Below, one piece after another: positions 1-64,000 of a stretch of 64,000 nt of DNA. A program made the translations under genes and the position numbers. The stretch comes from Cryptobacterium curtum DSM 15641 (GTDB lineage Bacteria > Actinomycetota > Coriobacteriia > Coriobacteriales > Eggerthellaceae). The stretch covers positions 310,001 through 374,000 of the forward strand of contig NC_013170.1 in assembly GCF_000023845.1 (NCBI RefSeq), given 5' to 3'. The notes under the pieces are model-generated. The model saw nothing but the letters and a program-made list of their open reading frames with translations. It was not told the origin of the DNA and searched no databases. The first letter of the stretch is position 1, and the number at the start of each line of letters is the position of its first letter.

Positions 1-1052
1 CTGAAGAGGTACATCCACCTTTGCGCCCGCCAGTTCTTTGTGCAGGCTGCCCGCATCGCGGAGCCTTTTTTGCGCTTAAGCGCGCCTTACGGGGGCGCAA
101 GCACGTATTCTGCGGCGACATTGGCTGCTATACACTTGGCAATGCCAAACCACTTGAAGCGGTTGATACCTGCTTATGCATGGGTGCTGGCATCACGATG
201 GCTCAGGGTATGGCTACTGTCGAACCTGATCGCGCGTGCGTGGCCTTTATCGGCGATTCAACATTTTTTGCGAGCGGGCTTACGGGCATTGCCAATGCTG
301 TTTACAACCAGCATGACATCACGGTATGCGTACTCGACAATTCGACGACGGCTATGACTGGTGGTCAGCCCCATCCAGGTACGGGCACGACGCTTATGGG
401 TCAGGTTGGCGAGGCTATCGACATCGAAGGGGTGTTGCGCGCACTTGGCATGAAGTGCGTAACGCGTGCGAACCCGCTATACGTGCGTGAGAGCGTTAAA
501 GCTGCCAAGGAAGCACTCGATTTCAAAGGCCCATCGGCTGTTTTGTTTGAATCTCCGTGTACGCAGATTGTGCCGCCTGAACCAGCTGCTCTTGTTGATC
601 CTGCACGCTGTACAGCCTGTCGCGTATGCATCGAATCAATTGGCTGTCCAGCCATGAGTATGATTCCCCGTGCTGATGTGCTTGCTACCGAGGACGCTCC
701 TGCCTCCGGGGATGTGCCTGCTGCCAGTGACGCATCTGCCGCCGACGGCACGTCCGCTGTGGGCAGCCTGCCAACTACAGATAAAGATCCCGGACAATCC
801 AGTGCCCCGGCTGCCTCGTCGCATAACGGCAAAGCCGCTCAGGCATACACCAGCATCATGAACATCGATCCGACGCTCTGTTATGGATGCGGACTCTGCG
901 TGGATGTATGTCCGTATCACGCCATTTCTGCCGCAGTGCGCAATGAAGGTCGTTTGCCTTTTGCACAAGCGTGCGAAAAAGGACGGCTTCGTTTAGCTGA
1001 TTCGGCTGGTCTTTCACGCGGTGCGCAGCAGAAAGAAGGCCGTCATGCTTAA
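1..1052 (+). CDS. iorA: Indolepyruvate:ferredoxin oxidoreductase, alpha subunit (5' end outside window)
   Basis: C-terminal part of the alpha subunit of the enzyme that oxidatively decarboxylates aryl-pyruvates (from Trp, Phe, Tyr) to aryl-acetyl-CoA while reducing ferredoxin in the cytoplasm. The frame is open to the left edge (codons begin at base 3), so the N-terminal half is missing. Visible are the thiamine-diphosphate region (GDIGCYTLG, then GDSTFFASG and the loop LDNSTTAMTGGQPHPG) and two C-terminal iron-sulfur clusters, CTACRVCIESIGCP and CYGCGLCVDVCPY. Between the two clusters sits an unusual run of about 55 Ala/Ser/Asp-rich residues (bases about 675-845). The stop overlaps iorB by 8 bases, implying coupled translation. 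Confidence 0.93.
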   Translation, partial: EEVHPPLRPPVLCAGCPHRGAFFALKRALRGRKHVFCGDIGCYTLGNAKPLEAVDTCLCMGAGITMAQGMATVEPDRACVAFIGDSTFFASGLTGIANAVYNQHDITVCVLDNSTTAMTGGQPHPGTGTTLMGQVGEAIDIEGVLRALGMKCVTRANPLYVRESVKAAKEALDFKGPSAVLFESPCTQIVPPEPAALVDPARCTACRVCIESIGCPAMSMIPRADVLATEDAPASGDVPAASDASAADGTSAVGSLPTTDKDPGQSSAPAASSHNGKAAQAYTSIMNIDPTLCYGCGLCVDVCPYHAISAAVRNEGRLPFAQACEKGRLRLADSAGLSRGAQQKEGRHA

Positions 1053-1671
1053 CGTATTAATTACGGGCATCGGCGGACAAGGATCGGTGTTGGCGGCAAA
1101 AATTCTTGCACAGGCTGCCGCCCATCGAGGCTGGCAGGTACGCACTGCCGAGACTATCGGTATGGCTCAGCGCGGTGGCAACGTGATGAGCCACGTGCGC
1201 ATGGGCAACGACGGCGAAGAAGTGCTTGCTCCGCTTATCTCGCAGGGTAGTGCCAATTGCGTGATTGCACTTGAGGTTGGTGAAGGCCTGCGGGCACTTC
1301 CGTTTCTAAGCCCTCAAGGATTGATGGTGTGTTCAACGGCAGCTATTCCTTCGGTGGCAGAAAGCCTTGCGAGTAATCCTTATGATGCGCAGGTGTTACA
1401 GGAAGCCGTGCAGGCGCGTGTCCCTCGGGTGGTTATGGTTGATGACGATGCAATTTGTCGCGCTGTTGGCAGCCGTAAAGTCGCTAATGTAGCCATGTTA
1501 ACTGCTGCTTTGATTGCTTTGCAGTCTCTTGAAGGTGGGCTTGGCACGGCAATTAGTCTCGACGAAATGGAGCGCGCGATGGAGCAGTGTGTTAAGCCGC
1601 GCTTTGTTGAGCTGAATCAAAACGCTATTAGAACAACGCAGCGCTTTCAGGTCTTGAAAGAAAAGGAATAA
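1045..1671 (+). CDS. iorB: Indolepyruvate:ferredoxin oxidoreductase, beta subunit
   Basis: Gamma-type (POR/KOR gamma domain) partner of IorA, about 208 aa, the usual length for IorB. The N-terminus has the family signature NVLITGIGGQGSVLAAKILAQ, followed by GMAQRGGNVMSHVR. A longer frame opens at GTG 1021, but ATG 1045 is chosen because a GAAGG ribosome site lies about 6 bases upstream and the protein then begins directly at the conserved beta strand. It overlaps the iorA stop by 8 bases and is followed 2 bases later by the CoA ligase, so iorA-iorB-ligase is one transcript. Confidence 0.93.
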   Translation: MLNVLITGIGGQGSVLAAKILAQAAAHRGWQVRTAETIGMAQRGGNVMSHVRMGNDGEEVLAPLISQGSANCVIALEVGEGLRALPFLSPQGLMVCSTAAIPSVAESLASNPYDAQVLQEAVQARVPRVVMVDDDAICRAVGSRKVANVAMLTAALIALQSLEGGLGTAISLDEMERAMEQCVKPRFVELNQNAIRTTQRFQVLKEKE

Positions 1672-1673
1672 CT

Positions 1674-2912
1674 ATGCAAATTACCGATGAACAATTTGAC
1701 CTGCTGACGCATCAGCTCACCAATCTCAAAGACCGCTCGGCATTCTACGCCCGTAAGTTTGCCGATATCGATTTGTCTGATGTACGTACGCAGGCTGATT
1801 TCGAAAAATTGCCCTTTTCTGAAAAGGCCGATCTGCGTGAAGCATATCCGCTTGGCATTCAGGCCGTTCCCGACGAAGAAGTGGTGCGTATCCATAGCTC
1901 GTCGGGCACTACTGGCACGCCGGTTATCATTCCCTATACCGCGCAAGATGTGCAGGATTGGGCACAGATGTTTGCGCGGTGCTATCAAGTTGCGGGCGTA
2001 ACACCCACCGATCGCGTACAGATTACACCTGGCTACGGCCTCTGGACAGCGGGCATTGGTTTTCAACTGGGGTGCGAGCGCTTGGGGGCCATGGCTATTC
2101 CCATGGGGCCGGGCAATACTGATAAGCAATTGCAGATGATGCAGGATTTGAAGTCGACCGTTATTACCGCAACGAGTTCGTATGCGTTGCTGTTGGCCGA
2201 AGAGGTAAATAAGCGAGGCTTGCGCGATAAGATTAGCCTGCGTCGTGGCGTGATTGGGTCGGAGCGCTGGGGCGAAAAGATGCGGCGTCGTATCGAAAAC
2301 GAACTCGGCATCGAGATATTCGACATTTATGGCCTGACCGAAATCTATGGTCCTGGTATCGGTATTTCATGCGAAGCGCATGCGGGTATGCATGTGTTTA
2401 GCGATTACATCTACATGGAAGTAATTGACCCAAAAACCGGTCGGGTATTGCCCGATGGTGAAGTGGGTGAATTGGTACTAACGACGTTGCGCAAACAAGG
2501 GGCGCCGCTGATTCGCTATCGTACGCACGACCTAACACGCATTATTCCCGGTGTGTGCCCATGTGGTCGCGGCGAGCATCCGCGTATCGACACGCTCGTG
2601 GGGCGGACCGACGATATGATCAAAGTAAAGGGCTGCAACATGTTCCCAGCTCAGATCGAGGAATGCTTGCAATTTGTCGAAGGTGCTTCAAGCGAATACC
2701 AGGTCATGATCGAAAGCATTTCTGGTCATGATGTGCTGACGCTGCTGTTTGAGACAGGTCTTTCAGGCGCCGATCGCGAACATTGTGAACAGGAGCTTGC
2801 AATGGTATTTAAGGCGAAGATTGGCTGTACGCCTGATGCGAAGGGTGTGCCGCTAGGCGAGTTGCCGCGATCGGAAAAGAAGACTCGTCGCATTTTTGAT
2901 AGTCGCTACTAG
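1674..2912 (+). CDS. paaK: Phenylacetate-CoA ligase family (aryl-acetate adenylate-forming enzyme)
   Basis: 412-aa member of the adenylate-forming enzymes, slightly shorter than the usual 430-440 aa. Seen in sequence: ATP-binding loop SSGTTGTPVIIPYT, the core motif FDIYGLTEIYGPG, and the C-terminal hinge region with RYRTHDLTRI and GRTDDMIKVKGCNMFP. PaaK enzymes interconvert aryl-acetates and their CoA esters with ATP/AMP. Placed directly behind iorAB (2-base gap, AAAAGGAA ribosome site), it probably releases or activates the aryl-acetyl-CoA made by IorAB; the direction in vivo is inference. The substrate (phenyl-, indole- or hydroxyphenylacetate) cannot be read from sequence. Confidence 0.9.
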   Translation: MQITDEQFDLLTHQLTNLKDRSAFYARKFADIDLSDVRTQADFEKLPFSEKADLREAYPLGIQAVPDEEVVRIHSSSGTTGTPVIIPYTAQDVQDWAQMFARCYQVAGVTPTDRVQITPGYGLWTAGIGFQLGCERLGAMAIPMGPGNTDKQLQMMQDLKSTVITATSSYALLLAEEVNKRGLRDKISLRRGVIGSERWGEKMRRRIENELGIEIFDIYGLTEIYGPGIGISCEAHAGMHVFSDYIYMEVIDPKTGRVLPDGEVGELVLTTLRKQGAPLIRYRTHDLTRIIPGVCPCGRGEHPRIDTLVGRTDDMIKVKGCNMFPAQIEECLQFVEGASSEYQVMIESISGHDVLTLLFETGLSGADREHCEQELAMVFKAKIGCTPDAKGVPLGELPRSEKKTRRIFDSRY

Positions 2913-3155
2913 GTTCTTTACTGTGCTTTTGACACCGCTGAGGGCGCCTTTCCTTGCTTTATGAGGCTGGTGCTTTCAACTAACGTGACGTTGGATCGAT
3001 TAGATAAGCTCCACTGGATATTGGAGAAGCTAGGAATAATTGTTTCAGCTTTTCAAGAAAACGTCCGTGTCTCCAAGTGTTCGCATGAATGTGTGATTGG
3101 GGGCTGAGGTTGAAACTTTAGGAACTATTAGTAGATCGTTGAGGCGGTGTTCTTA

Positions 3156-3185
3156 TTCAAGGAGCAGGGGCTTTGATGATAGAAT
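3156..3185 (+). promoter_or_regulatory. Probable tRNA promoter
   Basis: TTCAAG (3156-3161) and TAGAAT (3180-3185) are separated by 18 bases, and the tRNA begins 9 bases later. The rest of the 281-base gap 2913-3193 holds no open frame or structure I can support. Confidence 0.4.
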
Positions 3186-3193
3186 ACCCGTGC

Positions 3194-3269
3194 GCCTCCG
3201 TAGCTCAGGGGATAGAGCACTGCTCTCCTAAAGCGGGTGTCGCGCGTTCGAATCGCGCCGGGGGCACCA
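3194..3269 (+). tRNA. tRNA-Arg (anticodon CCT)
   Basis: Folds into a full cloverleaf: acceptor GCCTCCG (3194-3200) with CGGGGGC (3259-3265), D stem GCTC/GAGC, anticodon stem CTGCT/AGCGG with loop CTCCTAA (anticodon CCT at 3227-3229), T stem GCGCG/CGCGC with loop TTCGAAT, discriminator A and encoded CCA. The anticodon loop and everything 3' of it are duplicated near 37524, so this gene is the integration site of the prophage, whose left end rebuilds the tRNA 3' half. Confidence 0.95.
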
Positions 3270-3340
3270 TGAAATAGCAGGTCAGACGGTTATTCTGTCT
3301 GGCCTGTTTTTGTTGCTTGGGGTGGGCGTGTAACAAAATG
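3225..3340 (+). repeat. attL-side repeat (tRNA 3' half plus terminator)
   Basis: About 116 bases covering the tRNA from its anticodon loop through the terminator and the following GGTGGGCGTG stretch. It matches 37524-37641 with scattered mismatches; the exact shared core is CTCCTAAAGC. The copy here keeps perfect T-arm and acceptor pairing. Confidence 0.85.
3278..3311 (+). terminator. tRNA-Arg rho-independent terminator
   Basis: CAGGTCAGAC (3278-3287) pairs with GTCTGGCCTG (3297-3306) over 10 bp with one G-T pair, followed by five T. The same hairpin is repeated almost unchanged beyond the right prophage end (about 37577-37612). Confidence 0.85.
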
Positions 3341-3365
3341 CAACAATTCATAATTTTCCACATAG

Positions 3366-3374
3366 TTATCCACA
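3366..3374 (+). promoter_or_regulatory. Single DnaA-box-like site
   Basis: TTATCCACA matches the consensus DnaA box exactly. It stands alone just inside the prophage left end, so an origin role is unlikely; an IHF-like or regulatory role, or chance, is possible. Confidence 0.3.
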
Positions 3375-3403
3375 GTGGACGGTGTCTAGACCAGGGTTAG
3401 CAA

Positions 3404-3455
3404 TTGTGTATGTTATGTGATGGTACCCCTATAATATAGACTTTATATGGGTACC
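3404..3455 (+). promoter_or_regulatory. Putative promoter overlapped by an inverted-repeat operator
   Basis: A perfect -10 box TATAAT (3430-3435) lies inside the dyad GGTACCC (3422-3428) / GGGTACC (3449-3455). A TTGTGT at 3404-3409 could be a -35 box but the 20-base spacing is long. It would drive the three small rightward genes that follow, and the dyad is the likely site of their own DNA-binding protein. Confidence 0.5.
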
Positions 3456-3514
3456 CTGCTATGCTGTAATCACAGCAAGGGCATAGGGAACTTGCAGAGA
3501 GAAAGGGAAAGACA

Positions 3515-3715
3515 ATGGAAAAGGCACTCGACATCAACGGCAACGAAATCGACTTTGAGGCTGCTGTAAATCTGATGGACGACGAGATCCGCGAGGAGCT
3601 GCACGAGAAGATGGCACCATGCAGCAACCAGGAATTTCTCGAGGCGTATGCTAAGGCTCACGCAGAGAAATTCGACGGTGAGGAATTCGCTCCATACTAC
3701 GGCGAGGCTTGGTAA
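3515..3715 (+). CDS. Small acidic prophage protein, function unknown
   Basis: 66 aa, strongly acidic, with motifs DINGNEIDFEAAVNLMDDEI and APCSNQEFLEAYAKAHAEKF. It resembles a small protein I recall from many Clostridia and Coriobacteria prophages, without known function. It is first in a rightward three-gene cassette at the attL end, opposite in direction to the lytic genes, with a good GAGAGAAAGGGAAAG leader before ATG. The next gene overlaps its stop (TAATG). Expression apart from the lytic operon, small size and acidity would fit an anti-defence or lysogenic function, but that is inference only. Confidence 0.75.
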   Translation: MEKALDINGNEIDFEAAVNLMDDEIREELHEKMAPCSNQEFLEAYAKAHAEKFDGEEFAPYYGEAW

Positions 3716-4305
3716 TGCCAATCAAAGACCTCACAGGGATGAGATTCGGGCGGCTTGTTGTCAAGGAGGCGACAAGCCGCCGGACTAGTGACGGAAATGT
3801 GATATGGCGCTGTCAGTGCGATTGTGGGAATGTGACAGAGGTACCCGGTCACTCGCTGACTAGGGGAAACACAAGGTCATGCGGATGCGGCGAGGAGGAG
3901 AATCGTCGCGAATCAGGCAATAATAGAAATAAGGCAGTCGTTAAAGAGCACTCGCGAGCTGATAGTTTTCTCTCGCCGAAGCCTAGAGCTGATACCACAT
4001 TAGGTATTCGCGGCATTTTAAGGCGGCCGTCTGGTAGGTATGCAGCTCGGATTACCTTTAAGGGGAAGACGACATGCCTCGGGACGTATGATTCCCTCGA
4101 GGAGGCTGCAAACGCGCGCCGTGAGGCAGAGATAGAGATATTCGACCCGTATCTAATCGCAAACGGCTTACCGCCAACGAGCGAAGAAGAATGGCAGAAA
4201 ATACTCGCCAGGGCGCTCGAGAAGGAAAAGGACAATGCAGACACCAGCACAAAAGCGCGCCCGGGCAAAATACGAGCGCGAAAAAACAAAGCAGTACAAA
4301 ATTAG
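3715..4305 (+). CDS. AP2-domain DNA-binding phage protein
   Basis: About 196 aa. The N-terminal part (DLTGMRFGRLVV, then CQCDCGN and SCGC) is a Cys-rich segment typical of phage AP2/HNH-type proteins; the middle (GILRRPSGRYAARI, TCLGTYDSLEEAANARREAE) matches an AP2 DNA-binding domain; the tail is basic. No HNH catalytic core is visible, so DNA binding rather than cutting is likely. ATG 3715 is chosen over TTG 3709 because it overlaps the previous stop as TAATG. It may regulate the palindrome at 3422-3455. Confidence 0.75.
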   Translation: MPIKDLTGMRFGRLVVKEATSRRTSDGNVIWRCQCDCGNVTEVPGHSLTRGNTRSCGCGEEENRRESGNNRNKAVVKEHSRADSFLSPKPRADTTLGIRGILRRPSGRYAARITFKGKTTCLGTYDSLEEAANARREAEIEIFDPYLIANGLPPTSEEEWQKILARALEKEKDNADTSTKARPGKIRARKNKAVQN

Positions 4306-4423
4306 GCTCTCGACCATCTCAGACGCTGATATGATCGCCTATCTTGACGGGCTCGATAACCGCCAGGGGCGGCTAAAAGAGCTCATCCGTGCCGATATGG
4401 CACACTCACAAAACCCCAGGTAG
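4235..4423 (+). CDS. Small ribbon-helix-helix-like protein
   Basis: 62 aa, starting MQTPAQKRARAKYEREKTKQ and ending in KIRLSTISDADMIAYLDGLD...RLKELIRADM. The pattern of a basic N-terminus, one beta strand and two helices resembles the short phage proteins of the Arc/MetJ fold. It overlaps the AP2 gene by 71 bases in another frame, with a GAGAAGGAAAAGGA ribosome site. It is the last gene of the left-end cassette, before a strong terminator. Confidence 0.7.
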   Translation: MQTPAQKRARAKYEREKTKQYKIRLSTISDADMIAYLDGLDNRQGRLKELIRADMAHSQNPR

Positions 4424-4522
4424 ACGGCTCGCCCTAACGCGATCTAAGGGCATGTTTTGGGTATGAATGGGTACTTACTACCCCAGACAAGCCCCTAAAA
4501 ATAGCCCAGGGCACAAAAATAA

Positions 4523-4551
4523 GGGGGCGGGCATAACGCCCGCCCCCTTTT
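4523..4551. terminator. Strong, probably bidirectional terminator
   Basis: GGGGGCGGGC (4523-4532) pairs with GCCCGCCCCC (4538-4547) around a 5-base loop, with T on the right and A-rich sequence on the left. It lies between the convergent left-end cassette and the end of the lytic operon. Confidence 0.88.
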
Positions 4552-4560
4552 GTGTGTTGT

Positions 4561-5580
4561 TTACAGCTGCAAAGCGCCGTTCTCGTCGGTTGAGAATGTC
4601 CCCTCAACCAAGCTGCCACCTGGCTCGAAGATGTACCACTTGCCATCAATACGCTTGATAGTATCGCGTGCCATTGCTCCTGATTCGTCAAAATACGCCC
4701 AAGAGCCTTCGGGCTTGTGCCACCCGATAACCATAGCGCCTAAAACGTGATTTCCTTCATCGTCAGGTGTGAGCCAGAAGGCTTCGCCGCCCTCTGTGTA
4801 CCAACCTGTGTCCATGGCACCAAAAGTACCGTCGTGCTCGGTATGTAAGTGATACCAATACCCATCGATAAACTGCCACCCAGAAAGCAGGGCGCAATCA
4901 TCACCGAAGCGATACCAGGTGCCGTCCTCAACATGCCAAGCGTTACAAAGCGCGTACCCGTCACTGTCAAAGTAATACCATTTGTCATCAATGATCTGCC
5001 ACTCGTCTTTTTGGTAGCTATAGCCGCCATTGTCTTGGTACCACTTGTACCACCAGCCGCCATCGTCATGCTGCCACCCGTATTCGCTCACGGTGCCACC
5101 TCCGGTAATGTAATCGTGTAATTCTGACCATTCATTGCTTTTTGCACCTGCATAGTACTCTGGGCATTCTTTGCGGCCTGTGTGACAATCCCAGTGTCTC
5201 ACCACATGATCAGCGTCGATACTATGGCGCTCCATGAGTAGAGCCACGAGCTCGCGTAGTTGATCGCGCTCGGCATCGCTAAATGACCCGCCAGCGTTAC
5301 ATACCTCAATGCTAATAGCCTGACGGTTGCTAATCAGTTGCGTATATCCAGGCCAAGTGCCCACAGCCCAGGCGGTATCGGTGTCATTGAGCAGCTGATA
5401 GCACTCATAGCCGTCAAGCACATAGTGATAGCTGCTCGAATGCTGGCTATTCTGTGCATAGGATGCTTCTGATCGTGCGGGCGCGCTATTTGATGTGTAG
5501 TGCACGGCTATGTATTCGCAGCGGTTTCCCCCTGGCGTGTAATTGCCGCTATGCGCTGTGTAATCGTGGTTAATGTCCAT
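4561..5580 (-). CDS. Endolysin: N-acetylmuramoyl-L-alanine amidase with cell-wall-binding repeats
   Basis: 339 aa. Residues 1-140 are an Amidase_2/PGRP domain: zinc ligands His27 (YIAVHYT) and His129, with HWDCHTGRKECP containing His133, Lys137 and Cys139, the canonical active site. From about residue 165 to the end are aromatic cell-wall-binding repeats of the choline/glucan-binding type (GWWYKWYQDNGG, KWYYFDSDGYA, TWYRFGDDCALLSGW, SWAYFDESGAMA, KWYIFEPGGS). There is no signal peptide, so release depends on the holin encoded upstream. It is the last gene of the leftward late operon. Confidence 0.92.
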   Translation of the reverse strand: MDINHDYTAHSGNYTPGGNRCEYIAVHYTSNSAPARSEASYAQNSQHSSSYHYVLDGYECYQLLNDTDTAWAVGTWPGYTQLISNRQAISIEVCNAGGSFSDAERDQLRELVALLMERHSIDADHVVRHWDCHTGRKECPEYYAGAKSNEWSELHDYITGGGTVSEYGWQHDDGGWWYKWYQDNGGYSYQKDEWQIIDDKWYYFDSDGYALCNAWHVEDGTWYRFGDDCALLSGWQFIDGYWYHLHTEHDGTFGAMDTGWYTEGGEAFWLTPDDEGNHVLGAMVIGWHKPEGSWAYFDESGAMARDTIKRIDGKWYIFEPGGSLVEGTFSTDENGALQL

Positions 5581-5670
5581 CTAGCCCCCTAATCGTCCGA
5601 GTGCCGCCCCGGCTAACAGCATCAGGACGGCACCCATCAGCGCAAGCTCTGCGCTATTCCTCGTGCCCAT
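5581..5670 (-). CDS. Very small hydrophobic peptide in the lysis cassette
   Basis: A 29-codon frame, MGTRNSAELALMGAVLMLLA followed by GAALGRLGG, fills the gap between holin and amidase. It overlaps the holin end by 17 bases and stops directly at the amidase start codon. It would form one transmembrane helix with a short tail. No strong ribosome site is visible, so it is tentative; the tight fit into the gene array is the main support. Confidence 0.4.
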   Translation of the reverse strand: MGTRNSAELALMGAVLMLLAGAALGRLGG

Positions 5671-5905
5671 AGCTAAGCGCCCGCTCAGAGTCGCCCGCAC
5701 CTGGGGTCGTGGGGTCAACCACAACACCTAAGATTGCCAGCAAGGCAAAGGCGGCGTTGACAATGCCCGTGAGCTGGCTACCCAACTCGGCGAAGTCCCA
5801 CGTATAGCCAAAGGGTACGGCTATCGCCTGCACCAGTAGCAACACGGCGGGAATAAGCCCCAGCCAGAACGTCTTGCTCTTCATGCGAATTTCCCAATTA
5901 ATCAT
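5654..5905 (-). CDS. Phage holin (phiLC3 family)
   Basis: 83 aa with two membrane segments (FWLGLIPAVLLLVQAIAVPF and IVNAAFALLAILGVVVD) and the family-typical C-terminal DPTTPGAGDSERALSYG. Holins of this family make inner-membrane holes that let the amidase reach the wall. It starts within the last 4 bases of the preceding gene (ATGA overlap), upstream of the amidase. Confidence 0.9.
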   Translation of the reverse strand: MINWEIRMKSKTFWLGLIPAVLLLVQAIAVPFGYTWDFAELGSQLTGIVNAAFALLAILGVVVDPTTPGAGDSERALSYGHEE

Positions 5906-6303
5906 TTCACAATCTCCTTAATAAGATGAATTTCTGTCGCCATCTGTCCCATCTCGCCGTCGATCTTTGCAAGGCGACCCTCGATGCGCTCAGATCGGCT
6001 TTTGTCATCGTCAATCTTGTCAACCATGCGCTTGACAAGCTGGTTACTCGTCTCGATCGCCGCCGTGGCGCGCTTTTGGCTCTCGAGCCACTGACCCTCG
6101 AGCTTCGCGCGATCCTCGCTCTCCTCACGCTTGCGTACCTCTCGCGCCTCCTCGCGCTCTGTGCGGCGTGTGTAGTAGTCCACCACCGCAGGTGAGATAC
6201 GTATCCAGATAGCGAGTGCCGCAACGACGATTAGCCCGGCAGTAGCGAGCGCCGGGGAGTCACGTGCCACGGCGATGGCAATCTCGATAATGCTCTGCTC
6301 CAT
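5902..6303 (-). CDS. Membrane-anchored coiled-coil protein of the lysis module
   Basis: About 133 aa: one N-terminal transmembrane helix (ALATAGLIVVAALAIWI) and a long charged coiled coil (about residues 45-130). ATG 6303 is preferred over GTG 6312 because AGGTGG lies 5 bases upstream of the ATG. Its position before the holin and its shape suggest a holin partner or tail-module accessory (compare haemolysin XhlA-type phage proteins); the role is inferred. Confidence 0.75.
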   Translation of the reverse strand: MEQSIIEIAIAVARDSPALATAGLIVVAALAIWIRISPAVVDYYTRRTEREEAREVRKREESEDRAKLEGQWLESQKRATAAIETSNQLVKRMVDKIDDDKSRSERIEGRLAKIDGEMGQMATEIHLIKEIVK

Positions 6304-6312
6304 CACGACCAC

Positions 6313-7131
6313 CTATATTGCCGGGTAACTCGTGCAGACATACCAGTAGCGACTGTTAGAAAAGCCCGAAAGAGTGACAACGCCATCAGTTTTGAATCTG
6401 GCGTAACCTGTCTGGTTATCAGATATGTACATAATCGGTGCCCGCCACTCTAATTTCGGTCGTGCCCAAGCTGGCAACGTAGTAAAGCTTGAAGGGTTGT
6501 CTAAGTCAGTCGAAGGCGTAAACCCGTCGAAGCAAGATGCGCGGAAATACACGGTGTCACCGATACGACATACTCGCGCGTCGATCGCTCCGTCACTCGT
6601 GACCCAGACCTCACTCCACTTTGTCTGCTCGGTAGCGGTGGCAAGCGCCTCAAGCGGCTTCGCCACAGTAAAGAGCTTCTCGAGCTTCGGGTTGATCCCA
6701 TCAAGCGCGATGCGATAGAGGGGGAAGTCTGCGGTGGTGGCACCCTCGAGTATCGACCGCTTGTTGTACGTTGGGTCTGCCGGCGTCCCCTGCGTCTTAG
6801 CACCCTTGAGCACCATGAGGTTGATCGTCTCGATGCTCGTTTGGGTATTAAGCGTATAGCGTGCAGTCACCAGGTCATTACGCTTCCACCCTGTTTGACC
6901 GCTATCGACGGTGAGCGTATCGGTCTTACCCTGCGCGATGATCCCGTGACGGCCGCCCATGATCAGATCGCCGTCGGAGACCTGTACGTGATTAGCGTCC
7001 GACATGACCGCCTCGAGCCTCTTGCCTACATCCATGACGTAGTTGCCCGATCCAAATACCCCGGCATAGAGCGCACCGTCCATCGCCGCCGTTACGTGCT
7101 CACTCCCGCTGTAGCCATTTACAATTTTCAT
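6313..7131 (-). CDS. Putative tail fibre / receptor-binding or baseplate protein
   Basis: 272 aa, start MKIVNGYSGSEHVTAAMDGA. The N-terminal 150 residues look like the shared head of siphovirus tip proteins (DGDLIMGGRHGIIAQGKTDT, then NDLVTARYTLN); the C-terminal half is beta-rich with many aromatic residues, typical for a host-contact domain. It is the last large structural gene before lysis, where host-range proteins usually lie. The surface ligand cannot be read from sequence. Confidence 0.65.
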   Translation of the reverse strand: MKIVNGYSGSEHVTAAMDGALYAGVFGSGNYVMDVGKRLEAVMSDANHVQVSDGDLIMGGRHGIIAQGKTDTLTVDSGQTGWKRNDLVTARYTLNTQTSIETINLMVLKGAKTQGTPADPTYNKRSILEGATTADFPLYRIALDGINPKLEKLFTVAKPLEALATATEQTKWSEVWVTSDGAIDARVCRIGDTVYFRASCFDGFTPSTDLDNPSSFTTLPAWARPKLEWRAPIMYISDNQTGYARFKTDGVVTLSGFSNSRYWYVCTSYPAI

Positions 7132-7358
7132 TTCTTACCTCCCTTCATAAAGGATTGAAACTCCTCGTCCTGCTGTTTGATAAGCCCTGTATAGTCCTGA
7201 TAACACGCCTCACAGAGTAGGCGGCTCGTCTGCACACCCTCCGCGTCTATGCGGGTGATCGTGTGCCAGAAGTGCCCGCCGGAGCTTCCCGGCTTTATGT
7301 ACTCCTTAGCCCCACATCTATCGCACTCATACAGGGTCACGCCCTCGGTCTTTGCCAT
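7128..7358 (-). CDS. Small zinc-ribbon protein between tail genes
   Basis: 76 aa with two CxxC pairs (ECDRCGAKEYI and LLCEACYQDY), a zinc-ribbon arrangement. It overlaps the next tail gene by 4 bases (ATGA). No known function; possibly a virion accessory or a nucleic-acid-binding morons-type protein. Confidence 0.7.
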   Translation of the reverse strand: MAKTEGVTLYECDRCGAKEYIKPGSSGGHFWHTITRIDAEGVQTSRLLCEACYQDYTGLIKQQDEEFQSFMKGGKK

Positions 7359-7376
7359 ATATTTACCTCCTTACCT

Positions 7377-8357
7377 CTATTCTGCATCGCCTGTCGCACG
7401 TTTTTCGCCGGTCTCGTATCGCACCTCTACCGTGCCGTCATAGCGCACCTTCACGATCTTCTTCGTGATCGTCGCGTGTGCCTCGATGCCGGTCGTCCGC
7501 TCGATAGCGTGGAAGGTATCGCCGACGGCGGCTATATCTCCGAGGTCATCGAGGCTCGATAGCTCCGCGCTCGATGCCTTATGGCGCTTCGCGAGCTCCT
7601 CTCGCCCCTTCTTCTCCAGCTCCTCCGCCTCGGCACTGCTGTAGTCGTATACCTCCGCAATCTCATCGACCCCGGTAAAGGTGGGGGAGGTCGATATACT
7701 CCCCGAGGCATCTGTGTAGAGGTGTATGACGGTACGGTCTGCCAGCTCGCCCTTGCCAAGGCATATGAGGTGATTAACGCTCCGATGCACGCTCACGATA
7801 TGCACGGGGTGGGTATCGCTATCGATCTCAACGGTCTTAGCCTTTACAGCCTTTATGACTACCCGTCCGCCATCCCATGAGATGTACGGGCGCGCCCCTG
7901 CCTTGCTGAGTGCCTTAGTCATCCCATCCCATACGGTCGTGTAGCGGTCAAAGTCAAGACTGGGGATAGCTATTCCGCTCGACCCTGGTACCTCAAAGAG
8001 ACTAGAGAGACCGCAGCGAGATACGAGCATGCGTATCATCGCGTGAGCCTCACCCTGCCAGTGGAGATGACCCGCGCCCGCGTCAGGCTCGATGATCCTC
8101 TCGACGAGTAGCCCGTGCCAGGTGCGCCCCATATAGGTAATCGTGTAGCCGTCATCCGCCGGCTCCGTCTCATCCACTATCCCGCCGTACTCGGTGCCGT
8201 ATGCGCCGACCAGCGCCCCAGGATCGAGTCGTGTATCGGCGGGGCATACCAGCTCAAAGCGGTTCTCGTCGCCCCCAAAGGATAGATCGAGGGCGTAGCC
8301 GGAGAGGATGCCGCGAGGGACGTGCCGCGTGTCGGTATAGACTAGATCTAGCTCCAT
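7377..8357 (-). CDS. Tail tip / baseplate protein (Gp37-like, Tal position)
   Basis: 326 aa, start MELDLVYTDTRHVPRGILSG. Beta-rich N-terminal half (LDLSFGGDENRFELVCP, TYMGRTWHGLLVERIIEP) and a later segment with AEELEKKGREELAKRHKASS followed by GDTFHAIERTTGIEAHATIT, the pattern of siphovirus Gp37/Tal-like proteins that follow the distal tail protein. It overlaps that gene by 10 bases. It probably forms the tip hub; no peptidase domain is apparent. Confidence 0.7.
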   Translation of the reverse strand: MELDLVYTDTRHVPRGILSGYALDLSFGGDENRFELVCPADTRLDPGALVGAYGTEYGGIVDETEPADDGYTITYMGRTWHGLLVERIIEPDAGAGHLHWQGEAHAMIRMLVSRCGLSSLFEVPGSSGIAIPSLDFDRYTTVWDGMTKALSKAGARPYISWDGGRVVIKAVKAKTVEIDSDTHPVHIVSVHRSVNHLICLGKGELADRTVIHLYTDASGSISTSPTFTGVDEIAEVYDYSSAEAEELEKKGREELAKRHKASSAELSSLDDLGDIAAVGDTFHAIERTTGIEAHATITKKIVKVRYDGTVEVRYETGEKRATGDAE

Positions 8358-9175
8358 GCGGGCATACTCCTCTCCTCGTGCACGACGACGTCAAAGGCGA
8401 ATGTCCCAGGCCATGTCACGTCGGACTTTCCCCGTGCTATAGGCTCAAAGGCATACGATCCCGACCCCTTAGCGCCATTTACAAGCGCGTCAAAGACATT
8501 CGCCTGCGTGCCGTCATGGCTGATCTTCACGGCCGTCTTGTGCCCGTGCCGTGTATCGATCTCTAGTCGCTCGCCCTCGGCGAGTGTCACACGCGCCCCG
8601 TAGCGATTGCCCCCGATGATCACGTAGGGATCGGCACACGCGCCGAAGATACGCAAGGTGAGTCCGCAGCTTGATATAGAGGGGTTGTCGAGCTGCTGTA
8701 TCCGCCGATCCAGGGGGTAGGCATACGGCCAGCCGTGCGGATATTTGCACTTGAGGCTCGATGCCGTGTGCTCGTCACGAATCAAAAATGAGTACTCGGT
8801 ACTGCGCTCCCAGACGGGGCGGGCGGCGTGCAGCGTGATCTCGTCATTGAGTATCCCGTCATCGATCCACCATAGCCCCTTCGATGACTTCGTCCTACGG
8901 CACCGAAGCGACCAGCCGCGGACGGTGAGCGTCCCGTCTACATTCTCGGCTGTGTCGGCCTCGAAGATATCGTCGAGGCGCTGCCGATCCTCAGCCGTTC
9001 CCCCTCGTAGCTTCGCGCTTATCGTATAGTCCCGTGCCTCACGGCGTGAGGATACCGTCCGCCCATTGAGATCGTCGCACGTCCACTCAACGTCGTTGAC
9101 GTCGGTCTCGGAGTGACGGAGTGGCCAGTGACCGAACTCTACGCTCTCGCCGTAGTGGTTTGTGTACTTAATCAT
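8348..9175 (-). CDS. Distal tail protein (Dit-like)
   Basis: About 275 aa, starting MIKYTNHYGESVEFGHWPLR. Position between tape measure and tip protein, the N-terminal YTNHYGESVEF strand and the C-terminal galectin-like beta-rich half (IFGACADPYVIIGGNRYGAR) fit the phage tail family. ATG 9175 is chosen over an upstream start at 9217 because AGAAAGG lies 8 bases before it and it overlaps the tape-measure stop by 8 bases. Confidence 0.8.
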   Translation of the reverse strand: MIKYTNHYGESVEFGHWPLRHSETDVNDVEWTCDDLNGRTVSSRREARDYTISAKLRGGTAEDRQRLDDIFEADTAENVDGTLTVRGWSLRCRRTKSSKGLWWIDDGILNDEITLHAARPVWERSTEYSFLIRDEHTASSLKCKYPHGWPYAYPLDRRIQQLDNPSISSCGLTLRIFGACADPYVIIGGNRYGARVTLAEGERLEIDTRHGHKTAVKISHDGTQANVFDALVNGAKGSGSYAFEPIARGKSDVTWPGTFAFDVVVHEERSMPAWS

Positions 9176-12100
9176 TGACGGCCTTTCTGCACAGTCGGGC
9201 GAACTCCGTCCGATCAACCTTCATCACGTACTCATCGGGGATGGCCTCGAGGATCGCGCGGAGTAGTGCCGTAGCCTCGGGGTCGCGTGCATCGACATTG
9301 ACCTCCACCGGCTCGGTCTTCTCCTGCTGGCCGTTAGGCCAGAGCACCGAGGAGGTGGCCATAGCGGGAGGGGCTGACCAGTCAACCGTACGGAGGGCGG
9401 GGGAGTCCACGAGCCGCTTAGCGACCTTCTGCGCTATGTCCGTCGAGAGCGTCCCCGTCATCTCCTGGGCTAGTGTCTGCGCGAAGGGGCGCGTGTAGCG
9501 GCGGTTTGTGAGCGGCACGACCTTATTACCGAGTACCGCCTCCGCACCGTCCTCGCCGACGAGCCCCGCATTAGTCATGACGGGGCGCACAGCGATACCG
9601 TTTAGCCCGCCGTCAGCGTGCTTGTATACTTTTAATGGATAGCCGAACATCCCGCCTGAGGCGTAGCCCGTCGTATTCAGGTGTATTGCCTGAGAAGCAA
9701 TACTTGCAATACGGCTTGATAGCCCAGATAGGGCGCTCATAGCCGCCTCGGTTGCGACGCTGATTGTAACTGTCTTGTCGTACGGGATACTCCGCACAGC
9801 ACTATTTACCGAGTCCGCATTACCCTCCGCCGTCGCCGCCGTGCCGTTATCGGTGATGACGAAGTCTTTATCGGCGATCGTATTAGCGTCGAGGTGGTCA
9901 ACGTTAGTATTCTCGATCGAGATAGTCCCGTCGTCATTGACGGTAAAGTGCTTGCCGTCGATTGTCTGCGCGTCCAAGTCCCAGACGCGCCCCGCCTCAT
10001 CGGCTATTGTGCCGTCATCCGTGACATGCAGGTGCTTAGGGTTGATATGTAGCTCATTCGTCAGGTCTACCGCGTCCCTGATCTTCGACATATCCCCCTG
10101 AGCCTCTTGGTACAGCCGTGCGAAATTCTCAGAGCCGAGCGAGGCGAACTCCTCCGCAGAGATGCCCGAGGCATCGAGGGCAGAGGACAGATCGTCGGCA
10201 GATACGCCGAGACGCTCAGCGAGAGAGGAGAAAGCCTCGCCGCTGTCCTCGGCTTTGTTTAGTGCCTCGGCGAAGCTCTTTGACCTCTTGGCTGCCTCGT
10301 CCGCCTTCTGCATGTATTCGGTGGTGTGTTCGGTAAGAGTGGCGATTGACTCGTCGGCGCTATCTAACTGCTTTTCAAGTCCGGCAATTGAATCTTTGAA
10401 AGCTTGATCTTGCGAGTCATGTTGTGCATTTTGCTTCTGCTCACGTCCTACGCCTGGGCGCTGTGATTTTTGCCACTTGGCATATGCTTCTTTCTCCTTA
10501 TTGAGCTTTTCGGCAAGATCCATCCGCAGCTTCATTGCTTCAGTTAGTTTTTCCTGGCCTGCCTGCGCCCAGGCATTAGCGACCCATGCGTCAGTATTCT
10601 CCTTGACCTTCCCCGTTGACTCGCTGATCTTGCCAGACTGCTCGTCTATGACCTTGATATTATCGCCCGTCAGCTTGTTGTACTGCTCAACAGCACCCTT
10701 CAGCTCAGCGACCTTCTCGGCGCTCCCACCGCAGTTCCCTGCCAGCTCGGAGATCTTATCGGCGTACTGCTGTACTACGCCCGCATTCTGTCCAACCTCG
10801 GTAAAGCTATCCTTCATGGACTGGGTAAACTTCGCGCCATCCTCGGCAGCACTACGCGCCGAGTTGACGACCTCGTCAATCTTCCCGCGCATCCCGTCGA
10901 GGGACGTGGAGGCGCCGCTTGCGCTGTCGCCCTGATCCTGGATCGACTTACCGAAGAGGGATAGCGCCTCACGCGCGCCGCTCGTCGAGGCGGTCATATT
11001 GTCGCAGTGGGTCTTCCACTCTTTGAATTTGTCGTAGAGCGTACCGAGCGCAACGACGATCGCGACACCAAGAACACCCTCAAGCGCACCCATGGCAACA
11101 TTGGCGATCTTCACGCCCTCCGTCATCGTCTTAAATGCACTCGTAATATTGCCGATGCTCCCGACGAGCCGCCCCGCGCCATTAGTGATAGGTCCTATCG
11201 CCGCGGCGACGAGTGCCATCTGGATGACAGCCTGCTGCTGCTCCTTGGACATGCCAGCGAATGCCTCAGCACCGCGCGAGAGCATATCTATAAGCGGCTC
11301 GGCGGCATCGAGTACACCCGTGAGGGCATCGGCGAAGGAGCCACCGAGGGAGATACCTACGTCGTTGAGCTTATTCTTAAATACTTCGATCTTTGATTCT
11401 GTCGTCTCATAGCGCCGCGATGCCTCATTGGTCAGCGCGGTATTCTCCTCCCACGCCTGGCTCGCGGTCTGTACGCTCGCAGCCATGAGGTCAGCCGCGC
11501 CGCTCATACGCTTCATCGTATCGCTCTGCCGCAGGCTCGTGATGCCGAGGTCATCGAGTACGACGTTGAGGTTGTCGCCCGAGTCGCCCATTTGCCTGAA
11601 TACGGTCGTTAGCGTGCCGAGTGCGTCGCTGCTCCACGCCGCCTTGAATTCCTCGGAGGACATGCCCGCGACCCGCGCCCAATCCTCTAGGTGCTTGCCG
11701 TTAGTCGCGACCTCCTTGTCGATATTCGACATGATCGTCGATATAGCGGTACCGCCTGCCTCCGCCTCGATGCCGACCGAGGAGAGGGACGCGGCGACGG
11801 CGAGAATCTGGTCATCGGTGAGGCCGATCTGATGGCCTGCACCGGCGATCCGCATGCCCATATTCATGATTGCGGATTCTGTGGTAGCCGAGTTATTGCC
11901 CAGGGCGACGAGCGTAGCGCCGAGCCTGTCTACATTGTCGTAGCTCTGCCCGGTGATATTCATAAACTGCGCGAGCTGCGTAGATGCCTGCTCAACGCCG
12001 AGGTCGGTACTAACGTCGAGATCGCTTACTACGTCGGCAAACTTGACGAGGTTCTCCTGCGCGACCCCGAGCTGCCCGCCAAGCTCCATAATCAGGTTAA

Positions 12101-12455
12101 CGTCATTAACGTTGACCGGCTTAGACTTGGCCATATCCCGCGCGGCCTGGGAGAGCGCCTGGAACTGCTCCTCTGTCGCGTCTACCGTCTTGCGTACACC
12201 TGCGAAGGACGACTCGAATTTGACTGCGGCACTCGTTGAGAGACCGCCGACAGCGGCGAGGGGAGCGGTCACGCCGACGGTGAGGGCGGTACCGACACCA
12301 CGGAGGGACGAGGAGAGCGCCTGTGCCGCCTTATCGCCCTCAAGGATGCCCTTCCATGAGAGACCTTTCAGCTCGCTTTTTGTCCTCGCTACGCCGCTGG
12401 TTACCTGATTCGCATCATAGAGTACCCGTACTCGTACCTCGCCCACATCGGCCAT
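9168..12455 (-). CDS. Tape measure protein (TP901 family)
   Basis: 1095 aa, the longest prophage gene; its length sets tail length. Residues about 70-400 form the conserved TP901 core (LIMELGGQLGVAQENLVKFA, NMGMRIAGAGHQIGLTDDQI). A hydrophobic stretch VLGVAIVVALGTLYDKF lies in the middle, followed by coiled coil. Around residues 820-900 three related units (LHVTDDGTIADEA, FTVNDDGTISIEN, FVITDNGTAATAE) form a beta-repeat region often seen in Actinobacteria tape measures. The C-terminus overlaps the distal tail gene by 8 bases. Confidence 0.93.
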   Translation of the reverse strand: MADVGEVRVRVLYDANQVTSGVARTKSELKGLSWKGILEGDKAAQALSSSLRGVGTALTVGVTAPLAAVGGLSTSAAVKFESSFAGVRKTVDATEEQFQALSQAARDMAKSKPVNVNDVNLIMELGGQLGVAQENLVKFADVVSDLDVSTDLGVEQASTQLAQFMNITGQSYDNVDRLGATLVALGNNSATTESAIMNMGMRIAGAGHQIGLTDDQILAVAASLSSVGIEAEAGGTAISTIMSNIDKEVATNGKHLEDWARVAGMSSEEFKAAWSSDALGTLTTVFRQMGDSGDNLNVVLDDLGITSLRQSDTMKRMSGAADLMAASVQTASQAWEENTALTNEASRRYETTESKIEVFKNKLNDVGISLGGSFADALTGVLDAAEPLIDMLSRGAEAFAGMSKEQQQAVIQMALVAAAIGPITNGAGRLVGSIGNITSAFKTMTEGVKIANVAMGALEGVLGVAIVVALGTLYDKFKEWKTHCDNMTASTSGAREALSLFGKSIQDQGDSASGASTSLDGMRGKIDEVVNSARSAAEDGAKFTQSMKDSFTEVGQNAGVVQQYADKISELAGNCGGSAEKVAELKGAVEQYNKLTGDNIKVIDEQSGKISESTGKVKENTDAWVANAWAQAGQEKLTEAMKLRMDLAEKLNKEKEAYAKWQKSQRPGVGREQKQNAQHDSQDQAFKDSIAGLEKQLDSADESIATLTEHTTEYMQKADEAAKRSKSFAEALNKAEDSGEAFSSLAERLGVSADDLSSALDASGISAEEFASLGSENFARLYQEAQGDMSKIRDAVDLTNELHINPKHLHVTDDGTIADEAGRVWDLDAQTIDGKHFTVNDDGTISIENTNVDHLDANTIADKDFVITDNGTAATAEGNADSVNSAVRSIPYDKTVTISVATEAAMSALSGLSSRIASIASQAIHLNTTGYASGGMFGYPLKVYKHADGGLNGIAVRPVMTNAGLVGEDGAEAVLGNKVVPLTNRRYTRPFAQTLAQEMTGTLSTDIAQKVAKRLVDSPALRTVDWSAPPAMATSSVLWPNGQQEKTEPVEVNVDARDPEATALLRAILEAIPDEYVMKVDRTEFARLCRKAVND

Positions 12456-12457
12456 AT

Positions 12458-13063
12458 CTAGCTCCTAGCCAGCGCCGAGAAGGCTCTATCAGCCTCGGCG
12501 CTCATTCGCGCGTAATCATCTGCGTTCTCCCTTTCTTTAAGTGCCCAGTGCGCACGCATACGCCTAAACTCACGGCGCTCTCGCTCGCCCTCCGGCTCCG
12601 GTGCGCTCCGGTAGTACAGCGCCTGTCCGAGGGGCGTATCACGAGAGACGAGACCGACGAGCGCGCATATATCCATGTACGAGGCGCGCTGTGATGCCTC
12701 TGCGACCGTCATGCCGTACTCGCTGAGCAGCGCAGCACGGACGAGGCTCGCGTCCTCATTCCAGTCGAAAACCCGTGCTCCGGCGCACTCTGCCGTATGC
12801 TCACCGGCGAGATCGATCCCGTATAGCTCCCAGACAAGCCGCAGTATGTCGCCGTCGGCTAGATACTCGAGGCTCGCGAGGTCGGGGAGCATCAGGCTGA
12901 GTACCCGCTCGATGCGCTCCGCGGGGGTGCTATCGTCCTCGAGGGCGCTCATCACATCGAGGGAAGTCGTGAGGTCATCCCGTACGGCGATCTCATGGCC
13001 GCCGACAGTGACGAGCGCACAGTGGCGCCCGTCTACGACCGTCTCACGCCTGTTGAGCTGCAT
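12458..13063 (-). CDS. Tail assembly chaperone 2 (Gp15-like)
   Basis: 201 aa; helical second half with charged repeats (GERERREFRRMRAHWALKER). It directly precedes the tape-measure gene and overlaps the preceding chaperone by 20 bases. In siphoviruses this pair is often joined by a ribosomal frameshift; here the downstream frame has its own ATG at 13063, and I see no clear slippery heptamer in the overlap. Family assignment rests mainly on position and size. Confidence 0.65.
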   Translation of the reverse strand: MQLNRRETVVDGRHCALVTVGGHEIAVRDDLTTSLDVMSALEDDSTPAERIERVLSLMLPDLASLEYLADGDILRLVWELYGIDLAGEHTAECAGARVFDWNEDASLVRAALLSEYGMTVAEASQRASYMDICALVGLVSRDTPLGQALYYRSAPEPEGERERREFRRMRAHWALKERENADDYARMSAEADRAFSALARS

Positions 13064-13469
13064 TGTCGGTCAGCTCCGCGAATGCCTCGGCTTGTACGTG
13101 CGGCATCACTGCATCGAGTACATTCTGCTGGCACCAGACGACGAGCGGCGAGATGAGGTGATTTACCTCTGCGTCGGGGATATGTGCCCCGCCCTTGAGC
13201 CACTTGTAGATCGCTAGGCGCTGCGTCTGTCCGAGACACGCGTCGAGCACGTCACGATATACCTTCGCGATTCGTTTAGCGTCCTTGTCCGACACCTCGC
13301 CCTTAGCGATTTTGGCCTTAAGCTCGGCAAACTGCTTCTGCATCGCTGCGATCTTCTGCGCTGCCTCATTGATGCTCGCGGCATCCATAGACATGCGCGC
13401 TACCGGTGCGTCCGGTGCGTCCGATAGTCTGATCTCCTCGACGGCTCGATGTATGCTCAGCGTCTCCAT
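13044..13469 (-). CDS. Tail assembly chaperone 1
   Basis: 141 aa, mostly helical (INEAAQKIAAMQKQFAELKA, AKRIAKVYRDVLDACLGQTQ), located right after the major tail protein and before the second chaperone, the standard position. Such proteins coat the tape measure during tail polymerisation. Confidence 0.7.
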   Translation of the reverse strand: METLSIHRAVEEIRLSDAPDAPVARMSMDAASINEAAQKIAAMQKQFAELKAKIAKGEVSDKDAKRIAKVYRDVLDACLGQTQRLAIYKWLKGGAHIPDAEVNHLISPLVVWCQQNVLDAVMPHVQAEAFAELTDNAAQQA

Positions 13470-13490
13470 ACGCTTCTCCTTCTACTGGTC

Positions 13491-13510
13491 GGGGGCGGTC
13501 GCCCGCCCCC
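13491..13510 (-). other. RNA hairpin with GNRA tetraloop after the major tail gene
   Basis: On the minus strand GGGGGCGG-GCGA-CCGCCCCC forms a perfect 8-bp stem with a GCGA tetraloop, 8 bases after the major-tail stop. No T-run follows, so it is more likely an mRNA stabiliser or partial terminator that keeps tail-protein message high than a full terminator. Confidence 0.65.
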
Positions 13511-13517
13511 TTGTTGC

Positions 13518-14213
13518 TTACGCTGCTGTTACGGTGATTTCGACGGTCTTGCCTACGCTCGGCAGCACTGCCGACTTGACCGTGAGATTGGTCTTGCCAG
13601 CCTTGACACCCGTTACGGTGCCGTCGATGGCGACTTTTGCGACGGTGTCGTCCTCTACCGCGTAAAGCAGTGCGTCAGAGGCTGTCGCTGGTGTGACTGT
13701 CGCCGTAGCCTTGACCTTCTGCCCGATCTTGACCGTCACGACAGATGCGGTGATGCTCTCGGGGAAGGAGTGCTTATTGCCGGGCTCGATGACCGGCAGA
13801 CCATTAAAGCGAGCCTCGAAGGAGAAATCGCCCTTAGAGTTCGGATCGCCGCCGCCCTCGGAGATATTAGCGAGGGTCACGTCACCCGTGGTCACCGTGC
13901 CATCAGGCGCAATGCGTTTGAAGTTGGTGTGACGCTTAGCGCCGTACTTAACCGCCAGGCTAGCGATATAGTCCTGGGCGGGGTCGCCGAATTTGCGGTG
14001 ACCGGAGAAGCTACCGACGATCTGACCGCCGGTGACCTCCGTAGAGGCTTGACCCTCGCCGTCGTAGTAGTCGTCATCACTCGACTTCTCGTTGCCGTCC
14101 CATTTGACGGAGTTGATACCTGCGCCGACGCGCGCCCAGGTAGGTGTCTTCTCCTCCGGCGTGGTGTCGATCATGTATAGGTTTGTGTAGTTGAGCGCGA
14201 ATGCAATATCCAT
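13518..14213 (-). CDS. Major tail protein with C-terminal Ig-like domain
   Basis: 231 aa. The N-terminal 145 residues match the phi13/TP901-1-type tail tube protein (start MDIAFALNYTNLYMID; EVTGGQIVGSFSGHRKFGDP; GDFSFEARFNGLPV). Residues about 150-231 are a bacterial Ig-like group 2 domain (VTPATASDALLYAV, VAKVAIDGTVTGVKAGKTNL), a surface decoration common on tail tubes that may bind carbohydrates. It is followed by the GNRA hairpin, consistent with high expression. Confidence 0.88.
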   Translation of the reverse strand: MDIAFALNYTNLYMIDTTPEEKTPTWARVGAGINSVKWDGNEKSSDDDYYDGEGQASTEVTGGQIVGSFSGHRKFGDPAQDYIASLAVKYGAKRHTNFKRIAPDGTVTTGDVTLANISEGGGDPNSKGDFSFEARFNGLPVIEPGNKHSFPESITASVVTVKIGQKVKATATVTPATASDALLYAVEDDTVAKVAIDGTVTGVKAGKTNLTVKSAVLPSVGKTVEITVTAA

Positions 14214-14215
14214 CT

Positions 14216-14605
14216 CTAGCGCCTTTCCCGTGCGATCTGCACGTTAATCTTGACTTCCCATGTGTCGTATTTGCTGTCATCCATCCTCTGCGGCCAGGTG
14301 TATATCTCGGTCTCCTCCCAGGTGTAGCGCCCGGAGGGAGAGGGGAGGGGGATACCATCGAGCAGCGAGACGATACGCTCTACAGCCTCGCGGGCTTTAT
14401 TGCGCCCGAAGTAGCGGGCGATGATCTGTACCTTCGCCCCGAGGTGCTGCGTGCCGTCGAAGTCGGTGCTGGTGACCGTCGCGGGGAGTGCCTGGACAAC
14501 GACCCCCTCATTGCCGGTAAAGGCATCGAGCGCCGTTATATGCGCCTCGATACCCGCCGCCTTGATAGCCGCTAGGACGGCCTCATCTGCATCTATAAGC
14601 CTCAT
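14216..14605 (-). CDS. Tail terminator / neck protein
   Basis: 129 aa starting MRLIDADEAVLAAIKAAGIE. Size, the position between the gp10-like gene and the tail tube, and a C-terminal strand pattern (TWPQRMDDSKYDTWEVKINV) fit a tail-completion (minor capsid, HK97 gp11-position) protein. The longer frame from 14686 is rejected; ATG 14605 overlaps the preceding stop by 4 bases. Confidence 0.65.
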   Translation of the reverse strand: MRLIDADEAVLAAIKAAGIEAHITALDAFTGNEGVVVQALPATVTSTDFDGTQHLGAKVQIIARYFGRNKAREAVERIVSLLDGIPLPSPSGRYTWEETEIYTWPQRMDDSKYDTWEVKINVQIARERR

Positions 14606-14937
14606 CGTCTGATCTGCCTCGCTATGCTCTCTGCTACCGTCCCGTTCCAATCGTTCATGTGGTGGGACTTGGCCTCCTCGAACCACTTCCCACCGGTACC
14701 CGCAGTCGTCCAGTGCGTCCCGTCGGGCATGTCGTACACCGGTGCGGCGTAGTTCATCGGATAGACGATCTCGTCCTTAGATACCTTGACCGTCCCACGG
14801 AGCGCCCCCGTGTCCTTGGGGACGTACGGCTCCATGTCCTTAGCTACCCGCTCGGCAAGTTCCTCCTGGATGCCGTCCTTGCACGCATCGAGTAGCTTGT
14901 CGAAGCCTGCGAGATTGTGCGTAATGTCAAGGCTCAT
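14602..14937 (-). CDS. Head-tail connector, HK97 gp10-like / minor capsid 2
   Basis: 111 aa with the family pattern of an N-terminal amphipathic helix (FDKLLDACKDGIQEELAERV) followed by EPYVPKDTGALRGTVKV and a WFEEAK...N segment, typical of gp10-like proteins. ATGA overlap on both sides, part of the tightly packed connector block. Confidence 0.8.
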   Translation of the reverse strand: MSLDITHNLAGFDKLLDACKDGIQEELAERVAKDMEPYVPKDTGALRGTVKVSKDEIVYPMNYAAPVYDMPDGTHWTTAGTGGKWFEEAKSHHMNDWNGTVAESIARQIRR

Positions 14938-15257
14938 CCGATATGCACCTCCCAGTGGTGTAGTTGCCCGTATAGCCCGTGCAGCTCCTCCACCTTGATA
15001 GCAGCGCGCCAGCGCCCGCCGTCGAGCCTCACGAGGCTCCCCTCGGGGATAGCGAAAGCCCCGAGGCTATTAGCCGCATCGATAAAGAGGATTCCCTCGG
15101 CTCCATCAGCTACCGAGACACCGTGACCGAGTGAGAGGGCGCCCTGAAAGCGCACGCCCTCGATGCGGCGCGGCTCTGTCTCGTATCCGCCGCCCTCGGT
15201 CATCACTCGTACCTCTGCGGTCTCGCTCAGTAGCTCTGCGGGAATGGGGGCAATCAT
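14934..15257 (-). CDS. Minor capsid protein / head-closure protein
   Basis: 107 aa, beta-rich (AEVRVMTEGGGYETEPRRIE, GILFIDAANSLGAFAIPEGS), matching the putative minor capsid 1 type that acts as stopper between portal ring and tail. Overlaps both neighbours by 4 bases. Confidence 0.7.
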   Translation of the reverse strand: MIAPIPAELLSETAEVRVMTEGGGYETEPRRIEGVRFQGALSLGHGVSVADGAEGILFIDAANSLGAFAIPEGSLVRLDGGRWRAAIKVEELHGLYGQLHHWEVHIG

Positions 15258-15565
15258 GCGATACCCCCGTACGACATTCCCGTACCGGCGAGGGCGCGCA
15301 TAACCGCATCGATAGCGCGGTTATTCATCTCCTGCCCTGTCCGCTCATTCATCCGGAAAGACCCGAGAGTAAAGCCACCCTCGCCGTGTGATAGCTCACC
15401 GAGCGCCGCCATGAAGGCATGCTCTAGAGCCTCCTCGTCGGTCGTCGGATTGATCCCTACGACATAGCGGACGAGGTCGGCAGCGGACAGCTTGAGAGCA
15501 TCGTATGACGCCTCGGGGAGCTGCCCGCCGAGAGACTGATAGCGGCTGTAGCTAGGCGCCTTCAC
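15254..15565 (-). CDS. Head-tail adaptor (gp6-like position)
   Basis: 103 aa, helical, next to the capsid gene where the DNA-packaging/connector adaptor usually lies. Motifs such as YDALKLSAADLVRYVVGINP are consistent with the multi-helix adaptor fold. Assigned mainly by position. Confidence 0.6.
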   Translation of the reverse strand: MKAPSYSRYQSLGGQLPEASYDALKLSAADLVRYVVGINPTTDEEALEHAFMAALGELSHGEGGFTLGSFRMNERTGQEMNNRAIDAVMRALAGTGMSYGGIA

Positions 15566-16374
15566 TATGCCTTCTTGCTTGTGTACACGCCCGCAGCCTT
15601 GTTAGCCGGGACGATAGAGCCGTATACCCAGCGGTTCTGCGCGAGCCAGCCGTCGCCATTGGTATGGCTACCGGGGGCGAAGAGGTAGAGAGCCGCGCGC
15701 TTGGTGATGTACTGCATCGTGCGGTTGCCGCCGCTGATCGCGGTAAAGTCGGCACCGAGGATGCTGTCGGCAACCTCGTATACGTTAAAGCCGTTGTAGC
15801 TTCCCACGGTATCCGTGATGCTCGTCTCGTTCGACCACTGGCGGTTTGTCGCATCCTCGAGCAGCCCGAGGGCGGCAGAGGTCATATAGAGGTCTCCACC
15901 GTGCAGACCAGCCTGCGTGAACTGCGTACGTGCCTTACGGATTTCCGCCTTGATGTTGGCTGCTGTCAGGGCAGTGGTGCCCTTAGTAGCCGCCTTAGCC
16001 TTGGCGACCGCGAAGAAGTCCTTGTCGATCTCTGGCGCGAGAATGGTGCGCTGATACTCCGAGATAGCCTTCGTGATCGGCACAGCAGCCTCGTTGATGG
16101 CGTCAACAGCGTCGATGTAGAAGACCTTCTCGTCATCGTGGGCGAGTGTATAGACCTTACGATCTACCTTGATATCGCCCTCGGCGCTCTTGAAGCGGTT
16201 ATAGGCGACCGGTGCGGGGGATGCCCCGAAGCTGAGATCAGGTACGGACACCTGCTTAGCCGTCAGAAATTCCGCGCCAGGTACGGAGTACTTGCTCGCA
16301 TAGGTCGAGGCGACAAGCACCTCATCGAGTGCGTTAGAGTACGCAACCGGAAAACTTGTAAATGTAGTAGGCAT
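15565..16374 (-). CDS. Major capsid protein
   Basis: 269 aa, directly after the scaffold gene. Composition and segments (MPTTFTSFPVAYSNALDEVL, LTAANIKAEIRKARTQFTQA, LYMTSAALGLLEDATNRQWS, GGNRTMQYITKRAALYLFAP) fit the HK97-fold coat proteins of siphoviruses infecting low- and high-GC Gram-positives. No protease gene or long N-terminal delta domain is present, consistent with use of a separate scaffold. Confidence 0.82.
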   Translation of the reverse strand: MPTTFTSFPVAYSNALDEVLVASTYASKYSVPGAEFLTAKQVSVPDLSFGASPAPVAYNRFKSAEGDIKVDRKVYTLAHDDEKVFYIDAVDAINEAAVPITKAISEYQRTILAPEIDKDFFAVAKAKAATKGTTALTAANIKAEIRKARTQFTQAGLHGGDLYMTSAALGLLEDATNRQWSNETSITDTVGSYNGFNVYEVADSILGADFTAISGGNRTMQYITKRAALYLFAPGSHTNGDGWLAQNRWVYGSIVPANKAAGVYTSKKA

Positions 16375-16383
16375 TTGTTCCTC

Positions 16384-16893
16384 CTAATCTTTGATAGGCG
16401 GGAGACCTGCGGCCTCACGCGCCCTAGCGATGCTCGCGGCATCGCCGCCCTGCCCGCTCGGGGGTAGTCCCGTCGAGCCTTTCTTGGTGAACAGATATGG
16501 CTTTTGCTCCATGAGCTTGTCTACGTCGCCGTTCTCGTCGAGTAGACCGAGAGCAACGTCTACATCCACACAGCCCGCCTTTGTCAATCGGTTAGAGTTG
16601 ACGCGATCAGCCTCCGCCTTCTTCGCTTGAGCTTCCGCTTCCTCACGTGTCTTTTTGAGGTCGGCTTGTAGCTTGGTGATGATCTCGTCATTGCCCTTGT
16701 ACTCGGCCATCTGCTTCTCAAGGTCGGCAATCTGCTGCCGTGCCTCGTCGCGCTGTGCCTTGTACTTCTCTGCGGCCTTCGCTGCATCAGGCTTCCCGCC
16801 CTCGTCGCCCGTCGGTTCCGTCTGTGGCTCCGTCTTGGGTTCGGTCTCGGGTTCGGTGTTCTCCTGCGGTTCGGTCTTGTTCTCGTCGTCCAT
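16384..16893 (-). CDS. Capsid scaffold protein (GP20-like)
   Basis: 169 aa. A Glu/Pro/Thr-rich N-terminus is followed by a coiled coil (about residues 40-100, EKYKAQRDEARQQIADLEKQ) and a short C-terminal domain (NRLTKAGCVDVDVALGLL, YLFTKKGSTGLPPSG), the layout of the minor structural GP20/scaffold family. It is the first gene after the intergenic promoter-like site at 16995-17022. Confidence 0.85.
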   Translation of the reverse strand: MDDENKTEPQENTEPETEPKTEPQTEPTGDEGGKPDAAKAAEKYKAQRDEARQQIADLEKQMAEYKGNDEIITKLQADLKKTREEAEAQAKKAEADRVNSNRLTKAGCVDVDVALGLLDENGDVDKLMEQKPYLFTKKGSTGLPPSGQGGDAASIARAREAAGLPPIKD

Positions 16894-16994
16894 ACCTGTT
16901 CCTCCTTGGTGTTTGGTCGGCGGTTCTCTCCGCCCGTCATGGTGCTGTCTCGGCGCAGCTGCCTCTATCGCGGGTATAGGCTCCCGCCTGCCGC

Positions 16995-17022
16995 CCTATA
17001 TTCTGCGCCCCGTGTCGCACAA
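16995..17022 (-). promoter_or_regulatory. Late promoter-like element, copy 1
   Basis: Minus strand TTGTGC, 16 bases, TATAGG, with the extended word TTGTGCGACACGGG. It sits 102 bases upstream of the scaffold gene. The same word with the same spacing recurs at 17505-17532 and, with altered spacing, at 24316-24338. Confidence 0.55.
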
Positions 17023-17052
17023 AAAAGGGGGATGCCCGTCTGAGCATCCCCC
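17021..17052 (-). terminator. Terminator after the VRR-NUC gene
   Basis: On the minus strand GGGGGATGC and its complement enclose an 8-base loop, followed by six T (17021-17026), which overlap the start of promoter copy 1. Transcription of the nuclease gene therefore ends where the head-tail operon may start. Confidence 0.85.
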
Positions 17053-17073
17053 CGGTGTCTGTATGTCGTCTCT

Positions 17074-17412
17074 CTACGCTCTCGCGTGCATGTACTCGCC
17101 TATAGTCGCGATAGCCTCATCGGCTCCCCAGCAGACCGTCGCAGCGTATCCCTGCTCCTGGAGTAGCGATAGCCAGCGCATCTGTGATTCCGTAGGCTTA
17201 TTACGTCCCGCCTTCATCTCGATATATAGCCCGTGGTATACGCCACGCGCTACAGGGATACAGAGATCGGGGACACCCGCGACCATCCCTAGCGCCTTGA
17301 GGTGCGATGCCGTCTTAGGGTTACGCTTTGCCTCATTGGGGATGTGATAGAAAGGTATGTCCCTCATCTTGAGATAGGCCACAACAGCCTTTTGTTCATC
17401 TGCCTCGCTCAT
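17074..17412 (-). CDS. VRR-NUC domain nuclease
   Basis: 112 aa from MSEADEQKAVVAYLKMRDIP. PD-(D/E)xK motifs are visible: GVPDLCIPVARG then YIEMKAGRNKPTESQMRWL and GYAATVCWGADEAI, the full VRR-NUC signature. Stand-alone VRR-NUC proteins occur in many phages and cut branched or flap DNA. The longer frame starting at 17478 is rejected in favour of this start, which begins at the conserved helix. It is unusual in sitting as a separate unit between the head genes, with its own promoter-like site and terminator. Confidence 0.85.
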   Translation of the reverse strand: MSEADEQKAVVAYLKMRDIPFYHIPNEAKRNPKTASHLKALGMVAGVPDLCIPVARGVYHGLYIEMKAGRNKPTESQMRWLSLLQEQGYAATVCWGADEAIATIGEYMHARA

Positions 17413-17504
17413 ATACACCGCCTCTAAAGAGAGAGCGGCGGGGCGCAAAGAAGCGCAGAAAGAAGCGCCCCGCCTCACGGGTAAAAGAGAGAAAACCCCG
17501 TGTG

Positions 17505-17532
17505 GCTATATCATCGCGCACGTGTCGCACAA
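17505..17532 (-). promoter_or_regulatory. Late promoter-like element, copy 2
   Basis: Minus strand TTGTGC, 16 bases, TATAGC, with TTGTGCGACACG identical to copy 1. It lies 92 bases upstream of the VRR-NUC start and just downstream of a terminator, exactly where a new transcript would begin. Confidence 0.55.
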
Positions 17533-17544
17533 AACGAGGGCATG

Positions 17545-17572
17545 AAAAAGCCCCGATAGTGAGTGCGGGGCT
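17545..17572 (-). terminator. Terminator after the YjcQ-like gene
   Basis: On the minus strand AGCCCCG and CGGGGCT enclose a 10-base loop, then TTTT; it abuts the stop codon at 17573. Confidence 0.85.
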
Positions 17573-17932
17573 CTACAGAAGCGCCTTTGTGGCCTCTATC
17601 AGTATGGGGAGGCTCTCCGTAAAGGCTGAGCCGAGAAGATGAGCAGCCTCTCGCATCTTTGAGCTGTCGCGGAGATACTGCGCGCCTCTCTGCGTGATGC
17701 CGAAGTCTGTACCGGCAGTAACCTCACTAGTGCCGTCGTAGTACGTCTCGACGCTAACGCCGACTATCAGTCCATCGGCAACCATCGAGCGAGCTACCAT
17801 CGCCCAGTACACACTGCCAGCCTTTGAAATCTCGCGGGCTTTGGCGATACTCGGGACTACATCAGCCTTAGCGCACGCCATGATATAGGCGAGCACCTTG
17901 TAGACAATCACGTCGAAGTCGTCGGAGGACAT
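17573..17932 (-). CDS. YjcQ-like winged-helix phage protein
   Basis: 119 aa: FDVIVYKVLAYIMACAKADV, YWAMVARSMVADGLIVGVSV, DFGITQRGAQYLRDSSKMRE, AAHLLGSAF. This is the pattern of the YjcQ family (N-terminal winged helix, ITxKGxxYL strand, C-terminal helix) common in Firmicutes prophages. Function is not established; a transcriptional role is possible given the promoter-like elements nearby. Confidence 0.75.
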   Translation of the reverse strand: MSSDDFDVIVYKVLAYIMACAKADVVPSIAKAREISKAGSVYWAMVARSMVADGLIVGVSVETYYDGTSEVTAGTDFGITQRGAQYLRDSSKMREAAHLLGSAFTESLPILIEATKALL

Positions 17933-17939
17933 GGCTTAA

Positions 17940-18140
17940 CTACCACATTTCGTCGGGAGACTGGCGGTGAAGTTCTTCTAATTCCTTCAACCCCTGATCG
18001 TAGTACTCTATATATTCCGGCGTGCCATGACTATGTATATATTCGTCAAGGTCTACAGTGAGCCCATCTTCAGCCCATTCCTTGCATAGTTTGACCTCTT
18101 CATCGTAGAACGGTCGTTCGCTATAGAGATCTAGTGCCAT
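17940..18140 (-). CDS. Small acidic protein downstream of the MuF-toxin-like gene (candidate immunity protein)
   Basis: 66 aa, acidic (FYDEEVKLCKEWAEDGLTVD, YDQGLKELEELHRQSPDEMW). It starts inside the last 10 bases of the minor head/HExxH gene. I recognise no family. Position and charge would suit an immunity protein for that gene's C-terminal domain, but this is inference. Confidence 0.65.
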   Translation of the reverse strand: MALDLYSERPFYDEEVKLCKEWAEDGLTVDLDEYIHSHGTPEYIEYYDQGLKELEELHRQSPDEMW

Positions 18141-19948
18141 TGTTCCGCGAACCTCCTTGCAACTGCCTTGGTAAATTCGGAAGACCTGCCTGTCTCGTTC
18201 CGCTCTATTGCGTGAGCTATGACCTCCCAGTGCTTATTTTTGTATTCATTTGCAAGCATTGGATTATTGCCAAAAATACGAGTCAACTCGTTAATGTATC
18301 CCCGCGAGTTAGATCGCCAACCCATGTCTTTCAGTGCCGCCGCAAGTACCTTCTTGCTATGGATATTATACGCCCTTATACCTGATGTTGAAGCGAATTC
18401 GCGCATCTTAGAGCTTTTGTATGCATCTGCCGCATGAATAGCCTCATGCAGGCTGACTGCGTATGCGTCGTCCGCGTTTTCCGCTATATGGATCGTACCA
18501 GGTGTAGTTGTATACGCGCCAATCTTCTCGTGGTTCTTCGCCATAGCCTTGATATATGTTACGTCTATCTCCCCGTACAGCTCCGCGGCTCTCGCTATGC
18601 CCGCTGTAGACGCTCGCTGCGTATCGAGGGGGAGCGCCTGGAAACTCTCGCGTGCCTCGATACCGAAGTTACTAGAGAGATACCGCGCCACATCCTCGGG
18701 CTTAGAGAGCGCCGATACTGCCGGATTAGTCCACTCATACGGCTTGCGCTTCGCCGCCCGTGCTGCCTGCGTGATAGCTGCCTGCCTGCGTACCTCCGCT
18801 GCCGCCGTGGCGTTGAGATGTACGACCCCCTCGGTACCCTGCGCCCGTCGTATAGCCTCACCGGTACGCTCGCGCCATATCTCGCGCCGTAGTATCTGCG
18901 GGTGATCCGCTATGAGCTGATTGAGCGCCGCCGTCTGTCTCCTCAGGCGTGCGCCGACGATGCTCGTATCAAGACCGTTAGCACGCATTACCTCACGCTG
19001 CCGCTTGGATGCTCTGATACCGCGCTCTAGGGTGCGCTGCCGCCCGACGATCTCCGCCGCCTCATGCCGCGTGTACCCCGTGTCCTTTAGCGGATCATCG
19101 CGCTTGATGCCAGGGTGCCAGATACGGAAGCTGTGGTTACAGTTGTACCCGCCGAGACCCTCCGTCCAGTTAGGGTTTGTCCCGTACACGTACATAGTCC
19201 GCTCGTAGAAGTTGGGATACTTACCTGAGCCGTTCAGCTGGTAGATCCGCCCCTCCCAGGGTGCGTGAGTGTCGCGGCACGTGATCGTACACGATACCGC
19301 TACGAGATTAGCCCCCGAGATACCCGCAGCGGATAGGGTCGACTCGTATGTCTCACGCTTTATGTCGGTCAGCAGTCGCTGCCGTACGTACGCGTCCGCG
19401 CTCATGCGGACTGTCCGCGGGATGCCATCGACGACTCGGGTGTAGGTAAAGGCAGTAACACCACGCGCGGAGAGGTCGGCGACGGCTGATGCTACCGCCC
19501 GCTCATAGCCCGCCGCCCCCGAGGAGGCACGGGCGACGGCGAGACCAGTAGCGCGGCGCATCATGTCATTAGATGCACTCCGTGCCATCTCACGCGCGAG
19601 AGGCTCGGCGCGGAATGCCTCTGCGGCCTGCTCCGCCCTCATACGCGCCTCGGCGACGTGATACTGACGGACGCTCTCGCTCATACGAGCCGCCTCCGCG
19701 TCCTCTACCGCTGAGTACCGCAGAGCCTGCGAGTAGGTACGCGCCGCCGCCTTCCGGAGCCTCGGGGCATGCTTAGCCGCTGCCGTCATCATCTGCCGCG
19801 TGATACGATCGCGCGCCGCATGATACCCCGCGAGGGTCGAGGCAGCGAGTAGTCCCGCCGCCTCGATCGTGAGAAGCTCGCGCTGGTAGTCCTCTAACTC
19901 GCTATCCATGCCGCCCGCGGCGGTCTCTATCTCCTCCGGCTCTAGCAT
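18131..19948 (-). CDS. Minor head protein (phage_min_cap2 / MuF class) with C-terminal zincin-like toxin domain
   Basis: 605 aa, twice the size needed for a minor head protein. Residues about 1-320 are the minor capsid part, ending in the SPP1 gp7-like motif region (CRDTHAPWEGRIYQLNG, GGYNCNHSFRIWHPGI). After an Ala/Arg helical linker comes a separate C-terminal domain (about 410-605) with IHIAENADDAYAVSLHEAIH: an HExxH motif (His501-Glu502...His505) and, 70 residues on, HWEVIAHAIER whose Glu575 could be the third metal ligand. Such MuF-fused domains in phages are known polymorphic-toxin-like effectors packaged in the head. The small gene downstream overlaps it by 10 bases. Confidence 0.82.
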   Translation of the reverse strand: MLEPEEIETAAGGMDSELEDYQRELLTIEAAGLLAASTLAGYHAARDRITRQMMTAAAKHAPRLRKAAARTYSQALRYSAVEDAEAARMSESVRQYHVAEARMRAEQAAEAFRAEPLAREMARSASNDMMRRATGLAVARASSGAAGYERAVASAVADLSARGVTAFTYTRVVDGIPRTVRMSADAYVRQRLLTDIKRETYESTLSAAGISGANLVAVSCTITCRDTHAPWEGRIYQLNGSGKYPNFYERTMYVYGTNPNWTEGLGGYNCNHSFRIWHPGIKRDDPLKDTGYTRHEAAEIVGRQRTLERGIRASKRQREVMRANGLDTSIVGARLRRQTAALNQLIADHPQILRREIWRERTGEAIRRAQGTEGVVHLNATAAAEVRRQAAITQAARAAKRKPYEWTNPAVSALSKPEDVARYLSSNFGIEARESFQALPLDTQRASTAGIARAAELYGEIDVTYIKAMAKNHEKIGAYTTTPGTIHIAENADDAYAVSLHEAIHAADAYKSSKMREFASTSGIRAYNIHSKKVLAAALKDMGWRSNSRGYINELTRIFGNNPMLANEYKNKHWEVIAHAIERNETGRSSEFTKAVARRFAEQWH

Positions 19949-19951
19949 AGA

Positions 19952-21346
19952 CTACCCCAGCGACATAGATGGCTCGATGCCCTGCTCTGGTACGCGCTCC
20001 CGTGCGGTCGTCTCATCCTCCCCGTACCACTTGACGCGGTACTCCCAGGGGGACATGACACCCGCGGTGACCTCCGCCATGTCCTGCTGCTTTAGTGCTT
20101 GCGTATCCTGAATGATAGAGTCATCAAAGATGACGCGGAGGTCGCCCTCAGCGGGCAGAGAGATGTTGAGCACACTGCGAGCGCAGTGGAGCACGGCACG
20201 GCTGATCTGTGCGAGGGATGCCCCGAGTGCATTCTCATGTGTCGCGATACTCCGCATGAGCTGGCTATTGTCGCTCGATACCTCCGTAGCGGTACGGATG
20301 CCGCCCGTCTGGTCAATGTCGAAATAGTGCAAGCCGAAGCCGCAGGCATCGCCCATCGACTGCAAGGCCGCGCGGTACGCCTGTAGCTGCTCGGCGGTAC
20401 GCATAGACGGCGCGCTCACCTCAATAGAGTCCTTGACGCTCGAATTCGCCCCCGTAGCGACATTACGAAAGACCACATTGTCACGCCCGAAGGGGATGGC
20501 GACGACCTGCTCACCGTCACGCTGGTAGTCGATGAGGAGATCACTGATAAATACGCGCATCTTAGATAGGTCAACCTCATTCATTACCGCGTCATAGCAC
20601 AGGTCTACCGATTGCAGCGTGTCGATCGCATCCGCGTACACGCTCTCGCCGTAGGGCGATAGCTCGACGCACGTGTTGTCCGTCCCTGGCGTGACGATGG
20701 CAAAGGTCGGGGTAGGGCAGCCCGTCGGGAGATCCTCGGCGACTCCCTCGATCTCGATCTCATGACCTGTCCGTGCGTCCCAGAGGTGTGAGACGATGTG
20801 GTATCCGTCATCACGCCGCAGGTGCATCTGTACCTGATCGACCATCTTCCCGCCGACACTCGCCTGGGAGGCGAAGGCGCACTCGCTCACTCCGTCGTCA
20901 TCCCATGAGAGCGGGAGCACCGCGCTACCGCTATAGCGGCGTACCTGCATCGCACCCCGCTCGGTATCGAGCCAGAGAGCCCAGGCACCAGTACCGAGGG
21001 CGAATGCCTGCTGTACGAGGCGCTGGGCGCGGGCGAAGAAGCCTATGCGACCGTAGTACGCCGCGAGCCAGTCGGTGCATGTCTGCTCGCCGCAGTCTAC
21101 TGTTGTCTTCTCGTCCAGCATGAGCGTAGCCCACTCCTTAGCCACGCGCTTAGCGGGTCTGATACTCCGTCGGTGGACTCGTCGGTATACCCCGCCCGAG
21201 CGGTCGTTATAGTCCCAGAAATCCCCCTGGGCGTGGAGTAGCTCCCACCACGCCTGGATATACGTATCCATATCGGAGGCGGGGAAGGGGTACCCCTGCG
21301 CCTTGATAAAGTCCTGCACGTGTGCAGGTACCGTGTATCGCTCCAT
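19952..21346 (-). CDS. Portal protein (SPP1 gp6-like)
   Basis: 464 aa from MERYTVPAHVQDFIKAQGYP. Motifs WATLMLDEKTTVDC, FARAQRLVQQAFALGTGAWA and a C-terminal GLHYFDIDQTGGIRTATEVS...MRSIATHENAL match SPP1-type portals, which form the ring at the packaging vertex. ATG 21346 is chosen because GAGAGGAG stands 8 bases upstream; the longer GTG start at 21367 lacks one. Confidence 0.9.
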   Translation of the reverse strand: MERYTVPAHVQDFIKAQGYPFPASDMDTYIQAWWELLHAQGDFWDYNDRSGGVYRRVHRRSIRPAKRVAKEWATLMLDEKTTVDCGEQTCTDWLAAYYGRIGFFARAQRLVQQAFALGTGAWALWLDTERGAMQVRRYSGSAVLPLSWDDDGVSECAFASQASVGGKMVDQVQMHLRRDDGYHIVSHLWDARTGHEIEIEGVAEDLPTGCPTPTFAIVTPGTDNTCVELSPYGESVYADAIDTLQSVDLCYDAVMNEVDLSKMRVFISDLLIDYQRDGEQVVAIPFGRDNVVFRNVATGANSSVKDSIEVSAPSMRTAEQLQAYRAALQSMGDACGFGLHYFDIDQTGGIRTATEVSSDNSQLMRSIATHENALGASLAQISRAVLHCARSVLNISLPAEGDLRVIFDDSIIQDTQALKQQDMAEVTAGVMSPWEYRVKWYGEDETTARERVPEQGIEPSMSLG

Positions 21347-21348
21347 AT

Positions 21349-22629
21349 CTATGCTCCTCTCACGCACTCGCGCATCATCGCGTAGCGCACTGCGTCGATA
21401 CTGTGGTCATTACCGTCGTTGTAGTCATCGAGCCATCTCCCCGCGCGATCCTTGGCGTACTCACACAGGGTGAACTCCTCCCAGGCTCTCGGGCATCGCT
21501 CGGGGTCGATAGCGATCTCCCGTAGTCCCTCAAGCCACTGGTAGCTCACGCGTCTCATCCCGCCCTTGTCTGCCGCCCGGGCATTCAGTCCGCACTGCCG
21601 GCGGTATATATCGATACTCGACGGCTCGGCACTATCGCACCAGACCGCGTCGCGGTGGTACGTCGGCTCCTTGTGCCGCGCATCCCGATACGTCAGCGCC
21701 TCGCGTACCATCGCCCCCGTATCCTGCGGCGTGGTACGGTTAGCCGATAGCTCGCGGAAGAGCACCAGGCGACGCCGTGCGGGCTGCCACTCGCACATGA
21801 CGAAGCGCCAGGGATCGGGGAACCAGCCCCAGTCCACGCCGCAGCGGAGGTTATCGAAGCTCTCTACCTCCTTGTCGCTTAGGCTCACCTGTACGACATT
21901 CTCAAAGACGCTGCCGCCCGTCCCCGTGATCTCGCCGAGGAACTCCCAGCGGTAGCCCGTCGGGTGCTCCTCTTTCTCGTAGTCGGCATCCTCTATAAAT
22001 TTCTCGCCGAGCCAGTCACTATGACCGCCGTCGATCACGTCGAGATAGGTGCTGTGGTCTACCACACACCCCCGCTTGCGCTGCATCTCCAGAGCCTTCT
22101 TGTTTACCCACGACCACAGAGACCGCGGAGGGTTATAGCTGTAGAACGTCCAAAACCTCGACCCGCCACGGCGATACGTGCGGAGCGTCGATGAGATGTC
22201 ATCCCAGCCGTTGAACTCGTCGAGCTCCTCAAACCACTGGACGGCACAGTAGCCGACAGGGAACACCGCGCCCTTCCGCTTCTTCGGGTCGTCTAGCCCG
22301 CGGAATATGATCTTCTGCCCTGTCCGCAGGTAGACGATCTCCAGCGGGGACTTGGATGTGTAGAAGCAGCCATCAAGCCCGAGGGCGCCTATCGCCCAGA
22401 GGAACTGCCCGTAGACTGTATCCCGTAGCGTATTAGCCTGGCGGCGGAAGACAACGGCATTAACCCAGGGGAAGGTAGCTACTAGAAGGACGATTACAAG
22501 GCTGATAAAGCTCGACTTGGTAGAGCCGCGCCCTCCCTCGAGCCAGTACTCGTGATGACCGCACTCGGCGAAGACGTCGGCGAGGATGCTGTGAAAGTGG
22601 GAGATGATGAGGCGCGCAGCGTTAATCAT
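21349..22629 (-). CDS. terL: Terminase large subunit
   Basis: 426 aa from MINAARLIISHFHSILADVF. Walker A-like GGRGSTKSSFISLVIVL, Walker B/C region (CAVQWFEELDEF, FYSYNPPRS) and nuclease-domain acidic residues (CGVDWGWFPDPWRFVMCEW, AVWCDSAEPSSIDIYR, DDYNDGNDHSIDAVRY) are all visible, so ATPase and headful or cos nuclease look intact. The start overlaps the small-subunit stop by 8 bases; the upstream extension to 22713 is a shadow of that gene. Confidence 0.94.
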   Translation of the reverse strand: MINAARLIISHFHSILADVFAECGHHEYWLEGGRGSTKSSFISLVIVLLVATFPWVNAVVFRRQANTLRDTVYGQFLWAIGALGLDGCFYTSKSPLEIVYLRTGQKIIFRGLDDPKKRKGAVFPVGYCAVQWFEELDEFNGWDDISSTLRTYRRGGSRFWTFYSYNPPRSLWSWVNKKALEMQRKRGCVVDHSTYLDVIDGGHSDWLGEKFIEDADYEKEEHPTGYRWEFLGEITGTGGSVFENVVQVSLSDKEVESFDNLRCGVDWGWFPDPWRFVMCEWQPARRRLVLFRELSANRTTPQDTGAMVREALTYRDARHKEPTYHRDAVWCDSAEPSSIDIYRRQCGLNARAADKGGMRRVSYQWLEGLREIAIDPERCPRAWEEFTLCEYAKDRAGRWLDDYNDGNDHSIDAVRYAMMRECVRGA

Positions 22630-23071
22630 CGATCGCCTTAGGCTTGACCCCCAGGATGATAGTCGGGGCGCTCTCCGTCGGCTTCGCGTTGGGATTATCG
22701 CTATACCCCGCACGATTCTTGAGCATGAAGATCAGCATAGCGGTATCAGGCTTAAGCCTCCGCTTACGCATCTCCACCCGCTCACTACCCTCCGCATCGC
22801 GTACCTTGACGATAGTTTGCTCCTCGACTGTCCCTGTAGCGAGCTTAAAGGCAGTATTCTCGATCGCCACGATGCTCTCGGCGCGTCCGGTTTTAATAGC
22901 CTCAGCTATTTCAGCGTGCTTAATCTTCCACTCGTATAGTGTTCCGAGGGCGATCCCCAGGTTGTGAGCGATCTCCTTATCAAGGCATCCCTTAGCGGAC
23001 CAGTTCTCTATCTGTGCTAGCCCCTCGGGGGTAATCCAGCGGTGGTACTTTCCCGTCTTAGTCTTCGGCAT
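22622..23071 (-). CDS. terS: Terminase small subunit
   Basis: 149 aa with an N-terminal helix-turn-helix (LAQIENWSAKGCLDKEIAHN, LGIALGTLYEWKIKHAEIAE) and a C-terminal oligomerisation and TerL-contact part (RRLKPDTAMLIFMLKNRAGY), as in small terminases that recognise pac or cos DNA. Overlaps both neighbours. Confidence 0.85.
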   Translation of the reverse strand: MPKTKTGKYHRWITPEGLAQIENWSAKGCLDKEIAHNLGIALGTLYEWKIKHAEIAEAIKTGRAESIVAIENTAFKLATGTVEEQTIVKVRDAEGSERVEMRKRRLKPDTAMLIFMLKNRAGYSDNPNAKPTESAPTIILGVKPKAIDD

Positions 23072-24290
23072 GAGCGCCCCCTAACTTCTCAATGATGGCG
23101 CGCTCTCTTTCTGATAGCTCCCAGTAAGTGACTTCCTTGACAGCTGCTCGTTTGGCGGCTGCTTCGCTGGCTATTGCTTGTTTGGCGGCTGCTTGCTTGG
23201 ACACAAGAAACCCGCCTCCGAAAATAGCCTTGCCCTCTTCCTTTTGTGCATCTAGCGCAGTGACCTTTACGCACTCGTCTTTTGCGATAGATAACTCTAT
23301 GCCGTACTTACTCAAGCGGGCTGCTTGTGCGGCAGCTACAACCTCGTTAGGGTATTCGTAGCTGGCTAGCTCTTTGCTTTCTTCTTTGATATTCGCCTTG
23401 TTGGCTGTCTCTATCGCCTCATAGAGGGTTGGTACGGTTCTTATTCGTGCTTCGTCTAAGTTGGTAATGAATGAGGTGTTAACATTAGCCTTGTTCTCGT
23501 AGACGACTTGCGCCCCGCACGGTAAATAACACAGCTCTGGTTGGGTTGGGCTAAATAGCGTCAACGTTGGAGCAAACAAAAAGAACCGCATCCCGTTTTT
23601 GCAATAGAACTTAAGAATCTCCGCCAGAATGCTGAACGGTGGATTATCTACCACGCAACAGCCTTCTGGGTAGCTGTAGCTCTCATAATCGCCGCCAGGG
23701 TAGAAAGGGCGCACCATGGAGGCGCGGTCAATGTTATATTCGCTTGTCACCCATTTCGCTACAGCCTCGTAAACGTTGTCAGGGGTGTAGCAGTCATCTG
23801 TAGTCTTCTTGTTCTCGAATTTCTCTACGAATGCATCATGCTCGGCACTGTCGCCTTTTTGATCATCCCACTTCTTACGGTTTTCAAACCAGCTTTCGCC
23901 ATCATCAAACCCGAAGCTGCCCCAGTCGAAGTCGAGGCTATCTAGATCGCTCTCGAGGACGCTCATATCGAAGCTGCTATTGAGGGTGAGCTGATTGTGT
24001 ACGTGTGTATATGCCCGCCTCTGCTCGTCTGATAGGTGGTCGAGGTATATCACGGGGCAGGTGTCTATCCCTAGCCGCTGGAGGGCGAGGACGCGTCCGT
24101 GTCCCTCTACGATCTCCATATCCCCCTGGGGGTTATGCCATACCGCTATAGGGTCGCAGTTACCGAACTCACGCATAGAGTCGGCTATCTGCCCGACCTG
24201 TAGCTGCGAGTGCAGCTTTGCATTATGCGCATACGGTACGAGGTCGGACACGGCGGCGGTATGTATCTCTAGATCAGGCTGTGGCCTCAT
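23058..24290 (-). CDS. ParB-like domain fused to adenine-specific DNA methyltransferase
   Basis: 410 aa. Residues 1-100 are a ParB/sulfiredoxin-like N-terminal domain (LVPYAHNAKLHSQLQVGQIA, VEGHGRVLALQRLGID). After an acidic linker comes a DNA methyltransferase half with CYTPDNVYEAV (167-177) and the catalytic DNPPFS at 215-220, i.e. an N6-adenine enzyme. The C-terminus holds an Ala/Lys repeat (KQAAAKQAIASEAAAKRAA). This fusion directly before the terminase is common in Gram-positive phages and may mark or protect packaged DNA. Ribosome site GGGAGG before ATG. Confidence 0.85.
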   Translation of the reverse strand: MRPQPDLEIHTAAVSDLVPYAHNAKLHSQLQVGQIADSMREFGNCDPIAVWHNPQGDMEIVEGHGRVLALQRLGIDTCPVIYLDHLSDEQRRAYTHVHNQLTLNSSFDMSVLESDLDSLDFDWGSFGFDDGESWFENRKKWDDQKGDSAEHDAFVEKFENKKTTDDCYTPDNVYEAVAKWVTSEYNIDRASMVRPFYPGGDYESYSYPEGCCVVDNPPFSILAEILKFYCKNGMRFFLFAPTLTLFSPTQPELCYLPCGAQVVYENKANVNTSFITNLDEARIRTVPTLYEAIETANKANIKEESKELASYEYPNEVVAAAQAARLSKYGIELSIAKDECVKVTALDAQKEEGKAIFGGGFLVSKQAAAKQAIASEAAAKRAAVKEVTYWELSERERAIIEKLGGAHAED

Positions 24291-24315
24291 AGTCCTCCCT
24301 TCGCCTGTCTATACA

Positions 24316-24338
24316 ATTATCCGCCCCGTGTCGCACAT
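24316..24338 (-). promoter_or_regulatory. Late promoter-like element, copy 3
   Basis: Minus strand ATGTGCGACACGGGGCG, sharing 15 bases with copy 1, 26-48 bases before the ParB-methyltransferase start. The distance to the nearest TATAG differs (19 bases); GATAAT at 24316-24321 is an alternative -10. This would be the start of the packaging operon. Confidence 0.45.
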
Positions 24339-24379
24339 AATTCGACCTCGTGCCTGGCTCTCGCGTGTCGCCTACGGAT

Positions 24380-24417
24380 AGCCTATCTGTAGACTACGCA
24401 TCGCCTACAGGTAGGCT
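24380..24417. other. 13-bp stem-loop between early and packaging genes
   Basis: AGCCTATCTGTAG (24380-24392) pairs with CTACAGGTAGGCT (24405-24417) with one G-T pair and a 12-base loop. It overlaps the stop of the MazG-like gene. No T-run follows in either direction, so it may be a processing site or a protein-binding dyad rather than a terminator. Confidence 0.6.
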
Positions 24418-24799
24418 ACTCGTCGTCTATCCGTCGAATATTTACCATTGAGGGTGTAAGTTTCATTGATAAGACAAACGCAGATGGATGCGGCCTATCT
24501 GTATCCGTCGCCTGCTCTGCTGTCTGCTCTGTCGTGTCTTCTTCCCACTTGCCACGACGCGCGATTTTTGCGTACACCATTTGCTTTGCAGCATCTGTAT
24601 AACCCTCTGGCAGCATGCGCAAAAGAGTCTCGCATGTGACGATTACGTCCATGCACTCAATAGCTACCTGTTCAGTGTTGTCACAGGCTTTATTGACTTC
24701 GCCTACTTCCTTAATGATTTTCCCTATTTGGCTTGTGATATCGATATCGCCGTTGTCGTAAGGCGGGAAGTTGTAGTTGTACGTCTTTATCTCACCCAT
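24416..24799 (-). CDS. MazG-like nucleotide pyrophosphohydrolase
   Basis: 127 aa. QIGKIIKEVGEVNKACDNTE followed by VAIECMDVIVTCETLLRML carries the ExxE...ExxD metal-binding pattern of the MazG/all-alpha NTP pyrophosphohydrolase fold. Phage MazG-like enzymes are thought to trim nucleotide or (p)ppGpp pools during infection. The Thr/Glu-rich tail is not conserved in the family as far as I can see. Last gene of the early/middle leftward operon. Confidence 0.75.
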   Translation of the reverse strand: MGEIKTYNYNFPPYDNGDIDITSQIGKIIKEVGEVNKACDNTEQVAIECMDVIVTCETLLRMLPEGYTDAAKQMVYAKIARRGKWEEDTTEQTAEQATDTDRPHPSAFVLSMKLTPSMVNIRRIDDE

Positions 24800-24951
24800 T
24801 GTTTAACCTCTTTTCCGCAGTTCGAACAGTAGCGTGGAAGCCAATCCATTCCCTTTGGTACGATCGCCCCGCAAGAGGCGCACTTAAACACCTCAAAATT
24901 ACGTTTATACGGAAGATGTATAAGACTTATCAGCAAATCGCTCTTTGTCAT
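24787..24951 (-). CDS. 54-aa zinc-ribbon protein
   Basis: A short frame, start MTKSDLLISLIHLPYKRNFE, with CASCG and CSNCGKE, a two-knuckle zinc ribbon. It overlaps the preceding stop as ATGA (24948-24951) and the following gene by 13 bases, exactly filling an otherwise empty 150-base gap. These two facts make it a real gene despite its size. Function unknown. Confidence 0.75.
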   Translation of the reverse strand: MTKSDLLISLIHLPYKRNFEVFKCASCGAIVPKGMDWLPRYCSNCGKEVKQWVR

Positions 24952-25451
24952 TCAAATCCAGCTCCATAACAATAGTCGTATGTGCATTCCCAATATTCTT
25001 CGTCGCGCTGCATTACAGCCCCATATTTCGGGGTACCGCCGTTGAGGTCGCCCCAGAACCTAAACCTCCAACCGTACAGAATGAACTCGTGGTCGTACTC
25101 GTCTGGCGCATAGCGCGTACCGTCGTACTCCTCAAAATCATCCAATCCGAGCATGCGCGATAGTTTGTCGAAGTCAAACTCCTCTGGTTTGTCAGCTCCC
25201 TTTTCCCAGTGATAGATTGTTGGCCATCCTTGCTTGTAGCAAGCGACTCGTGTATCGCCGTCACCCATCACGCCGTGCTGCGAATGACGGTACCAAGGAA
25301 CTTTGCCGCCTCCATTCTTGATGATGTTCGCGTAGACCCTCACGCCACTCGGAAAAACCGCCTCGTCGGTGTCGTACACGCCGACGTCCTCCTTGTCACG
25401 GCGGCGTTTGGCGTTGAGATGGACGAATGCGCCATAATCGCTATACGCCAT
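24948..25451 (-). CDS. Conserved phage early protein, unknown function
   Basis: 167 aa, rich in Tyr, Trp and Asp (VGVYDTDEAVFPSGVRVYAN, WYRHSQHGVMGDGDTRVACY, CTYDYCYGAGFE). I do not recognise a family. It overlaps the upstream zinc-ribbon gene by 11 bases. Confidence 0.7.
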   Translation of the reverse strand: MAYSDYGAFVHLNAKRRRDKEDVGVYDTDEAVFPSGVRVYANIIKNGGGKVPWYRHSQHGVMGDGDTRVACYKQGWPTIYHWEKGADKPEEFDFDKLSRMLGLDDFEEYDGTRYAPDEYDHEFILYGWRFRFWGDLNGGTPKYGAVMQRDEEYWECTYDYCYGAGFE

Positions 25452-25749
25452 CGCTACTCACCACCCGCGCACCGCAGTGGGGGCAATACCGCACATAGTC
25501 GGGGCTTACATGCTTGCATCCGCATTCACTGCATTCAAAGTGCGGCGCTGGCCAAAAACCTTCTTTCGGTGGTTTGCTTACGTCCGCACACGTCGGGTCT
25601 ATCAGGTCGGAGAGCGTACTAAGCACGGTGCGCCATGATCCGTCTTCGACTGATAGAGCACGCTTGAGTGTCGGCAATAATCCGTCCGATCCTAGACAGT
25701 CCCTGGATATGTATTTCAATTTTTTGGCTATTATTTCTCGCGTTTCCAT
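25441..25749 (-). CDS. Zinc-ribbon protein
   Basis: 102 aa from METREIIAKKLKYISRDC. The C-terminus has CSECGCKH and CPHCGARV, a classical zinc ribbon; the N-terminal part is helical. ATG 25749 is chosen over 25827 because GAAAGGAAAGAG stands just upstream and the longer frame would run through the neighbour. Similar proteins are frequent in phage early operons, without known role. Confidence 0.7.
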   Translation of the reverse strand: METREIIAKKLKYISRDCLGSDGLLPTLKRALSVEDGSWRTVLSTLSDLIDPTCADVSKPPKEGFWPAPHFECSECGCKHVSPDYVRYCPHCGARVVSSDGV

Positions 25750-25763
25750 TTGTCTCTTTCCTT

Positions 25764-25988
25764 TCACCAGTTTCCGTGCTTTGCCGCATCGTCTCCGAGC
25801 GAGATTTCGTACTCTATTGCTGCCCATCTCGGCTTACCCTCACACCCAAAAGTGCAGCCGTCATCTGGTTCAACCGTGCCGCTTCGCTCCATGCAGTAAA
25901 GCTCATTCGTGCCGTGGAATCCGACGTGTTGTCGCCATGCAGCATTTGAGCATTCCGCGCATCTGATTACTTTTTTATCCTTTTTCAT
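25764..25988 (-). CDS. Small Cys-rich phage protein
   Basis: 74 aa with CAECSNAAW, ELYCMERSG and DDGCTFGCEGK, four spaced cysteine sites suggesting zinc binding. Resembles small metal-binding proteins of phage early regions; function unknown. Confidence 0.7.
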   Translation of the reverse strand: MKKDKKVIRCAECSNAAWRQHVGFHGTNELYCMERSGTVEPDDGCTFGCEGKPRWAAIEYEISLGDDAAKHGNW

Positions 25989-25994
25989 CAGGCT

Positions 25995-26207
25995 TTACTT
26001 TTCGCGGAAAAGGCGCGATGCCTTGATCATGTAGTAGTCATTTAGCAGGGCGTATGTGTATAACAATGACGCTCTCTCGGGTTTGCTAAATTGCCATCGT
26101 GCACCGTCTATCGGTACGTCAAAACCTCCACCGAATCCGTGGCGTGCTTCCAGGTGCCACAGAAGCCACGCGAGAATACGCTCTCGTAGTTTTAATGTCG
26201 GAATCAT
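25995..26207 (-). CDS. Small hypothetical phage protein
   Basis: 70 aa (LKLRERILAWLLWHLEARHG, FSKPERASLLYTYALLNDYY). Probably all-helical. No family recognised. ATGA overlap with the preceding gene. Confidence 0.65.
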   Translation of the reverse strand: MIPTLKLRERILAWLLWHLEARHGFGGGFDVPIDGARWQFSKPERASLLYTYALLNDYYMIKASRLFREK

Positions 26208-26569
26208 ACGTCCACCTCCGCGCCACAGGCGGCATAGCCCGCTATATCTACCCAGTTGTCACGGTGACCTGGGTCATCGGGGTGAGCGTGGTTATTCCGC
26301 GCGACCTTGAGCAGGATCATCATATTTGCCACGTCGCGGCGCTCTAGGTCAACGCCCAGGTACACGCCCCACATGCGAGCAATGTCCCAGAAATTGTCCT
26401 CAACGAAGCCGTATTTAATCTCGCGATCGCAGCAGACAACCTTCCTCGCATCATCGAGGAGACGGCTGCGCTCTGTCTCCTCTGTCATCGCATAACTAGC
26501 CTTCTTCGGGAGAGCCTTAAGCAGCTCTTCAACAAACGGCGTCTGCTCTGTCTTATCGTCCTCGCTCAT
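26204..26569 (-). CDS. DUF6378-like phage protein
   Basis: 121 aa. LLDDARKVVCCDREIKYGFV, NFWDIARMWGVYLGVDLERR, DVANMMILLKVARNNHAHPD and DNWVDIAGYAACGAEV match the conserved pattern of a widespread phage protein family (recalled as DUF6378) of unknown function, usually found in early operons beside MazG-like or thymidylate genes. Confidence 0.75.
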   Translation of the reverse strand: MSEDDKTEQTPFVEELLKALPKKASYAMTEETERSRLLDDARKVVCCDREIKYGFVEDNFWDIARMWGVYLGVDLERRDVANMMILLKVARNNHAHPDDPGHRDNWVDIAGYAACGAEVDV

Positions 26570-26732
26570 ATTCCAGTCCCTTCATCCCAACTACGATCTT
26601 CTTCAGCTCGACCGCCGTATCGTCAATCCATACCAGCGCGTCATCGAGCGTCGTCGCCGGGTTTTGTAGCGTCTCGGCAAGCTCCTGAGCCGCATCGATA
26701 GCGTCGTAGATAAAGTCGTCCATCTCGCTCAC
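26553..26732 (-). CDS. 59-aa acidic phage protein
   Basis: Short frame beginning GTG-AGC-GAG-ATG with MDDFIYDAIDAAQELAETLQ, then DDALVWIDDTAVELKKIVVG. The GTG (26730-26732) overlaps the preceding stop by 4 bases; an internal ATG at 26723 is the alternative start. It overlaps the next gene by 17 bases and fills the only gap here. Acidic, helical, unknown function. Confidence 0.65.
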   Translation of the reverse strand: MSEMDDFIYDAIDAAQELAETLQNPATTLDDALVWIDDTAVELKKIVVGMKGLEYERGR

Positions 26733-27094
26733 TTTCTGCCCCCTATCACCCTGGGAGTCTCTGCCCAGGCCATCGGTCTATAGTCGTCTCGGTAGTCTCG
26801 CCAGCACTCCCGATCCTTGGCGGGTGTCATCGTGTAGAGCCATACCCAGCCGCGTGTCTCATCCCATGCGATATGCAGCTTGCCCGCATGGACTAGCCCG
26901 TGGCAGCCAGTAGTCCCGCTCCCGCATAGACGAGCCTTCGGGATACGCCGCTCCATCTCGTCGGATACCCCTCCCGCGCCCTTCTGGACGATGTGGTGGC
27001 GATTAGTCGCCGGTCGCCCGCATATCGCGCAGTGGATACCGTCGTCCGCGTCTGGCTTATCGAGTAGTCCGTCGCTGTAGTCATCCCTGATCAT
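26729..27094 (-). CDS. HNH-type zinc endonuclease-like protein
   Basis: 121 aa: CAICGRPATNRHHIVQKG is the first half of an HNH motif with a zinc knuckle; CGSGTTGCHGLVHAGKLHI supplies further Cys/His ligands. In phage early operons such proteins act as recombination or Holliday-junction nucleases (NinG-like) or unspecific nickases; which one applies here is not clear. Confidence 0.75.
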   Translation of the reverse strand: MIRDDYSDGLLDKPDADDGIHCAICGRPATNRHHIVQKGAGGVSDEMERRIPKARLCGSGTTGCHGLVHAGKLHIAWDETRGWVWLYTMTPAKDRECWRDYRDDYRPMAWAETPRVIGGRK

Positions 27095-27447
27095 GCCCTA
27101 AACCTCGCCTCTGCATAGTCCCGCTGGATCTGCTCGCGGAGGATATCCGCCTCGCGCTTCCGCAGATTGACCTCCTCGCGGTCTGCCTGGTAGTCAACGT
27201 CCGCCATCTCAGCCGCAACAGCGAGGTCACGTACCCGCTTAGCCCCCTGCGCTAGCTTCTCTGCCATCGATGCGGGCGTCCCGTCGGCTCTCAGGCGTGC
27301 CATCTCGCTCGCTAGCGCTGCCTTGTAGTCCGCCCGTGCCTCTGCTGCCCGTCGTCCCTCTACTCGCGCCCTACGGTTAGCCCCATACGCCTGGTTCATC
27401 GTGTCATTAAGGGCAGCCGATAGCTCGAAGCCGTCTACGTCGCTCAT
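27091..27447 (-). CDS. Coiled-coil phage protein, unknown function
   Basis: 118 aa from MSDVDGFELSAALNDTMNQA, almost entirely helical and charged (NRRARVEGRRAAEARADYKA, REEVNLRKREADILREQIQR). ATG 27447 overlaps the preceding DnaC-like stop by 4 bases; the longer frame to 27489 is rejected. Comparable phage proteins accompany the helicase loader. Confidence 0.65.
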   Translation of the reverse strand: MSDVDGFELSAALNDTMNQAYGANRRARVEGRRAAEARADYKAALASEMARLRADGTPASMAEKLAQGAKRVRDLAVAAEMADVDYQADREEVNLRKREADILREQIQRDYAEARFRA

Positions 27448-28010
27448 GCGAGCCTCCGATCTTGACCGCTGTAGACCACCGTCTGGCACATCTCGGATAG
27501 CCTGGAAACCATACGGCGGGCACTTGTCCCCTCCATGGCTTTCCCATAGTGCTCAATCAACCCAGCTGCCCCGTAGTTCGTCGTGACGATCGTTGGGAGG
27601 CACTTCGAGTAACGGGCATTGATGATCGATTGCACCCGTTCAACCGCCCAATCTGTCGCGCTCTCGCTGCCGAGATCATCGAGGACGGCAAGCCTGCACT
27701 TGCCCGTGATGACATCGAAGAGCTTCTCGCCGCTATGGCTGTAATGTCGGTATCCGTCCCGTATCTCGTCGAGCAGGTCGGGGACGTTGACGAAGACCAG
27801 AAGCCTGTACGTCTCGGGCTGACAGCGATTGAGCACAGAGCATGCATCGTGGGTCTTCCCCGTGCCGTACGAGCCTGTTAGCAGTAGCCCGCTCGGATTC
27901 TCACCGCGAAGGAAAGCCGCAGCGAAGTCTTGCACCTCTTGCCTTGCGTCCGAGAGTTTTGCATCCCGATAGCGCTGTGGCACGCTACCAACCGTATGCG
28001 CTCGTTGCAT
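27444..28010 (-). CDS. DnaC/IstB-like ATPase, helicase loader
   Basis: 188 aa AAA+ protein: Walker A GSYGTGKTHDACSVL, Walker B CRLAVLDDLGSE, sensor VTTNYG and an arginine region TSARRMVSRL. Shorter than DnaC (about 245 aa) because it lacks most of the N-terminal helicase-binding domain. Together with the preceding DnaD-like protein it would recruit the host DnaB helicase to the phage origin. Confidence 0.85.
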   Translation of the reverse strand: MQRAHTVGSVPQRYRDAKLSDARQEVQDFAAAFLRGENPSGLLLTGSYGTGKTHDACSVLNRCQPETYRLLVFVNVPDLLDEIRDGYRHYSHSGEKLFDVITGKCRLAVLDDLGSESATDWAVERVQSIINARYSKCLPTIVTTNYGAAGLIEHYGKAMEGTSARRMVSRLSEMCQTVVYSGQDRRLA

Positions 28011-28665
28011 CTGCCATCACCTCCTTGCCGTGATTGGTCTTGCTTGGCGTGTCTCGTCGCGCCCAATTGCGGGCAGCGGCTTTCCAGTCTTTCATCGCGT
28101 TGCCATTCGATAGCCGCCACCCCTGGGCGGTGTAGTAGTCGCAGAACCGCTGGGAATCGATCGACAGGTCATTGCCCCGTGCGAAGTGATCAACTTCGTC
28201 CGTGGTGGGTGGGTGGAAGCGCGTTGCTTTGCACGCGCTAACACTCCCACTCCTACTCCTATTCCTATCCTTATCCTTCTCCTTATCCTTCTCCTTAAGC
28301 TTCGCGTCTGGCTTATCTAGGGTGCTTTCCGAGGTGCTTTCTTTATGGCTTTCTGGGTGGCTTAAAAGGTGGCTTTTAAGGGTGCTTTCTGGGTGGCTTT
28401 CTTGCGTGCTTGCAAGGGTGCTTTCCGAGGTGCTTTTAACCTTTGATCTGCCGCCTTTGCGCCCTGCTTGCTCAAGCCCGATTGACTTATCGATATTGGG
28501 CGAAATGAGTACCCATGCCATCTGCTCCATAGGGTCGTCAAAAAGAGGTTCAGCTCCCTCAAAGGCGTACGCCATGATTGCCATTACAAAGCCGCCCTGG
28601 CGCTCTTCTGGAAGCAATTTCGCGGCTTCGTAATAGCTTGAGAACATCGTCAATTTTTCAGGCAT
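27985..28665 (-). CDS. DnaD/primosomal replication protein with tandem-repeat linker
   Basis: 226 aa from MPEKLTMFSSYYEAAKLLPE. The N-terminal 80 residues (GGFVMAIMAYAFEGAEPLF, EQMAWVLISPNIDKS) match the DUF6291-type domain; the C-terminal helix group (FCDYYTAQGWRLSNGNAMKD, WKAAARNWARRD) is the end of phage replication initiators. Between them lies a Ser/Thr/His/Glu repeat linker encoded by ten 12-bp units, then a Lys/Asp/Glu hexanucleotide-repeat run. ATG 28665 overlaps the preceding stop by 8 bases. Confidence 0.8.
   Translation of the reverse strand: MPEKLTMFSSYYEAAKLLPEERQGGFVMAIMAYAFEGAEPLFDDPMEQMAWVLISPNIDKSIGLEQAGRKGGRSKVKSTSESTLASTQESHPESTLKSHLLSHPESHKESTSESTLDKPDAKLKEKDKEKDKDRNRSRSGSVSACKATRFHPPTTDEVDHFARGNDLSIDSQRFCDYYTAQGWRLSNGNAMKDWKAAARNWARRDTPSKTNHGKEVMADATSAYGW
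28243..28440 (-). repeat. Two coding tandem repeats (6-bp and 12-bp units)
   Basis: 28321-28440 is ten consecutive 12-bp units of the type GGTGCTTTCnnn (plus strand), coding tetrapeptides such as STSE or SHPE; 28243-28302 is a run of CCTTAT/CCTTCT-like hexamers coding alternating Lys with Asp or Glu. Unit lengths are multiples of 3, so copy-number change keeps the frame. Confidence 0.85.
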
Positions 28666-28885
28666 CACACACCTCCTCTGCCAGGCTGTAGCGCGTGACA
28701 TTGCACTTCTCGCCATAGCGGTTGAATACCTGGACGGTCTCCTTGTTGATGCGCATGCCGTCCCTCTTCATGTCGCTGATCCTGCTGGCTAGGCGCATCA
28801 CTCCCAGCTCCTCCATGGCCTCACGGCTCGTGATAGAGCCGTGGGCTTTCATGTATGCCTCTATGCGTAACTTCTGTATCTGCAT
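28658..28885 (-). CDS. Small winged-helix DNA-binding protein
   Basis: 75 aa: RIEAYMKAHGSITSREAMEE, LGVMRLASRISDMKRDGMRI, then a wing with NRYGEKCNVTRYSLAE. A typical phage helix-turn-helix protein that sits before the replication initiator; likely a regulator or origin-binding accessory. Confidence 0.8.
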   Translation of the reverse strand: MQIQKLRIEAYMKAHGSITSREAMEELGVMRLASRISDMKRDGMRINKETVQVFNRYGEKCNVTRYSLAEEVCDA

Positions 28886-28894
28886 AGCTGCCCC

Positions 28895-29392
28895 CTAGAA
28901 TGGAATGTCTTCGTCGTACACGGACGCGCTGGCGTACTGTGGCGCCGTCTGAGGCTGCTGTGGGGGCTGTTGTGCTGTCTGTTGGTATGTGGGTGCGGGC
29001 TGCTGGTATGTGGGTGCGGGCTGCTGGTATTGCGGCTGCTGTGGGGCACCCTGTGCGCCCTCACGGGGTGAGAGGAACTGTATGTCGTTGATGATTACTT
29101 CCAACTTGCTGCGCTTCTCTCCGTTACGTTCCCACTGGCTCCAGTGGAGGCGGCCGTCAATGGCTACCTTGCTACCCTTGTGCAGATACCCGCTGATAGC
29201 CTGCGCACGGCTGCCAAATAGCGTGCACTCGACCCAATTCGGGCGGTCTTCCCACTCTCCGGTCTGCTGGTTCTTGACGCTATCAACAACGGCTACGCCG
29301 AAGCTCAATACTGCCGAGCCGCTCGCGGTTGTCCGAAGCTCAGGGTCGCGGCTCAGGTTTCCCGTGATAAATACGCGGTTAATGCTGCTCAT
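28895..29392 (-). CDS. ssb: Single-stranded DNA-binding protein
   Basis: 165 aa with the OB-fold signature INRVFITGNLSRDPELRTT, then NWVECTLFGSRAQAISGYLH and a Gln/Pro-rich tail ending YDEDIPF, the acidic tip that recruits partner enzymes. The tail contains a 21-bp tandem repeat coding YQQPAPT. It works beside RecT/Bet in phage recombination and replication. Confidence 0.95.
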   Translation of the reverse strand: MSSINRVFITGNLSRDPELRTTASGSAVLSFGVAVVDSVKNQQTGEWEDRPNWVECTLFGSRAQAISGYLHKGSKVAIDGRLHWSQWERNGEKRSKLEVIINDIQFLSPREGAQGAPQQPQYQQPAPTYQQPAPTYQQTAQQPPQQPQTAPQYASASVYDEDIPF

Positions 29393-29394
29393 GA

Positions 29395-30069
29395 TTAAAA
29401 CTCCTCTGTCGCACGGTTTTGGTTGTCGGGTGTCTCGTATGCCTCTGGTGCCTCATATACCTCTACAGGCACCTGCTGCGGCTCTTGGCTCGGTGGCATC
29501 TCGTCGCGGTCGTACACGCCGCCAAACTGCCCGGGGTATGCCTCTCGCAGCGCCTGGACAATGGCTACCTTGCGGATCATCGTCGCGGGCTTGCTCTTCC
29601 AGAGGCTCCGGTGTTGGTCGTACTCGTCCATCGTCACGGCTGCCTTGCTCGGGTGCTCGCGGTCTTTGACGTGTACCTTTGCCCAGCCTCCCAGGAGCTT
29701 CTCGCCGAGGGAGGGGAAGAACTCGCATCCCTCGCGCTTCTGGATTTGCCCCTGGCCATTGAGGACGGTCACGCCCGCCTCCATGCCATCGAAGCTGTCC
29801 TGGGCTGTGGCTGTACGGACGAAGTAGTCCTTACTCACGATCACGCTGCTGGATGTGTTCCCGTCCTTGCCCTGGTATACTGTCATGTACGCATCCCCGG
29901 CCAGGGGGTTCAAACCGCGCGCCTGACAGCGTGCCATGAAGGAGTAGATGTCCTTCTCTGATGCCAAGCCGTTACCGGATACGATGTACTTAGCAATTAC
30001 TCCCGGAGTGAGGCGTACCTCCTGGCCGTCTGCTGCCGTGTACTCGACTTTCGCTATTTCTTGCGGCAT
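29395..30069 (-). CDS. RecT/Bet-family single-strand annealing recombinase
   Basis: 224 aa. EVRLTPGVIAKYIVSGNG, FMARCQARGLNPLAGDAYMT, VIVSKDYFVRTATAQDSFDG, EAGVTVLNGQGQI, GGWAKVHVKDREHP and ATMIRKVAIVQALREAYPGQ follow the conserved blocks of the phage Bet/RecT family. It overlaps the preceding gene by 16 bases. No exonuclease partner is obvious; VRR-NUC is not expected to serve as one. Confidence 0.88.
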   Translation of the reverse strand: MPQEIAKVEYTAADGQEVRLTPGVIAKYIVSGNGLASEKDIYSFMARCQARGLNPLAGDAYMTVYQGKDGNTSSSVIVSKDYFVRTATAQDSFDGMEAGVTVLNGQGQIQKREGCEFFPSLGEKLLGGWAKVHVKDREHPSKAAVTMDEYDQHRSLWKSKPATMIRKVAIVQALREAYPGQFGGVYDRDEMPPSQEPQQVPVEVYEAPEAYETPDNQNRATEEF

Positions 30070-30323
30070 TTCTTAGTCTCCTTTCTGAGATAAATATCGC
30101 CGTGGATCGTGTGTACCCCGATGTTCTCGTATCTCTTTGCGACCTGGTAAAACGTCTGATATACAGACCGCTGCTTCATCTTCTCGGGGCGGTGGCTCTT
30201 GTCTCCCTCGACGCGGGCGATCTCCATATCGCTCTCGGCGAATTTCTCTACCTGCTCACGCGCCCACTGACGCAGTGAGTTAGGGGCTTTCCGTCGTGGT
30301 ATCTTGTCAACCTCCCTAAGCAT
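30054..30323 (-). CDS. Hypothetical basic phage protein
   Basis: 89 aa, strongly basic (RKAPNSLRQWAREQVEKFAE, SHRPEKMKQRSVYQTFYQVA, RKETKKCRKK). Probably nucleic-acid-binding. No family recognised. It directly abuts the DUF1351 gene and overlaps Bet. Confidence 0.65.
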   Translation of the reverse strand: MLREVDKIPRRKAPNSLRQWAREQVEKFAESDMEIARVEGDKSHRPEKMKQRSVYQTFYQVAKRYENIGVHTIHGDIYLRKETKKCRKK

Positions 30324-31277
30324 CTACACCGCCTCCAAAATGCGCTTGTGGCCGTCTGTCGTACCGATACCGGTATCAGTGAGCCATCCCTTGAGCGCCT
30401 CACGCTCAGTCGGTGTGAGCCAGATCGTGAGCCGATACTTGATAGCGGGGTCAGGCTCTACCTCCTCGGCGTGCTGCACCGCCTTTGATACGGCGCTGTA
30501 GTCCGCCTCTGTGGTAGGTTCTGGCTCTGGCATGGGTTCGGGTATCTGTGCCTGTCGGTTAGCCTCTACCTCGGCGCGCATAGCCTCGATACGCTCCTGC
30601 TCCGCCTCTCGCGCGCTATTAAGTGAGATAGCTGCACCGAGATCTAAGGTGCGGAAGAACTCCGCCTCTGCCTCCTGGGCAAATTTCATTGAGGGAAGCT
30701 GTTTCTTAAGCGCCTCCCAATTAGCAGCGATCTCGTCTACCTTTGCGTATAACTCCTCGATAGCCTTTGGCAGCGATGGCGTTTTATTCAGCCATTTGGG
30801 GTCGAGCAGCTGCTCGAAGGTCACCACGGGGGCGAGGGCAGGGGCGTACTCGAGATACGCGTCCTCAATCTGCTCATACTTAGCAGCCTTACGCAGCCGT
30901 TCCTTCTCATTGACGGCACTAGCCAGCATGTCGGCTTTCTCGTGTGCCGGCGCAAGAAGGGTGTTGACGCGCTCCTCAAAAGCCTTGAGCGGCTCTGAGT
31001 AGGCTTTCTTTACGGCCTTACGTGCGCCGTCTACGTTCTTGATGATGCTATTCACATTTGCGCGTACAGCCTTGAGTTCCTTCTCTGGCATCTCTACCAG
31101 CGCCTCGAGTGTCATGCCCTCATATGGCTCCATGAGCTTATCGAGGGCGGTGGCCATCGCGTCGAAGTCGGCAGTGATTACTGCCGGGGAGAACTCGATA
31201 GCTGGCGCACCGTGCGCAACCTCGAATTTTTCAATTGCGGTCGTCTCTACGACTTCCGCTTTCAATTTCTCTGTCAT
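30324..31277 (-). CDS. DUF1351 phage protein
   Basis: 317 aa from MTEKLKAEVVETTAIEKFEV. Long helical protein with EFSPAVITADFDAMATALDK, MPEKELKAVRANVNSIIKNV, VKKAYSEPLKAFEERVN and NWEALKKQLPSMKF, the DUF1351 pattern, which in phages usually precedes the recombinase and may be a recombination accessory. ATG 31277 follows AAAGGAGAGAG; the frame beyond it to 31349 is noise. Confidence 0.82.
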   Translation of the reverse strand: MTEKLKAEVVETTAIEKFEVAHGAPAIEFSPAVITADFDAMATALDKLMEPYEGMTLEALVEMPEKELKAVRANVNSIIKNVDGARKAVKKAYSEPLKAFEERVNTLLAPAHEKADMLASAVNEKERLRKAAKYEQIEDAYLEYAPALAPVVTFEQLLDPKWLNKTPSLPKAIEELYAKVDEIAANWEALKKQLPSMKFAQEAEAEFFRTLDLGAAISLNSAREAEQERIEAMRAEVEANRQAQIPEPMPEPEPTTEADYSAVSKAVQHAEEVEPDPAIKYRLTIWLTPTEREALKGWLTDTGIGTTDGHKRILEAV

Positions 31278-31288
31278 TTCTCTCTCCT

Positions 31289-31390
31289 TTATGCGAGCGT
31301 GTCTAAAATCATCCAGGCGACTAGTAGCCCCGTTGGCACGCCAAACCAAAGGGCGATAAGTAAGTCCTCTTTGAGCGTGTTAGTCGCCAT
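31289..31390 (-). CDS. 33-aa single-pass membrane peptide
   Basis: MATNTLKEDLLIALWFGVPT followed by GLLVAWMILDTLA is one hydrophobic helix. It starts inside the last 11 bases of the preceding gene and ends 11 bases before the DUF1351 start. Tight packing supports it; role unknown. Confidence 0.5.
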   Translation of the reverse strand: MATNTLKEDLLIALWFGVPTGLLVAWMILDTLA

Positions 31391-31856
31391 TTGCGCCGAG
31401 TTTTTCGTGAGGATTCTGTGAAGTCGGGTACTCTGACCAGGTAGTAGACATTTGCGCAGACAAATCGACGTAATCTCCACAATCTCGCTTTCGATCACGT
31501 AATTCTGCCTGCCGCGCCCGCCTCCACTCACGGCGCGCCGCTGCGTATGTCTCGCCGCTTTCGTTGTCCTTTGCATCCCTCTCGATCTCCTTTCGCTTCT
31601 CCCTGGCTTGCGCCGCTAGCTCTCTCATGTGGCACGCGGGGCATAGTCCGCTCCGCTTGATCTGCGTTGTCTTCCCCCCGCAGCGGGGACATATCTCATA
31701 GCGTCGGAAGGTCACGCCGATACGCTGCCCGTGGCGCTGTACCGCCTCCGGTGTGCGTCGTACGCCGAAGCGGCGGGCGAGGAGGCGGGTACATGCCTCT
31801 ACGCCCTGATTCGCGCACTCTCGCAGCGCCTCGTCCTGCTCCGCGCTCCATCTCAC
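31380..31856 (-). CDS. DNA-binding protein with Myb/SANT-like and zinc-ribbon parts
   Basis: 158 aa. MRWSAEQDEALRECANQGVE, RRFGVRRTPEAVQRHGQRIG is a SANT/Myb-like helix-turn-helix as seen in phage Rha/HTH proteins; ICPRCGGKT and CPACHMRELA form a zinc ribbon, then a basic helical tail. It may be an early regulator. ATGA overlap with the next gene. Confidence 0.72.
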   Translation of the reverse strand: MRWSAEQDEALRECANQGVEACTRLLARRFGVRRTPEAVQRHGQRIGVTFRRYEICPRCGGKTTQIKRSGLCPACHMRELAAQAREKRKEIERDAKDNESGETYAAARREWRRARQAELRDRKRDCGDYVDLSAQMSTTWSEYPTSQNPHEKLGANGD

Positions 31857-32059
31857 ACTTGTTCCTGTTCTTCCTCGAACCAGCGGCAGAAGACGGACCA
31901 GCGAATTTTTATGACGGGGCGCTTCTCACCGCTCTCGATATGGGGTAGGGGGTGGTATCCCTCCGCACGGTGACACGCGGCACGGATGTACTCCTGCGAC
32001 ACGCTGCCGTTTGTCATGGCAGCTATCACGCGTATTGTTTGCGGCTCCTCGAATTCCAT
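31853..32059 (-). CDS. Small DNA-binding protein (excisionase-like)
   Basis: 68 aa: TIRVIAAMTNGSVSQEYIRA, ACHRAEGYHPLPHIESGEKR, PVIKIRWSVFCRWFEEEQEQ. The layout (helix-turn-helix, then IxSGxKRPxIKIRWSxF) is that of the small excisionase/MerR-like domain proteins of Gram-positive phages. It could direct prophage excision or act as an early regulator. Confidence 0.75.
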   Translation of the reverse strand: MEFEEPQTIRVIAAMTNGSVSQEYIRAACHRAEGYHPLPHIESGEKRPVIKIRWSVFCRWFEEEQEQV

Positions 32060-32067
32060 CGCTACCC

Positions 32068-32436
32068 CTAAAAGATCGTTTGCGGGCGGTAGTCCCCGCG
32101 CTCACGGTCGTAGTGCATGAGCACCAGGGGCACGCCGTAGGCGGCACATGCAGCGATGACGGCAGCCAGGGCAGCGGTGAGACCCGTCACGTATACGACG
32201 AGTACGCTGTCGCCCCGATAGATTTCGTCGTCCGTGTATGAGGCGGCGTTAATTGCTCGCCCAGCTACACGGCTCACGCCGACTTCATCCGAGATGAACG
32301 CAGCTGCCTTGTCGTACATGCCGTCGAAGTTGAATACATCGACGATCTCGTCGAATATGTACGTATCGACTGGTAGCTCGTGACGACCACGTACGAGACC
32401 GGCTTTAATTGGCTGTTTCTTCTCTGCTAGACGCAT
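32068..32436 (-). CDS. Conserved phage early protein with Rossmann-like C-terminus
   Basis: 122 aa. N-terminus GLVRGRHELPVDTYIFDEI; C-terminus SVLVVYVTGLTAALAAVIAA, then CAAYGVPLVLMHYDRERGDY. I recall the same layout in many Firmicutes prophages (RGRHxxPVxxYIF, then VYVTGLTxAL and LxHxDRxxGxYxPQ) without an assigned function. The last half looks like a nucleotide- or cyclic-oligonucleotide-binding Rossmann fold, so an anti-defence role is conceivable but unproven. Confidence 0.72.
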   Translation of the reverse strand: MRLAEKKQPIKAGLVRGRHELPVDTYIFDEIVDVFNFDGMYDKAAAFISDEVGVSRVAGRAINAASYTDDEIYRGDSVLVVYVTGLTAALAAVIAACAAYGVPLVLMHYDRERGDYRPQTIF

Positions 32437-32447
32437 GATTTCCTCCT

Positions 32448-32669
32448 CTATTTCGTGTCGAAGGCTGGAGCGCGGCAGAAGCTGTCGCTTTCGAGATCCC
32501 AGTACCAGCCAATGCCGTCAACGGTGAGAGACATGCAGATAAATGCGCAGGTGCTACCTGTATTCGTGTCGGAGTCGAAGCCGCATCGATCACGGATACG
32601 GTCTTTCAGTTCGTCGAAAGACATTCCTTGCGCTGCTTTGGTCTTGTTTTCGGTTAGTTCGCGGTTCAT
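32448..32669 (-). CDS. First gene of the leftward early operon, small hypothetical
   Basis: 73 aa (MNRELTENKTKAAQGMSFDE, GYW-type C-terminus GIGWYWDLESDSFCRAP). Preceded by AAAAGGAGACACT, an excellent ribosome site, and by the promoter at 32795-32823. The first gene in this position is often an antirepressor or Cro-like protein, but no helix-turn-helix is evident here. Confidence 0.68.
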   Translation of the reverse strand: MNRELTENKTKAAQGMSFDELKDRIRDRCGFDSDTNTGSTCAFICMSLTVDGIGWYWDLESDSFCRAPAFDTK

Positions 32670-32780
32670 AGTGTCTCCTTTTCTTAATGTTTAAGTTTAA
32701 GCCATTTGGTAAAAATTTTTGAGGTGAAATCTAGTAATGCGGGTTCACTCCTTATTGCGCTTCGTTTTTTCACCTCATAT

Positions 32781-32818
32781 TTAATGTTGAACTTAATATA
32801 TATCATTAAAAGTTAAAT
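32781..32818. promoter_or_regulatory. Putative operators of the lysogeny switch
   Basis: TTAATGTTGAACTTAAT (32781-32797) and an inverted relative ATTAAAAGTTAAAT (32805-32818) overlap the leftward early promoter. A third relative, TTAATGTTTAAGTTTAA, lies at 32684-32700, and GAGGTGAAA/TTTCACCTC (32721-32729 / 32768-32776) is a further perfect inverted repeat. These are the best candidates for repressor binding. Confidence 0.5.
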
Positions 32819-32823
32819 GTAAA
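32795..32823 (-). promoter_or_regulatory. Leftward early promoter
   Basis: Minus strand TTTACA (32818-32823), 17 bases, TATATT (32795-32800): near-consensus, facing the early operon. Confidence 0.65.
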
Positions 32824-32829
32824 CAATAA

Positions 32830-32858
32830 TTTAGAATTTTTTTAATCTGTGATTTAAT
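32830..32858 (+). promoter_or_regulatory. Repressor promoter
   Basis: TTTAGA (32830-32835), 17 bases, TTTAAT (32853-32858), 24 bases before the repressor ATG. It diverges from the early promoter. Confidence 0.5.
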
Positions 32859-32881
32859 TATTTCGTCTGGGGGTGGTATTC

Positions 32882-33568
32882 ATGGCTCAAGTCAGCCGAT
32901 CGGTTTTCGGTAAAAATTTAAGAGCTTTCCGCGAAAGTCGGGGCATCACACAGCAACAAATAGCTGATGTGACAGACACAACAAACGTCACGGTTAACAA
33001 ATGGGAAAACAGAGGAGTACAACCACGCAGGAAGATAGTTGACGATCTACTAGCATATTACTCGCTAGACGAAGACGACCTTCTTTCAGATGTCAGCGGT
33101 CTTTACGCCCAGATACACGGCCTCACCTCCGCGCCCGCGGGGGCTATAGCGGCCAAGAAGCCACGACGGGCATACGCGCCACTCCTGGGGCGTGTACATG
33201 CGGGGGAGGCGGTAGAGCCTGACATCCTCGATAGCGAGATACCGATCCCGTATGAGGTGTGGGAGCACCACCAGAGCGGCTATTTCCTCCAGGTCGAGGG
33301 GAGCTGCATGAATAGGGTATACCCAGAGGGGTGCTATGTATTTATCGACCCCGATATGACCCCGCAGGACGGATCTATCGCGGTATCGAGTATCGACGAG
33401 ACGGATTATATTATGCGGCGGCTGCACATGGGCGCTACGACGATGATCCTCTCGCCTGAATCATTCGACGAGCAGTGGGAAGACTTGATTATTACGCGTG
33501 ATAGTGGCAAGACGGTATCATTCCAGGGGGTTGTTGTCTGGTATCAGCCACAGGAAGAAATGAACTAG
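32882..33568 (+). CDS. CI/LexA-like prophage repressor (HTH + S24 domain)
   Basis: 228 aa. Residues 10-60 are an XRE-type helix-turn-helix (LRAFRESRGITQQQIADVTD, NVTVNKWENRG); residues about 98-215 are an S24 peptidase domain with the likely cleavage pair Ala107-Gly108 (GRVHAGEA) and nucleophile Ser141 (VEGSCMNRVYPEG). Where the family has the general-base Lys (usually VKRL) this protein reads MRRL, i.e. Arg179, so self-cleavage may be impaired. ATG 32882 is chosen over GTG 32873 because GGGGGTGG lies just before it. It should silence the leftward early promoter. Confidence 0.9.
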   Translation: MAQVSRSVFGKNLRAFRESRGITQQQIADVTDTTNVTVNKWENRGVQPRRKIVDDLLAYYSLDEDDLLSDVSGLYAQIHGLTSAPAGAIAAKKPRRAYAPLLGRVHAGEAVEPDILDSEIPIPYEVWEHHQSGYFLQVEGSCMNRVYPEGCYVFIDPDMTPQDGSIAVSSIDETDYIMRRLHMGATTMILSPESFDEQWEDLIITRDSGKTVSFQGVVVWYQPQEEMN

Positions 33569-33585
33569 GGGATAGGGGTCTCAAG

Positions 33586-34125
33586 TTGAAAAAGGTAGTT
33601 CTATTAGCCGTTGCGGCGGCTTTATCCGTACTCGCTATTGCGTCATTCTCTGGCTGTGCTCTATCTGCGCTGTCTTCGCAGTCCAAGCCTGCGGATGTGG
33701 ACGACGGTATGACCACAGTAGAACATGACGGGTATTCTTTTAAGTGCCCGTCAGACTGGGAGTGGGAGAAGTATACAGACGATTCGTTTGTCTGCCGCTT
33801 TACCGATGAAGAAAAAAGCGGGTTTATCTTTATACAAGAAGTTACCGCTAAATATGGTGACCCCAGCGGAGCTATTAGCCTAGATGAGATTTACGATACA
33901 TGGCTAGCGGATGATAGTGAAAAAACCTATAAGGGGATAGAAGAGTTTAGCGTCGGTGGCTATGACTGGGTGAAAGCTATCGAGAAGAGAAATGACAAAA
34001 AAGGACAAATAGCCATCGGCTCAGTATCGTCGTCAAAATATCTCGTGATTGACTATGTTTATTACGATCAGCCAAAACATAAAGCCGACTTTGACAAGAT
34101 GCTCGACAGTATAAAGCTGATATAA
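33586..34125 (+). CDS. Prophage-encoded lipoprotein
   Basis: 179 aa, TTG start. A lipoprotein signal (MKKVVLLAVAAALSVLAIAS, then FSGC) is followed by a compact domain with YSFKCPSDWEWEKYTDDSFV and a C-terminal DFDKMLDSIKLI helix, similar to PsbP/DUF-type bacterial lipoproteins. Located directly behind the repressor (17-base gap), so expressed in the lysogen: a lysogenic-conversion candidate, e.g. superinfection exclusion at the cell surface. Confidence 0.8.
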   Translation: MKKVVLLAVAAALSVLAIASFSGCALSALSSQSKPADVDDGMTTVEHDGYSFKCPSDWEWEKYTDDSFVCRFTDEEKSGFIFIQEVTAKYGDPSGAISLDEIYDTWLADDSEKTYKGIEEFSVGGYDWVKAIEKRNDKKGQIAIGSVSSSKYLVIDYVYYDQPKHKADFDKMLDSIKLI

Positions 34126-34212
34126 ACGCCAGATAGAACAACGCTGTAAAACTTGTGTTGCCGATCGTGTATCAGGTAACAGATAGATGAATGGTGTAGA
34201 GAGCGGTATACA

Positions 34213-34776
34213 ATGGCAGCGAGAAAAGTAAGCAAAAGAAACGGGGGCGGAAATGACGACTTTGGCGCTATTGACGATGCCCGGTCTAGACGGGTCGAAG
34301 AAGATCCGGAAGATGCGCGAGGAGAACGAGCGCAGCACGGAGACGATGCTGGCGCGCAGACGCTTAGCAGCGATGGTTCTCAATCTGGAGAACTCGCAGA
34401 AACGATCCTCTCAAAAATAGAGCAGCTGCCTCCCAATGATTTTATTGGGCTTATGCTCGCGGCTCAATCGAGTGAGTGGCATGGGCTTTTACCACCTCCC
34501 GATGACTACAATAAATACCCCGAAGACGCTAAGAGACGTATGCTCGCGTGGAATGACGCGCAAATTGTAGACGGGGCAAAGAGGAACGACAAGCTAGCTA
34601 ACGCAGAGATAAAACAGGGCGCACGGGAGCAGTGGCTCTCGTTTATCCTTAATGCCCTTTTTATCTCGGCGGCGTTCTTTGCGTTTGTCATCACTGGTAA
34701 TGCTGCATCGCTAAGTTTTCTCGCGGTGCCAGGCGTAACCGTCGCCGTGAATATCTACCGTAGAAAAGGGAAATAG
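34213..34776 (+). CDS. DUF2335 membrane protein
   Basis: 187 aa. A charged, disordered N-terminus; a middle part LPPNDFIGLMLAAQSSEWHG, LPPPDDYNKYPEDAKRRMLA; and two C-terminal membrane helices (WLSFILNALFISAAFFAFVI, AASLSFLAVPGVTVAVNIY). This matches DUF2335 predicted membrane proteins. It lies in the lysogenic-conversion slot between repressor and integrase and may act in exclusion of other phages; not demonstrated. Confidence 0.78.
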   Translation: MAARKVSKRNGGGNDDFGAIDDARSRRVEEDPEDARGERAQHGDDAGAQTLSSDGSQSGELAETILSKIEQLPPNDFIGLMLAAQSSEWHGLLPPPDDYNKYPEDAKRRMLAWNDAQIVDGAKRNDKLANAEIKQGAREQWLSFILNALFISAAFFAFVITGNAASLSFLAVPGVTVAVNIYRRKGK

Positions 34777-34778
34777 CC

Positions 34779-34893
34779 GTGCGTTCAGCCCAGGGGTGTA
34801 TCCGGGAGCTTAGCGGCGGTCGCCGTCGCGTAATGGTCGAAATGCCGCGCGACCCGATCACCGGTAAGCGTCGGCAGATAGCGCAGGTAAAAA
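34779..34893 (+). pseudogene. Truncated 5' remnant of an integrase
   Basis: GTG-initiated frame coding ELSGGRRRVMVEMPRDPITG and KRRQIAQVKR, which aligns with the first 39 residues of the intact integrase at 36331 (KLDNGRWQVRVEFPRDRITG, KRRQISKTIR) at about 60% identity. After that the similarity ends and the frame runs out at 34970 inside the next gene. It is a relic of a different integrase gene, interrupted where the GHKL/STAS cassette begins. Confidence 0.85.
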
Positions 34894-34896
34894 GAG

Positions 34897-35889
34897 ATGA
34901 CCTTCAAAACTGTGAAAGTAGGAACATACGAGAAGTCTATCTCGGACTGTCCAGTCAAATCGCTATGTAAAGGCAGGAATCTCGCAATTGAAAGCTCTGT
35001 CAAAGAAGTACTTTTTGATCTGTCTGGGACAGACTTTTTCTCGATATCCTGCACGGCCGCGCTTGCCGAAGCGATTATGGCGTATCAAGGTCGTCAGCAG
35101 GTATCAGTCAGCGAACCACCGGGGTCTGTAGCAGATTATCTTTCTCGGATGAATTTCTATTCACTTGCGAGAATCGAGCACAATGAGTGCTTTTCTAGGC
35201 ATGAACCACACGACAGGTTCATACCACTATGCGAGCTCTCGTATTCAAACGATCCTGGAAAGACAGCAGATCTGATGGAGTCTATGCTGAAGAAGAATAT
35301 TGCGGACGTTGATGGATCGGTGACTAACCTTGCGAACTACGCTTTCGGCGAAATAATGGACAACGTGCTCCAGCATTCTGAAACGGCTGTGAGTGGATTA
35401 GCGGCTGCACAGTATTATCCAAAGCTAGGGTATGTAGAGCTCGTCGTAGCTGATGCGGGGCAGGGAATCGTTGCGAGCATGGCCGATAACATTTCCTATT
35501 CCGGTATGTCATCAGACGAGCTCATAGAGAAAGCATTCGAGGCAGAAGCCGGTCAATATATCGGTAAGACTAACTTTTCTGACGGCAAAGCATCAATGGG
35601 CATGGGACTCAATATAGCCTCTAAGTTTACGAGAGCGTTAAAAGGATATCTTTGGGTAGTTTCACGAGACAGTGCTGCAGTTATATCGAGCTGCGGATTC
35701 AAAAAGATTCCAGGCCTCTTCTATCCGGGAACGGTCGTGTGTATGAAGCTTCCGCTGCAGTCTAGTGCGAAGATCCTCGAATCTGAGATATTCGAGGGTG
35801 GCCGTAATGAGCCACTTCTCTGGTCTATCGAGGAAGGTGGATTTCACTGTAAGTCGGATATTATAGGAGACGATCATGTTCTTTGGTAA
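34897..35889 (+). CDS. STAS-like plus GHKL-type ATPase protein
   Basis: 330 aa. Residues about 30-75 resemble a STAS-like strand-helix unit (IESSVKEVLFDLSGTDFFSI, SCTAALAEAI). Residues about 140-260 carry the three GHKL/HATPase boxes: N box LANYAFGEIMDNVLQH (Glu152, Asn156, His160), G1 VVADAGQGI (Asp186-Gly-Gln-Gly), G2 KASMGMGLNI. It is therefore related to histidine-kinase/anti-sigma ATPases, but no dimerisation histidine or sensor is visible. GC is lower than in the phage genes around it. It is followed 92 bases later by a STAS-like partner. Confidence 0.8.
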   Translation: MTFKTVKVGTYEKSISDCPVKSLCKGRNLAIESSVKEVLFDLSGTDFFSISCTAALAEAIMAYQGRQQVSVSEPPGSVADYLSRMNFYSLARIEHNECFSRHEPHDRFIPLCELSYSNDPGKTADLMESMLKKNIADVDGSVTNLANYAFGEIMDNVLQHSETAVSGLAAAQYYPKLGYVELVVADAGQGIVASMADNISYSGMSSDELIEKAFEAEAGQYIGKTNFSDGKASMGMGLNIASKFTRALKGYLWVVSRDSAAVISSCGFKKIPGLFYPGTVVCMKLPLQSSAKILESEIFEGGRNEPLLWSIEEGGFHCKSDIIGDDHVLW

Positions 35890-35981
35890 TTGTTTGTGTG
35901 TTGGACGACTTGATGTGCATACAATGGGATTATTCGCATTGTCAAGCACCCCGCACGACGGTGCAATGAAAGGAGGCGGCT

Positions 35982-36290
35982 ATGATTGTCAAGATGAACG
36001 GATTCGGGCATTCCCTAGTGAGCAGAGCAGCTGGGCGTGTCGCCTACAATCGTATAGTGTCTCTGCCTACATGGGGCACGGAAAAGACCGTATTCGACTT
36101 TTCTGGGGTTGGTTCCATTACGAATTCGTTTGCCGACGAGGTTTTTGGGCGGATGGCGTTCGAAATGGGCATGGAAGCCATGAGAAAGAAAACGTCATTC
36201 AAAGGGATCAATCCCTTCATGGCAAGAATTGTTCGTACAACAATAGATGCACGTGCAGATCAGAGCGAATTTTTGAAGACAACTGTATAG
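35982..36290 (+). CDS. STAS-like DUF4325 protein
   Basis: 102 aa with the pattern of DUF4325: basic N-terminus (MIVKMNGFGHSLVSRAAGRV), ...KTVFDFSGVGSITNSFADEV, FGRMAFEMG, then INPFMARIVRTTIDAR. Excellent ribosome site AAAGGAGG (35971-35978) before ATG 35982. Such proteins are thought to act as partner-switching (anti-anti-sigma-like) elements with GHKL ATPases; here both genes form a two-gene cassette between integrase remnant and integrase. Confidence 0.8.
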   Translation: MIVKMNGFGHSLVSRAAGRVAYNRIVSLPTWGTEKTVFDFSGVGSITNSFADEVFGRMAFEMGMEAMRKKTSFKGINPFMARIVRTTIDARADQSEFLKTTV

Positions 36291-36330
36291 CGAGGACATT
36301 CTATCTTGCGAATCGCGTCGAGGAGCTGCT

Positions 36331-37476
36331 ATGAGATCGTTTCATGGTGGCATAACGAAACTCGACAACGGTAGGTGGCAGGTTCGCGTAGAGTTTCCGC
36401 GTGATCGGATAACCGGCAAACGTAGGCAGATATCGAAGACCATAAGAGGAACGCGGCGTAAAGCTGAAAGAGTCAAGGCTGATATGCTTGCGGAAGCCGG
36501 GAAAGCCGATGTGACATGCGATGCGACCCTGCGCGAGTATGCCCTGGAAGAGTACTTGCCTTCCAAAGAGGCAGAATGTAAACAGAGCACAATAGATGGA
36601 TACCGTTGTAGGCTTGAGAACCATGTGCTGCCCTACTTAGGCGATATAGCACTAGAAGATTTACGCACTGCCACAATTAGACGATGGCTCGATCGTCTAG
36701 ATAAGTCTCAATCGGTCAAACGTGAAGCCTACAAGATACTCGATCAGGTGTGCAAGCATGCCATGTATCGTGACATGATGCAATCCAACCCATGCGACAG
36801 GATAAGGGTACCGAAGGTCAAACGCTACGAACCTGTAGTTCTCACTGCAGAACAGGCGATAGCTTACTTGGATCATTTCGAGGGTTCAAGTATTGAAATC
36901 GCAGTTCTACTAGCTCTCGGTTGCGGATTGAGACGCGGCGAGATTGCTGCCCTTAACGTAAGCGATATAAATTGGGAGACTGGCGCAGTCATTGTTGACG
37001 ATTCGTATGTAACAACCTCCAAAGGGACGATTCGCAGCACAACAAAGAACGGCAGAGCTCGTACTGTTCATATGCCAGAATCACTCTTAGCAAGGCTGCA
37101 CAAAATCGCCCCCAAGTCAGGTGCTCTACTCCAATGGGATGGCAGAAGATATAGACCGCATTCAATCACGGAAGCATATGAGCGCAAGATCCAATCACTT
37201 CCAGAAGGCTTGCCTAGAATTCCTCTGAAGAATCTTCGCCATACCTCTCTTACGCTTGCGTATGATTCAGGGGCGAGGATTACCGATGTGCGCGATCGCG
37301 CGGGTCATTCGTCGGAGGCAGTCACTGAACGATACTACGTAAGGCCAAAGATTTCACGTGATGCAGAGATAGCACAGGCGGTTGACTCTATGCTTTCTGA
37401 GCACTTCACAAAATTTCACAAGTGCACAGAATATGACTATATAGAAAGTGACTATAGTAATCACGAAATAGCCTAG
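36331..37476 (+). CDS. int: Tyrosine-type phage integrase
   Basis: 381 aa. AP2-like arm-binding N-terminus (KLDNGRWQVRVEFPRDRITG), SAM-like core-binding domain (about 65-150), catalytic domain with Arg201 (CGLRRGEIAAL), Lys239 (TTKNGRARTV), Lys300-Asn-Leu-Arg303-His304 (His of HxxR replaced by Lys, as in many relatives), His326 (AGHSSEAVTERYY) and Tyr335/336. Ribosome site GAGGAG. It ends 47 bases before the attR core and should integrate and excise the element at tRNA-Arg. Confidence 0.93.
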   Translation: MRSFHGGITKLDNGRWQVRVEFPRDRITGKRRQISKTIRGTRRKAERVKADMLAEAGKADVTCDATLREYALEEYLPSKEAECKQSTIDGYRCRLENHVLPYLGDIALEDLRTATIRRWLDRLDKSQSVKREAYKILDQVCKHAMYRDMMQSNPCDRIRVPKVKRYEPVVLTAEQAIAYLDHFEGSSIEIAVLLALGCGLRRGEIAALNVSDINWETGAVIVDDSYVTTSKGTIRSTTKNGRARTVHMPESLLARLHKIAPKSGALLQWDGRRYRPHSITEAYERKIQSLPEGLPRIPLKNLRHTSLTLAYDSGARITDVRDRAGHSSEAVTERYYVRPKISRDAEIAQAVDSMLSEHFTKFHKCTEYDYIESDYSNHEIA

Positions 37477-37523
37477 AACTGCAAAGCTATTTAACAGGCT
37501 TCAATTGGTGGTATTTTTCACAA

Positions 37524-37641
37524 CTCCTAAAGCAGGTGTCGACGGTTCGAATCCGCCCGGGGGAACCATGAAAATAGCAGGTCAGATGGTTATTCTGTCT
37601 GGCCTGTTTTTGTTGCTTGAGGGTGGGCGTGTGCCAAAATG
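37524..37641 (+). repeat. attR-side repeat: displaced tRNA-Arg 3' end and terminator
   Basis: CTCCTAAAGC, GGTGTCG, a T-arm TTCGAATCC, CGGGGG-AACCA and the terminator hairpin again, i.e. a diverged second copy of 3225-3340. Two positions would break tRNA pairing (acceptor end and T stem), so this copy is not a functional tRNA part. A 109-codon frame across it is spurious. Confidence 0.85.
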
Positions 37642-37754
37642 TGCCAATGTGTGCCAAGTGCGCTATTATGCGTCACCACTATCATTCCCGTATGCGGGAT
37701 TAGTGCTTCCTTATACGATCCTTTATATGGAATCATCGCGCTCTTATATGAGCG
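37631..37754. other. Short direct and inverted repeats right of attR
   Basis: GTGCCA occurs three times at exact 10-base intervals (37631, 37641, 37651), followed by dyads TCCCG-TATG-CGGGA (37686-37699) and CGCTC-TTATAT-GAGCG (37739-37754). No gene is credible in 37477-37916; the remainder of the gap should hold the promoter of the Crp-type gene. Confidence 0.5.
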
Positions 37755-37916
37755 TTGTGATCCTTTGTCACTCACATACAACCGAAAACGGTCTCGTGCA
37801 TAACCGAAATAATAGGGGATTACCCCGCCAATAGCCGATAAGTAAGGCGTATCTTACATTGCGTGCTATTATCAAAGTGAAATACGGAACGTTTCGAGCG
37901 AAACGTAGGAAACGAT

Positions 37917-38600
37917 ATGTCATTCACGATTGATCAGGCTCTGTCACAAAGCGAAATATTTAAAGGCCTCAGCAAAAGCCAATGGGAAACAGCGCTTGGT
38001 GAATTAGATGCGTATACGAAATCGTACAAGGCGGGCGACCTGCTAATCTGCATTGGCGATAGGATTAGCAAAGCGGGCATTGTTTTGCGGGGCCTTGCAC
38101 GTATTGAGTTTTATGACGAGGCTGGATCGTCGTCCATCATTGCTGATGTAGGCGAAGGTACAAGCTTTGCTGAAGCAATTGCAGCGGGTGGTATTCCTAG
38201 CGTAGTGCAAGTGTCTGCTGTGTACGATACTGATGTGTTGTGGGTTGATGTAGGCAGATTGCTATCAGCCGATGCGGTTTCTCAAAGCCCTGTGGCAGCC
38301 ACCATTTTGGTGAATGCGGTGCGCATGTTATCGCGCAAGAATATGCTATTGAATAAGAAAATGCAGATGATTGCCCAGAAGCGTCTACGCGATCGCATTA
38401 AACTGTATTTGCTTATGCAGCGGAGTGCGCGGGAAGAAGGTCGCGTTACTTTTTCATTCAATCGCAGCGATCTGGCGCGTTACTTTAGTTCGGACCGTTC
38501 GGCTTTATCGCGCGAATTAGCCCGCATGAGTTCGGAAGGCATCATTGCTCTTGACGATCGGGATATCATTCTTTTGAAAAGCGATTTTTTGGATCGTTAA
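37917..38600 (+). CDS. Crp/Fnr family transcriptional regulator
   Basis: 227 aa. N-terminal cyclic-nucleotide-binding-like barrel (FKGLSKSQWETALGELDAYT, YKAGDLLICIGDRISKAGIV, SFAEAIAAGGIPSVVQVSAV), long dimer helix and C-terminal winged helix (FNRSDLARYFSSDRSALSRE, LARMSSEGIIAL). No Cys cluster of FNR is present. Host gene at the original right flank of the tRNA; it starts after GTAGGAAACGAT. In anaerobes such regulators often respond to redox, CO or haem signals, here unknown. Confidence 0.88.
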   Translation: MSFTIDQALSQSEIFKGLSKSQWETALGELDAYTKSYKAGDLLICIGDRISKAGIVLRGLARIEFYDEAGSSSIIADVGEGTSFAEAIAAGGIPSVVQVSAVYDTDVLWVDVGRLLSADAVSQSPVAATILVNAVRMLSRKNMLLNKKMQMIAQKRLRDRIKLYLLMQRSAREEGRVTFSFNRSDLARYFSSDRSALSRELARMSSEGIIALDDRDIILLKSDFLDR

Positions 38601-38745
38601 GCCATAAGGTCGAGCGCATCTGGTAAATCACTCAACTCATTCAATCTAAAGAACTTCGCTTAGCTACCCTGTAAAGCTATAGTTGTCCATTTCTGTGTAC
38701 GGGTCCATCTGCCTAAACGTAGCATGATAGCCATCCGCTAAAGCA

Positions 38746-38778
38746 TATAATGAAAATAAAGCAAATGTATTGCACTTT
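38746..38778 (+). promoter_or_regulatory. -10 box and operator-like dyad before the RHH gene
   Basis: TATAAT (38746-38751) is followed by AAA-GCAA-ATGTA-TTGC-ACTTT (38758-38778), an inverted repeat suited to autoregulation by the ribbon-helix-helix protein encoded next. The rest of 38601-38745 shows nothing supportable. Confidence 0.5.
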
Positions 38779-38796
38779 GTACGCTAGGAGCAGGCG

Positions 38797-39006
38797 ATGA
38801 AGAGCTACATGGAACTGGTTGATTCAAGCGCAAGTGAAACCGAGATACGGCGCCACTTAGTGGATGGCCAGCGTGTATCGGTAGCATTGCGTATTCCCGA
38901 CACGCTGCGCGATGCAGCAAAGGAGGAAGCGGCACTTCGCGGCATGAGTTTCTCCGCTTTTGTGCGCACCTGCATGATCGAAGAGCTTGCAAAGAAAGGG
39001 GCATAA
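38797..39006 (+). CDS. Ribbon-helix-helix regulator of the R-M island
   Basis: 69 aa: RVSVALRIPDTLRDAAKEEA, ALRGMSFSAFVRTCMIEELA is a clear CopG/Arc-type fold (strand RVSVALRIP, two helices). It directly precedes the GIY-YIG gene and hsdM and probably represses the operon through the dyad at 38758-38778. TAGGAGC ribosome site. Confidence 0.82.
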   Translation: MKSYMELVDSSASETEIRRHLVDGQRVSVALRIPDTLRDAAKEEAALRGMSFSAFVRTCMIEELAKKGA

Positions 39007-39011
39007 TAGCT

Positions 39012-39845
39012 GTGCTAAACCTCCTGACCATGACCGTCCAACTTATCGACCGAGAGTCCGACGGGATCCGTATTTGTCGGGTTGAGGGTGAATCGCTTGT
39101 CACTGTAGTTGTTCCACGTGTAAAACTTTCAGAGGCAAAACATCTGCCAGATCTTCCACATCGTGGCATTTACTACTTGCTCGATGAAGATCATGGCGTA
39201 CTGAACCGAGTATACACTGGCCAAACCACGCAAGGTCTCTTGCGTTTGGAGGCGCATAAAGCAAAGAAGGAATTCTGGAACAAGGCTGTCATGTTTCTTG
39301 ATGATGACTACAACATCGATCGTGATGTTCTAGATTCACTTGAAGCTATGGCTATCGAATACGTCAGAAATCATGGCGATTACGAGACAGACAATACTGT
39401 TACGCCGACATCTAGGATTAATCCGTACAAGGAACGACGTGTCCAAGAGCTTCATGACAGTATTCTATTTCGTATGGAAGCATTGGGATATGACTTAAAT
39501 CGAACTTACAGCGGGCCCTCAGTCGGTAGCGCAACATTTCACACCAAGAAGCTTGGCGTGAAAGCTATTGGCCGTTACGACAAAGAGACGGGCAAGTTCA
39601 TTGTATTTGCAGGATCACAAATTGCATTGGACAAATCTATTATCAAAAATCGAATTGCTATTACAGTTCGTGCAGAGCAGTTTGGTGAAACTACCGAACG
39701 CACAACTTTAATCAACGATGTTGTCTTCCCGTCGCCCAGTGCTGCGGCAGTATTTGTACTGGGTGGAAGCCAAAACGGCTGGACCGAGTGGGTCGATGAC
39801 AACGGCAATACCTTAAGCGATATTTACCGCACAGAGGAGAACTAA
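39012..39845 (+). CDS. GIY-YIG nuclease domain protein with DUF4357
   Basis: 277 aa from GTG 39012 (ATG 39030 is an alternative). Residues about 50-135 resemble a degenerate GIY-YIG nuclease (HRGIYYLLDEDHGVLNRVYT, GQTTQGLLRLEAHKAKKEFW, LEAMAIEYVRN), and the C-terminus (FVFPSPSAAAVFVLGGSQNG-like, then WTEWVDDNGNTLSDIYR) is DUF4357. Such proteins commonly accompany type I R-M genes; whether it cuts DNA is unknown. It ends 3 bases before hsdM. Confidence 0.82.
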   Translation: MLNLLTMTVQLIDRESDGIRICRVEGESLVTVVVPRVKLSEAKHLPDLPHRGIYYLLDEDHGVLNRVYTGQTTQGLLRLEAHKAKKEFWNKAVMFLDDDYNIDRDVLDSLEAMAIEYVRNHGDYETDNTVTPTSRINPYKERRVQELHDSILFRMEALGYDLNRTYSGPSVGSATFHTKKLGVKAIGRYDKETGKFIVFAGSQIALDKSIIKNRIAITVRAEQFGETTERTTLINDVVFPSPSAAAVFVLGGSQNGWTEWVDDNGNTLSDIYRTEEN

Positions 39846-39848
39846 CAC

Positions 39849-42419
39849 ATGAACAAACAACAGCTGGCCTCGAAGATCTGGGAATCAGCCAACAAGATGC
39901 GCTCGACCATTGAGGCAAGCCAGTACAAGGATTACATCTTAGGTTTTATTTTCTACAAGTTCTTGTCAGAGACCGAGGTAGCACGCTTAAAAGCTAAGGA
40001 TTTTGCCGAGTCCGATCTACCAACCCTTACTGAGGACGATCCCGAAACAGTGGCATTTGTGCGGGGAGAGTGCGGTTACTTTATTGCCTATGACGATCTA
40101 TTCCAAACTTGGATTGCAAAGGGTAAGGACTTTGAAATTGCTGACGTGCGCGATGCGCTTTCCGCTTTTGATCGTAATGTGAGTCCAGCTCATAAGAAAG
40201 TTTTTGAAAAAATCTTCGAAACCTTGCAGACAGGGCTTTCGAAGTTAGGAACTGATGCTCGTAGTCAGTCGAAAGCTGCTCGCGATCTTATCCAGCTCAT
40301 CAAGGATATTCCTATGGACGGGCGCCAGGATTACGACGTGCTGGGCTACATCTATGAGTATCTTCTTGAAAAGTTCGCAACCAACGCGGGAAAGAAAGCC
40401 GGAGAGTTTTACACACCACATGAAGTGAGCCAGCTCATAAGTGAAATAGTCGCCTGGCATCTGCAGAGTCGTAGGCAAATTGAAATTTATGACCCTACTT
40501 CGGGCTCTGGTTCATTGCTTATTAACATCGGTAAAGCAGTCGCTCGTCGCAACGGTAACCCCGACAGTATTAAGTACTATGCGCAGGAATTGAAGGAGAA
40601 TACTTACAACCTGACGCGTATGAACCTGGTTATGCGCGGCATTTTGCCGGATAACATTGCGGTACGTAACGGCGATACACTGGCAGATGACTGGCCCTGG
40701 TTTGACACGGTAGAAAACAAGGACGAGACCTACAAACCTCTATTCGTTGATGCCGTTGTTTCTAATCCGCCTTATTCTCAAGATTGGGATCCTGTCGATA
40801 AAGAAATCGATCCACGCTTCGAGTATGGTGTAGCGCCTAAATCAAAAGCTGACTACGCCTTTTTGCTGCATGATTTATATCATCTACGCAATGACGGCAT
40901 TATGTGCATTGTCTTGCCTCATGGCGTGCTATTTCGCGGCGGCGAGGAAGGTTTGATACGCAGGAACCTCGTTGAGCACCGTCACATTCAGGCCATTATC
41001 GGCCTTCCCGCCAATATTTTCTTCGGTACGGGTATTCCTACCATCATCATGGTGCTGCGTAAGCAGCGTGCCGCAGGTGACGACAATGTTTTGGTAGTGG
41101 ATGCAAGTAAGTATTTCATGAAAGAGGGTAAGAACAACAAGTTGCGTGCCAGCGATATCAAACGTATCGTTGATGCCGTTACCACTAATACAGATGTCGA
41201 TAGCTTTAGCCGCTCGGTAACAATCGATGAGATTCGAAAGAATGATTACAACTTAAACATTCCGCGGTATGTCGATTCATCTGAAGCGCCCGAAGGTTGG
41301 GATGTTTTCGCTACGATGTTCGGCGGTGTGCCCGTTACAGAAGTGGATGCCCTTGACGAATATTGGACGGCCTGGCCCAGTTTGAAGGCACAGTTATTCA
41401 CCGACAACGGTAGCTCGTGCCTTACGCCCACGGCGAGCAATGTTGCTGAAGTGATAGCCGCAAATACCGATGTAAAAAGCTTTATCACTAGATTCAATCA
41501 AGCTATAGAAGGTTTTCCGAAAGCCATGGAAAACAGTTTGGTGGTTGCTCCTGAAAGCGTTGATACTCTTGCAGAAGAAGATGTACTAGCCAGCCAAATT
41601 GGACATATGCTTGCAGAAGTGCCATTAGTTGATGGCTACGACGCTTACCAGGCACTCGATGATGCTTGGCGCGACATTTCGGTTGACTTGGAAATCATTC
41701 AGTCCGAGGGATTTAATGCAGTGCGCAAAGTTGATCCTAATATGGTTGTCAAGAAAAAAAGAGGTGAAGATATTGAAGTTCAGGATGGTTGGGCAGGACG
41801 TATTCTTCCTTTCGAGTTGGTGCAGAGACAGTTTTTAGCGGACAGCCTAGCCGAAGTATCCAGTGCTGAAGCGCGACTTTCAGATATCGGTCAGGAGATT
41901 TCCGAAATTATCGAAAATCTTGACGAGGAAGACAAGAATTCGACGGACGCCATAAACGAGGCAGGCGATGCTTTTGTTTCTGCCGATTTGAAGAAGGCCG
42001 TTAAAGCAATTGGCAAGAATCCGGAGTCTGATTTTGAGGCATCGTTGGTTTGCGCTCAGAATCTACTCGAAGAAGAGAAGATCCTAAAGAAACAAGTAAA
42101 GGCGCAACGTATTGATCTGCACGAAGCAACTAAAAAGGTACTAGAGGGTTTAGATGATAGTCAGTGCAGAGAGCTGTTGAAGCTGAAATGGATTAAACCC
42201 TTATTTGAAAAACTATCTGTTTTACCTGGTGCGACAGTTGATGATTTCGTATCGAAAATCCAAGCGCTCTATGCGAAGTATGAAACCACTTACGCTGATG
42301 TTTGCAGTCAGATAGAAACCGCCGAGCTCGAACTTTCAAGTATGCTCGATGATTTAACGGGCAATGAATTCGATATGGCTGGAATAGCGGAACTCAAAAA
42401 ACTTTTAAGTGGTGAATAG
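39849..42419 (+). CDS. hsdM: Type I restriction-modification methyltransferase subunit
   Basis: 856 aa, longer than the usual 500-550. N-terminal HsdM helical domain (ASKIWESANKMRSTIEASQY, KDYILGFIFYKFLSE), SAM-binding loop DPTSGSGSLLINIG at about 215, catalytic NPPYSQDW at 306-313. The C-terminal 300 residues are an extra, mostly coiled-coil, region (about 560-856) often found in actinobacterial HsdM. It modifies adenine at the sites chosen by HsdS. Confidence 0.94.
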   Translation: MNKQQLASKIWESANKMRSTIEASQYKDYILGFIFYKFLSETEVARLKAKDFAESDLPTLTEDDPETVAFVRGECGYFIAYDDLFQTWIAKGKDFEIADVRDALSAFDRNVSPAHKKVFEKIFETLQTGLSKLGTDARSQSKAARDLIQLIKDIPMDGRQDYDVLGYIYEYLLEKFATNAGKKAGEFYTPHEVSQLISEIVAWHLQSRRQIEIYDPTSGSGSLLINIGKAVARRNGNPDSIKYYAQELKENTYNLTRMNLVMRGILPDNIAVRNGDTLADDWPWFDTVENKDETYKPLFVDAVVSNPPYSQDWDPVDKEIDPRFEYGVAPKSKADYAFLLHDLYHLRNDGIMCIVLPHGVLFRGGEEGLIRRNLVEHRHIQAIIGLPANIFFGTGIPTIIMVLRKQRAAGDDNVLVVDASKYFMKEGKNNKLRASDIKRIVDAVTTNTDVDSFSRSVTIDEIRKNDYNLNIPRYVDSSEAPEGWDVFATMFGGVPVTEVDALDEYWTAWPSLKAQLFTDNGSSCLTPTASNVAEVIAANTDVKSFITRFNQAIEGFPKAMENSLVVAPESVDTLAEEDVLASQIGHMLAEVPLVDGYDAYQALDDAWRDISVDLEIIQSEGFNAVRKVDPNMVVKKKRGEDIEVQDGWAGRILPFELVQRQFLADSLAEVSSAEARLSDIGQEISEIIENLDEEDKNSTDAINEAGDAFVSADLKKAVKAIGKNPESDFEASLVCAQNLLEEEKILKKQVKAQRIDLHEATKKVLEGLDDSQCRELLKLKWIKPLFEKLSVLPGATVDDFVSKIQALYAKYETTYADVCSQIETAELELSSMLDDLTGNEFDMAGIAELKKLLSGE

Positions 42420-42420
42420 C

Positions 42421-43035
42421 ATGGCCGCTAAATCGAAAACACCTGAGATCCGATTCAAGGGTTTTACTGACCCTTGGGAACAGCGTAAGTTGGGGGATGT
42501 GCTAACGGAAAGAAATATCCAACGCGCGCAGAGCGAGGATTTTCCATTGGTTTCGTTTACGGTTGAGAACGGTGTGACGCCAAAAACAGAGCGCTACGAT
42601 AGAGAGCAACTAGTGCGAGGAGATAGAGCTGCTAAGAAATACAAGGAAACGAGGTTGGATGATATCGTTTACAATCCAGCAAATCTGAAATTTGGAGCAA
42701 TAGCTAGAAATACTCTCAGAAACGCTGTATTTAGCCCTATCTACGTTACTTTCAATGTTGATGAAACTGCTGCCCCTAGCTTTATAGAAAAAGTGGTTAC
42801 AAGATCTAGGTTCATTCAGGGCGCATTGCGATATCAACAAGGCACAGTTTACGAAAGAATGTCCGTTAGTCCTGAAGAATTGTGTGACTTAAACGTGACA
42901 TTGCCTTATTTAGATGAGCAACAGTATATAGGAAGTTATTTCACCAACCTCGATCACCTCATCACCCTTCATCAGCGTAAGTGCGACAAGCTCAAACAGC
43001 TTAAGCAGTCCCTGCTCGAGAAGATGTTCGTATAA
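42421..43035 (+). CDS. hsdS: Half-size type I specificity subunit, expressed copy
   Basis: 204 aa, half the normal 400, with one target-recognition domain. N-terminus PEIRFKGFTDPWEQRKLGDV, C-terminus LDHLITLHQRKCDKLKQLKQ then SLLEKMFV. It is the only copy with both complete ends, directly behind hsdM, so it is the currently expressed specificity; half-subunits are known to work as dimers. Both borders of the variable part are recombination repeats shared with the two other copies. Confidence 0.9.
   Translation: MAAKSKTPEIRFKGFTDPWEQRKLGDVLTERNIQRAQSEDFPLVSFTVENGVTPKTERYDREQLVRGDRAAKKYKETRLDDIVYNPANLKFGAIARNTLRNAVFSPIYVTFNVDETAAPSFIEKVVTRSRFIQGALRYQQGTVYERMSVSPEELCDLNVTLPYLDEQQYIGSYFTNLDHLITLHQRKCDKLKQLKQSLLEKMFV
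42472..42498 (+). repeat. hsdS upstream recombination repeat, copy A
   Basis: Contains TGGGAACAGCGTAAGTTGGG (coding WEQRKLG). 27 bases identical to 44052-44078; 22 bases identical in inverse orientation to 49402-49423. Confidence 0.92.
42958..42981 (+). repeat. hsdS downstream recombination repeat, copy A
   Basis: CTCATCACCCTTCATCAGCG followed by TAAG (coding LITLHQRK). Also present at 44547-44570, 47941-47964, and inverted at 48933-48956. Confidence 0.92.
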
Positions 43036-43044
43036 GGAAAGCCT

Positions 43045-44040
43045 ATGTCGTATCAGCCGCCCTTTACTCTCAACAGCCAGATACTCGACCTTGTTGCCGA
43101 CATTGCTCAAAAGGTGGGCCGAGTGGATGCATATGGCCAGATCAATCGCAGTCTACAGCTGCGTAAGGAGAACCGTATACGGACTATCCATTCTTCTCTT
43201 GCTATCGAGAACAACACGCTTTCGCTTGAACAGGTTACGGCGGTGATTGAGGGTAAGCACGTTATCGCACCACCTAAAGACCTTCTTGAAGTGCAGAATG
43301 CTATTAAGGTCTACGAGAATATTGATTCATTTAATCCTCTTTCGGTGGACGATCTCCTTTGTGCCCACAAGGAGCTTATGGGCGGGCTTGTTCCCGAGGC
43401 GGGTAGACTGCGTAGCGGTAATGTAGGGATCTTCGCAGGTGAAAGGCTTATACATGCTGGCACGCCGGCAAAGTACGTTTCAAACGTTCTGACTGATTTA
43501 TTCTCATGGCTTGCTGCTGGCGAGTTTCATCCGCTTGTAACCTCGTGCGTGTTTCATTACGAGTTTGAGTTCATCCATCCTTTCCAAGATGGTAACGGTC
43601 GCATGGGCAGACTTTGGCAGACAATCATTTTGAGTAGATGGAACGACATTTTTGCATGGCTTCCTGTCGAAACGCTAGTCAAGGAACGTCAGAAAGACTA
43701 CTACGATGCACTCTCTGGTTCTGACGAGCAGGGTGACAGCACACGATTCATTGAGTTTATGCTCGGCATGATTTCACAGACACTTGATGATGTTCTTGCT
43801 TCTGGCAATGATGTCGGTATAAATGACGGTATAAATGTCGGTATAACGAATGCGGCAGAGGCTATGCGTGAGCAGTTGCTTTTGCTCGTGAGTGGTAATC
43901 CGAGTATAACTGTTAAACAAATGGCAGCTGAACTGGGTATAAGCACTCGTCAGACCGAACGAATCGTTTCAAGCTTAAAGCAGGAAGGTAAGCTTGTCCG
44001 TATTGGCGCTAATCGCAATGGTCGCTGGGAGGTACGATAG
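43045..44040 (+). CDS. Fic-domain protein (probable AMPylase) within the hsd operon
   Basis: 331 aa. Fic motif HPFQDGNGRMGR at 178-189, complete. An N-terminal inhibitory helix motif (SSLAIENNTLS, Ser51...Glu55-Asn56) predicts an auto-inhibited class II Fic. The C-terminus carries a winged helix (ITVKQMAAELGISTRQTERI) preceded by a small repeat GINDGINVGIT. It lies between two hsdS genes; 10 bases after hsdS1 and 2 bases before hsdS2. Known Fic proteins transfer AMP or other groups to proteins; the target here is unknown. Confidence 0.9.
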   Translation: MSYQPPFTLNSQILDLVADIAQKVGRVDAYGQINRSLQLRKENRIRTIHSSLAIENNTLSLEQVTAVIEGKHVIAPPKDLLEVQNAIKVYENIDSFNPLSVDDLLCAHKELMGGLVPEAGRLRSGNVGIFAGERLIHAGTPAKYVSNVLTDLFSWLAAGEFHPLVTSCVFHYEFEFIHPFQDGNGRMGRLWQTIILSRWNDIFAWLPVETLVKERQKDYYDALSGSDEQGDSTRFIEFMLGMISQTLDDVLASGNDVGINDGINVGITNAAEAMREQLLLLVSGNPSITVKQMAAELGISTRQTERIVSSLKQEGKLVRIGANRNGRWEVR

Positions 44041-44042
44041 GA

Positions 44043-44591
44043 ATGTCTTCTCCTTGGGAACAGCGTAAGTTGGGGGATTTTGCCTCAAAGAAGACCTCCA
44101 AGAACAATTCTTTGGCCTTTAGCGAAACTTTCACCAACTCTGCTGAACGTGGCGTTGTGAGTCAGTTGGACTACTTCGATCACGACGTCACGAATGCCGA
44201 AAGCATTGGCGGTTACTATGTGGTGGAACCGGACGACTTTGTCTACAACCCACGTATCTCTGTCACAGCTCCAGTAGGCCCCATTAATCGAAATCGACTA
44301 GGTAGAACTGGAGTTATGTCGCCACTATATACAGTCTTCGAAACCGATGAGTCAGTAGATAAGTGCTATCTCGAACATTTCTTTAGGACGCGAATTTGGC
44401 ATAAATTCATGTTTTTGGAAGGCAATAGTGGCGCTCGTTCTGACCGTTTCTCCATTGGAGATGAAACGTTCTTCGAGATGCCAATCGCCTGTCCACTGTT
44501 TGAGGAGCAAAGAGCAATCGCAAGCTACTTGGAATCAATAGATTCTCTCATCACCCTTCATCAGCGTAAGTTGAAGTTACTAAAATACTAA
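44043..44591 (+). CDS. hsdS: Second half-size HsdS, truncated by a frameshift
   Basis: 182 aa with a different recognition domain from hsdS1 but the same borders (SSPWEQRKLGDF at the start, SLITLHQRKLKLLKY at the end). After the stop the next frame continues NTKKAMLDKTFV to a TAG at 44622, exactly the expected C-terminus of an HsdS; the loss of one A in an A-run at 44582-44585 explains the break. It is probably a silent donor or a phase-off copy. Translation could be coupled to the Fic stop. Confidence 0.85.
   Translation: MSSPWEQRKLGDFASKKTSKNNSLAFSETFTNSAERGVVSQLDYFDHDVTNAESIGGYYVVEPDDFVYNPRISVTAPVGPINRNRLGRTGVMSPLYTVFETDESVDKCYLEHFFRTRIWHKFMFLEGNSGARSDRFSIGDETFFEMPIACPLFEEQRAIASYLESIDSLITLHQRKLKLLKY
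44052..44078 (+). repeat. hsdS upstream recombination repeat, copy B
   Basis: Identical over 27 bases to copy A; direct orientation. Confidence 0.92.
44541..44570 (+). repeat. hsdS downstream recombination repeat, copy B
   Basis: GATTCTCTCATCACCCTTCA and the next 10 bases are identical over 30 bases to 47935-47964, and over the last 24 to copy A. Confidence 0.92.
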
Positions 44592-44631
44592 GAAAGCAAT
44601 GCTCGATAAAACGTTTGTCTAGGAGCTTTAC

Positions 44632-47600
44632 ATGATTTACGAAAACGAAGCTGATTTCGAAGAAGCGGTTATCAACGTCTTAAAGCAGCACGGCTGGGAT
44701 GACGCTGATGGCGTTATAAAATATCCGACCGAGGCAGACTTGATTCGAAATTGGGCGGAAATTCTGTATCAGAATAACTCTGATCGTGACCGCCTGAATG
44801 GCTTTCCCCTTACAGATGGTGAGATGGCGCAAGTCATTGAGCAGGTTGAGGCTTTACGGAGTCCGCTTGCGCTCAATGGTTTCATCAACGGAAAAACTGT
44901 TGCCATTAAACGCGATAATCCTGATGATGCGGCACATTATGGTCGTGAAGTGAGTCTGAATATTTATGACCGCCGCGAAATTGCTGGTGGTAAAAGCCGA
45001 TACCAGATTGCCCAGCAGCCTAGATATCCCGCGAAGAATAAGCTATTGAACGATCGGCGTGGAGATTTATGTCTGCTTATCAATGGCATGCCGCTTATTC
45101 ATATCGAGCTGAAACGCAGTGGCGTTTCGATAAGTCAAGCATGCAATCAGATAGAGAAGTATTCTCATGAAGGAGTATTCACCGGAATTTTCCGGTTGGT
45201 GCAGCTTTTTGTTGCCATGAATCCTGATGATGCTGTTTATTTCGCCAACCCTGGTGCAGGAAATTTTAATTCGAATTTCTATTTCCACTGGGCTGACTTT
45301 AACAACGAACCCTATTGTGCCAACCAGAATCCGGGCGCCGATGATTGGAAACGTTTTACTTCGAGTTTACTTTCTATTCCCATGGCGCATCAGATGATCG
45401 GCTTCTATACCGTGGCCGATTCAGGGGATGGTTGCTTAAAAGTCCTGCGCAGTTATCAGTACTATGCCGCTAGTTCTATTTCTGACCATGTACGCGCATG
45501 CGATTGGGGAGCATCAACGCCTGCGGGCACGCCTGGAAGACCTGGTGGTTATATATGGCATACCACAGGTTCTGGCAAGACCATGACATCGTTTAAGGCT
45601 GCGCAGTTGGTTGCGGATTCCAGAGACGCTGACAAGGTCGTTTTTCTCATGGATCGCATTGAGCTTGGAACCCAATCGCTTAAGGAGTACCGAGCTTTTG
45701 CCGACGATGCTGATGACGTTCAAGCTACTGAAAACACTGATGTTCTGCGCCATAAGCTTGTTGAAAGCACCGACCCCAAAGACACTCTTATTGTTACTTC
45801 TATCCAGAAAATGAGCAATGTGAAAGTTGGTGAAGGTGGGATTACTCAGGCTGAACTCGATCGTATGGCCAAGAAGCGTATCGTTTTTATCCTCGACGAA
45901 TGCCATCGTTCGACTTTTGGCACCATGCTACAGGATATTCGCACTAGTTTTCCCAATGCGTTGTTCTTTGGATTTACAGGCACTCCCATCCAGGAAGAGA
46001 ACAAGAAAAAGGGCGCAACAACGTCGATGATATTCGGCAATTGTTTGCATCGCTACAGCATTGCTGATGGCATTCGCGACGGCAATGTACTCGGCTTCGA
46101 CCCGTGTATGGTTACTACGTATAAAGATAAAGACGTGCGTAAAGCAGTTGCACTTGAGCAGGCAAAGGCCGACTCTGTCGAGGCTGTGATGGAAAATCCG
46201 AAGAAGGAGGAAATCTTTTATTACTGGATGAATGAGGCACCCATGGGTCCAAGGGTCAGCGACGCTGGCGAATATATCAAAGGCGTCGAGGATTTTATGA
46301 AGTCTGTCCAATACGATGAGGACACTCCCCATGAATATCAGGTAATCAATGACATCGTTGAGCAATTTCCGATATTAAGTCACGGTAATAAGTTTCACGC
46401 CATTCTGGCCACGAGCTCAATTTCAGAAGCTATCAGCTACTACCGTCGTCTTAAGGAGTGTGCCCCGCAGCTTAAATGCACTGCATTGTTTGATCCGAGT
46501 ATTGATAACAATGATGGCGCTACAGTGAAGGAAGATGCGCTTGTTGAAATTATCGGGGACTATAACGATACCTATGGCAAGGAATTTGCTATTCCTACCT
46601 GGGGAAGTATGAAGAAAGATATATCGTCCCGATTAGCGCATAAAGAACCATACCTAAATATCGATAGCAACCGAGACAAGCGCATCGATATCTTAATAGT
46701 GGTCGACCAGATGCTTACAGGTTTCGACTCGAAGTGGGTGAATACACTGTATCTGGATAAGGTTATCGACTACGAAAGTATTATTCAGGCATTCAGTCGA
46801 ACGAATCGTTTGTTCGGTCCCGAAAAACCCTTTGGCGTGATCCGCTATTACCGCAAACCTCACACTATGTCTGGCTATATCAAAGCAGCAGTAAAGCTGT
46901 ATTCGGGCGACAAACCGCTCGATCTGTTTGTGCAGAAGCTTCACCAGAATATCAAGATGATGGATGCGCGTCTATTAGAGATAAAGGCACTATTTCAAGC
47001 TAACGGCGTGAGCGATTTAAGCCGATTGCCAGACTCTCGAGAAGCACGCGCTAAGTTCGCAAAAGACTTTGTAGAGCTGAGTCACTTTCTTGAATCTGCT
47101 CAGGTGCAGGGCTTTAGTTGGGACAAAGTAGAGTATGAATTTGAACCCGGCACGCTCGATGAGTCCATGCGTGATGAATTAAGAATGATAGATGGCGGAT
47201 ACGAGTCTTCGGGTAATTATATGATTGTGAAACCTAATATCGATGAGCGGACATACTTGATTTTAGCGCAGCGATATAAGGAGCTGTTTAAGTCTAAACT
47301 GGGTCCTACACCCGATGATGTTCCGTACGATATTGACGGACATTTAACGGAAATTGATACGGGAAAAATCGATACTGACTATATGAATTCAAACTTTGTG
47401 AAGTGGCTAAAAGCTCTAAACAGTGGCGACGACAATTTAGAAGCAGCTTCTGAAGAGTTACATCGTTCGTTTGCATCGCTGCCGCAGGACGAGCAACGTC
47501 TTGCGGAATTGTTTTTGCATGATGTTGAACGAGGGGACGTGAAGCTTGAGGATGGAAAGACGTTACGTGATTACATCACAGCGTATGGCCGCCATGAGAA

Positions 47601-47865
47601 GGATAGCCAATTCGATAAGGTGGTTGAGGCTTTAGGTGTTGATCGTGATTTACTGGTTGAGATGGCTGGTCTGGACCTAACGGAGGAGAACATCAACGAG
47701 TATGGACGGTTCGATCGTTTGAAGAACAGCATCGATAAGACCACAGCTAAGACGTATTTCGAAAGAGTCGAGGGCGTGTCAATTGCCCCGTTTAAGGTGC
47801 ATGTAAAAGCTGATGAACTGTTAAAACGCTTTATTATTGAAGGTGGATTCGATTTAAATGATTAG
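44632..47865 (+). CDS. hsdR: Type I restriction enzyme, R subunit
   Basis: 1077 aa. N-terminal nuclease half with NGMPLIHIELKRSGV (the ExK of the PD-(D/E)xK core) at about 155, Walker A GYIWHTTGSGKTMTS near residue 305, DEAD-like ILDECHRSTFGTM near 421, helicase motifs FFGFTGTPI and later DILIVVDQMLTGFDSKWVNT and IIQAFSRTNRL. Complete. Ribosome site AGGAG overlaps the stop of the original full-length hsdS2. It translocates and cuts unmodified DNA. Confidence 0.95.
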   Translation: MIYENEADFEEAVINVLKQHGWDDADGVIKYPTEADLIRNWAEILYQNNSDRDRLNGFPLTDGEMAQVIEQVEALRSPLALNGFINGKTVAIKRDNPDDAAHYGREVSLNIYDRREIAGGKSRYQIAQQPRYPAKNKLLNDRRGDLCLLINGMPLIHIELKRSGVSISQACNQIEKYSHEGVFTGIFRLVQLFVAMNPDDAVYFANPGAGNFNSNFYFHWADFNNEPYCANQNPGADDWKRFTSSLLSIPMAHQMIGFYTVADSGDGCLKVLRSYQYYAASSISDHVRACDWGASTPAGTPGRPGGYIWHTTGSGKTMTSFKAAQLVADSRDADKVVFLMDRIELGTQSLKEYRAFADDADDVQATENTDVLRHKLVESTDPKDTLIVTSIQKMSNVKVGEGGITQAELDRMAKKRIVFILDECHRSTFGTMLQDIRTSFPNALFFGFTGTPIQEENKKKGATTSMIFGNCLHRYSIADGIRDGNVLGFDPCMVTTYKDKDVRKAVALEQAKADSVEAVMENPKKEEIFYYWMNEAPMGPRVSDAGEYIKGVEDFMKSVQYDEDTPHEYQVINDIVEQFPILSHGNKFHAILATSSISEAISYYRRLKECAPQLKCTALFDPSIDNNDGATVKEDALVEIIGDYNDTYGKEFAIPTWGSMKKDISSRLAHKEPYLNIDSNRDKRIDILIVVDQMLTGFDSKWVNTLYLDKVIDYESIIQAFSRTNRLFGPEKPFGVIRYYRKPHTMSGYIKAAVKLYSGDKPLDLFVQKLHQNIKMMDARLLEIKALFQANGVSDLSRLPDSREARAKFAKDFVELSHFLESAQVQGFSWDKVEYEFEPGTLDESMRDELRMIDGGYESSGNYMIVKPNIDERTYLILAQRYKELFKSKLGPTPDDVPYDIDGHLTEIDTGKIDTDYMNSNFVKWLKALNSGDDNLEAASEELHRSFASLPQDEQRLAELFLHDVERGDVKLEDGKTLRDYITAYGRHEKDSQFDKVVEALGVDRDLLVEMAGLDLTEENINEYGRFDRLKNSIDKTTAKTYFERVEGVSIAPFKVHVKADELLKRFIIEGGFDLND

Positions 47866-47889
47866 CGAATGATTGTTTAGTTAGTTGTT

Positions 47890-47919
47890 GGGCCGTGGCA
47901 TTTTTGTCGCGGCCCTTTT
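47890..47919 (+). terminator. Terminator after hsdR
   Basis: GGGCCG (47890-47895) pairs with CGGCCC (47910-47915), followed by TTTTGTTT. Confidence 0.8.
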
Positions 47920-47934
47920 GTTTCAACCTGGGAA

Positions 47935-47964
47935 GATTCTCTCATCACCCTTCATCAGCGTAAG
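47935..47964 (+). repeat. hsdS downstream recombination repeat, orphan copy C
   Basis: Identical over 30 bases to 44541-44570 but with no recognition domain attached. It lies 28 bases before the recombinase gene, facing copy D beyond it, so the recombinase gene itself is flanked by inverted repeats. Confidence 0.92.
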
Positions 47965-47991
47965 CGGCTATTCACTTCGAAGGGGTTAATC

Positions 47992-48915
47992 ATGGAAGCA
48001 AATCAGGATCAACAGCTGTTTTGCGAGTATTACACACGTTGGGTAAAGGTATACAAAGAGGGTGCCATTCGTGATGTCACCATGGATAAGTACCGCTTAA
48101 CACAATCGTGGCTTGATAAGCTTGTACCGAACCTTAGACTCTGCGACCTCACTCGCATAAGTTATCAGCAGCTTATTAACGATTATGCCGAGCATCATGA
48201 GCGACAAACGACAATGGACTTTCATCATCAATTGAAAGGGTCAATTTTAGATGCTGTTGACGAAGGTCTTATTCCGCGTGACCCTACGCGGAAGGTGATA
48301 ATTAAGGGAAGGCAACCAAAGCCAAAGAAGATAAAGTACCTAAACCAATTCGAGCTTCACGCAATGCTTGCCGATCTTGATTTAGGGAAAGAAGCTACAC
48401 TTGACTGGCTTATTTTGCTTATTGCTAAAACTGGCTTGCGGTTCTCCGAAGCACTTGGATTGATGCCGGCAGATTTTGACTTCACACACCAAACGGTATC
48501 TGTGAATAAGACTTGGGATTACAAGCGTAATGGCGGGTTCGTTCCAACAAAGAACGTTTCTTCTGTTCGCAAAGTTCAACTCGATTGGCAATTAGTGATG
48601 CAACTTGCTGGTCTTCTCAAGGAATTACCTGCTGAAAAGCCTATTTTTGTTGATGGGAAAGTTTACAACTCGACTGCCAATGGGGTTCTTGCTAGGCATT
48701 GTAAACGAGCTGGAGTTCCTGTAATTACAATTCATGGACTTCGTCATACACATGCTTCACTGTTGCTATTCGCAGGTGTTTCGATCGCGAGTGTTTCTAG
48801 AAGACTTGGTCATGCAAGCATGACGACAACTCAGGAAACTTATTTACATATTATTCGCGAGCTTGAGAATCAAGACATTGATATTGTTATGCGTTCGCTG
48901 GCGGCGCTTTCTTAA
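47992..48915 (+). CDS. Tyrosine recombinase of the hsdS inversion system
   Basis: 307 aa. Catalytic residues visible: Arg in TGLRFSEALGL, Lys in VNKTWDYKRN region, HGLRHTHASLLL, LGHASMTTTQETYLHI (His/Tyr). N-terminal SAM-like domain YTRWVKVYKEGAIRDVTMDK. It is of the family that shuffles hsdS genes in Gram-positive bacteria, lies inside the hsd locus, and is bracketed by the repeats it is expected to recombine. Confidence 0.9.
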   Translation: MEANQDQQLFCEYYTRWVKVYKEGAIRDVTMDKYRLTQSWLDKLVPNLRLCDLTRISYQQLINDYAEHHERQTTMDFHHQLKGSILDAVDEGLIPRDPTRKVIIKGRQPKPKKIKYLNQFELHAMLADLDLGKEATLDWLILLIAKTGLRFSEALGLMPADFDFTHQTVSVNKTWDYKRNGGFVPTKNVSSVRKVQLDWQLVMQLAGLLKELPAEKPIFVDGKVYNSTANGVLARHCKRAGVPVITIHGLRHTHASLLLFAGVSIASVSRRLGHASMTTTQETYLHIIRELENQDIDIVMRSLAALS

Positions 48916-48926
48916 ACGATTATCAA

Positions 48927-49433
48927 CTAACGCTTACGCTGATGAAGGGTGATGAGGTCGTCGAGCCGCATGAAGTAGTTAGAAATTGATCGTTGCTCCT
49001 CAATTGTTGAAGGAATGTCCGCATCAATTTCAGCAAAACGTTCATACTTTAGCGTCTGCGTGTCCTTTGAATTACCTTGAGAATCACAGAGATATTTGTA
49101 CAACATTCCTGGTCGCTTTAACAGATAACCAAAACATGTGGAGTCAAGCTTCATACGTGGTCTAACAACCACATAAGCTGGGCTTACGATGCCATTATAT
49201 CGGCTAGAACCAACTGCGCCCTGCCACATGCGCATACTGTTGTATACGATGTCTCCTATGCGCACAACCTTGTAATTATTGATGCTTGCTCCAGGGTTGG
49301 TGTCTCGGTCTGACTCTGAAGCAGGATAAATACCGTTAGCCACACTTACTGATAGAATCTCTTCTGTTGCTGAACGCAGATCACTTTCCTCGAACAACTC
49401 GCCCAACTTACGCTGTTCCCAAGCGGGCAGCAA
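48927..49433 (-). CDS. hsdS: Third HsdS fragment, inverted donor cassette
   Basis: 168 aa on the minus strand. PAWEQRKLGELFEES at the start and RLDDLITLHQRKR at the end, with a third, different recognition domain (SVSVANGIYPASESDRDTNP...). It lacks the C-terminal helix and an own strong ribosome site, so it is best read as a silent specificity cassette awaiting inversion. Both ends coincide with inverted copies of the repeats in hsdS1. Confidence 0.88.
   Translation of the reverse strand: MLPAWEQRKLGELFEESDLRSATEEILSVSVANGIYPASESDRDTNPGASINNYKVVRIGDIVYNSMRMWQGAVGSSRYNGIVSPAYVVVRPRMKLDSTCFGYLLKRPGMLYKYLCDSQGNSKDTQTLKYERFAEIDADIPSTIEEQRSISNYFMRLDDLITLHQRKR
48933..48956 (-). repeat. hsdS downstream recombination repeat, inverted copy D
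   Basis: Exact 24-base inverse of copy A (42958-42981). Confidence 0.93.
49402..49423 (-). repeat. hsdS upstream recombination repeat, inverted copy C
   Basis: Exact 22-base inverse of the core of copy A (42472-42498). Confidence 0.92.
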
Positions 49434-49801
49434 ACGAAATAGGTCTCAGCACCAACAAGACAATTTGCTTAATACCGCAGTGCATTTTGGACTTCTCAAT
49501 ACCAATAGGGCGGGAAAGCATTCCAGCACGATAAGAAAATCTGAATAATTTGTGGGGTTTCAAAAAAGTTGCCGAAGTGTTGCCATAGCAACAACAGTTT
49601 CCTTTTCTTCGTGCTAGAAGTAATCCACAGTTAATTATTAGTTACACCTAACTCTTACGGCAACCGTTTAACTCGTGCCAAAGGGGTGGGTGTAACTGCT
49701 GAGCATTCTATAAGTACAGGCACCTTATACCTTATAAGTGCCCACAAACATATGTACCGACAAATGCTCAGATTGCAAGGGTAATTCTCAAGGGGATTTA
49801 C
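49434..49801. other. Long intergenic region upstream of the giant surface protein
   Basis: No credible gene. It holds the palindrome GTTGCCATAGCAAC (49579-49592), an extra half-site GTTGCC at 49568-49573, a TATAAG box near 49709, and an imperfect hairpin (49719-49742: GGCACCTTATA against TTATAAGTGCC) close to the first frame. A promoter is expected here but no pair of boxes is convincing. Confidence 0.55.
49579..49592. promoter_or_regulatory. GTTGCCATAGCAAC palindrome, copy 1
   Basis: A 14-base dyad (one central mismatch) with flanks GTGTTGCC...ACAAC. An almost identical perfect palindrome stands upstream of the transporter at 58175-58188, suggesting one regulator for both loci. Confidence 0.55.
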
Positions 49802-49852
49802 ATGAACAGTCTTGCTGGTTGTGTTGGTTTATCTGCCGTGATGGGAGCGTAA
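49802..49852 (+). CDS. Possible 16-aa leader peptide
   Basis: ATG...TAA coding MNSLAGCVGLSAVMGA, with AAGGGGA about 9 bases upstream, ending 2 bases before the start of the giant protein. It could couple translation; it may equally be chance. Confidence 0.3.
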   Translation: MNSLAGCVGLSAVMGA

Positions 49853-49854
49853 AG

Positions 49855-52800
49855 ATGGATATTTTGACGAAGGATGGGCTATTGCGGAGGGTACTCGCTG
49901 CCTTCTTCGCCGCGGTTTTGGCGGTCTCGATGGTTCCTACTCCAGCATTAGCTGCAGGTAGTGCCGATAGCGCAAATCGCACAGCTGAAGCGCAGCAGCA
50001 ACTAAATTCAGCATCTTCTCAGGAAGATTCATCCGATGACGCCTCTTCATCGGGGTCAAACGACGCTGAAGAATCTGATTCGGCACATTCCAACGCTACG
50101 GAATCAAGCAATGCAGATAGTCAAGAGAGCACTTCTGACCAGCAATCGAGTACAAAGGAAAGTGCCTCAACAAGCAATTCGGGAGAATCAGACAGCACCT
50201 CAAGCAGCGACGCGACTGTCCAAAATAGTGCCGCAGAATCAGTAACCGAATCATCCACGGAAGAATCTTCAGCTGAAGTGCTTGAGCGATCTGTCGCTGA
50301 AGGGAAAGAACTACTTTCTGCCGCCTTCTCGTCGGCTCCGTATGATGCCGATAACCCTTACACAAAGGTCGAAGTGGGCAAGTATGCACCAGGTACGTAT
50401 ACCGTAACGGCTAACCTATTTATTCCTGCTTCCAAAAACCCCTTCAACAAGTCTATTCAGGCGTATATGACTAATCCGGAAAACCCGCTGGGTATTGTTG
50501 AGCCAGACAATGGTGATCCCAGTGCAGTTACGGGTGGGGTTCCCATTTTCCACGTTAACAAGAATGCCACGCTTATCGTGGGCGAAGATGACTCCCTCAC
50601 ATTGACGATTCCTATTCGCAACCCTGTGTTTACGCTGCAGGGCATTGGCAGTGGGCAGGGTGTTGAATTGCTGAGCGCGCATACGCGCGCAGGCCAATAT
50701 GGACCTCGTGGTGCTTCAGGTGAAATACTATCGGTTGGCCATACGAGTCGCGTTGATTCAGTTACCTTTAAGCTATCCAATAGTGGCAAGACTACTGACG
50801 GAAGCGATGGGTACACCATCCAGGGATGCAGTGAATACCCCACAATTCTCGATCAGAACTGGCATGTCGATCTTGATTTAACGGTTGATCTTTCGAATGT
50901 GCCTGCTTCTCAAAAATATGTTGCCAACCCCGTGGTCTCGCAGGATCTTGCTTATACCGGTCACGAACAACAGGGCGTGACATTTGAAATTGACAAGTGT
51001 GAGGTCACATCTGGTACGGCAGTTGCTACCAATGCAGGCGACTATTCAGTCACGCTCAAGCCGAAAGCCGGCTTTGTGTGGTTTGACGGCACAACTGATG
51101 AGTGTACCTTCGATTGGACAATTGCTAAGGCTCAGGTTGTTAAGAAATACGAGGTAGTTGTACCGTGCTCGGAAGATGTTTCTGAAACTATTGCCGCATT
51201 GCCTTCGGCTGATACAGTCAATGCGAATTTTACGTATGAGGGGCTTGCCGAAGGAGATACTCCCGAGTCGCTTGGCATTTCTGGTCAGACGTTTGATTCA
51301 TGGTGGATGGGAGAATTAGAGTACGCCCAAACGATGCCCGAAATGTTCCATAATCTCGTTCCCACTGCATTAGAGGGTGAGTTCTCTGGTGAAAATGTGG
51401 GAACGGACAACTATGAGGTAAGCACTAAAGCGATCGCACATATTACTTTGGCACCAGGTCAGATGCCTATTGCCCATGATGTGGTGTATAACGGAGCAAG
51501 CCAGCTTGGTGTTGAGCAAGCAGATGGCACTCCATTTACCAATGTGGGTGATGGAAAAACTCGATGGACTCCCTGGAACGACTTTACTCAGACCTGGTTT
51601 CTGAATCTAGCCGCGCGTTCGTTTATTGACGTTGGCACCTATTCCGTTACACTTTCTCCGAGTGAGAACTGGGCATATGCAGACGGCTATTGGTCTGATG
51701 GAACGCATGAGCCCAAGACCCTTTCATGGGAAATTAAGCCTGCAACCTTAACGGCAAAAGCGCGTGACATTTATATTCATGAGGGCGAAGTTGCCAATTT
51801 GAAGGTGGACGTATCAGGCTTTGTTGCCCAAGAAAGTGCTGGCACTATAGCAGGATATGAAGCCCCGGTAGCTACTGTCGAAAACGGTAACACGAGTACG
51901 CTTTCAGTTGGCGATTATCCGATTACTGTTTCGGGTGGTAACGCGAAAAATTACGTATTTGAATACCGTTCGGCAACACTGCATGTGCTGCCCGCCAACA
52001 CAGCTGCTGTTCCATTTGTGGAATCTAATCTAACGTATATCGGTAAACAGCAAGTTGGCGTTTCAACAGGTGCAGGATATACCGTTGAAGGAGGCACGGC
52101 TACCGATGCGGGCACCTATACCGCCACCGCAACACTAGCCGATGGTGTTTCAAAATGGGCCGATGGGAGCACCGAAAAGAGTCGTACGTTTGAATGGTCT
52201 ATTGCTAAGGCAGAGCTAAAGGCGACATATATAAATGAATCGGTGTCTCGTAAAGACTATGAATCAGGCAAGGATGCTCCGGCGTTCCGTATAAAGGTGA
52301 CGGGTTTTGTACATGGTGAAAGTCCTGAAGAAGGAACTGTTGCTAACTACGTTGCACCTGAGCTTTATTTGTACAAGGGCGAGGTAGGAGCAGCCGATCT
52401 TAAGGCGTCCGACTGGAAAGCCGATGAAGACAGTGCTGATTACGCTTTTATTCCAGCAGGAGGAAGCGCTAAGAACTACGAATTCTCTTCCTATAAGTGG
52501 GGAACCTTAGATCTTATTCACGATGCAGAGGACAATTATCGTGCCGCCTTCCCTTATATCGAAACACCGTTAACATACACTGGCAAACAGCAAACAGGTG
52601 TTTATTCTCGTGTAGGCAGCACCGTTATTACCGGTGCCTCGGGTGTAGATGTGGGAACCTATAAAGCAACGGTAGCACTTGATGATGAGCGTACTGGCTG
52701 GTGGGAAAGTAATTGGTATGGCGAAAATGAGAAGCCAACTGGGGAGACGCGCATTATTTCTGCCCAGTGGTCCATTGTCAAGGCACCGCTAGCAGCCAAG

Positions 52801-55800
52801 GCTCAAGACGTTACCATCACCGCAGGCGATGCTATTCCGTCGTTTACCGCTGAAGTAAGTGGCTTTAAGAATGGTGAAGCGTCCGAGAATGCTGCTGGCT
52901 ACAAGGCTCCTACGGTGTCGCTTCCTGCCGGTGTATCTGCCAATACCCTTGAAGCAGGTAAGAGCTACGAGCTTTCCGTTTCGGGCGGCAGCGCTGACAA
53001 TTACACGTTTGCCGATTACGAATCGGGTACACTTACTGTGCTTCCACGCGGTACAGTAGCCGAACCCACGGTTGCCCAAGGTCTTACCTACACGGGTAGC
53101 GAACAGCGTGCCATTCAGGAAAATGAGGCCTGGACACTTTCAGGTGCTACTGCCACTGCTGCAGGCGACCACGAAACAACCGTTACGCTCAATGCTGGTT
53201 ATCGCTGGGCTGATGGTTCTACTGCACCAAAGACGTATCACTGGTCCATTAATAAGGCATCGCTGACTGCTACCTATGCGGGCGAAGAAATTACCGAAGG
53301 CGAAACACCTGCTCTGAAGGTGGATGTAACCGGCTTTGTTGGCGGCGAGACAGCCGATACAGCAGCTGGATATGCCGCTCCGATCGCTTCACTTCCCGAA
53401 GGTGTATCTGCCGATACGCTTGAAGCTGGCAAGAGCTATGAGCTTTCTGTTTCAGGTGGTGCGGCCGATAATTACACGTTTACCTATGCAGCTGGTACGC
53501 TTACGGTAAAGGCAGCAGACCAACCGCAGCCAGGTAAGCTTGCACCAGGTACGTATACGGTAACGGCTAACATCTCAATGATGACACCTCTTGGATTCCC
53601 TGGATATACGACAAATCCTTTCAACCCTGAGGGTATTGGCGGTAAGGGCGGTATTCCAGATGCCCCTGTTTCTAATAACGCCACATTGATAGTTGGTGCT
53701 GATGGAACGTATACACTTTCTCTCAATTTGGTTAACCCTGTTTTCACCGTGCAGAATGCAGAAAGTAGTGATGGGGTGACCGTTGAAGCTGTCGATAGAG
53801 TTCCTATTGAACAGAAAGATGACGACGAAGAATATAACAAGTCTGTAGCTGCCGATGGAGTTACTTCGCGCATAGCTCATATGACTCTTAAGCTGAATGA
53901 TGTAAGCGGCAGCTATCATTTCGATAACTGGAAGGTGTATGCGACTACTCTTAATACATTCTTCCCGAATAGTCGGTATCCGCAGATAAATTCTCTTGAT
54001 TTGTCTGTTGATTTCGATCACGCGCAAAAGCAAGTGGAAGGTGATTATTCAAAGACCTTCACCGACCATGCAACGGGTGTGAGTGTTACCGTTTCAGCTG
54101 AAAAAGGTGCCGATACTATTTCTCAACTGGAAAAAGCTTCACTTCAAGTTGAAAAGGTTGAAGCGGGATCAGAACACGATGGCGCCGTACAGGCATTGAT
54201 GCAATTATATGCCTCTACACCGAGTTTTTCTTTCTACAAGATTTCACTTATTGCAGATGGGGAAGCCGTCAGCTTTGATGACAAAACTGCTGCAGAGGTT
54301 TCAATTCCGACTACACAGACAAGTGCTGATGTTTATTCCTTTAAGAAGGCATCATTGAGCGCTATTTCATCTCAAACGTCTTCAGGTGTGACCACATGTA
54401 AGTCGTCACAGCTCGGTAGTTTTGTGGTAGTTGATTCCCAAGGAGCCGCTAAGTTTACCTGGTCGCACACAGTGCGGAATGCATCAACGGGCGCTTCGAT
54501 GACCTATTCCACCGATGCGAGTGTGGAAGATACACTTTTTGAGTCTGCCTATGGCCCAGGACATGGTCTTGAAGCTCTTGAATGGTATGGGAGCTATATG
54601 GATGAGAGCGGGGTTTCATCCTCGCAGGCACCCGACTCATTTAGTGAGAAAGCGCTTGCTGCTGCGAAGGAGTCTGGCAGCAATAGTTTAACCGTTGCGG
54701 GTACTTATGCCATGGGCATCTCTTATTCCATGGATGGCACAGGAGTGCCCAATAACTTATTTGACTCGCTTGCTCTTGGCTATACCTTCACGGCAGGCGT
54801 CAACCCACTTTCAGCGGTTGTGCCAGTAGGTAACAATGATGCTTCGGTCTATGCTGTCTATGGGACGGTTGGTGAAGGAGCAACAGGTGCTAAGAAACTT
54901 GATGCTCAAATAGCCGATGGATATGCCAAGGTGTCGCTCAATGATTCTGATGCACAGATACCAGGGTTGAGTTCGATGCTCTTCCATGCTGCTGCTAATG
55001 TGGGGGACTATACTGGAGCACCACAAACGGCAGAAACACAGATTGCCTATCTGGTTGCAGTTGAACCTTCAACTCACAAAATTGCAAAGCCAACTGCCGC
55101 AGAAGGGCTTATCTATAATGGCCAAGAACAAACCGGTGTACCTGAAGCTGAAGGGTATGATGTTACAACCTCTCAAGCAAGTAATGCCGGTACCTATCAA
55201 AGTGTCGTAACGCTGAAAGACGGCTATCTCTGGTCTGACGGTACAAAGGATGCTTTGACTATCAACTGGTCAATTGCCAAAGCAGAGCTTAATGCCACTG
55301 CTGCAGATGAAACCATTACGCAGGGACAAACCCCTGCCTATCAGGTAAACGTGACGGGCTTTGTCAATGGTGAAACAGCCGATACGGCAGCTGGCTATAC
55401 TGCTCCTGTTGCATCGCTTCCCGAAGGGGTATCTGCCGATACGCTTGAGTCTGGTAAGAGCTATGAGCTTTCTGTTTCAGGTGGTGCGGCCGATAATTAC
55501 ACGTTTACCTATGCAGCCGGTACGCTTACGGTAAAGGCAGCAGACCAACCGCAGCCAGGTAAGCTTGCACCAGGTACGTATACGGTGACAGCCAATCTTG
55601 CAATGCCTGGACAGTACAACCCAGTGATCAAAGGTCTCACGGTATATGCCAATAGTCCTGACAATCCCTTTGGCCCTACGATTGATGAAAACAATCCGGC
55701 CGAGGTTCACAATACAGTGCCGTCAAATCCGCAAAGCGCCAATGCAAAACTTGTCGTGGGTGTTGATGGCACGAAGACACTTATTCTGCCGGTGAAGAAT

Positions 55801-57057
55801 CCTATTTTCACAACGCAGGATCTGGGCGTATGCGGCGACCTTTCTAACGTGCATACCGAACGGATAACCCCCACAGCTGGTGGTGGTACGTATAGTGGTA
55901 GCTATGGAAATAAGACCGATCGTATTCATATGATGTCGGCCGAGCTGCCTGCAGAACAGTCAACAGGTACAGCAACATTCAATTTCTCGGGCAGTAAGTT
56001 GTATGCCGTGCCGCTTGACCTTGAATTGGCGCCTTCAGGGAGCATTGCGCTTCAGCTGACGGTGGATTACAACAGTTTGAGCAAGGATTCTGACAACACC
56101 GAATTGCCGTCATTTGCGAAGAGTGATACGCCAAAGCCAAATCCAGATCCAACGCCAACTCCTGATCCAAGTCCTACGCCAAATCCTGGCCCCACTCCTG
56201 GTCCCACGCCGAATCCTGGCCCTACACCGGTTCCAGATCCTCAATCGGATCCAGGTGATCTTATCGAAACGCATAACGGACATTTGGCTGCGGGAACGTA
56301 TACGGTATCAGCAAATATTTGGGTAAATAAGGCAACCTCCGGTCTGCCGCTGCAGCCTCATTTCACGAGTGCTGCCTTCCCGCCGATGAATCCGGTGTCG
56401 AAGAACGCTACGCTGCGCGTAGAGGAAGATGGCCATACCTATGTGACGGTGCCCATTGTGATTCAGTCGCGTGTTATGCAGGTGCTCAGCCTTTCAGGGC
56501 TGAATATCGTCAGTCAGTCCTATTCGGGTGAGGGCCTTTCAAGTATTACTGTTGATCTGGGTATTCTTTCAGGTACCGACACGATTACAAAGAACGTGAC
56601 GGCAAATATCCGATTGGGTACGCTGGCTAAGACCATTATTGGCGGCGCTGAGAATCGGACGTGGGCGTGCACATTCCAGGTAGTATTTAACGGTTCGCCG
56701 ACCTCCAGCGGTGGCGGTACCGTCCCGAAAGCTGTTCAAGCTATTTTGGATGCACAAGGGTCCGACGGGCGCAATGCGAATGCCGATGAAGACGCTCAGA
56801 ACGCAGCTGATGCCGCACTGGCAGCGCTCGATGCCGAAGAGGATCTAGCTGACGAATCTGCTATTACCCTTGCGGGTAGTCAGTCGGCCAAAGGGCAAGG
56901 GAAGAATGCGACTGAACAGGCATTGGATGATGTCAATCAAGCCATTCGGAACAACCCTGAGCTCGTAATAAGTCTGGTCGCTCTTATTGTTGTGGTAATC
57001 GGAGTGGTGTCATATACGCTGTACCGTCGCGGCAAACTGGGCGGTGTCGGGAAGTAA
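49855..57057 (+). CDS. Giant repeat-rich cell-surface protein
   Basis: 2400 aa from ATG 49855 (the frame opens earlier at GTG 49738, but the signal peptide LLRRVLAAFFAAVLAVSMVP...ALAA begins here and GGGAG precedes it). Then a Ser/Asp/Thr/Glu-rich stretch (about 35-165), and repeats of two kinds: a module starting APGTYTVTAN (about residues 178, 1231, 1905, 2144) and Ig-like MBG/YTG units (about 358, 541, 715, 898, 1065, 1742: LTYTGKQQTGV, KAELKATY..., LEAGKSYELSVSGGAADNYT). A Pro/Thr/Asn stalk (about 2092-2133) precedes the last module. C-terminal membrane helix VISLVALIVVVIGVVSYTLY and basic tail; no LPxTG motif, so membrane-anchored. Confidence 0.88.
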   Translation: MDILTKDGLLRRVLAAFFAAVLAVSMVPTPALAAGSADSANRTAEAQQQLNSASSQEDSSDDASSSGSNDAEESDSAHSNATESSNADSQESTSDQQSSTKESASTSNSGESDSTSSSDATVQNSAAESVTESSTEESSAEVLERSVAEGKELLSAAFSSAPYDADNPYTKVEVGKYAPGTYTVTANLFIPASKNPFNKSIQAYMTNPENPLGIVEPDNGDPSAVTGGVPIFHVNKNATLIVGEDDSLTLTIPIRNPVFTLQGIGSGQGVELLSAHTRAGQYGPRGASGEILSVGHTSRVDSVTFKLSNSGKTTDGSDGYTIQGCSEYPTILDQNWHVDLDLTVDLSNVPASQKYVANPVVSQDLAYTGHEQQGVTFEIDKCEVTSGTAVATNAGDYSVTLKPKAGFVWFDGTTDECTFDWTIAKAQVVKKYEVVVPCSEDVSETIAALPSADTVNANFTYEGLAEGDTPESLGISGQTFDSWWMGELEYAQTMPEMFHNLVPTALEGEFSGENVGTDNYEVSTKAIAHITLAPGQMPIAHDVVYNGASQLGVEQADGTPFTNVGDGKTRWTPWNDFTQTWFLNLAARSFIDVGTYSVTLSPSENWAYADGYWSDGTHEPKTLSWEIKPATLTAKARDIYIHEGEVANLKVDVSGFVAQESAGTIAGYEAPVATVENGNTSTLSVGDYPITVSGGNAKNYVFEYRSATLHVLPANTAAVPFVESNLTYIGKQQVGVSTGAGYTVEGGTATDAGTYTATATLADGVSKWADGSTEKSRTFEWSIAKAELKATYINESVSRKDYESGKDAPAFRIKVTGFVHGESPEEGTVANYVAPELYLYKGEVGAADLKASDWKADEDSADYAFIPAGGSAKNYEFSSYKWGTLDLIHDAEDNYRAAFPYIETPLTYTGKQQTGVYSRVGSTVITGASGVDVGTYKATVALDDERTGWWESNWYGENEKPTGETRIISAQWSIVKAPLAAKAQDVTITAGDAIPSFTAEVSGFKNGEASENAAGYKAPTVSLPAGVSANTLEAGKSYELSVSGGSADNYTFADYESGTLTVLPRGTVAEPTVAQGLTYTGSEQRAIQENEAWTLSGATATAAGDHETTVTLNAGYRWADGSTAPKTYHWSINKASLTATYAGEEITEGETPALKVDVTGFVGGETADTAAGYAAPIASLPEGVSADTLEAGKSYELSVSGGAADNYTFTYAAGTLTVKAADQPQPGKLAPGTYTVTANISMMTPLGFPGYTTNPFNPEGIGGKGGIPDAPVSNNATLIVGADGTYTLSLNLVNPVFTVQNAESSDGVTVEAVDRVPIEQKDDDEEYNKSVAADGVTSRIAHMTLKLNDVSGSYHFDNWKVYATTLNTFFPNSRYPQINSLDLSVDFDHAQKQVEGDYSKTFTDHATGVSVTVSAEKGADTISQLEKASLQVEKVEAGSEHDGAVQALMQLYASTPSFSFYKISLIADGEAVSFDDKTAAEVSIPTTQTSADVYSFKKASLSAISSQTSSGVTTCKSSQLGSFVVVDSQGAAKFTWSHTVRNASTGASMTYSTDASVEDTLFESAYGPGHGLEALEWYGSYMDESGVSSSQAPDSFSEKALAAAKESGSNSLTVAGTYAMGISYSMDGTGVPNNLFDSLALGYTFTAGVNPLSAVVPVGNNDASVYAVYGTVGEGATGAKKLDAQIADGYAKVSLNDSDAQIPGLSSMLFHAAANVGDYTGAPQTAETQIAYLVAVEPSTHKIAKPTAAEGLIYNGQEQTGVPEAEGYDVTTSQASNAGTYQSVVTLKDGYLWSDGTKDALTINWSIAKAELNATAADETITQGQTPAYQVNVTGFVNGETADTAAGYTAPVASLPEGVSADTLESGKSYELSVSGGAADNYTFTYAAGTLTVKAADQPQPGKLAPGTYTVTANLAMPGQYNPVIKGLTVYANSPDNPFGPTIDENNPAEVHNTVPSNPQSANAKLVVGVDGTKTLILPVKNPIFTTQDLGVCGDLSNVHTERITPTAGGGTYSGSYGNKTDRIHMMSAELPAEQSTGTATFNFSGSKLYAVPLDLELAPSGSIALQLTVDYNSLSKDSDNTELPSFAKSDTPKPNPDPTPTPDPSPTPNPGPTPGPTPNPGPTPVPDPQSDPGDLIETHNGHLAAGTYTVSANIWVNKATSGLPLQPHFTSAAFPPMNPVSKNATLRVEEDGHTYVTVPIVIQSRVMQVLSLSGLNIVSQSYSGEGLSSITVDLGILSGTDTITKNVTANIRLGTLAKTIIGGAENRTWACTFQVVFNGSPTSSGGGTVPKAVQAILDAQGSDGRNANADEDAQNAADAALAALDAEEDLADESAITLAGSQSAKGQGKNATEQALDDVNQAIRNNPELVISLVALIVVVIGVVSYTLYRRGKLGGVGK
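53350..53570 (+). repeat. Long direct repeat in the giant gene, copy 1 (copy 2 at 55373-55593)
   Basis: About 220 bases, coding TADTAAGYAAPIASLPEGVS, DTLEAGKSYELSVSGG, TLTVKAADQPQPGKLAPG, are repeated at 55373-55593 with about 90% identity and a long identical core. Recombination between them would remove about 2 kb in frame. Confidence 0.88.
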
Positions 57058-57070
57058 GTCAGCCCACTTA

Positions 57071-57154
57071 ATGGTTTGACCTGCGATAACAGGTGTTAAA
57101 CCATGAGGATTAAGGACCCCTCGGTGCAGCCGGGTGTTGCGCTGAGGGGTCCTT
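57071..57154 (+). promoter_or_regulatory. Two hairpins between the surface genes
   Basis: Hairpin 1: ATGGTTT-ACCTG (57071-57083) with CAGGT-AAACCAT. Hairpin 2: AAGGACCCCTC (57112-57122) with GAGGGGTCCTT (57144-57154), 11 bp perfect. Neither is followed by a T-run, and the second ends only 7 bases before the ribosome site of the next gene. They could attenuate or modulate expression of the second protein. Confidence 0.6.
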
Positions 57155-57172
57155 GTATGAAAGGAAGAAACG

Positions 57173-57997
57173 TTGAAACAGGGACTTTCGATACATTCTT
57201 GGTGCGCTGCTGTCGTGATTTTAATCTGCTTAGGGGTTTTCTGCCTTTGTCCAGCTGGTGCCTATGCTGCGCCACTTGCGGCAGGCACCTATACGGTTTC
57301 TGCGAATATCTGGGTAGACCGATCTGACAGTGGACTGCCTTTGAATGTTCATCTAACAAGCAATGCGTTTCCACCGATGGACCCATCGCAATCGAACGCG
57401 ATAGCATACGTCGACGAAGAAAACCACACGTGGGTACGTCTGCCTATTACCATTCAGCCCAATATTATGACGCTGCGTTCAGTAGAGGGTCTTGATCTGG
57501 TAGGAGAAGAAGCTGCCGGTACGACAGGTGCTGACGATGCGAGCGGTGCTGCTGATGAAGATGCGGCTGACAATGGTATCTCTTCATTAACAATCGATTT
57601 GGGCATACTTACCTCTGATGATGCTGTGATGCGGTCCTGTACTGTACAGGTGACAGCAGGCTCTATGGCGTTGTCGTTAGCGGGAAACGCTTTAGACAAT
57701 ACGCCCGATCATACATGGCCGGCTACATTGGAAATGGACTTTACCGGAACGGCAGCAAGCGGTGGGGGCGAAGTGCCGCAGGTGGTGAAGGATATGGCTT
57801 TAGGTGCATCGCCTACATCGTCATCAGCTGCAGCGCTTGCGGCGCTTGATGCGGCTGAAGATGCAGGTGCAACATCACATGCTGTATCGCCGAGTCGCAT
57901 GCCGATAGTTATCGGGATAGCGGGCGCCACTTTGGTTGCACTTGTCGCAGTGATTGTGTTGGTTGTTCGTGTTCACCGTCGGTCGCGGGCGGCATAA
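57173..57997 (+). CDS. Second surface protein with one AGTYTVSAN module
   Basis: 274 aa, TTG start with AAGGAAG just upstream. Signal peptide (WCAAVVILICLGVFCLCPAG), one copy of the module (LAAGTYTVSANIWVDRSDSG, PLNVHLTSNAFPPMDPSQSN, WVRLPITIQPNIM...), an Ala-rich linker, and a C-terminal membrane helix IAGATLVALVAVIVLVV with tail HRRSRAA. The module is most like the last one of the giant protein (IWVNKATSGLPLQP, FPPMNPVSKN), so the two probably act at the same place. Confidence 0.85.
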   Translation: MKQGLSIHSWCAAVVILICLGVFCLCPAGAYAAPLAAGTYTVSANIWVDRSDSGLPLNVHLTSNAFPPMDPSQSNAIAYVDEENHTWVRLPITIQPNIMTLRSVEGLDLVGEEAAGTTGADDASGAADEDAADNGISSLTIDLGILTSDDAVMRSCTVQVTAGSMALSLAGNALDNTPDHTWPATLEMDFTGTAASGGGEVPQVVKDMALGASPTSSSAAALAALDAAEDAGATSHAVSPSRMPIVIGIAGATLVALVAVIVLVVRVHRRSRAA

Positions 57998-58174
57998 TGA
58001 GTGTAGAGATCTGTGCCCATTACTTGCTGGTGCTACGCAGTAGCGTGGCGCAATTCGTGTGTTAATGCGCATCTGTTGCTGCTAGTACTGTAGGCGAGGT
58101 AGGCAAAAGTTCATACGTGTTATCGGTGGTACGCAACACAAGGCGTGCAGAAATCTAAAAAACTTGTCCGTGGT

Positions 58175-58188
58175 GTTGCCATGGCAAC
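58175..58188. promoter_or_regulatory. GTTGCCATGGCAAC palindrome, copy 2
   Basis: Perfect 14-base palindrome, 108 bases before the transporter start. The surrounding gap 57998-58295 holds no credible gene. Copy 1 lies at 49579-49592. Confidence 0.6.
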
Positions 58189-58295
58189 GACTTGTTTTGA
58201 ATAGACATGGTAATAGTAATCTGTAGGTAACAATTAGGTATTCCAAACACACGCTCAACAGCTCCAAGGTGGTAGCTAAACGAGAGGAGATATGT

Positions 58296-59402
58296 ATGCA
58301 AAGGGTATTCAGTAGACGTTCATTTGTCATGCTAAGCGGTGTGGCTGCAGCTTCGGCGGGGCTTGCTTTAGCGGGCTGCTCATCGCAGAGCAACCAATCA
58401 ACCGATACGCCATCAGCAACCGACTTTTCTACTCAATCTGAAACACGCGAGCCTATGGGAAGTGCCGATCCGACAACGGTGCGGGTCGGGCTTATCATGG
58501 GGCCGCCTTCAATGGGCTTAACCCAGTTCTTGTTGGCAGCGCAGAGCGGCCGTACCACGAACGACTTCCAATTTACCTTCAACGGGGTAGATTACATCAG
58601 CCTTTCGGCCGCACTTAACAATGGCGATTACGATATTGCTACGCTGCCGTCGAATATCGGCCCCATTCTGTACAACAATAAAGATCTCCGCAATCAATAC
58701 GAGGTAATCAGCGTCAATAACTTAGGCGTGCTCTATGTGATGACCACAGACGAGTCGCTCAAAACGCTTTCCGACCTGGCAGGGCGGCATGTATATAGCT
58801 ACGGCGAGGGCGGCACACCCGAATACACTATTGAAGCGTTGATGAAGAAGACCGGCATGGCTGATAGCTTCCAGCTGGAGTTCAAATCATCTCCTTTCGA
58901 AGTGCTGAATCTCATGCAAAACGAAAAGAATTGCGTGGCCATTCTGCCGCAACCGTTTGTGTCGCTTTCAAAACTGATGGTGGAGCCGCTGTATACGCCG
59001 GTGGACATTACCAAAGAATGGGACAAAGCGTTCGCTGATACTGGCAGCCAAGCGGTAACCACTACAACAATCGTGAATCGTGCTTTTTTGGAGGACCACG
59101 AACAGGCGGTTATTGAGTATCTCAAAATGGCAGGTAAATCAGTTGAATGGAGCCTATCTCACATGGAAGAGGCCTCTGCCCTTCAGGAAGAGCTCGGCAC
59201 ATTCTTGAATAACTCAGTGGCACTTGATGCTATGCCGCAGATTAGTATGGTGAATTTGACGGGCGTAGAGATGCGCACAGCACTTTCAGGGTTCATTGAT
59301 GAACTGTATACGGCTAACCCCGATTCGGTGGGTGGAGCCATTCCAGGTGAAGATTTTTACTATCTGCCACCGGCAGGTACCGTGACGAGCCAGGGTGCTT
59401 AG
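58296..59402 (+). CDS. ABC transporter substrate-binding lipoprotein (NMT1/SsuA-like)
   Basis: 368 aa from ATG 58296 (ribosome site GAGAGGAG). Twin-arginine-like SRRSFVMLSGVAAASAGLAL then AGC lipobox; a Ser/Thr linker; a periplasmic-binding fold with VRVGLIMGPPSMGLTQFLLA, DYDIATLPSNIGPILYNNKD, YGEGGTPEYTIEALMKKTGM. This class binds nitrate, sulfonate, thiamine precursors or similar small anions; substrate unknown. First gene of the importer operon. Confidence 0.88.
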   Translation: MQRVFSRRSFVMLSGVAAASAGLALAGCSSQSNQSTDTPSATDFSTQSETREPMGSADPTTVRVGLIMGPPSMGLTQFLLAAQSGRTTNDFQFTFNGVDYISLSAALNNGDYDIATLPSNIGPILYNNKDLRNQYEVISVNNLGVLYVMTTDESLKTLSDLAGRHVYSYGEGGTPEYTIEALMKKTGMADSFQLEFKSSPFEVLNLMQNEKNCVAILPQPFVSLSKLMVEPLYTPVDITKEWDKAFADTGSQAVTTTTIVNRAFLEDHEQAVIEYLKMAGKSVEWSLSHMEEASALQEELGTFLNNSVALDAMPQISMVNLTGVEMRTALSGFIDELYTANPDSVGGAIPGEDFYYLPPAGTVTSQGA

Positions 59403-59407
59403 TAACT

Positions 59408-60592
59408 ATGGCTGCTGCGAAGCAAAAAGGATTGTTTGAGTCGCTGCGTAACGTGGTCTCACGGACGAATGAAACCACGGCGCCAAGGCAGGGTGCATCG
59501 GATGCTGGTACTGCACGCATGCAGATACCACAGATTGCAGCTGTTTTAGGCTTGCCGGAAGATCGTGTTGCGCAGATGACTGCTCTGGTGCGCGCTAACG
59601 GAATCGACGAAGTCCAAATGGGCTCTATGATGCGTATGGCTTCAGCCAAAGGACTTTCCTGCGATCAGATTATGGCGATGCTTACCTCTATGGGTGTCGA
59701 GCGAGTGCGTGTAGTGCGCATTATGCAGTCGCAGGGAATAATGGATGACGAAGAAGCACAGCGCATTCTCGACGAAGAGCGCGCAGCGGCGCGTATTCAT
59801 GCCGCTGACGATGCCCGTGCGGCGCGGCGCAGCAAGCTCGTAAAATGTGCTGTTATCATATTTTGGCTGATCGTATGGCAGCTTGTTGACACGCTTGTTG
59901 ACAATCGCCTTATCTTAACCGGTCCCATTCGCACCATACAGGCACTGGGCGACCAAGCGGTGAAGCCCGACTTCTGGATCATTTGCGGGGCCTCGTTTGG
60001 CCGTATTGCCCTGGGATTCTTACTTTCTTTCACCGTAGGTATTTTGTTGGCGCTGCTGTCGTATCGTGTGAAGCTTGTGCGCGCCTTTGTGGAACCCATT
60101 GTGTCGCTGCTGCGTACTATTCCGGTGGTTACCTTTATTATCATGCTTCTTATTTGGGTGGGTAATCAGGCTCTGACCATCTACTTGTCATTCCTCATCG
60201 TGCTGCCGCTTATTTACACAAATATGCTCACGGGGTTTGAAAGCGTTGACGCACAGATGCTCGAGATGGCGCGGGTGTACCGCTTATCGCGGTGGCGTAC
60301 GTTTATGTATGTGTATCGGCCGGCGTTCATGCCGTTTCTTTCGAGTAGCTGCAAGATATCTTTGGGCATGAGTTGGAAAAGCGGCATTATGGCCGAGGTG
60401 TTGGCAACGCCGAAGCCGTCAATCGGTAAAGAAATGAGCCAGGCGCGTACCTATTTGGATACACCGAGCCTTTTTGCGTGGACGGTTGTCGTCATGATCT
60501 TAAGCTGGTTGTTTGAGAAGGTATTCATGGCACTTCTTGATCGGGCGGCGCGCCCCATGGGGCACTTCTTGGGGAAGGGCGACGATCGATGA
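59408..60592 (+). CDS. ABC transporter permease with long N-terminal extension
   Basis: 394 aa; the C-terminal 250 residues are a SsuC/TauC-type permease with about six membrane helices and the EAA loop MLEMARVYRLSRWRTFMYVY. The N-terminal 145 residues are soluble and helical, with three similar short units (LGLPEDRVAQMTALVRANGI, QMGSMMRMASAKGLSCDQIM, MLTSMGVERVRVVRIMQSQG), then a charged helix. This extension is not part of ordinary SsuC. It overlaps the ATPase by 4 bases. Confidence 0.88.
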   Translation: MAAAKQKGLFESLRNVVSRTNETTAPRQGASDAGTARMQIPQIAAVLGLPEDRVAQMTALVRANGIDEVQMGSMMRMASAKGLSCDQIMAMLTSMGVERVRVVRIMQSQGIMDDEEAQRILDEERAAARIHAADDARAARRSKLVKCAVIIFWLIVWQLVDTLVDNRLILTGPIRTIQALGDQAVKPDFWIICGASFGRIALGFLLSFTVGILLALLSYRVKLVRAFVEPIVSLLRTIPVVTFIIMLLIWVGNQALTIYLSFLIVLPLIYTNMLTGFESVDAQMLEMARVYRLSRWRTFMYVYRPAFMPFLSSSCKISLGMSWKSGIMAEVLATPKPSIGKEMSQARTYLDTPSLFAWTVVVMILSWLFEKVFMALLDRAARPMGHFLGKGDDR

Positions 60593-61644
60593 GTGCATCA
60601 AGTGATATTCGTATTACCGGATTGAATAAGTCATACGGTGACCTTTCCGTTTTGCGGCAGGTACATGTCCACCTTGAACAAGGTGGTATCTATTGTTTAA
60701 TGGGACCTTCCGGCACGGGAAAAACAACCCTGTTGCGGGTGCTGTTAGGCCTTGAACGTGCCGATGCAGGTTCTATTGAGGGGCTTTCACCAGGTGAAGC
60801 ATCGGTGATGTTTCAGGAAGATCGCCTGTGCGAAACACTTTCTCCGGTTGATAACGTAGCGCTTGTCATGCCTCCTCGAACGAGCCGTCGCGCTCTTCGA
60901 GAGATGCTTGAAGAAATTCTGCCTGCCGACTGTATGAATCGTCCTGCTCTGCAGCTTTCAGGCGGCATGCGTAGGCGTGTGTCGCTTGCGCGAGCTGTGG
61001 CGTATCCGAGCAAGCTGATTGTACTTGACGAACCCTTTACAGGCCTCGATGTTGAAACTAAGAAAACGGTCGTGCAGTTTCTTCTTGCGCATCGCGCCAA
61101 TCGCACGTTGTTGGTATCGACTCATGGCGAAGATGACGTACGCTTGCTTGGGGGGAAGAAAATCCTGCTTTCTGCTATATCTGCTTCTGACCGAGGTGAC
61201 TATACGGCAGATGAATATCATCGAGATACCTACCAGCAAGAACCATGCGATCGCGATACCAGTAAAGACGAGCGAGGCACCAGTACGAACGATCACGATG
61301 TAAGTAAGGATGAACGAGACGCAAGTAAGAACGGTCAAGGTACTAGCAAGGACAACCAAAACACAGGCACAAACGACCAAGACTCTCGTAAGGATGAAAG
61401 TGGTATACGTAAGAACGAACGTAAGGAGCAAACAATGATAGACACGACGATTCCCATGCGCGAGCTTGTTGCTGCCGAGCCACTGTTCGCCGACTTTTTG
61501 GTTTCGAAGGGATTCCCCTTCTCGGTAGAAAATCCGGTAACCGAATTCGTGACGTTTGACGAAGTTGTACAGCTGCGCGACCTCGATAAGGATGCATTTT
61601 TAGCAGAGTACGCTCAGTTTAAAGCTGAGAGAGAAAACGCTTAA
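60589..61644 (+). CDS. ABC transporter ATPase with repeat linker and C-terminal extra domain
   Basis: 351 aa. Residues 1-205: Walker A GPSGTGKTTLLR, Q-loop MFQEDRLC, signature LSGGMRRRVSLARAV, Walker B LIVLDEPFTGLD, H-loop STHGEDD, all intact. Residues about 205-282: hydrophilic linker of 14-residue units (SKDERGTSTNDHDV, SKDERDASKNGQGT, SKDNQNTGTNDQDS). From Met283: TIPMRELVAAEPLFADFLVS, KGFPFS, a small helical domain resembling DUF1858. An internal start at 61436 could make the small domain separately. SsuB-type importer energy unit. Confidence 0.88.
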   Translation: MSASSDIRITGLNKSYGDLSVLRQVHVHLEQGGIYCLMGPSGTGKTTLLRVLLGLERADAGSIEGLSPGEASVMFQEDRLCETLSPVDNVALVMPPRTSRRALREMLEEILPADCMNRPALQLSGGMRRRVSLARAVAYPSKLIVLDEPFTGLDVETKKTVVQFLLAHRANRTLLVSTHGEDDVRLLGGKKILLSAISASDRGDYTADEYHRDTYQQEPCDRDTSKDERGTSTNDHDVSKDERDASKNGQGTSKDNQNTGTNDQDSRKDESGIRKNERKEQTMIDTTIPMRELVAAEPLFADFLVSKGFPFSVENPVTEFVTFDEVVQLRDLDKDAFLAEYAQFKAERENA

Positions 61645-61691
61645 GGTTGCGGCAATACGCCTTGAGCACGTGCGTTGTGTAAGAAGCTTGT

Positions 61692-64000
61692 ATGTTTACC
61701 GTCGGTATAGATATTGGCGCTTCCTCGGTGAAAGTTGTTGCGCTGCAGGTCGGAGGTTCATCTCGCTTAGCGGCTCAGCAAAAGACTGCGGAAGAAGCGA
61801 CCGAGGGATTTGGCAAAACTGAAGAGGATGTAGCCAGTGGGTTCAACAAAACCGCAGAGAGCGTAGCTGGCGAGTTGGGTAAAACCGCCGAAGAAGTAGG
61901 CGGTGAACTGAGCAAAAATGGCGAGTCATTTCCCTTTCCGCTTCTGTGGGCGCAACGGCGCGTCCATAAGGGGAGTGCGTCTGCTTGCTTACTCGATTTG
62001 CTTAGCGCGTTTGCCGACGATCTGCCGATTGATGAATGTGTTGGCTGGGTGCTGACTGGTTCGGGTGCTGATGCTTTTGTGGGGCACGGCGTTGCTATTC
62101 CCTTTTTGGAAGAGGTGCCTGCTCTTACGTTAGGGGTGCGCATGTTGCACCCCAAAGCGGCTTCTGTTATCGCTATGGGCGGGCAGCGGGCAGCGTATGT
62201 CACTGATCTTATTGGAGATAAACCTCCGCGCTTTGGAACGAATGAAAGCTGTGCTGCGGGTACGGGGTCGTTTTTTGAAGACCAGATGAGTCGCCTCAAT
62301 CTGAGCATTGAAGACTATTCGTCTCATGCGCAGCGCGCAACATCGGTGCCGCGGCTTTCGGGACGCTGTGCCGTGTTTGCCAAGACCGATATTATTCATC
62401 GTCAGCAGGAGGGGGTAGCGGTTGACGATATCCTGCTGGGGCTCTGCTTTGCAGCAGTCAAGAGCTTTAAGGCTTCCATTGTGCGCGGTATGCCGGTGGA
62501 AAAGCCGGTGGTTTTAGCTGGTGGGGTGCTGCTCAATGCTGGTGTTGTACGCGCGGTGCGCGAAGTATTTGATCTCGATGCGCGTGAGTTGCTTTGCGGA
62601 CAGGAAAACCTCTACCTTCAAGCGGTGGGTGCAGCTCTACATGCTGCACGCCTTGTGGGTTTTTCTGTCGAGAGCAATCCACTGGGAGCGTCAACTGATA
62701 CGAACACATCTTCTTTTCAGCTGGGTGCAGCCACCTCGTCGCTTCCCGATATTGATGTATTGTTTACTTTATTGAGCGACTGTTCGGCATACGACACGCT
62801 TGCACGACGCGACCCACTTCCCGATACGGGGTTTAAGCCAACTGCTGGCTATCAGCTGCGTTCCCGTCCGTGGCCAGTCGACAGAGACGGTCGCACGCCT
62901 TGTGCGCTGGGTATTGACGTGGGTTCAACAAGTACCGATCTGGTGCTGTTGGATGCTGAGGGCGGTATCCTCGACGCGCAGTATTTGCGCACGGCAGGCA
63001 ACCCTAAACAGGCGGTGCGCGACGGATTGAACTCGCTTGCTTCCCGCCTTGGTAATACGGTGCGCGTTGATGCGGTAGGCGTGACTGGTTCGGGCCGTAC
63101 GATGATTGGAGAATTCGTTGGTGCCGATGCGGTGCGTGATGAGATTACTGCTCAGGCGCGTGCGGCGGTAGCTGCTGATCCATCGGTCGATACCGTGTTT
63201 GAAATTGGTGGGCAGGATTCAAAGCTTATTGTTATTGACAACGGCCAGGTAGTCGACTTCCAGATGAATAAGATCTGCGCAGCGGGCACTGGGTCTTTCG
63301 TGGAAGAACAGGCTGCTCGGTTGGATATTCCGTTGGCAGAATACGGCGATTTGGCGCTCTCGTCGAAGAGTCCAGTTGAACTGGGCGATCGCTGTACGGT
63401 ATTCGTGGAGACAGCCATTGCTACTGCGCTTTCTCAAGGGGCTGCTAAGGCCGATATAGCGGCAGGACTTTGTCAGTCCATTGTAAGCAACTATCTGAAC
63501 CGGGTGGTGTCCACGAAACGGGTGGGCAAACGTATCGCGCTGGCGGGTGGTGTCGCTTATAACAAGGGCATTGTGGCTGCGTTTAAGCAGCGCTATGGTG
63601 AAAATCTGTTCGTGACGCCTTGGTATGCTGTTTCGGGCGCAGTGGGTGCGGCCCTGCTCGCTTATGAAGCACAAGGTCAAGCGGTAGGTCACGTGATGGG
63701 CCAAGCGGTAGGCCAAGCGCAGAATCAAGCGCAAAAGGTAGCAAAGCGACCTGAAACTAATTTCCGTGGGTTTGATCTGACAGGCACAACAAAGCAATCG
63801 AGGCACGTTGATCTGGCAGAGGTCGAGCGGAATCGCGCCTTCTTTGGCAAGTCGCAAGAGTTCTACCTGGAAGGTTACAACCCAACTATCGACCCCAATA
63901 AAAAGACAGTCGGCGTGCCGCGCGCCCTTCTTTTGTACAAATTCTTTCCCTTGGCGAATGCCTTTTTCCGCACGCTTGGCTATAACGTTATTCTGTCGGA
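61692..64000 (+). CDS. 2-hydroxyacyl-CoA dehydratase activator (BadF/BadG/HgdC), two tandem domains, 3' end outside window
   Basis: At least 769 aa without a stop. Domain 1 (residues 1-330): VGIDIGASSVKVVAL, NESCAAGTGSFFEDQMSRLN, SGRCAVFAKTDIIH. Domain 2 (from about 403): LGIDVGSTSTDLVLL, KICAAGTGSFVEEQAARLDI, GDRCTVFVETAIAT. Both keep the Cys pair that holds the 4Fe-4S cluster between subunits and the ATP loops. Insertions: residues 29-78 hold 11-residue units (GFGKTEEDVAS, GFNKTAESVAG, ELGKTAEEVGG); near 660-690 a Gln/Ala/Val run (GQAVGHVMGQAVGQAQNQAQ). The end (KTVGVPRALLLYKFFPLANA) begins DUF2229, so the whole protein is a large multi-domain activase of amino-acid or aryl-compound fermentation. 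Confidence 0.88.
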   Translation, partial: MFTVGIDIGASSVKVVALQVGGSSRLAAQQKTAEEATEGFGKTEEDVASGFNKTAESVAGELGKTAEEVGGELSKNGESFPFPLLWAQRRVHKGSASACLLDLLSAFADDLPIDECVGWVLTGSGADAFVGHGVAIPFLEEVPALTLGVRMLHPKAASVIAMGGQRAAYVTDLIGDKPPRFGTNESCAAGTGSFFEDQMSRLNLSIEDYSSHAQRATSVPRLSGRCAVFAKTDIIHRQQEGVAVDDILLGLCFAAVKSFKASIVRGMPVEKPVVLAGGVLLNAGVVRAVREVFDLDARELLCGQENLYLQAVGAALHAARLVGFSVESNPLGASTDTNTSSFQLGAATSSLPDIDVLFTLLSDCSAYDTLARRDPLPDTGFKPTAGYQLRSRPWPVDRDGRTPCALGIDVGSTSTDLVLLDAEGGILDAQYLRTAGNPKQAVRDGLNSLASRLGNTVRVDAVGVTGSGRTMIGEFVGADAVRDEITAQARAAVAADPSVDTVFEIGGQDSKLIVIDNGQVVDFQMNKICAAGTGSFVEEQAARLDIPLAEYGDLALSSKSPVELGDRCTVFVETAIATALSQGAAKADIAAGLCQSIVSNYLNRVVSTKRVGKRIALAGGVAYNKGIVAAFKQRYGENLFVTPWYAVSGAVGAALLAYEAQGQAVGHVMGQAVGQAQNQAQKVAKRPETNFRGFDLTGTTKQSRHVDLAEVERNRAFFGKSQEFYLEGYNPTIDPNKKTVGVPRALLLYKFFPLANAFFRTLGYNVILS

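What the first reader, a model, noticed from the sequence alone, without database searches (positions are those of the whole stretch)
34779..37476. GHKL-ATPase/STAS-like two-gene cassette inserted beside a duplicated integrase start
Between a DUF2335 gene and the integrase the phage carries a 115-bp relic of another integrase (about 60% identical to the start of the intact one), then two genes: a protein with STAS-like and GHKL ATPase parts (all N, G1, G2 boxes intact) and a DUF4325 STAS-like protein with a near-perfect ribosome site, then the intact integrase. This looks like replacement of an old integrase by a module (cassette + new integrase + att), a typical place for cargo such as defence or host-takeover genes. 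The pair resembles a partner-switch (anti-sigma / anti-anti-sigma) without a sigma factor. I know of no described phage system of this composition; a defence, exclusion or lysogeny-control role is my inference.
Basis: partly seen in the sequence, partly recalled or inferred. Interest (0 to 1): 0.7.

Follow-up and report, generated by a model that had tools for sequence, protein, structure and literature searches.

The report
Toxin-less kinase/STAS switch in prophage
A prophage carries, beside its integrase gene, a two-protein switch (a kinase and its likely target) related to switches that trigger bacterial anti-virus responses after DNA damage, but without the usual toxin, so what it controls is an open and testable question.

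Summary
A prophage (att repeats in tRNA-Arg, structural genes present) carries in its repressor-to-integrase operon a relic of an integrase start, a STAS-GHKL protein (K, 34897-35889) and a STAS-like DUF4325 protein (S, 35982-36290). They are a true pair: in a scan of a genome collection 76 of 80 DUF4325 loci have GHKL fused or directly upstream. Closest characterised relatives: the kinase/STAS pairs VapK-VapS(-VapC) and CapK-CapS (EMBO J 2026), in which the kinase phosphorylates the STAS protein and frees a toxin or a promoter. This pair plausibly works like them but is not a member: no VapC, no DNA-binding domain, Asn at the phospho-acceptor position (next Ser invariant). VapC-less pairs recur as phage cargo (repressor-integrase and lysin-att slots) and beside defence genes; one Streptococcus prophage has an unannotated full vapKSC in the same slot. 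New here: split kinases end in an acidic tail with terminal Trp (16 of 24; background 6 of 878), absent from 34 of 34 fused forms. Best reading: a DNA-damage-sensing switch carried as cargo, client unknown. New variant of a known kind.

The parts
3225..3340 (+). attL-side repeat, begins in the anticodon loop of tRNA-Arg(CCT) 3194-3269
32873..33568 (+). prophage repressor, HTH + peptidase S24 (first gene of the co-directional lysogeny operon)
   Evidence: Peptidase_S24 7e-13, HTH_3 2.2e-8
33586..34125 (+). small lipoprotein-like protein of unknown function between repressor and pair
   Evidence: no family over cut-off; the lipoprotein reading is from the N-terminus by eye
34213..34776 (+). membrane protein, weakly like moron family phrog_3996
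   Evidence: E 1.5e-4
34779..34898 (+). relic of an integrase start (arm-binding region), 22/40 residues and 67/115 bases identical to the intact integrase
34897..35889 (+). K: N-terminal STAS-like domain + GHKL kinase/ATPase domain + disordered acidic tail ending in Trp (VapK-like kinase)
35982..36290 (+). S: STAS-like DUF4325 protein (VapS-like, no DNA-binding domain, Asn48-Ser49)
36331..37476 (+). tyrosine integrase, 40 bp downstream of S
37524..37641 (+). attR-side repeat

Best explanation
K and S are the sensor half of a VapKS/CapKS-like DNA-damage switch that temperate phages carry as accessory cargo. K is a Ser/Thr kinase of the SpoIIAB fold with an N-terminal STAS domain; S is its STAS-like partner. 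In the resting lysogen S is bound to a client protein (or to K) and keeps it silent. When single-stranded DNA accumulates (superinfecting phage, DNA damage), K binds it between its STAS and GHKL domains, acts on S, and the client is set free. In the nearest studied relatives the client is the VapC ribonuclease or a promoter; here neither is present, so the client must be encoded elsewhere in the prophage or host. The disordered acidic, Trp-ended tail of K takes the place of the covalent link found in fused forms and probably docks S, or plugs the ssDNA groove until ssDNA displaces it. Shown: the pair, its co-inheritance, predicted folds, kinase motifs, cargo positions, the tail. Inferred: kinase activity, ssDNA sensing, phosphorylation, client release, a defence or exclusion outcome.
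For: Pairing: 67 of 80 DUF4325 loci fused to GHKL and 9 of 80 with it directly upstream (one of the 9, L090, has a 5'-truncated K); in 396 class genomes 22 have DUF4325, of which 10 fused, 9 with an intact separate K, 1 truncated K, 2 none found. Homology to VapS: the S-family profile hits solved Escherichia VapS (9z7o) at 3e-6, its only match below 0.5; the same profile finds the VapS of a Deinococcus vapKSC at 3e-12. K: confident model (pLDDT 88, pTM 0.88), GHKL part closest to SpoIIAB (Z 12.5, rmsd 2.6 over 137) and RsbW (Z 10.0), above histidine kinases (about 8). S: STAS fold (pLDDT 93; SpoIIAA Z 6.7). Published mechanism of relatives: PMC13373217 (abstract, all five parts of Results, Discussion read). 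Cargo: operon repressor-...-K-S-integrase here; same slot in Olsenella L055 and Marinitoga phage MPV1, K-S directly before a serine integrase in L061; lysin-att slot in streptococcal phages. Defence neighbours: AbiH (L059), AbiL-like pair (L072, S alone), type I R-M (L099), TIR protein (L103). A Streptococcus prophage (Javan172) carries an unannotated vapC between vapS and integrase. Tail: 16 of 24 split K end in Trp, 6 of 878 background genes; 0 of 34 fused end in an aromatic residue.
Against: S has Asn at the VapS Ser48 / SpoIIAA Ser58 position; in aligned split relatives Asn 11 and Ser 2 of 13, so the published phospho-switch cannot be copied exactly; the following Ser49 is invariant (13 of 13) but is not the known acceptor. 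No VapC in 24 of 27 examined sources, this window included, and no DNA-binding domain on S. K lies outside the vapKSC kinase clade. The Phe47 that aligns with VapK Phe54 is also usual in STAS domains (recall), so it is weak evidence for ssDNA binding. Some fused HTH-GHKL-DUF4325 proteins lack Ser at both positions (G040, G131), so phosphorylation may not be general. Fused relatives in conserved housekeeping surroundings argue that the family is not purely defensive. No conserved operator-like palindrome between K and S.
Confidence: 0.45

Rival explanations
1. Lysogeny control: K-S is the prophage's own DNA-damage sensor and acts on the repressor or on integrase expression, coupling excision to ssDNA in parallel with RecA-driven cleavage of the S24 repressor.
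For: The pair lies in the repressor-integrase operon; an integrase is the next or next-but-one co-directional gene in 4 of 20 distinct intact VapC-less pairs (window, L055, L061, MPV1), with tyrosine and serine integrases alike; also in L090 (truncated K) and in the published gene order of Francisella phage KIRK (CI - 293 aa - DUF4325 - three genes - integrase; passages of PMC7924643).
Against: 16 of the 20 are elsewhere or lie otherwise: lysin-att slot, tail or head genes, plasmids, chromosomes; S has no DNA-binding domain; no conserved operator in the K-S gap; the repressor-integrase slot is also a general cargo slot, and Javan172 holds a toxin-bearing vapKSC there.
Confidence: 0.17
2. Anti-defence decoy: S, which cannot be phosphorylated at the usual place, binds and locks host VapC- or CapS-like clients so that host DNA-damage-triggered defences cannot fire.
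For: Asn at the phospho-acceptor position in 11 of 13 split S; S without K survives next to defence-like genes (L072) or with truncated K (L090, L074).
Against: VapS needs its C-terminal region (residues 94-116) to inhibit VapC (PMC13373217) and this S has only 102 residues; K is conserved with intact catalytic motifs, useless for a decoy.
Confidence: 0.1
3. Classical anti-sigma / anti-anti-sigma switch acting on a host sigma factor.
For: K GHKL domain is closest to SpoIIAB and RsbW; the N-terminal K domain and S are STAS-like.
Against: No sigma gene beside the pair; the sequence profile of S prefers VapS to SpoIIAA; an extra STAS domain on K is foreign to SpoIIAB.
Confidence: 0.1

Closest known systems
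VapK-VapS-VapC (vapKSC), Chambers et al., EMBO J 2026, PMC13373217
   Same: K = STAS + GHKL without HTH; S = short STAS protein directly downstream; detectable homology of S to solved VapS; found in phages and near defence genes, also in the repressor-integrase slot (Javan172)
   Different: No VapC; phospho-acceptor Ser48 replaced by Asn with invariant next Ser; shorter S; separate clade of K. The Trp-ended tail is partly shared (K of L191 ends in Trp, of L192 in Phe, of Javan172 in Ile)
CapK-CapS, same paper
   Same: GHKL kinase gene followed by STAS gene, proposed DNA-damage response
   Different: CapK has an N-terminal HTH and CapS a winged HTH; they stand before an immune operon; none of this here
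Fused GHKL-DUF4325 proteins (PHROG phrog_5816 and the 67 loci)
   Same: Same three domains in the same order (STAS-like, GHKL, DUF4325)
   Different: One chain; Ser-Ser in 34 of 34 where this S has Asn-Ser; no Trp tail; often beside housekeeping genes
SpoIIAB/SpoIIAA and RsbW/RsbV
   Same: Predicted folds of K's GHKL domain and of S
   Different: No sigma factor beside it, extra N-terminal STAS on K, no canonical phospho-Ser
DISARM DrmA model PDLC02567 of PADLOC
   Same: The first 400 positions of that 1750-position profile match K (2.9e-14) and S (1.3e-6)
   Different: No helicase here; 0 of 20 DrmA loci taken from 296 genomes carry K or S nearby, so the model's front part is probably a rare fusion or an artefact

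Membership tests
VapKSC | Kinase with STAS and GHKL domains, no HTH | tested here: met
   (positions 4-89 of the family profile hit anti-sigma antagonist TM1442, 0.003)
VapKSC | Intact GHKL motifs | tested here: met
   11 of 11
VapKSC | STAS partner homologous to VapS | tested here: met
   3e-6 to 9z7o; 3e-12 to Deinococcus VapS
VapKSC | Ser/Thr at the VapS Ser48 position | tested here: not met
   Asn48; Asn in 11 of 13 split relatives
VapKSC | VapC (PIN) toxin gene downstream | tested here: not met
   40 bp between S and integrase
VapKSC | K groups with kinases that have a VapC | tested here: not met
   nine-row Coriobacteriia clade (98/98) apart from the vapKSC clade (100/95); deep order of the tree is weak
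VapKSC | Aromatic residue for ssDNA in the K STAS domain (VapK Phe54) | tested here: inconclusive
   Phe47 invariant in 11 of 11, aligned by eye to the Trp of K in L192 and L190; common in STAS domains (recall)
VapKSC | VapS C-terminal region that blocks VapC | tested here: inconclusive
   S ends at residue 102; model has a helix 78-101
VapKSC / CapKS | Activation by ssDNA and phosphotransfer to S | not testable with these tools
   needs biochemistry
CapKS | HTH on K, winged HTH on S, immune operon downstream | tested here: not met
   next gene is the integrase
SpoIIAB/SpoIIAA-type sigma switch | Partner sigma factor | tested here: inconclusive
   none beside the pair; a distant one is not excluded
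DISARM | DrmA helicase | tested here: not met

The most novel reading that the evidence does not exclude
K is a kinase with a built-in mimic of the SSB acidic tip: its disordered acidic tail ending in Trp competes with ssDNA for K's own groove, or with SSB for repair proteins, so the prophage owns a RecA-independent ssDNA sensor whose partner S, lacking the usual phospho-Ser, drives a new, toxin-free output on superinfection or induction.
Probability: 0.12. Interest if true: 0.8.

Novelty: new variant of a known kind. Interest (0 to 1): 0.5.

Why it matters
It ties an unstudied phage cargo (phrog_3364 + DUF4325) to a freshly described class of DNA-damage-triggered immune switches, shows that the toxin can be absent, and gives concrete handles (Trp tail, Asn48-Ser49) to ask how such kinases recognise their partner and sense ssDNA. 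It also shows that a full vapKSC lies unannotated in a streptococcal prophage.

Tried and rejected
DISARM: dropped after 0 of 20 DrmA loci showed the pair. CapS-like operators: a 6-bp inverted repeat (ACAATG-N10-CATTGT) in the K-S gap of the window is not conserved among relatives. Integrase control as first choice: lowered when streptococcal phages showed the pair in the lysin-att slot. I first counted Javan172 as VapC-less from its annotation; one search showed an unannotated vapC, so it was moved and a tally of 21 pairs became 20. A conserved third gene: clustering of 560 neighbour genes around up to 90 loci found only lineage-bound neighbours. Viral-contig scans with K of L190, L055 and L080 added only identical or near-identical records or nothing. 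No print record of this VapC-less phage pair was found in these searches: DUF4325 (2 papers), STAS-like domain + phage (1), GHKL ATPase + STAS + prophage (0), HATPase + STAS domain + defense system + phage (1), VapS, a six-term search, CapK + CapS + phage (1); most subscription journals are not held. Papers seen: PMC13373217 abstract, all Results parts, Discussion, some other passages; PMC7924643, PMC9142583, PMC12458937 (no hits), PMC9341999, PMC12137116, PMC7824862, PMC13092281 passages only; the rest search listings.
Full report
What is there. The window is 310001-374000 of a one-contig genome of 1,617,804 bases; the size fits Cryptobacterium curtum (recall, not tested). A prophage lies between att repeats at 3225-3340 (starting in the anticodon loop of tRNA-Arg) and 37524-37641; an IMG/VR contig of 33,962 bases holds K with 100% identity. 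Ten large minus-strand proteins gave endolysin, minor tail, tape measure, major tail, major head, minor head, portal, terminase and a ParB/methyltransferase-like protein, and one unknown. On the plus strand runs one co-directional lysogeny operon: S24 repressor, lipoprotein-like gene, membrane protein, integrase relic, K, S, integrase, with gaps of 17, 87, 120 (filled by the relic), 92 and 40 bases.

The relic. 34779-34898 matches the start of the intact integrase in register, 67 of 115 bases and 22 of 40 residues. It is unlike anything else in the window, and in 197 genomes of the class the best match is the intact integrase of this prophage. The pair is thus framed by two integrase starts. 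Whether this is a diverged partial duplication or the remains of an exchanged integrase cannot be told.

The proteins. K (330 aa): HATPase_c 1.4e-6, sub-threshold STAS at 33-93, match to phrog_3364 over residues 21-295 at 5e-26. The family profile reaches anti-sigma antagonist TM1442 and SpoIIAA over its first 90-100 positions, and SpoIIAB and histidine kinases over the GHKL part. The model (28-row alignment, pLDDT 88, pTM 0.88) puts SpoIIAB first (Z 12.5, 137 aligned) and RsbW next (Z 10.0), then topoisomerases and histidine kinases at 8-9. S (102 aa): DUF4325 3.3e-9; STAS fold (pLDDT 93; best rows SLC26 STAS domains Z 7.2 and SpoIIAA 6.7, modest values). A long helix begins at residue 48, the place of the phospho-Ser in STAS antagonists.

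The pair elsewhere. In 396 class genomes DUF4325 occurs in 22: 10 fused to GHKL in one frame, 9 with an intact separate K (one, G236, split over two contig ends), 1 with truncated K (G229), 2 with none found (G206, G305). A scan of genome contigs with the S alignment kept the best 80 of 85 loci: 67 fused, 9 with K directly upstream (one, L090, truncated), 4 alone, of which L096 and L146 lie at contig ends. All viral loci (L082-L089; three of the eight are this prophage or overlap in content) hold K and S as pair or fusion. Fused forms are mostly chromosomal and can be stable in a lineage: in 8 loci the next gene belongs to one family that I read as glyS, and in 5 the preceding one to a family that I read as glyQ. 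Some fusions carry an HTH in front (L065; G040 and G131).

Link to known systems. The S profile's only match below 0.5 among solved structures is Escherichia VapS (9z7o, 3e-6). The paper behind it, PMC13373217, describes CapK-CapS and VapK-VapS-VapC: GHKL kinases activated by ssDNA (shown for CapK, inferred for VapK) that phosphorylate a STAS partner and so free a promoter or the VapC toxin; vapKSC protects E. coli about 100-fold against one phage. K here has the VapK domain order. But S has Asn48 where VapS has Ser48 and SpoIIAA Ser58 (nine positions after the conserved Asp, no gap needed; the SpoIIAA position is recall): in aligned split S Asn 11 and Ser 2 of 13, always followed by Ser; in fused forms Ser-Ser in 34 of 34. 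No VapC-like frame was found in 24 of 27 sources including the window; the three with it are L190, L191 and L192. A tree of 32 K domains sets P0001 in a nine-row Coriobacteriia clade (98/98) away from the vapKSC kinases, with which Javan172 groups (100/95); several rows are long and the deep order is weak.

Where phages keep it. Twenty distinct intact pairs without VapC were gathered (window; G361, G303, G238, G042, G282, G271, G209, G236; L099, L103, L079, L080, L081, L083, L086, L193, L194, L196; the streptococcal group as one). In 4 of 20 an integrase is the next or next-but-one co-directional gene (window, G361, G303, L079; the G361 call rests on phrog_1 at 5.4e-6); G238 has a tyrosine integrase just upstream; L086 has a serine recombinase converging on it. 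The other recurrent position is the lysin-att slot: six streptococcal records matched, three were read, all with K and S after the lysin gene or the gene in its place; S of this group is unannotated but matches the S profile at 1e-8 (one record). Javan172 has HTH, ImmA-like peptidase (my reading), K, S, an unannotated vapC (5320-5847 of L190) and integrase. Francisella phage KIRK has repressor, a 293-aa protein, DUF4325, three genes, integrase by its published table; that the 293-aa protein is K is my guess. Next to defence genes: AbiH in L059, an AbiL-like pair beside S alone in L072, type I R-M in L099, a TIR protein in L103. These are loci I chose to test, not a random sample, so no enrichment is claimed.

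A new feature. Split K proteins end in an acidic, disordered tail closed by Trp: P0001 ends KSDIIGDDHVLW, and most residues of 311-330 have pLDDT under 50. Of 24 split K examined, 16 end in Trp and 17 in an aromatic residue; of 878 other called genes 6 end in Trp (binomial 1.6e-29 if rows were independent, which they are not). The rows with Trp span Coriobacteriia, Clostridia, Alicyclobacillus, a Marinitoga phage, streptococcal phages and one vapKSC (L191). Rows without Trp: L080, L083, L190, L193, L194, L196, L078 and L192 (Phe). None of 34 fused proteins ends in an aromatic residue; in them DUF4325 follows at this place. The tail may therefore tether S, or, like the acidic tip of SSB (recall), compete for ssDNA sites. 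The sections read of PMC13373217 do not mention it.

Judgement. A real, conserved kinase-STAS pair of phage-cargo type, a toxin-less relative of VapKS. The most likely function is a DNA-damage-sensing switch with a client outside the pair; defence or exclusion is more likely than control of the neighbouring integrase, because the pair moves between cargo slots. Phosphorylation, ssDNA sensing and the client are untested.

Noticed in passing
L190:5320-5847 (Streptococcus phage Javan172): Unannotated VapC-like frame between the STAS gene and the integrase: a full vapKSC inside a prophage lysogeny module.
   Followed up: partly
C-termini of split K proteins; window 35850-35889: Acidic tail with terminal Trp in 16 of 24 split kinases, absent in fused forms.
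   Followed up: partly
window 39849-47865: Type I restriction-modification-like genes (by eye: a large methyltransferase-like frame and a 1077-aa frame) lie directly outside attR.
   Followed up: no
window 35019-35045: Terminator-like hairpin with T run inside the 5' part of the K gene; 7 such sites in the region against 4.0 +/- 2.1 in shuffles.
   Followed up: no
PADLOC model PDLC02567: The first 400 positions of this DrmA profile look like a STAS-GHKL-DUF4325 module; it may give false DISARM calls.
   Followed up: partly
L105, L106, L115, L121, L122, L123, L130, L132: Fused GHKL-DUF4325 gene before a glyS-like gene (glyQ-like gene before it in five), a puzzling stable insertion in a housekeeping operon (gene names by eye).
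   Followed up: no
L065, L070, L071: HTH-GHKL-DUF4325 fusions; in G040 and G131 the HTH looks excisionase/MerR-like and there is no Ser at the phospho position (QG in both).
   Followed up: no

Follow-up and report, generated by a model that had tools for sequence, protein, structure and literature searches.

The hsd locus of Cryptobacterium curtum, an oral actinobacterium (type strain 12-3T; PMC3035227), is very probably a recombinase-driven system in which target-recognition domains (TRDs) are shuffled and the target specificity of a type I restriction enzyme can change. The anatomy of the locus, the conservation of its sites at the DNA level and the exchange of TRDs at these sites in other species are the observations behind this reading. 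Open hsdR, hsdM and hsdS genes, an inverted TRD copy within shared repeats and a recombinase with intact catalytic-type residues, as expected of an hsdS inverton, are all present. The first-pass annotation had proposed such shuffling, and comparison strongly supports it, both with other loci and with the inversion sites reported for Listeria monocytogenes CC8, which the repeats match.

The genome is a single contig of 1,617,804 bp, and the window, that is the whole stretch of 64,000 nucleotides analysed here, covers its positions 310001-374000; coordinates below are those of the window. On the forward strand the DUF4357 gene, hsdM, hsdS1, fic, hsdS2, hsdR, a probable terminator, an orphan downstream site and the recombinase gene follow each other, then comes hsdS3 on the reverse strand. 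The assignments of HsdM, HsdR, Fic, the tyrosine recombinase and the three type I specificity domains agree between Pfam, NCBIfam and PADLOC. The features are the following:

39012..39845, + strand, DUF4357 protein, a PADLOC PDC-S14 candidate (Pfam PF14267, 1.5e-15; PDC-S14, 5e-52)
39849..42419, + strand, hsdM, type I methyltransferase (PF02384, 8.8e-104; TIGR00497 above cut-off)
42421..43035, + strand, hsdS1, half-size specificity subunit (PADLOC Specificity_I, 8e-42)
42473..42494, + strand, upstream site U1 (exact repeat copy)
42958..42981, + strand, downstream site D1 (exact repeat copy)
43045..44040, + strand, Fic, SoFic-like (PF02661, 8e-18; PADLOC SoFic, 1.3e-44)
44043..44591, + strand, hsdS2, TRD2 cassette with its own ATG (sequence reading)
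44053..44074, + strand, upstream site U2 (exact repeat copy)
44547..44570, + strand, downstream site D2 (exact repeat copy)
44632..47865, + strand, hsdR, EcoR124-like (type IC-like) restriction subunit (PF12008 EcoR124_C, 1.6e-30; PF18766; TIGR00348 above cut-off)
47890..47915, + strand, probable intrinsic terminator (11-bp stem, then TTTT)
47941..47966, + strand, orphan downstream site D0, 5' of the recombinase gene (exact repeat copy, pairs with D3)
47992..48915, + strand, tyrosine recombinase, 307 aa (PF00589, 7.2e-18; alignment of homologues)
48927..49433, - strand, hsdS3, inverted TRD3 cassette (PF01420, 9.7e-6; PADLOC, 3.4e-23)
48931..48956, - strand, downstream site D3, 24-bp repeat from 48933 (exact repeat copy, inverted)
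49402..49423, - strand, upstream site U3 (exact repeat copy, inverted)

The EcoR124-type C-terminus of HsdR (PF12008) places the system with type IC. The DUF4357 gene is probably an operon partner 5' of hsdM, and it adjoins hsdM or hsdR in the relatives L030, L031, L035 and L188. At the other end, the terminator at 47890-47915 probably closes the hsd operon, terminator-like matches as a whole being no more frequent than expected from shuffled sequence.

Two kinds of short site frame the TRDs. The upstream repeat, 22 bp long (CTTGGGAACAGCGTAAGTTGGG), is present in three exact copies, one of them inverted, and the downstream repeat of 24 bp (CTCATCACCCTTCATCAGCGTAAG) in four, again with one inverted. 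The identity extends to 27 bp between U1 and U2, and 47941-47966 forms with 48931-48956 a perfect inverted pair of 26 bp. Both kinds of site have nine bases in common, CAGCGTAAG; within the upstream site TTGGGAACAGCGTAAG encodes WEQRK, and in the downstream site ATCACCCTTCATCAGCGT(AAG) encodes ITLHQR(K). A chance origin was rejected from shuffling and genome counts: the expectation of each repeat was 0.00 in 100 shuffles, and CAGCGTAAGTTG and ATCACCCTTCATCAGCGT occur four times each in the genome, every time in the hsd locus, no site core being found elsewhere in the 1.62 Mb. These data agree with the upstream repeats of the first-pass annotation, two direct (42473, 44053) and one inverted (49402), and with its placing of a tyrosine recombinase between the last two downstream repeats, since the gene lies between D0 and D3. 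Its three direct downstream repeats and one inverted are exact as well (42958, 44547 and 47941; 48933), but they were said to border recognition regions, and D0 is attached to no TRD, the other three each belonging to one.

The recombinase is intact, the alignment showing the conserved catalytic-type motifs TGLRFSE, HGLRHTH and LGHAS and the tyrosine Y284. It was found in 18 other genomes of the same bacterial family with 67-81% identity, apart from one outlier at 58%. For a wider set, genome contigs were scanned, which gave more than 560 candidates, and 80 of them were kept.

Traces of recombination at these sites were observed in other genomes. Five loci contain pairs of duplicate TRDs, 99.8-100% identical within unrelated flanks, and this identity starts within 1-5 bases of TTGGGAACAG and stops 3-4 bases past CATCAGCGT. 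In three of the five (L032, L054, L069) one duplicate occupies a silent slot and the other the active slot. Furthermore, two megaplasmids of Enterococcus raffinosus, whose sources are human urine and river water respectively, have reciprocally exchanged two TRDs that are 100% identical and bounded by the same upstream and downstream sites. The recombinase between the exchanged TRDs, 62.5% identical to that of C. curtum, is collinear in both, which matches the expectation for one upstream plus one downstream inversion. Since the silent-slot TRD of L031 and the active-slot TRD of L080 have 96% DNA identity while the recombinase genes of these loci are only 71% identical, cassettes appear to move between genera also. 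Two other candidates were dropped: a slot swap between L031 and L048, where TRD similarity is only 71-76% despite conserved slot flanks, and the L. salivarius plasmids, in which a related recombinase adjoins invertible surface-protein genes and not hsdS.

From these observations we infer that the C. curtum recombinase is active and would act at the two kinds of site framing every TRD. An inversion between upstream sites, followed by one between downstream sites, would let the inverted TRD3 change places with TRD1 (or TRD2) while the gene order is restored, and a new TRD behind hsdM would then change the motif that is methylated and restricted. Enumeration of the inversions between opposite sites on the map gives 72 reachable arrangements. 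Five single inversions exist, of which D0 x D3 flips the recombinase gene alone and the other four reverse hsdR; any inversion touching the expressed hsdS reverses fic together with hsdR. The earlier proposal that a single inversion swaps specificity was right in that U1 x U3 joins TRD3 to the hsdM-proximal start of hsdS1, but the product ends in LITLHQRKR and lacks the C-terminal helix, and a second inversion at the downstream sites is needed. On the map the two inversions together give a complete hsdS1 with TRD3, everything else being restored. A point against shuffling is that TRD3 comes with a single inverted upstream site and a single inverted downstream site.

Direct copies are present too (U1 with U2; D1 with D2 and D0), and the pairs U1/U2 and D1/D2 could excise a circle of 1.58 kb. 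In another explanation, shuffling would proceed mainly by RecA-dependent homologous recombination or by excision and reintegration of circles at such direct repeats, as in the pneumococcal tvr locus (PMC6265443), rather than by inversion. Inversion alone does not explain the TRD duplications of the relatives, and no site on the opposite strand is present in 14 further loci that carry hsdS, hsdR and a recombinase. Nevertheless, sites of 22-27 bp are short for RecA, inversion is the only route by which the inverted TRD3 could reach hsdS1, and the Listeria sites recombine by inversion (PMC4783014), which makes this explanation unlikely.

Any single inversion that involves hsdS1 or hsdS2 turns hsdR around as well, so that in the intermediate after one inversion hsdR would be separated from the operon promoter. 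It is conceivable, though we hold it doubtful, that specificity switching is in this way mechanically coupled to a shut-off of restriction, hsdR being inverted with every TRD change behind hsdM: the genome would first be methylated with the new specificity and the second inversion would then return restriction. The position of hsdR was compared in 28 comparable loci: in 11, C. curtum among them, all invertible intervals include it, in 16 none does, and in one the position is mixed, so that the restriction-off intermediate is hypothesized for one sub-layout. If true, the layout with hsdR inside could answer how a type I system spares the chromosome of its cell during a change of specificity.

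The three TRDs share only 31-34% of their amino acids, and the recognition regions thus differ inside as initially described. hsdS1 encodes 204 aa from the ATG at 42421, in an ORF that opens at the GTG at 42409, and combines a complete N-terminus, TRD1 and a C-terminal helix with the end KMFV. hsdS2 starts 2 bp after fic and lacks the RFxGFTD N-terminal segment; its C-terminal helix is incomplete owing to an early stop after LITLHQRKLKLLKY, while KKAMLDKTFV, the usual HsdS-type ending, is encoded just 3' of this stop in a different frame. The 3' end of hsdS2 contains a run of A (CTAAAATACTAAG), and a sequencing error there may be an alternative source of the frameshift. hsdS3 has neither the N-terminal segment nor the C-terminal helix and ends in LITLHQRKR. 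As far as the ends are concerned, completeness is indeed confined to the copy behind hsdM, as stated earlier, and a role as silent donor fits TRD3. For the copy at 44043 this role is unproven: directly behind fic it has an ATG of its own, preceded by GGAGG at a distance of about 10 nt, so that hsdS2 may be translated.

Single-TRD S subunits are known to work as homodimers in NgoAV and in truncated EcoDXXI and EcoR124I, and the wild-type enzyme is regained when the N- and C-terminal halves of S are supplied separately (PMC3874165). As read from its gene alone, hsdS1 has the same anatomy, a single TRD between complete N- and C-terminal parts. We infer that hsdS1 (TRD1) provides the expressed specificity in the sequenced state, either as a homodimer or as a partner of hsdS2 (TRD2), two assemblies that we consider because of these precedents; by analogy, the present target could be palindromic (TRD1/TRD1) or hybrid (TRD1/TRD2). 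Among about 38 HsdS surveyed, hsdS1 is the sole half-size complete one, the other complete active HsdS being full-length with two TRDs (359-446 aa in those listed). What truly sets the locus apart within this survey is that its active hsdS is of half size, in agreement with the first impression of its layout, whereas the flipped donor, also held to be unusual, proved ordinary for this family of loci.

The order hsdS1-fic-hsdS2 looks like a full-length hsdS that was interrupted by fic and frameshifted later, which is the simplest history. The Fic protein has the motif HPFQDGNGRMGR (HPFxDGNGRxGR form), a candidate N-terminal inhibitory motif SLAIEN and a winged helix at the C-terminus. In three other genomes an orthologue with 64-67% identity is next to cassettes or hsdS, and in a fourth locus a more distant Fic (26%) separates hsdS from hsdR. 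On these occurrences Fic is a recurrent yet uncommon passenger at such loci; its presence inside the locus, first noted as unusual, is rare but not unique.

Judged from the sequence, the orphan D0 and the frameshift of hsdS2 are some decay, and the locus could for this reason be slowing down or locked. It might even be that shuffling belongs to its descent only: fic would have split hsdS, hsdS2 would have been frameshifted, one cassette lost, and HsdS1 fixed as a half-size homodimer as in NgoAV, whose natural S gene is fragmented and whose specificity is palindromic (PMC3874165). The singular size of hsdS1, the frameshifted C-terminus of hsdS2 and the orphan D0 are in line with this history. 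The recombinase is nevertheless intact and the sites are identical to each other with no drift, and we regard a locked locus as quite improbable.

To characterize the sites across phyla, cassettes were located by protein motifs and their codons examined afterwards in about 90 recombinase-bearing loci of several phyla with 30-66% GC, giving 192 upstream and 177 downstream sites. Synonymous positions are fixed within the upstream site (GAA in 192/192, CAG in 191/192, AAG in 186/192) and within the downstream site (CTT in 177/177), whereas the Leu codon adjoining the site varies freely (CTC 93, CTT 75) and tracks GC. Codons adjacent to the sites served as the control, since the sampled family genomes without the recombinase contain no WEQRK-bearing HsdS; one recombinase-less locus has a related LTLHQS, with 3 of 18 bases different. 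Selection on the sites at the DNA level is the sole explanation that we can offer for the frozen codons. That the repeats reflect mere protein conservation of WEQRKL and ITLHQRK in ordinary paralogous hsdS, with the recombinase as an unrelated mobile-element integrase, can hardly be upheld: both repeats do encode motifs conserved in this HsdS subfamily, but the frozen synonymous positions, across phyla and GC contents, rule out conservation of the protein only, the motif is absent from the sampled HsdS without recombinase, and the TRD identity blocks stop at the sites.

Shuffling of TRDs by the recombinase being the preferred reading, these results assign a probable switch of epigenetic state and phage defence to an actinobacterium of the mouth that is associated with periodontitis and has one complete genome. 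They also provide a general resource, two recombination sites that several phyla share and whose DNA hardly varies across Actinomycetota, Bacillota and Pasteurellaceae, by which such loci can be found with a simple DNA search. With sites frozen across phyla, TRDs may be parts that different genera can exchange like cassettes, and TRDs at such loci can be treated as exchangeable cassettes.

Several known systems share parts of this design. The label "shufflon", which refers to the R64 type with rci recombinase, sfx repeats and pilV, is an analogy only. The domain movement (DoMo) of Helicobacter pylori is, to our knowledge, not tied to a locus-encoded recombinase. Its likeness to the present locus is that TRDs change position within hsdS genes (PMC3077401). 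In the study of NgoAV, EcoDXXI and EcoR124I (PMC3874165), neither Fic nor a recombinase that shuffles TRDs is linked with the single-TRD S subunits. The pneumococcal tvr/SpnIV locus has TRD-sized cassettes, a tyrosine recombinase and two kinds of repeat, but it works by direct-repeat excision-reintegration and carries an attenuator and toxin-antitoxin homologues (PMC6265443). The cod/Spn556II (SpnD39III) locus of Streptococcus pneumoniae likewise encodes its own tyrosine recombinase (PsrA), which acts at short inverted repeats and inverts segments of hsdS between one expressed gene and two silent ones, whereas its repeats of 15, 85 and 298 bp are unlike those of C. curtum (PMC4948785, PMC7096588); the catalytic-type tyrosine is residue 247 in PsrA and 284 in the C. 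curtum recombinase, compared by position alone.

Anatomy and sites both resemble those of the hsd locus of Listeria monocytogenes CC8 (LMR479A_0528-0532), where inversion at agcttgggaacagcgt and ctatcgctcttcatcagcgtaagttagat gives four observed variants (PMC4783014), in accordance with the earlier remark that hsdS inversion is known in other Gram-positives. That locus also has hsdR, hsdM and oppositely oriented hsdS around a tyrosine recombinase, with two inversion sites of matching cores. Its sites match those of the window at 14-15 of 16 and 19-22 of 29 bases; random sites being nearly as similar (up to 14/16 and 18/29), the match rests also on the position within WEQRK/ITLHQRK, and on both together the sites belong to the same class. 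Unlike C. curtum, the Listeria locus as described has two full-length hsdS and no fic (PMC4783014), while C. curtum has a half-size S interrupted by fic and hsdR within the invertible span. The kind of system is already well known, and the split S gene is its odd feature in C. curtum.

Three features of the window flank the hsd locus, at the following positions:

36331-37476, phage-type integrase of 381 aa, a second integrase unrelated to the shuffling recombinase
38797-39845, DUF6290-like ORF (69 aa), then a DUF4357 gene (PADLOC candidate PDC-S14), ahead of hsdM
49738-57057, surface-type protein of 2439 aa that contains several internal repeats and, at its C-terminus, a predicted membrane anchor

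The 381-aa integrase shares about 26% identity with the shuffling recombinase and lies 2.4 kb upstream of hsdM, and therefore the hsd locus may be located in or beside a mobile island. The DUF4357 gene is found again at four related hsd loci (L030, L031, L035 and L188). At two other hsd loci, L031 from an Eggerthellaceae MAG and L048 from Collinsella stercoris, the recombinase genes are 92% identical in DNA, which suggests that the entire locus passed recently from one family to another.

Ahead of the orphan downstream site, which has no TRD attached, stands CCTGGGAA (the two together at window 47925-47964). This sequence looks like an upstream site (CCTTGGGAA) in truncated form, as though the TRD body that separated it from the orphan site had been lost by deletion. 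On the other side of the recombinase, the gene of the surface-type protein starts 305 bp past the inverted hsdS3 cassette.

Judging from a pair of L. salivarius plasmids, the recombinase family evidently switches adhesins too, because the sole difference between L192 and L193 (S35 and S40, respectively) is a 2.1-kb inversion (6781-8895) between GbpC/Spa surface-protein genes, bordered by the 28-bp inverted repeat GAATCCAAGTGATAAGATATTTGAGGTG and adjoined by a recombinase with 56% identity to the shuffling recombinase of C. curtum.
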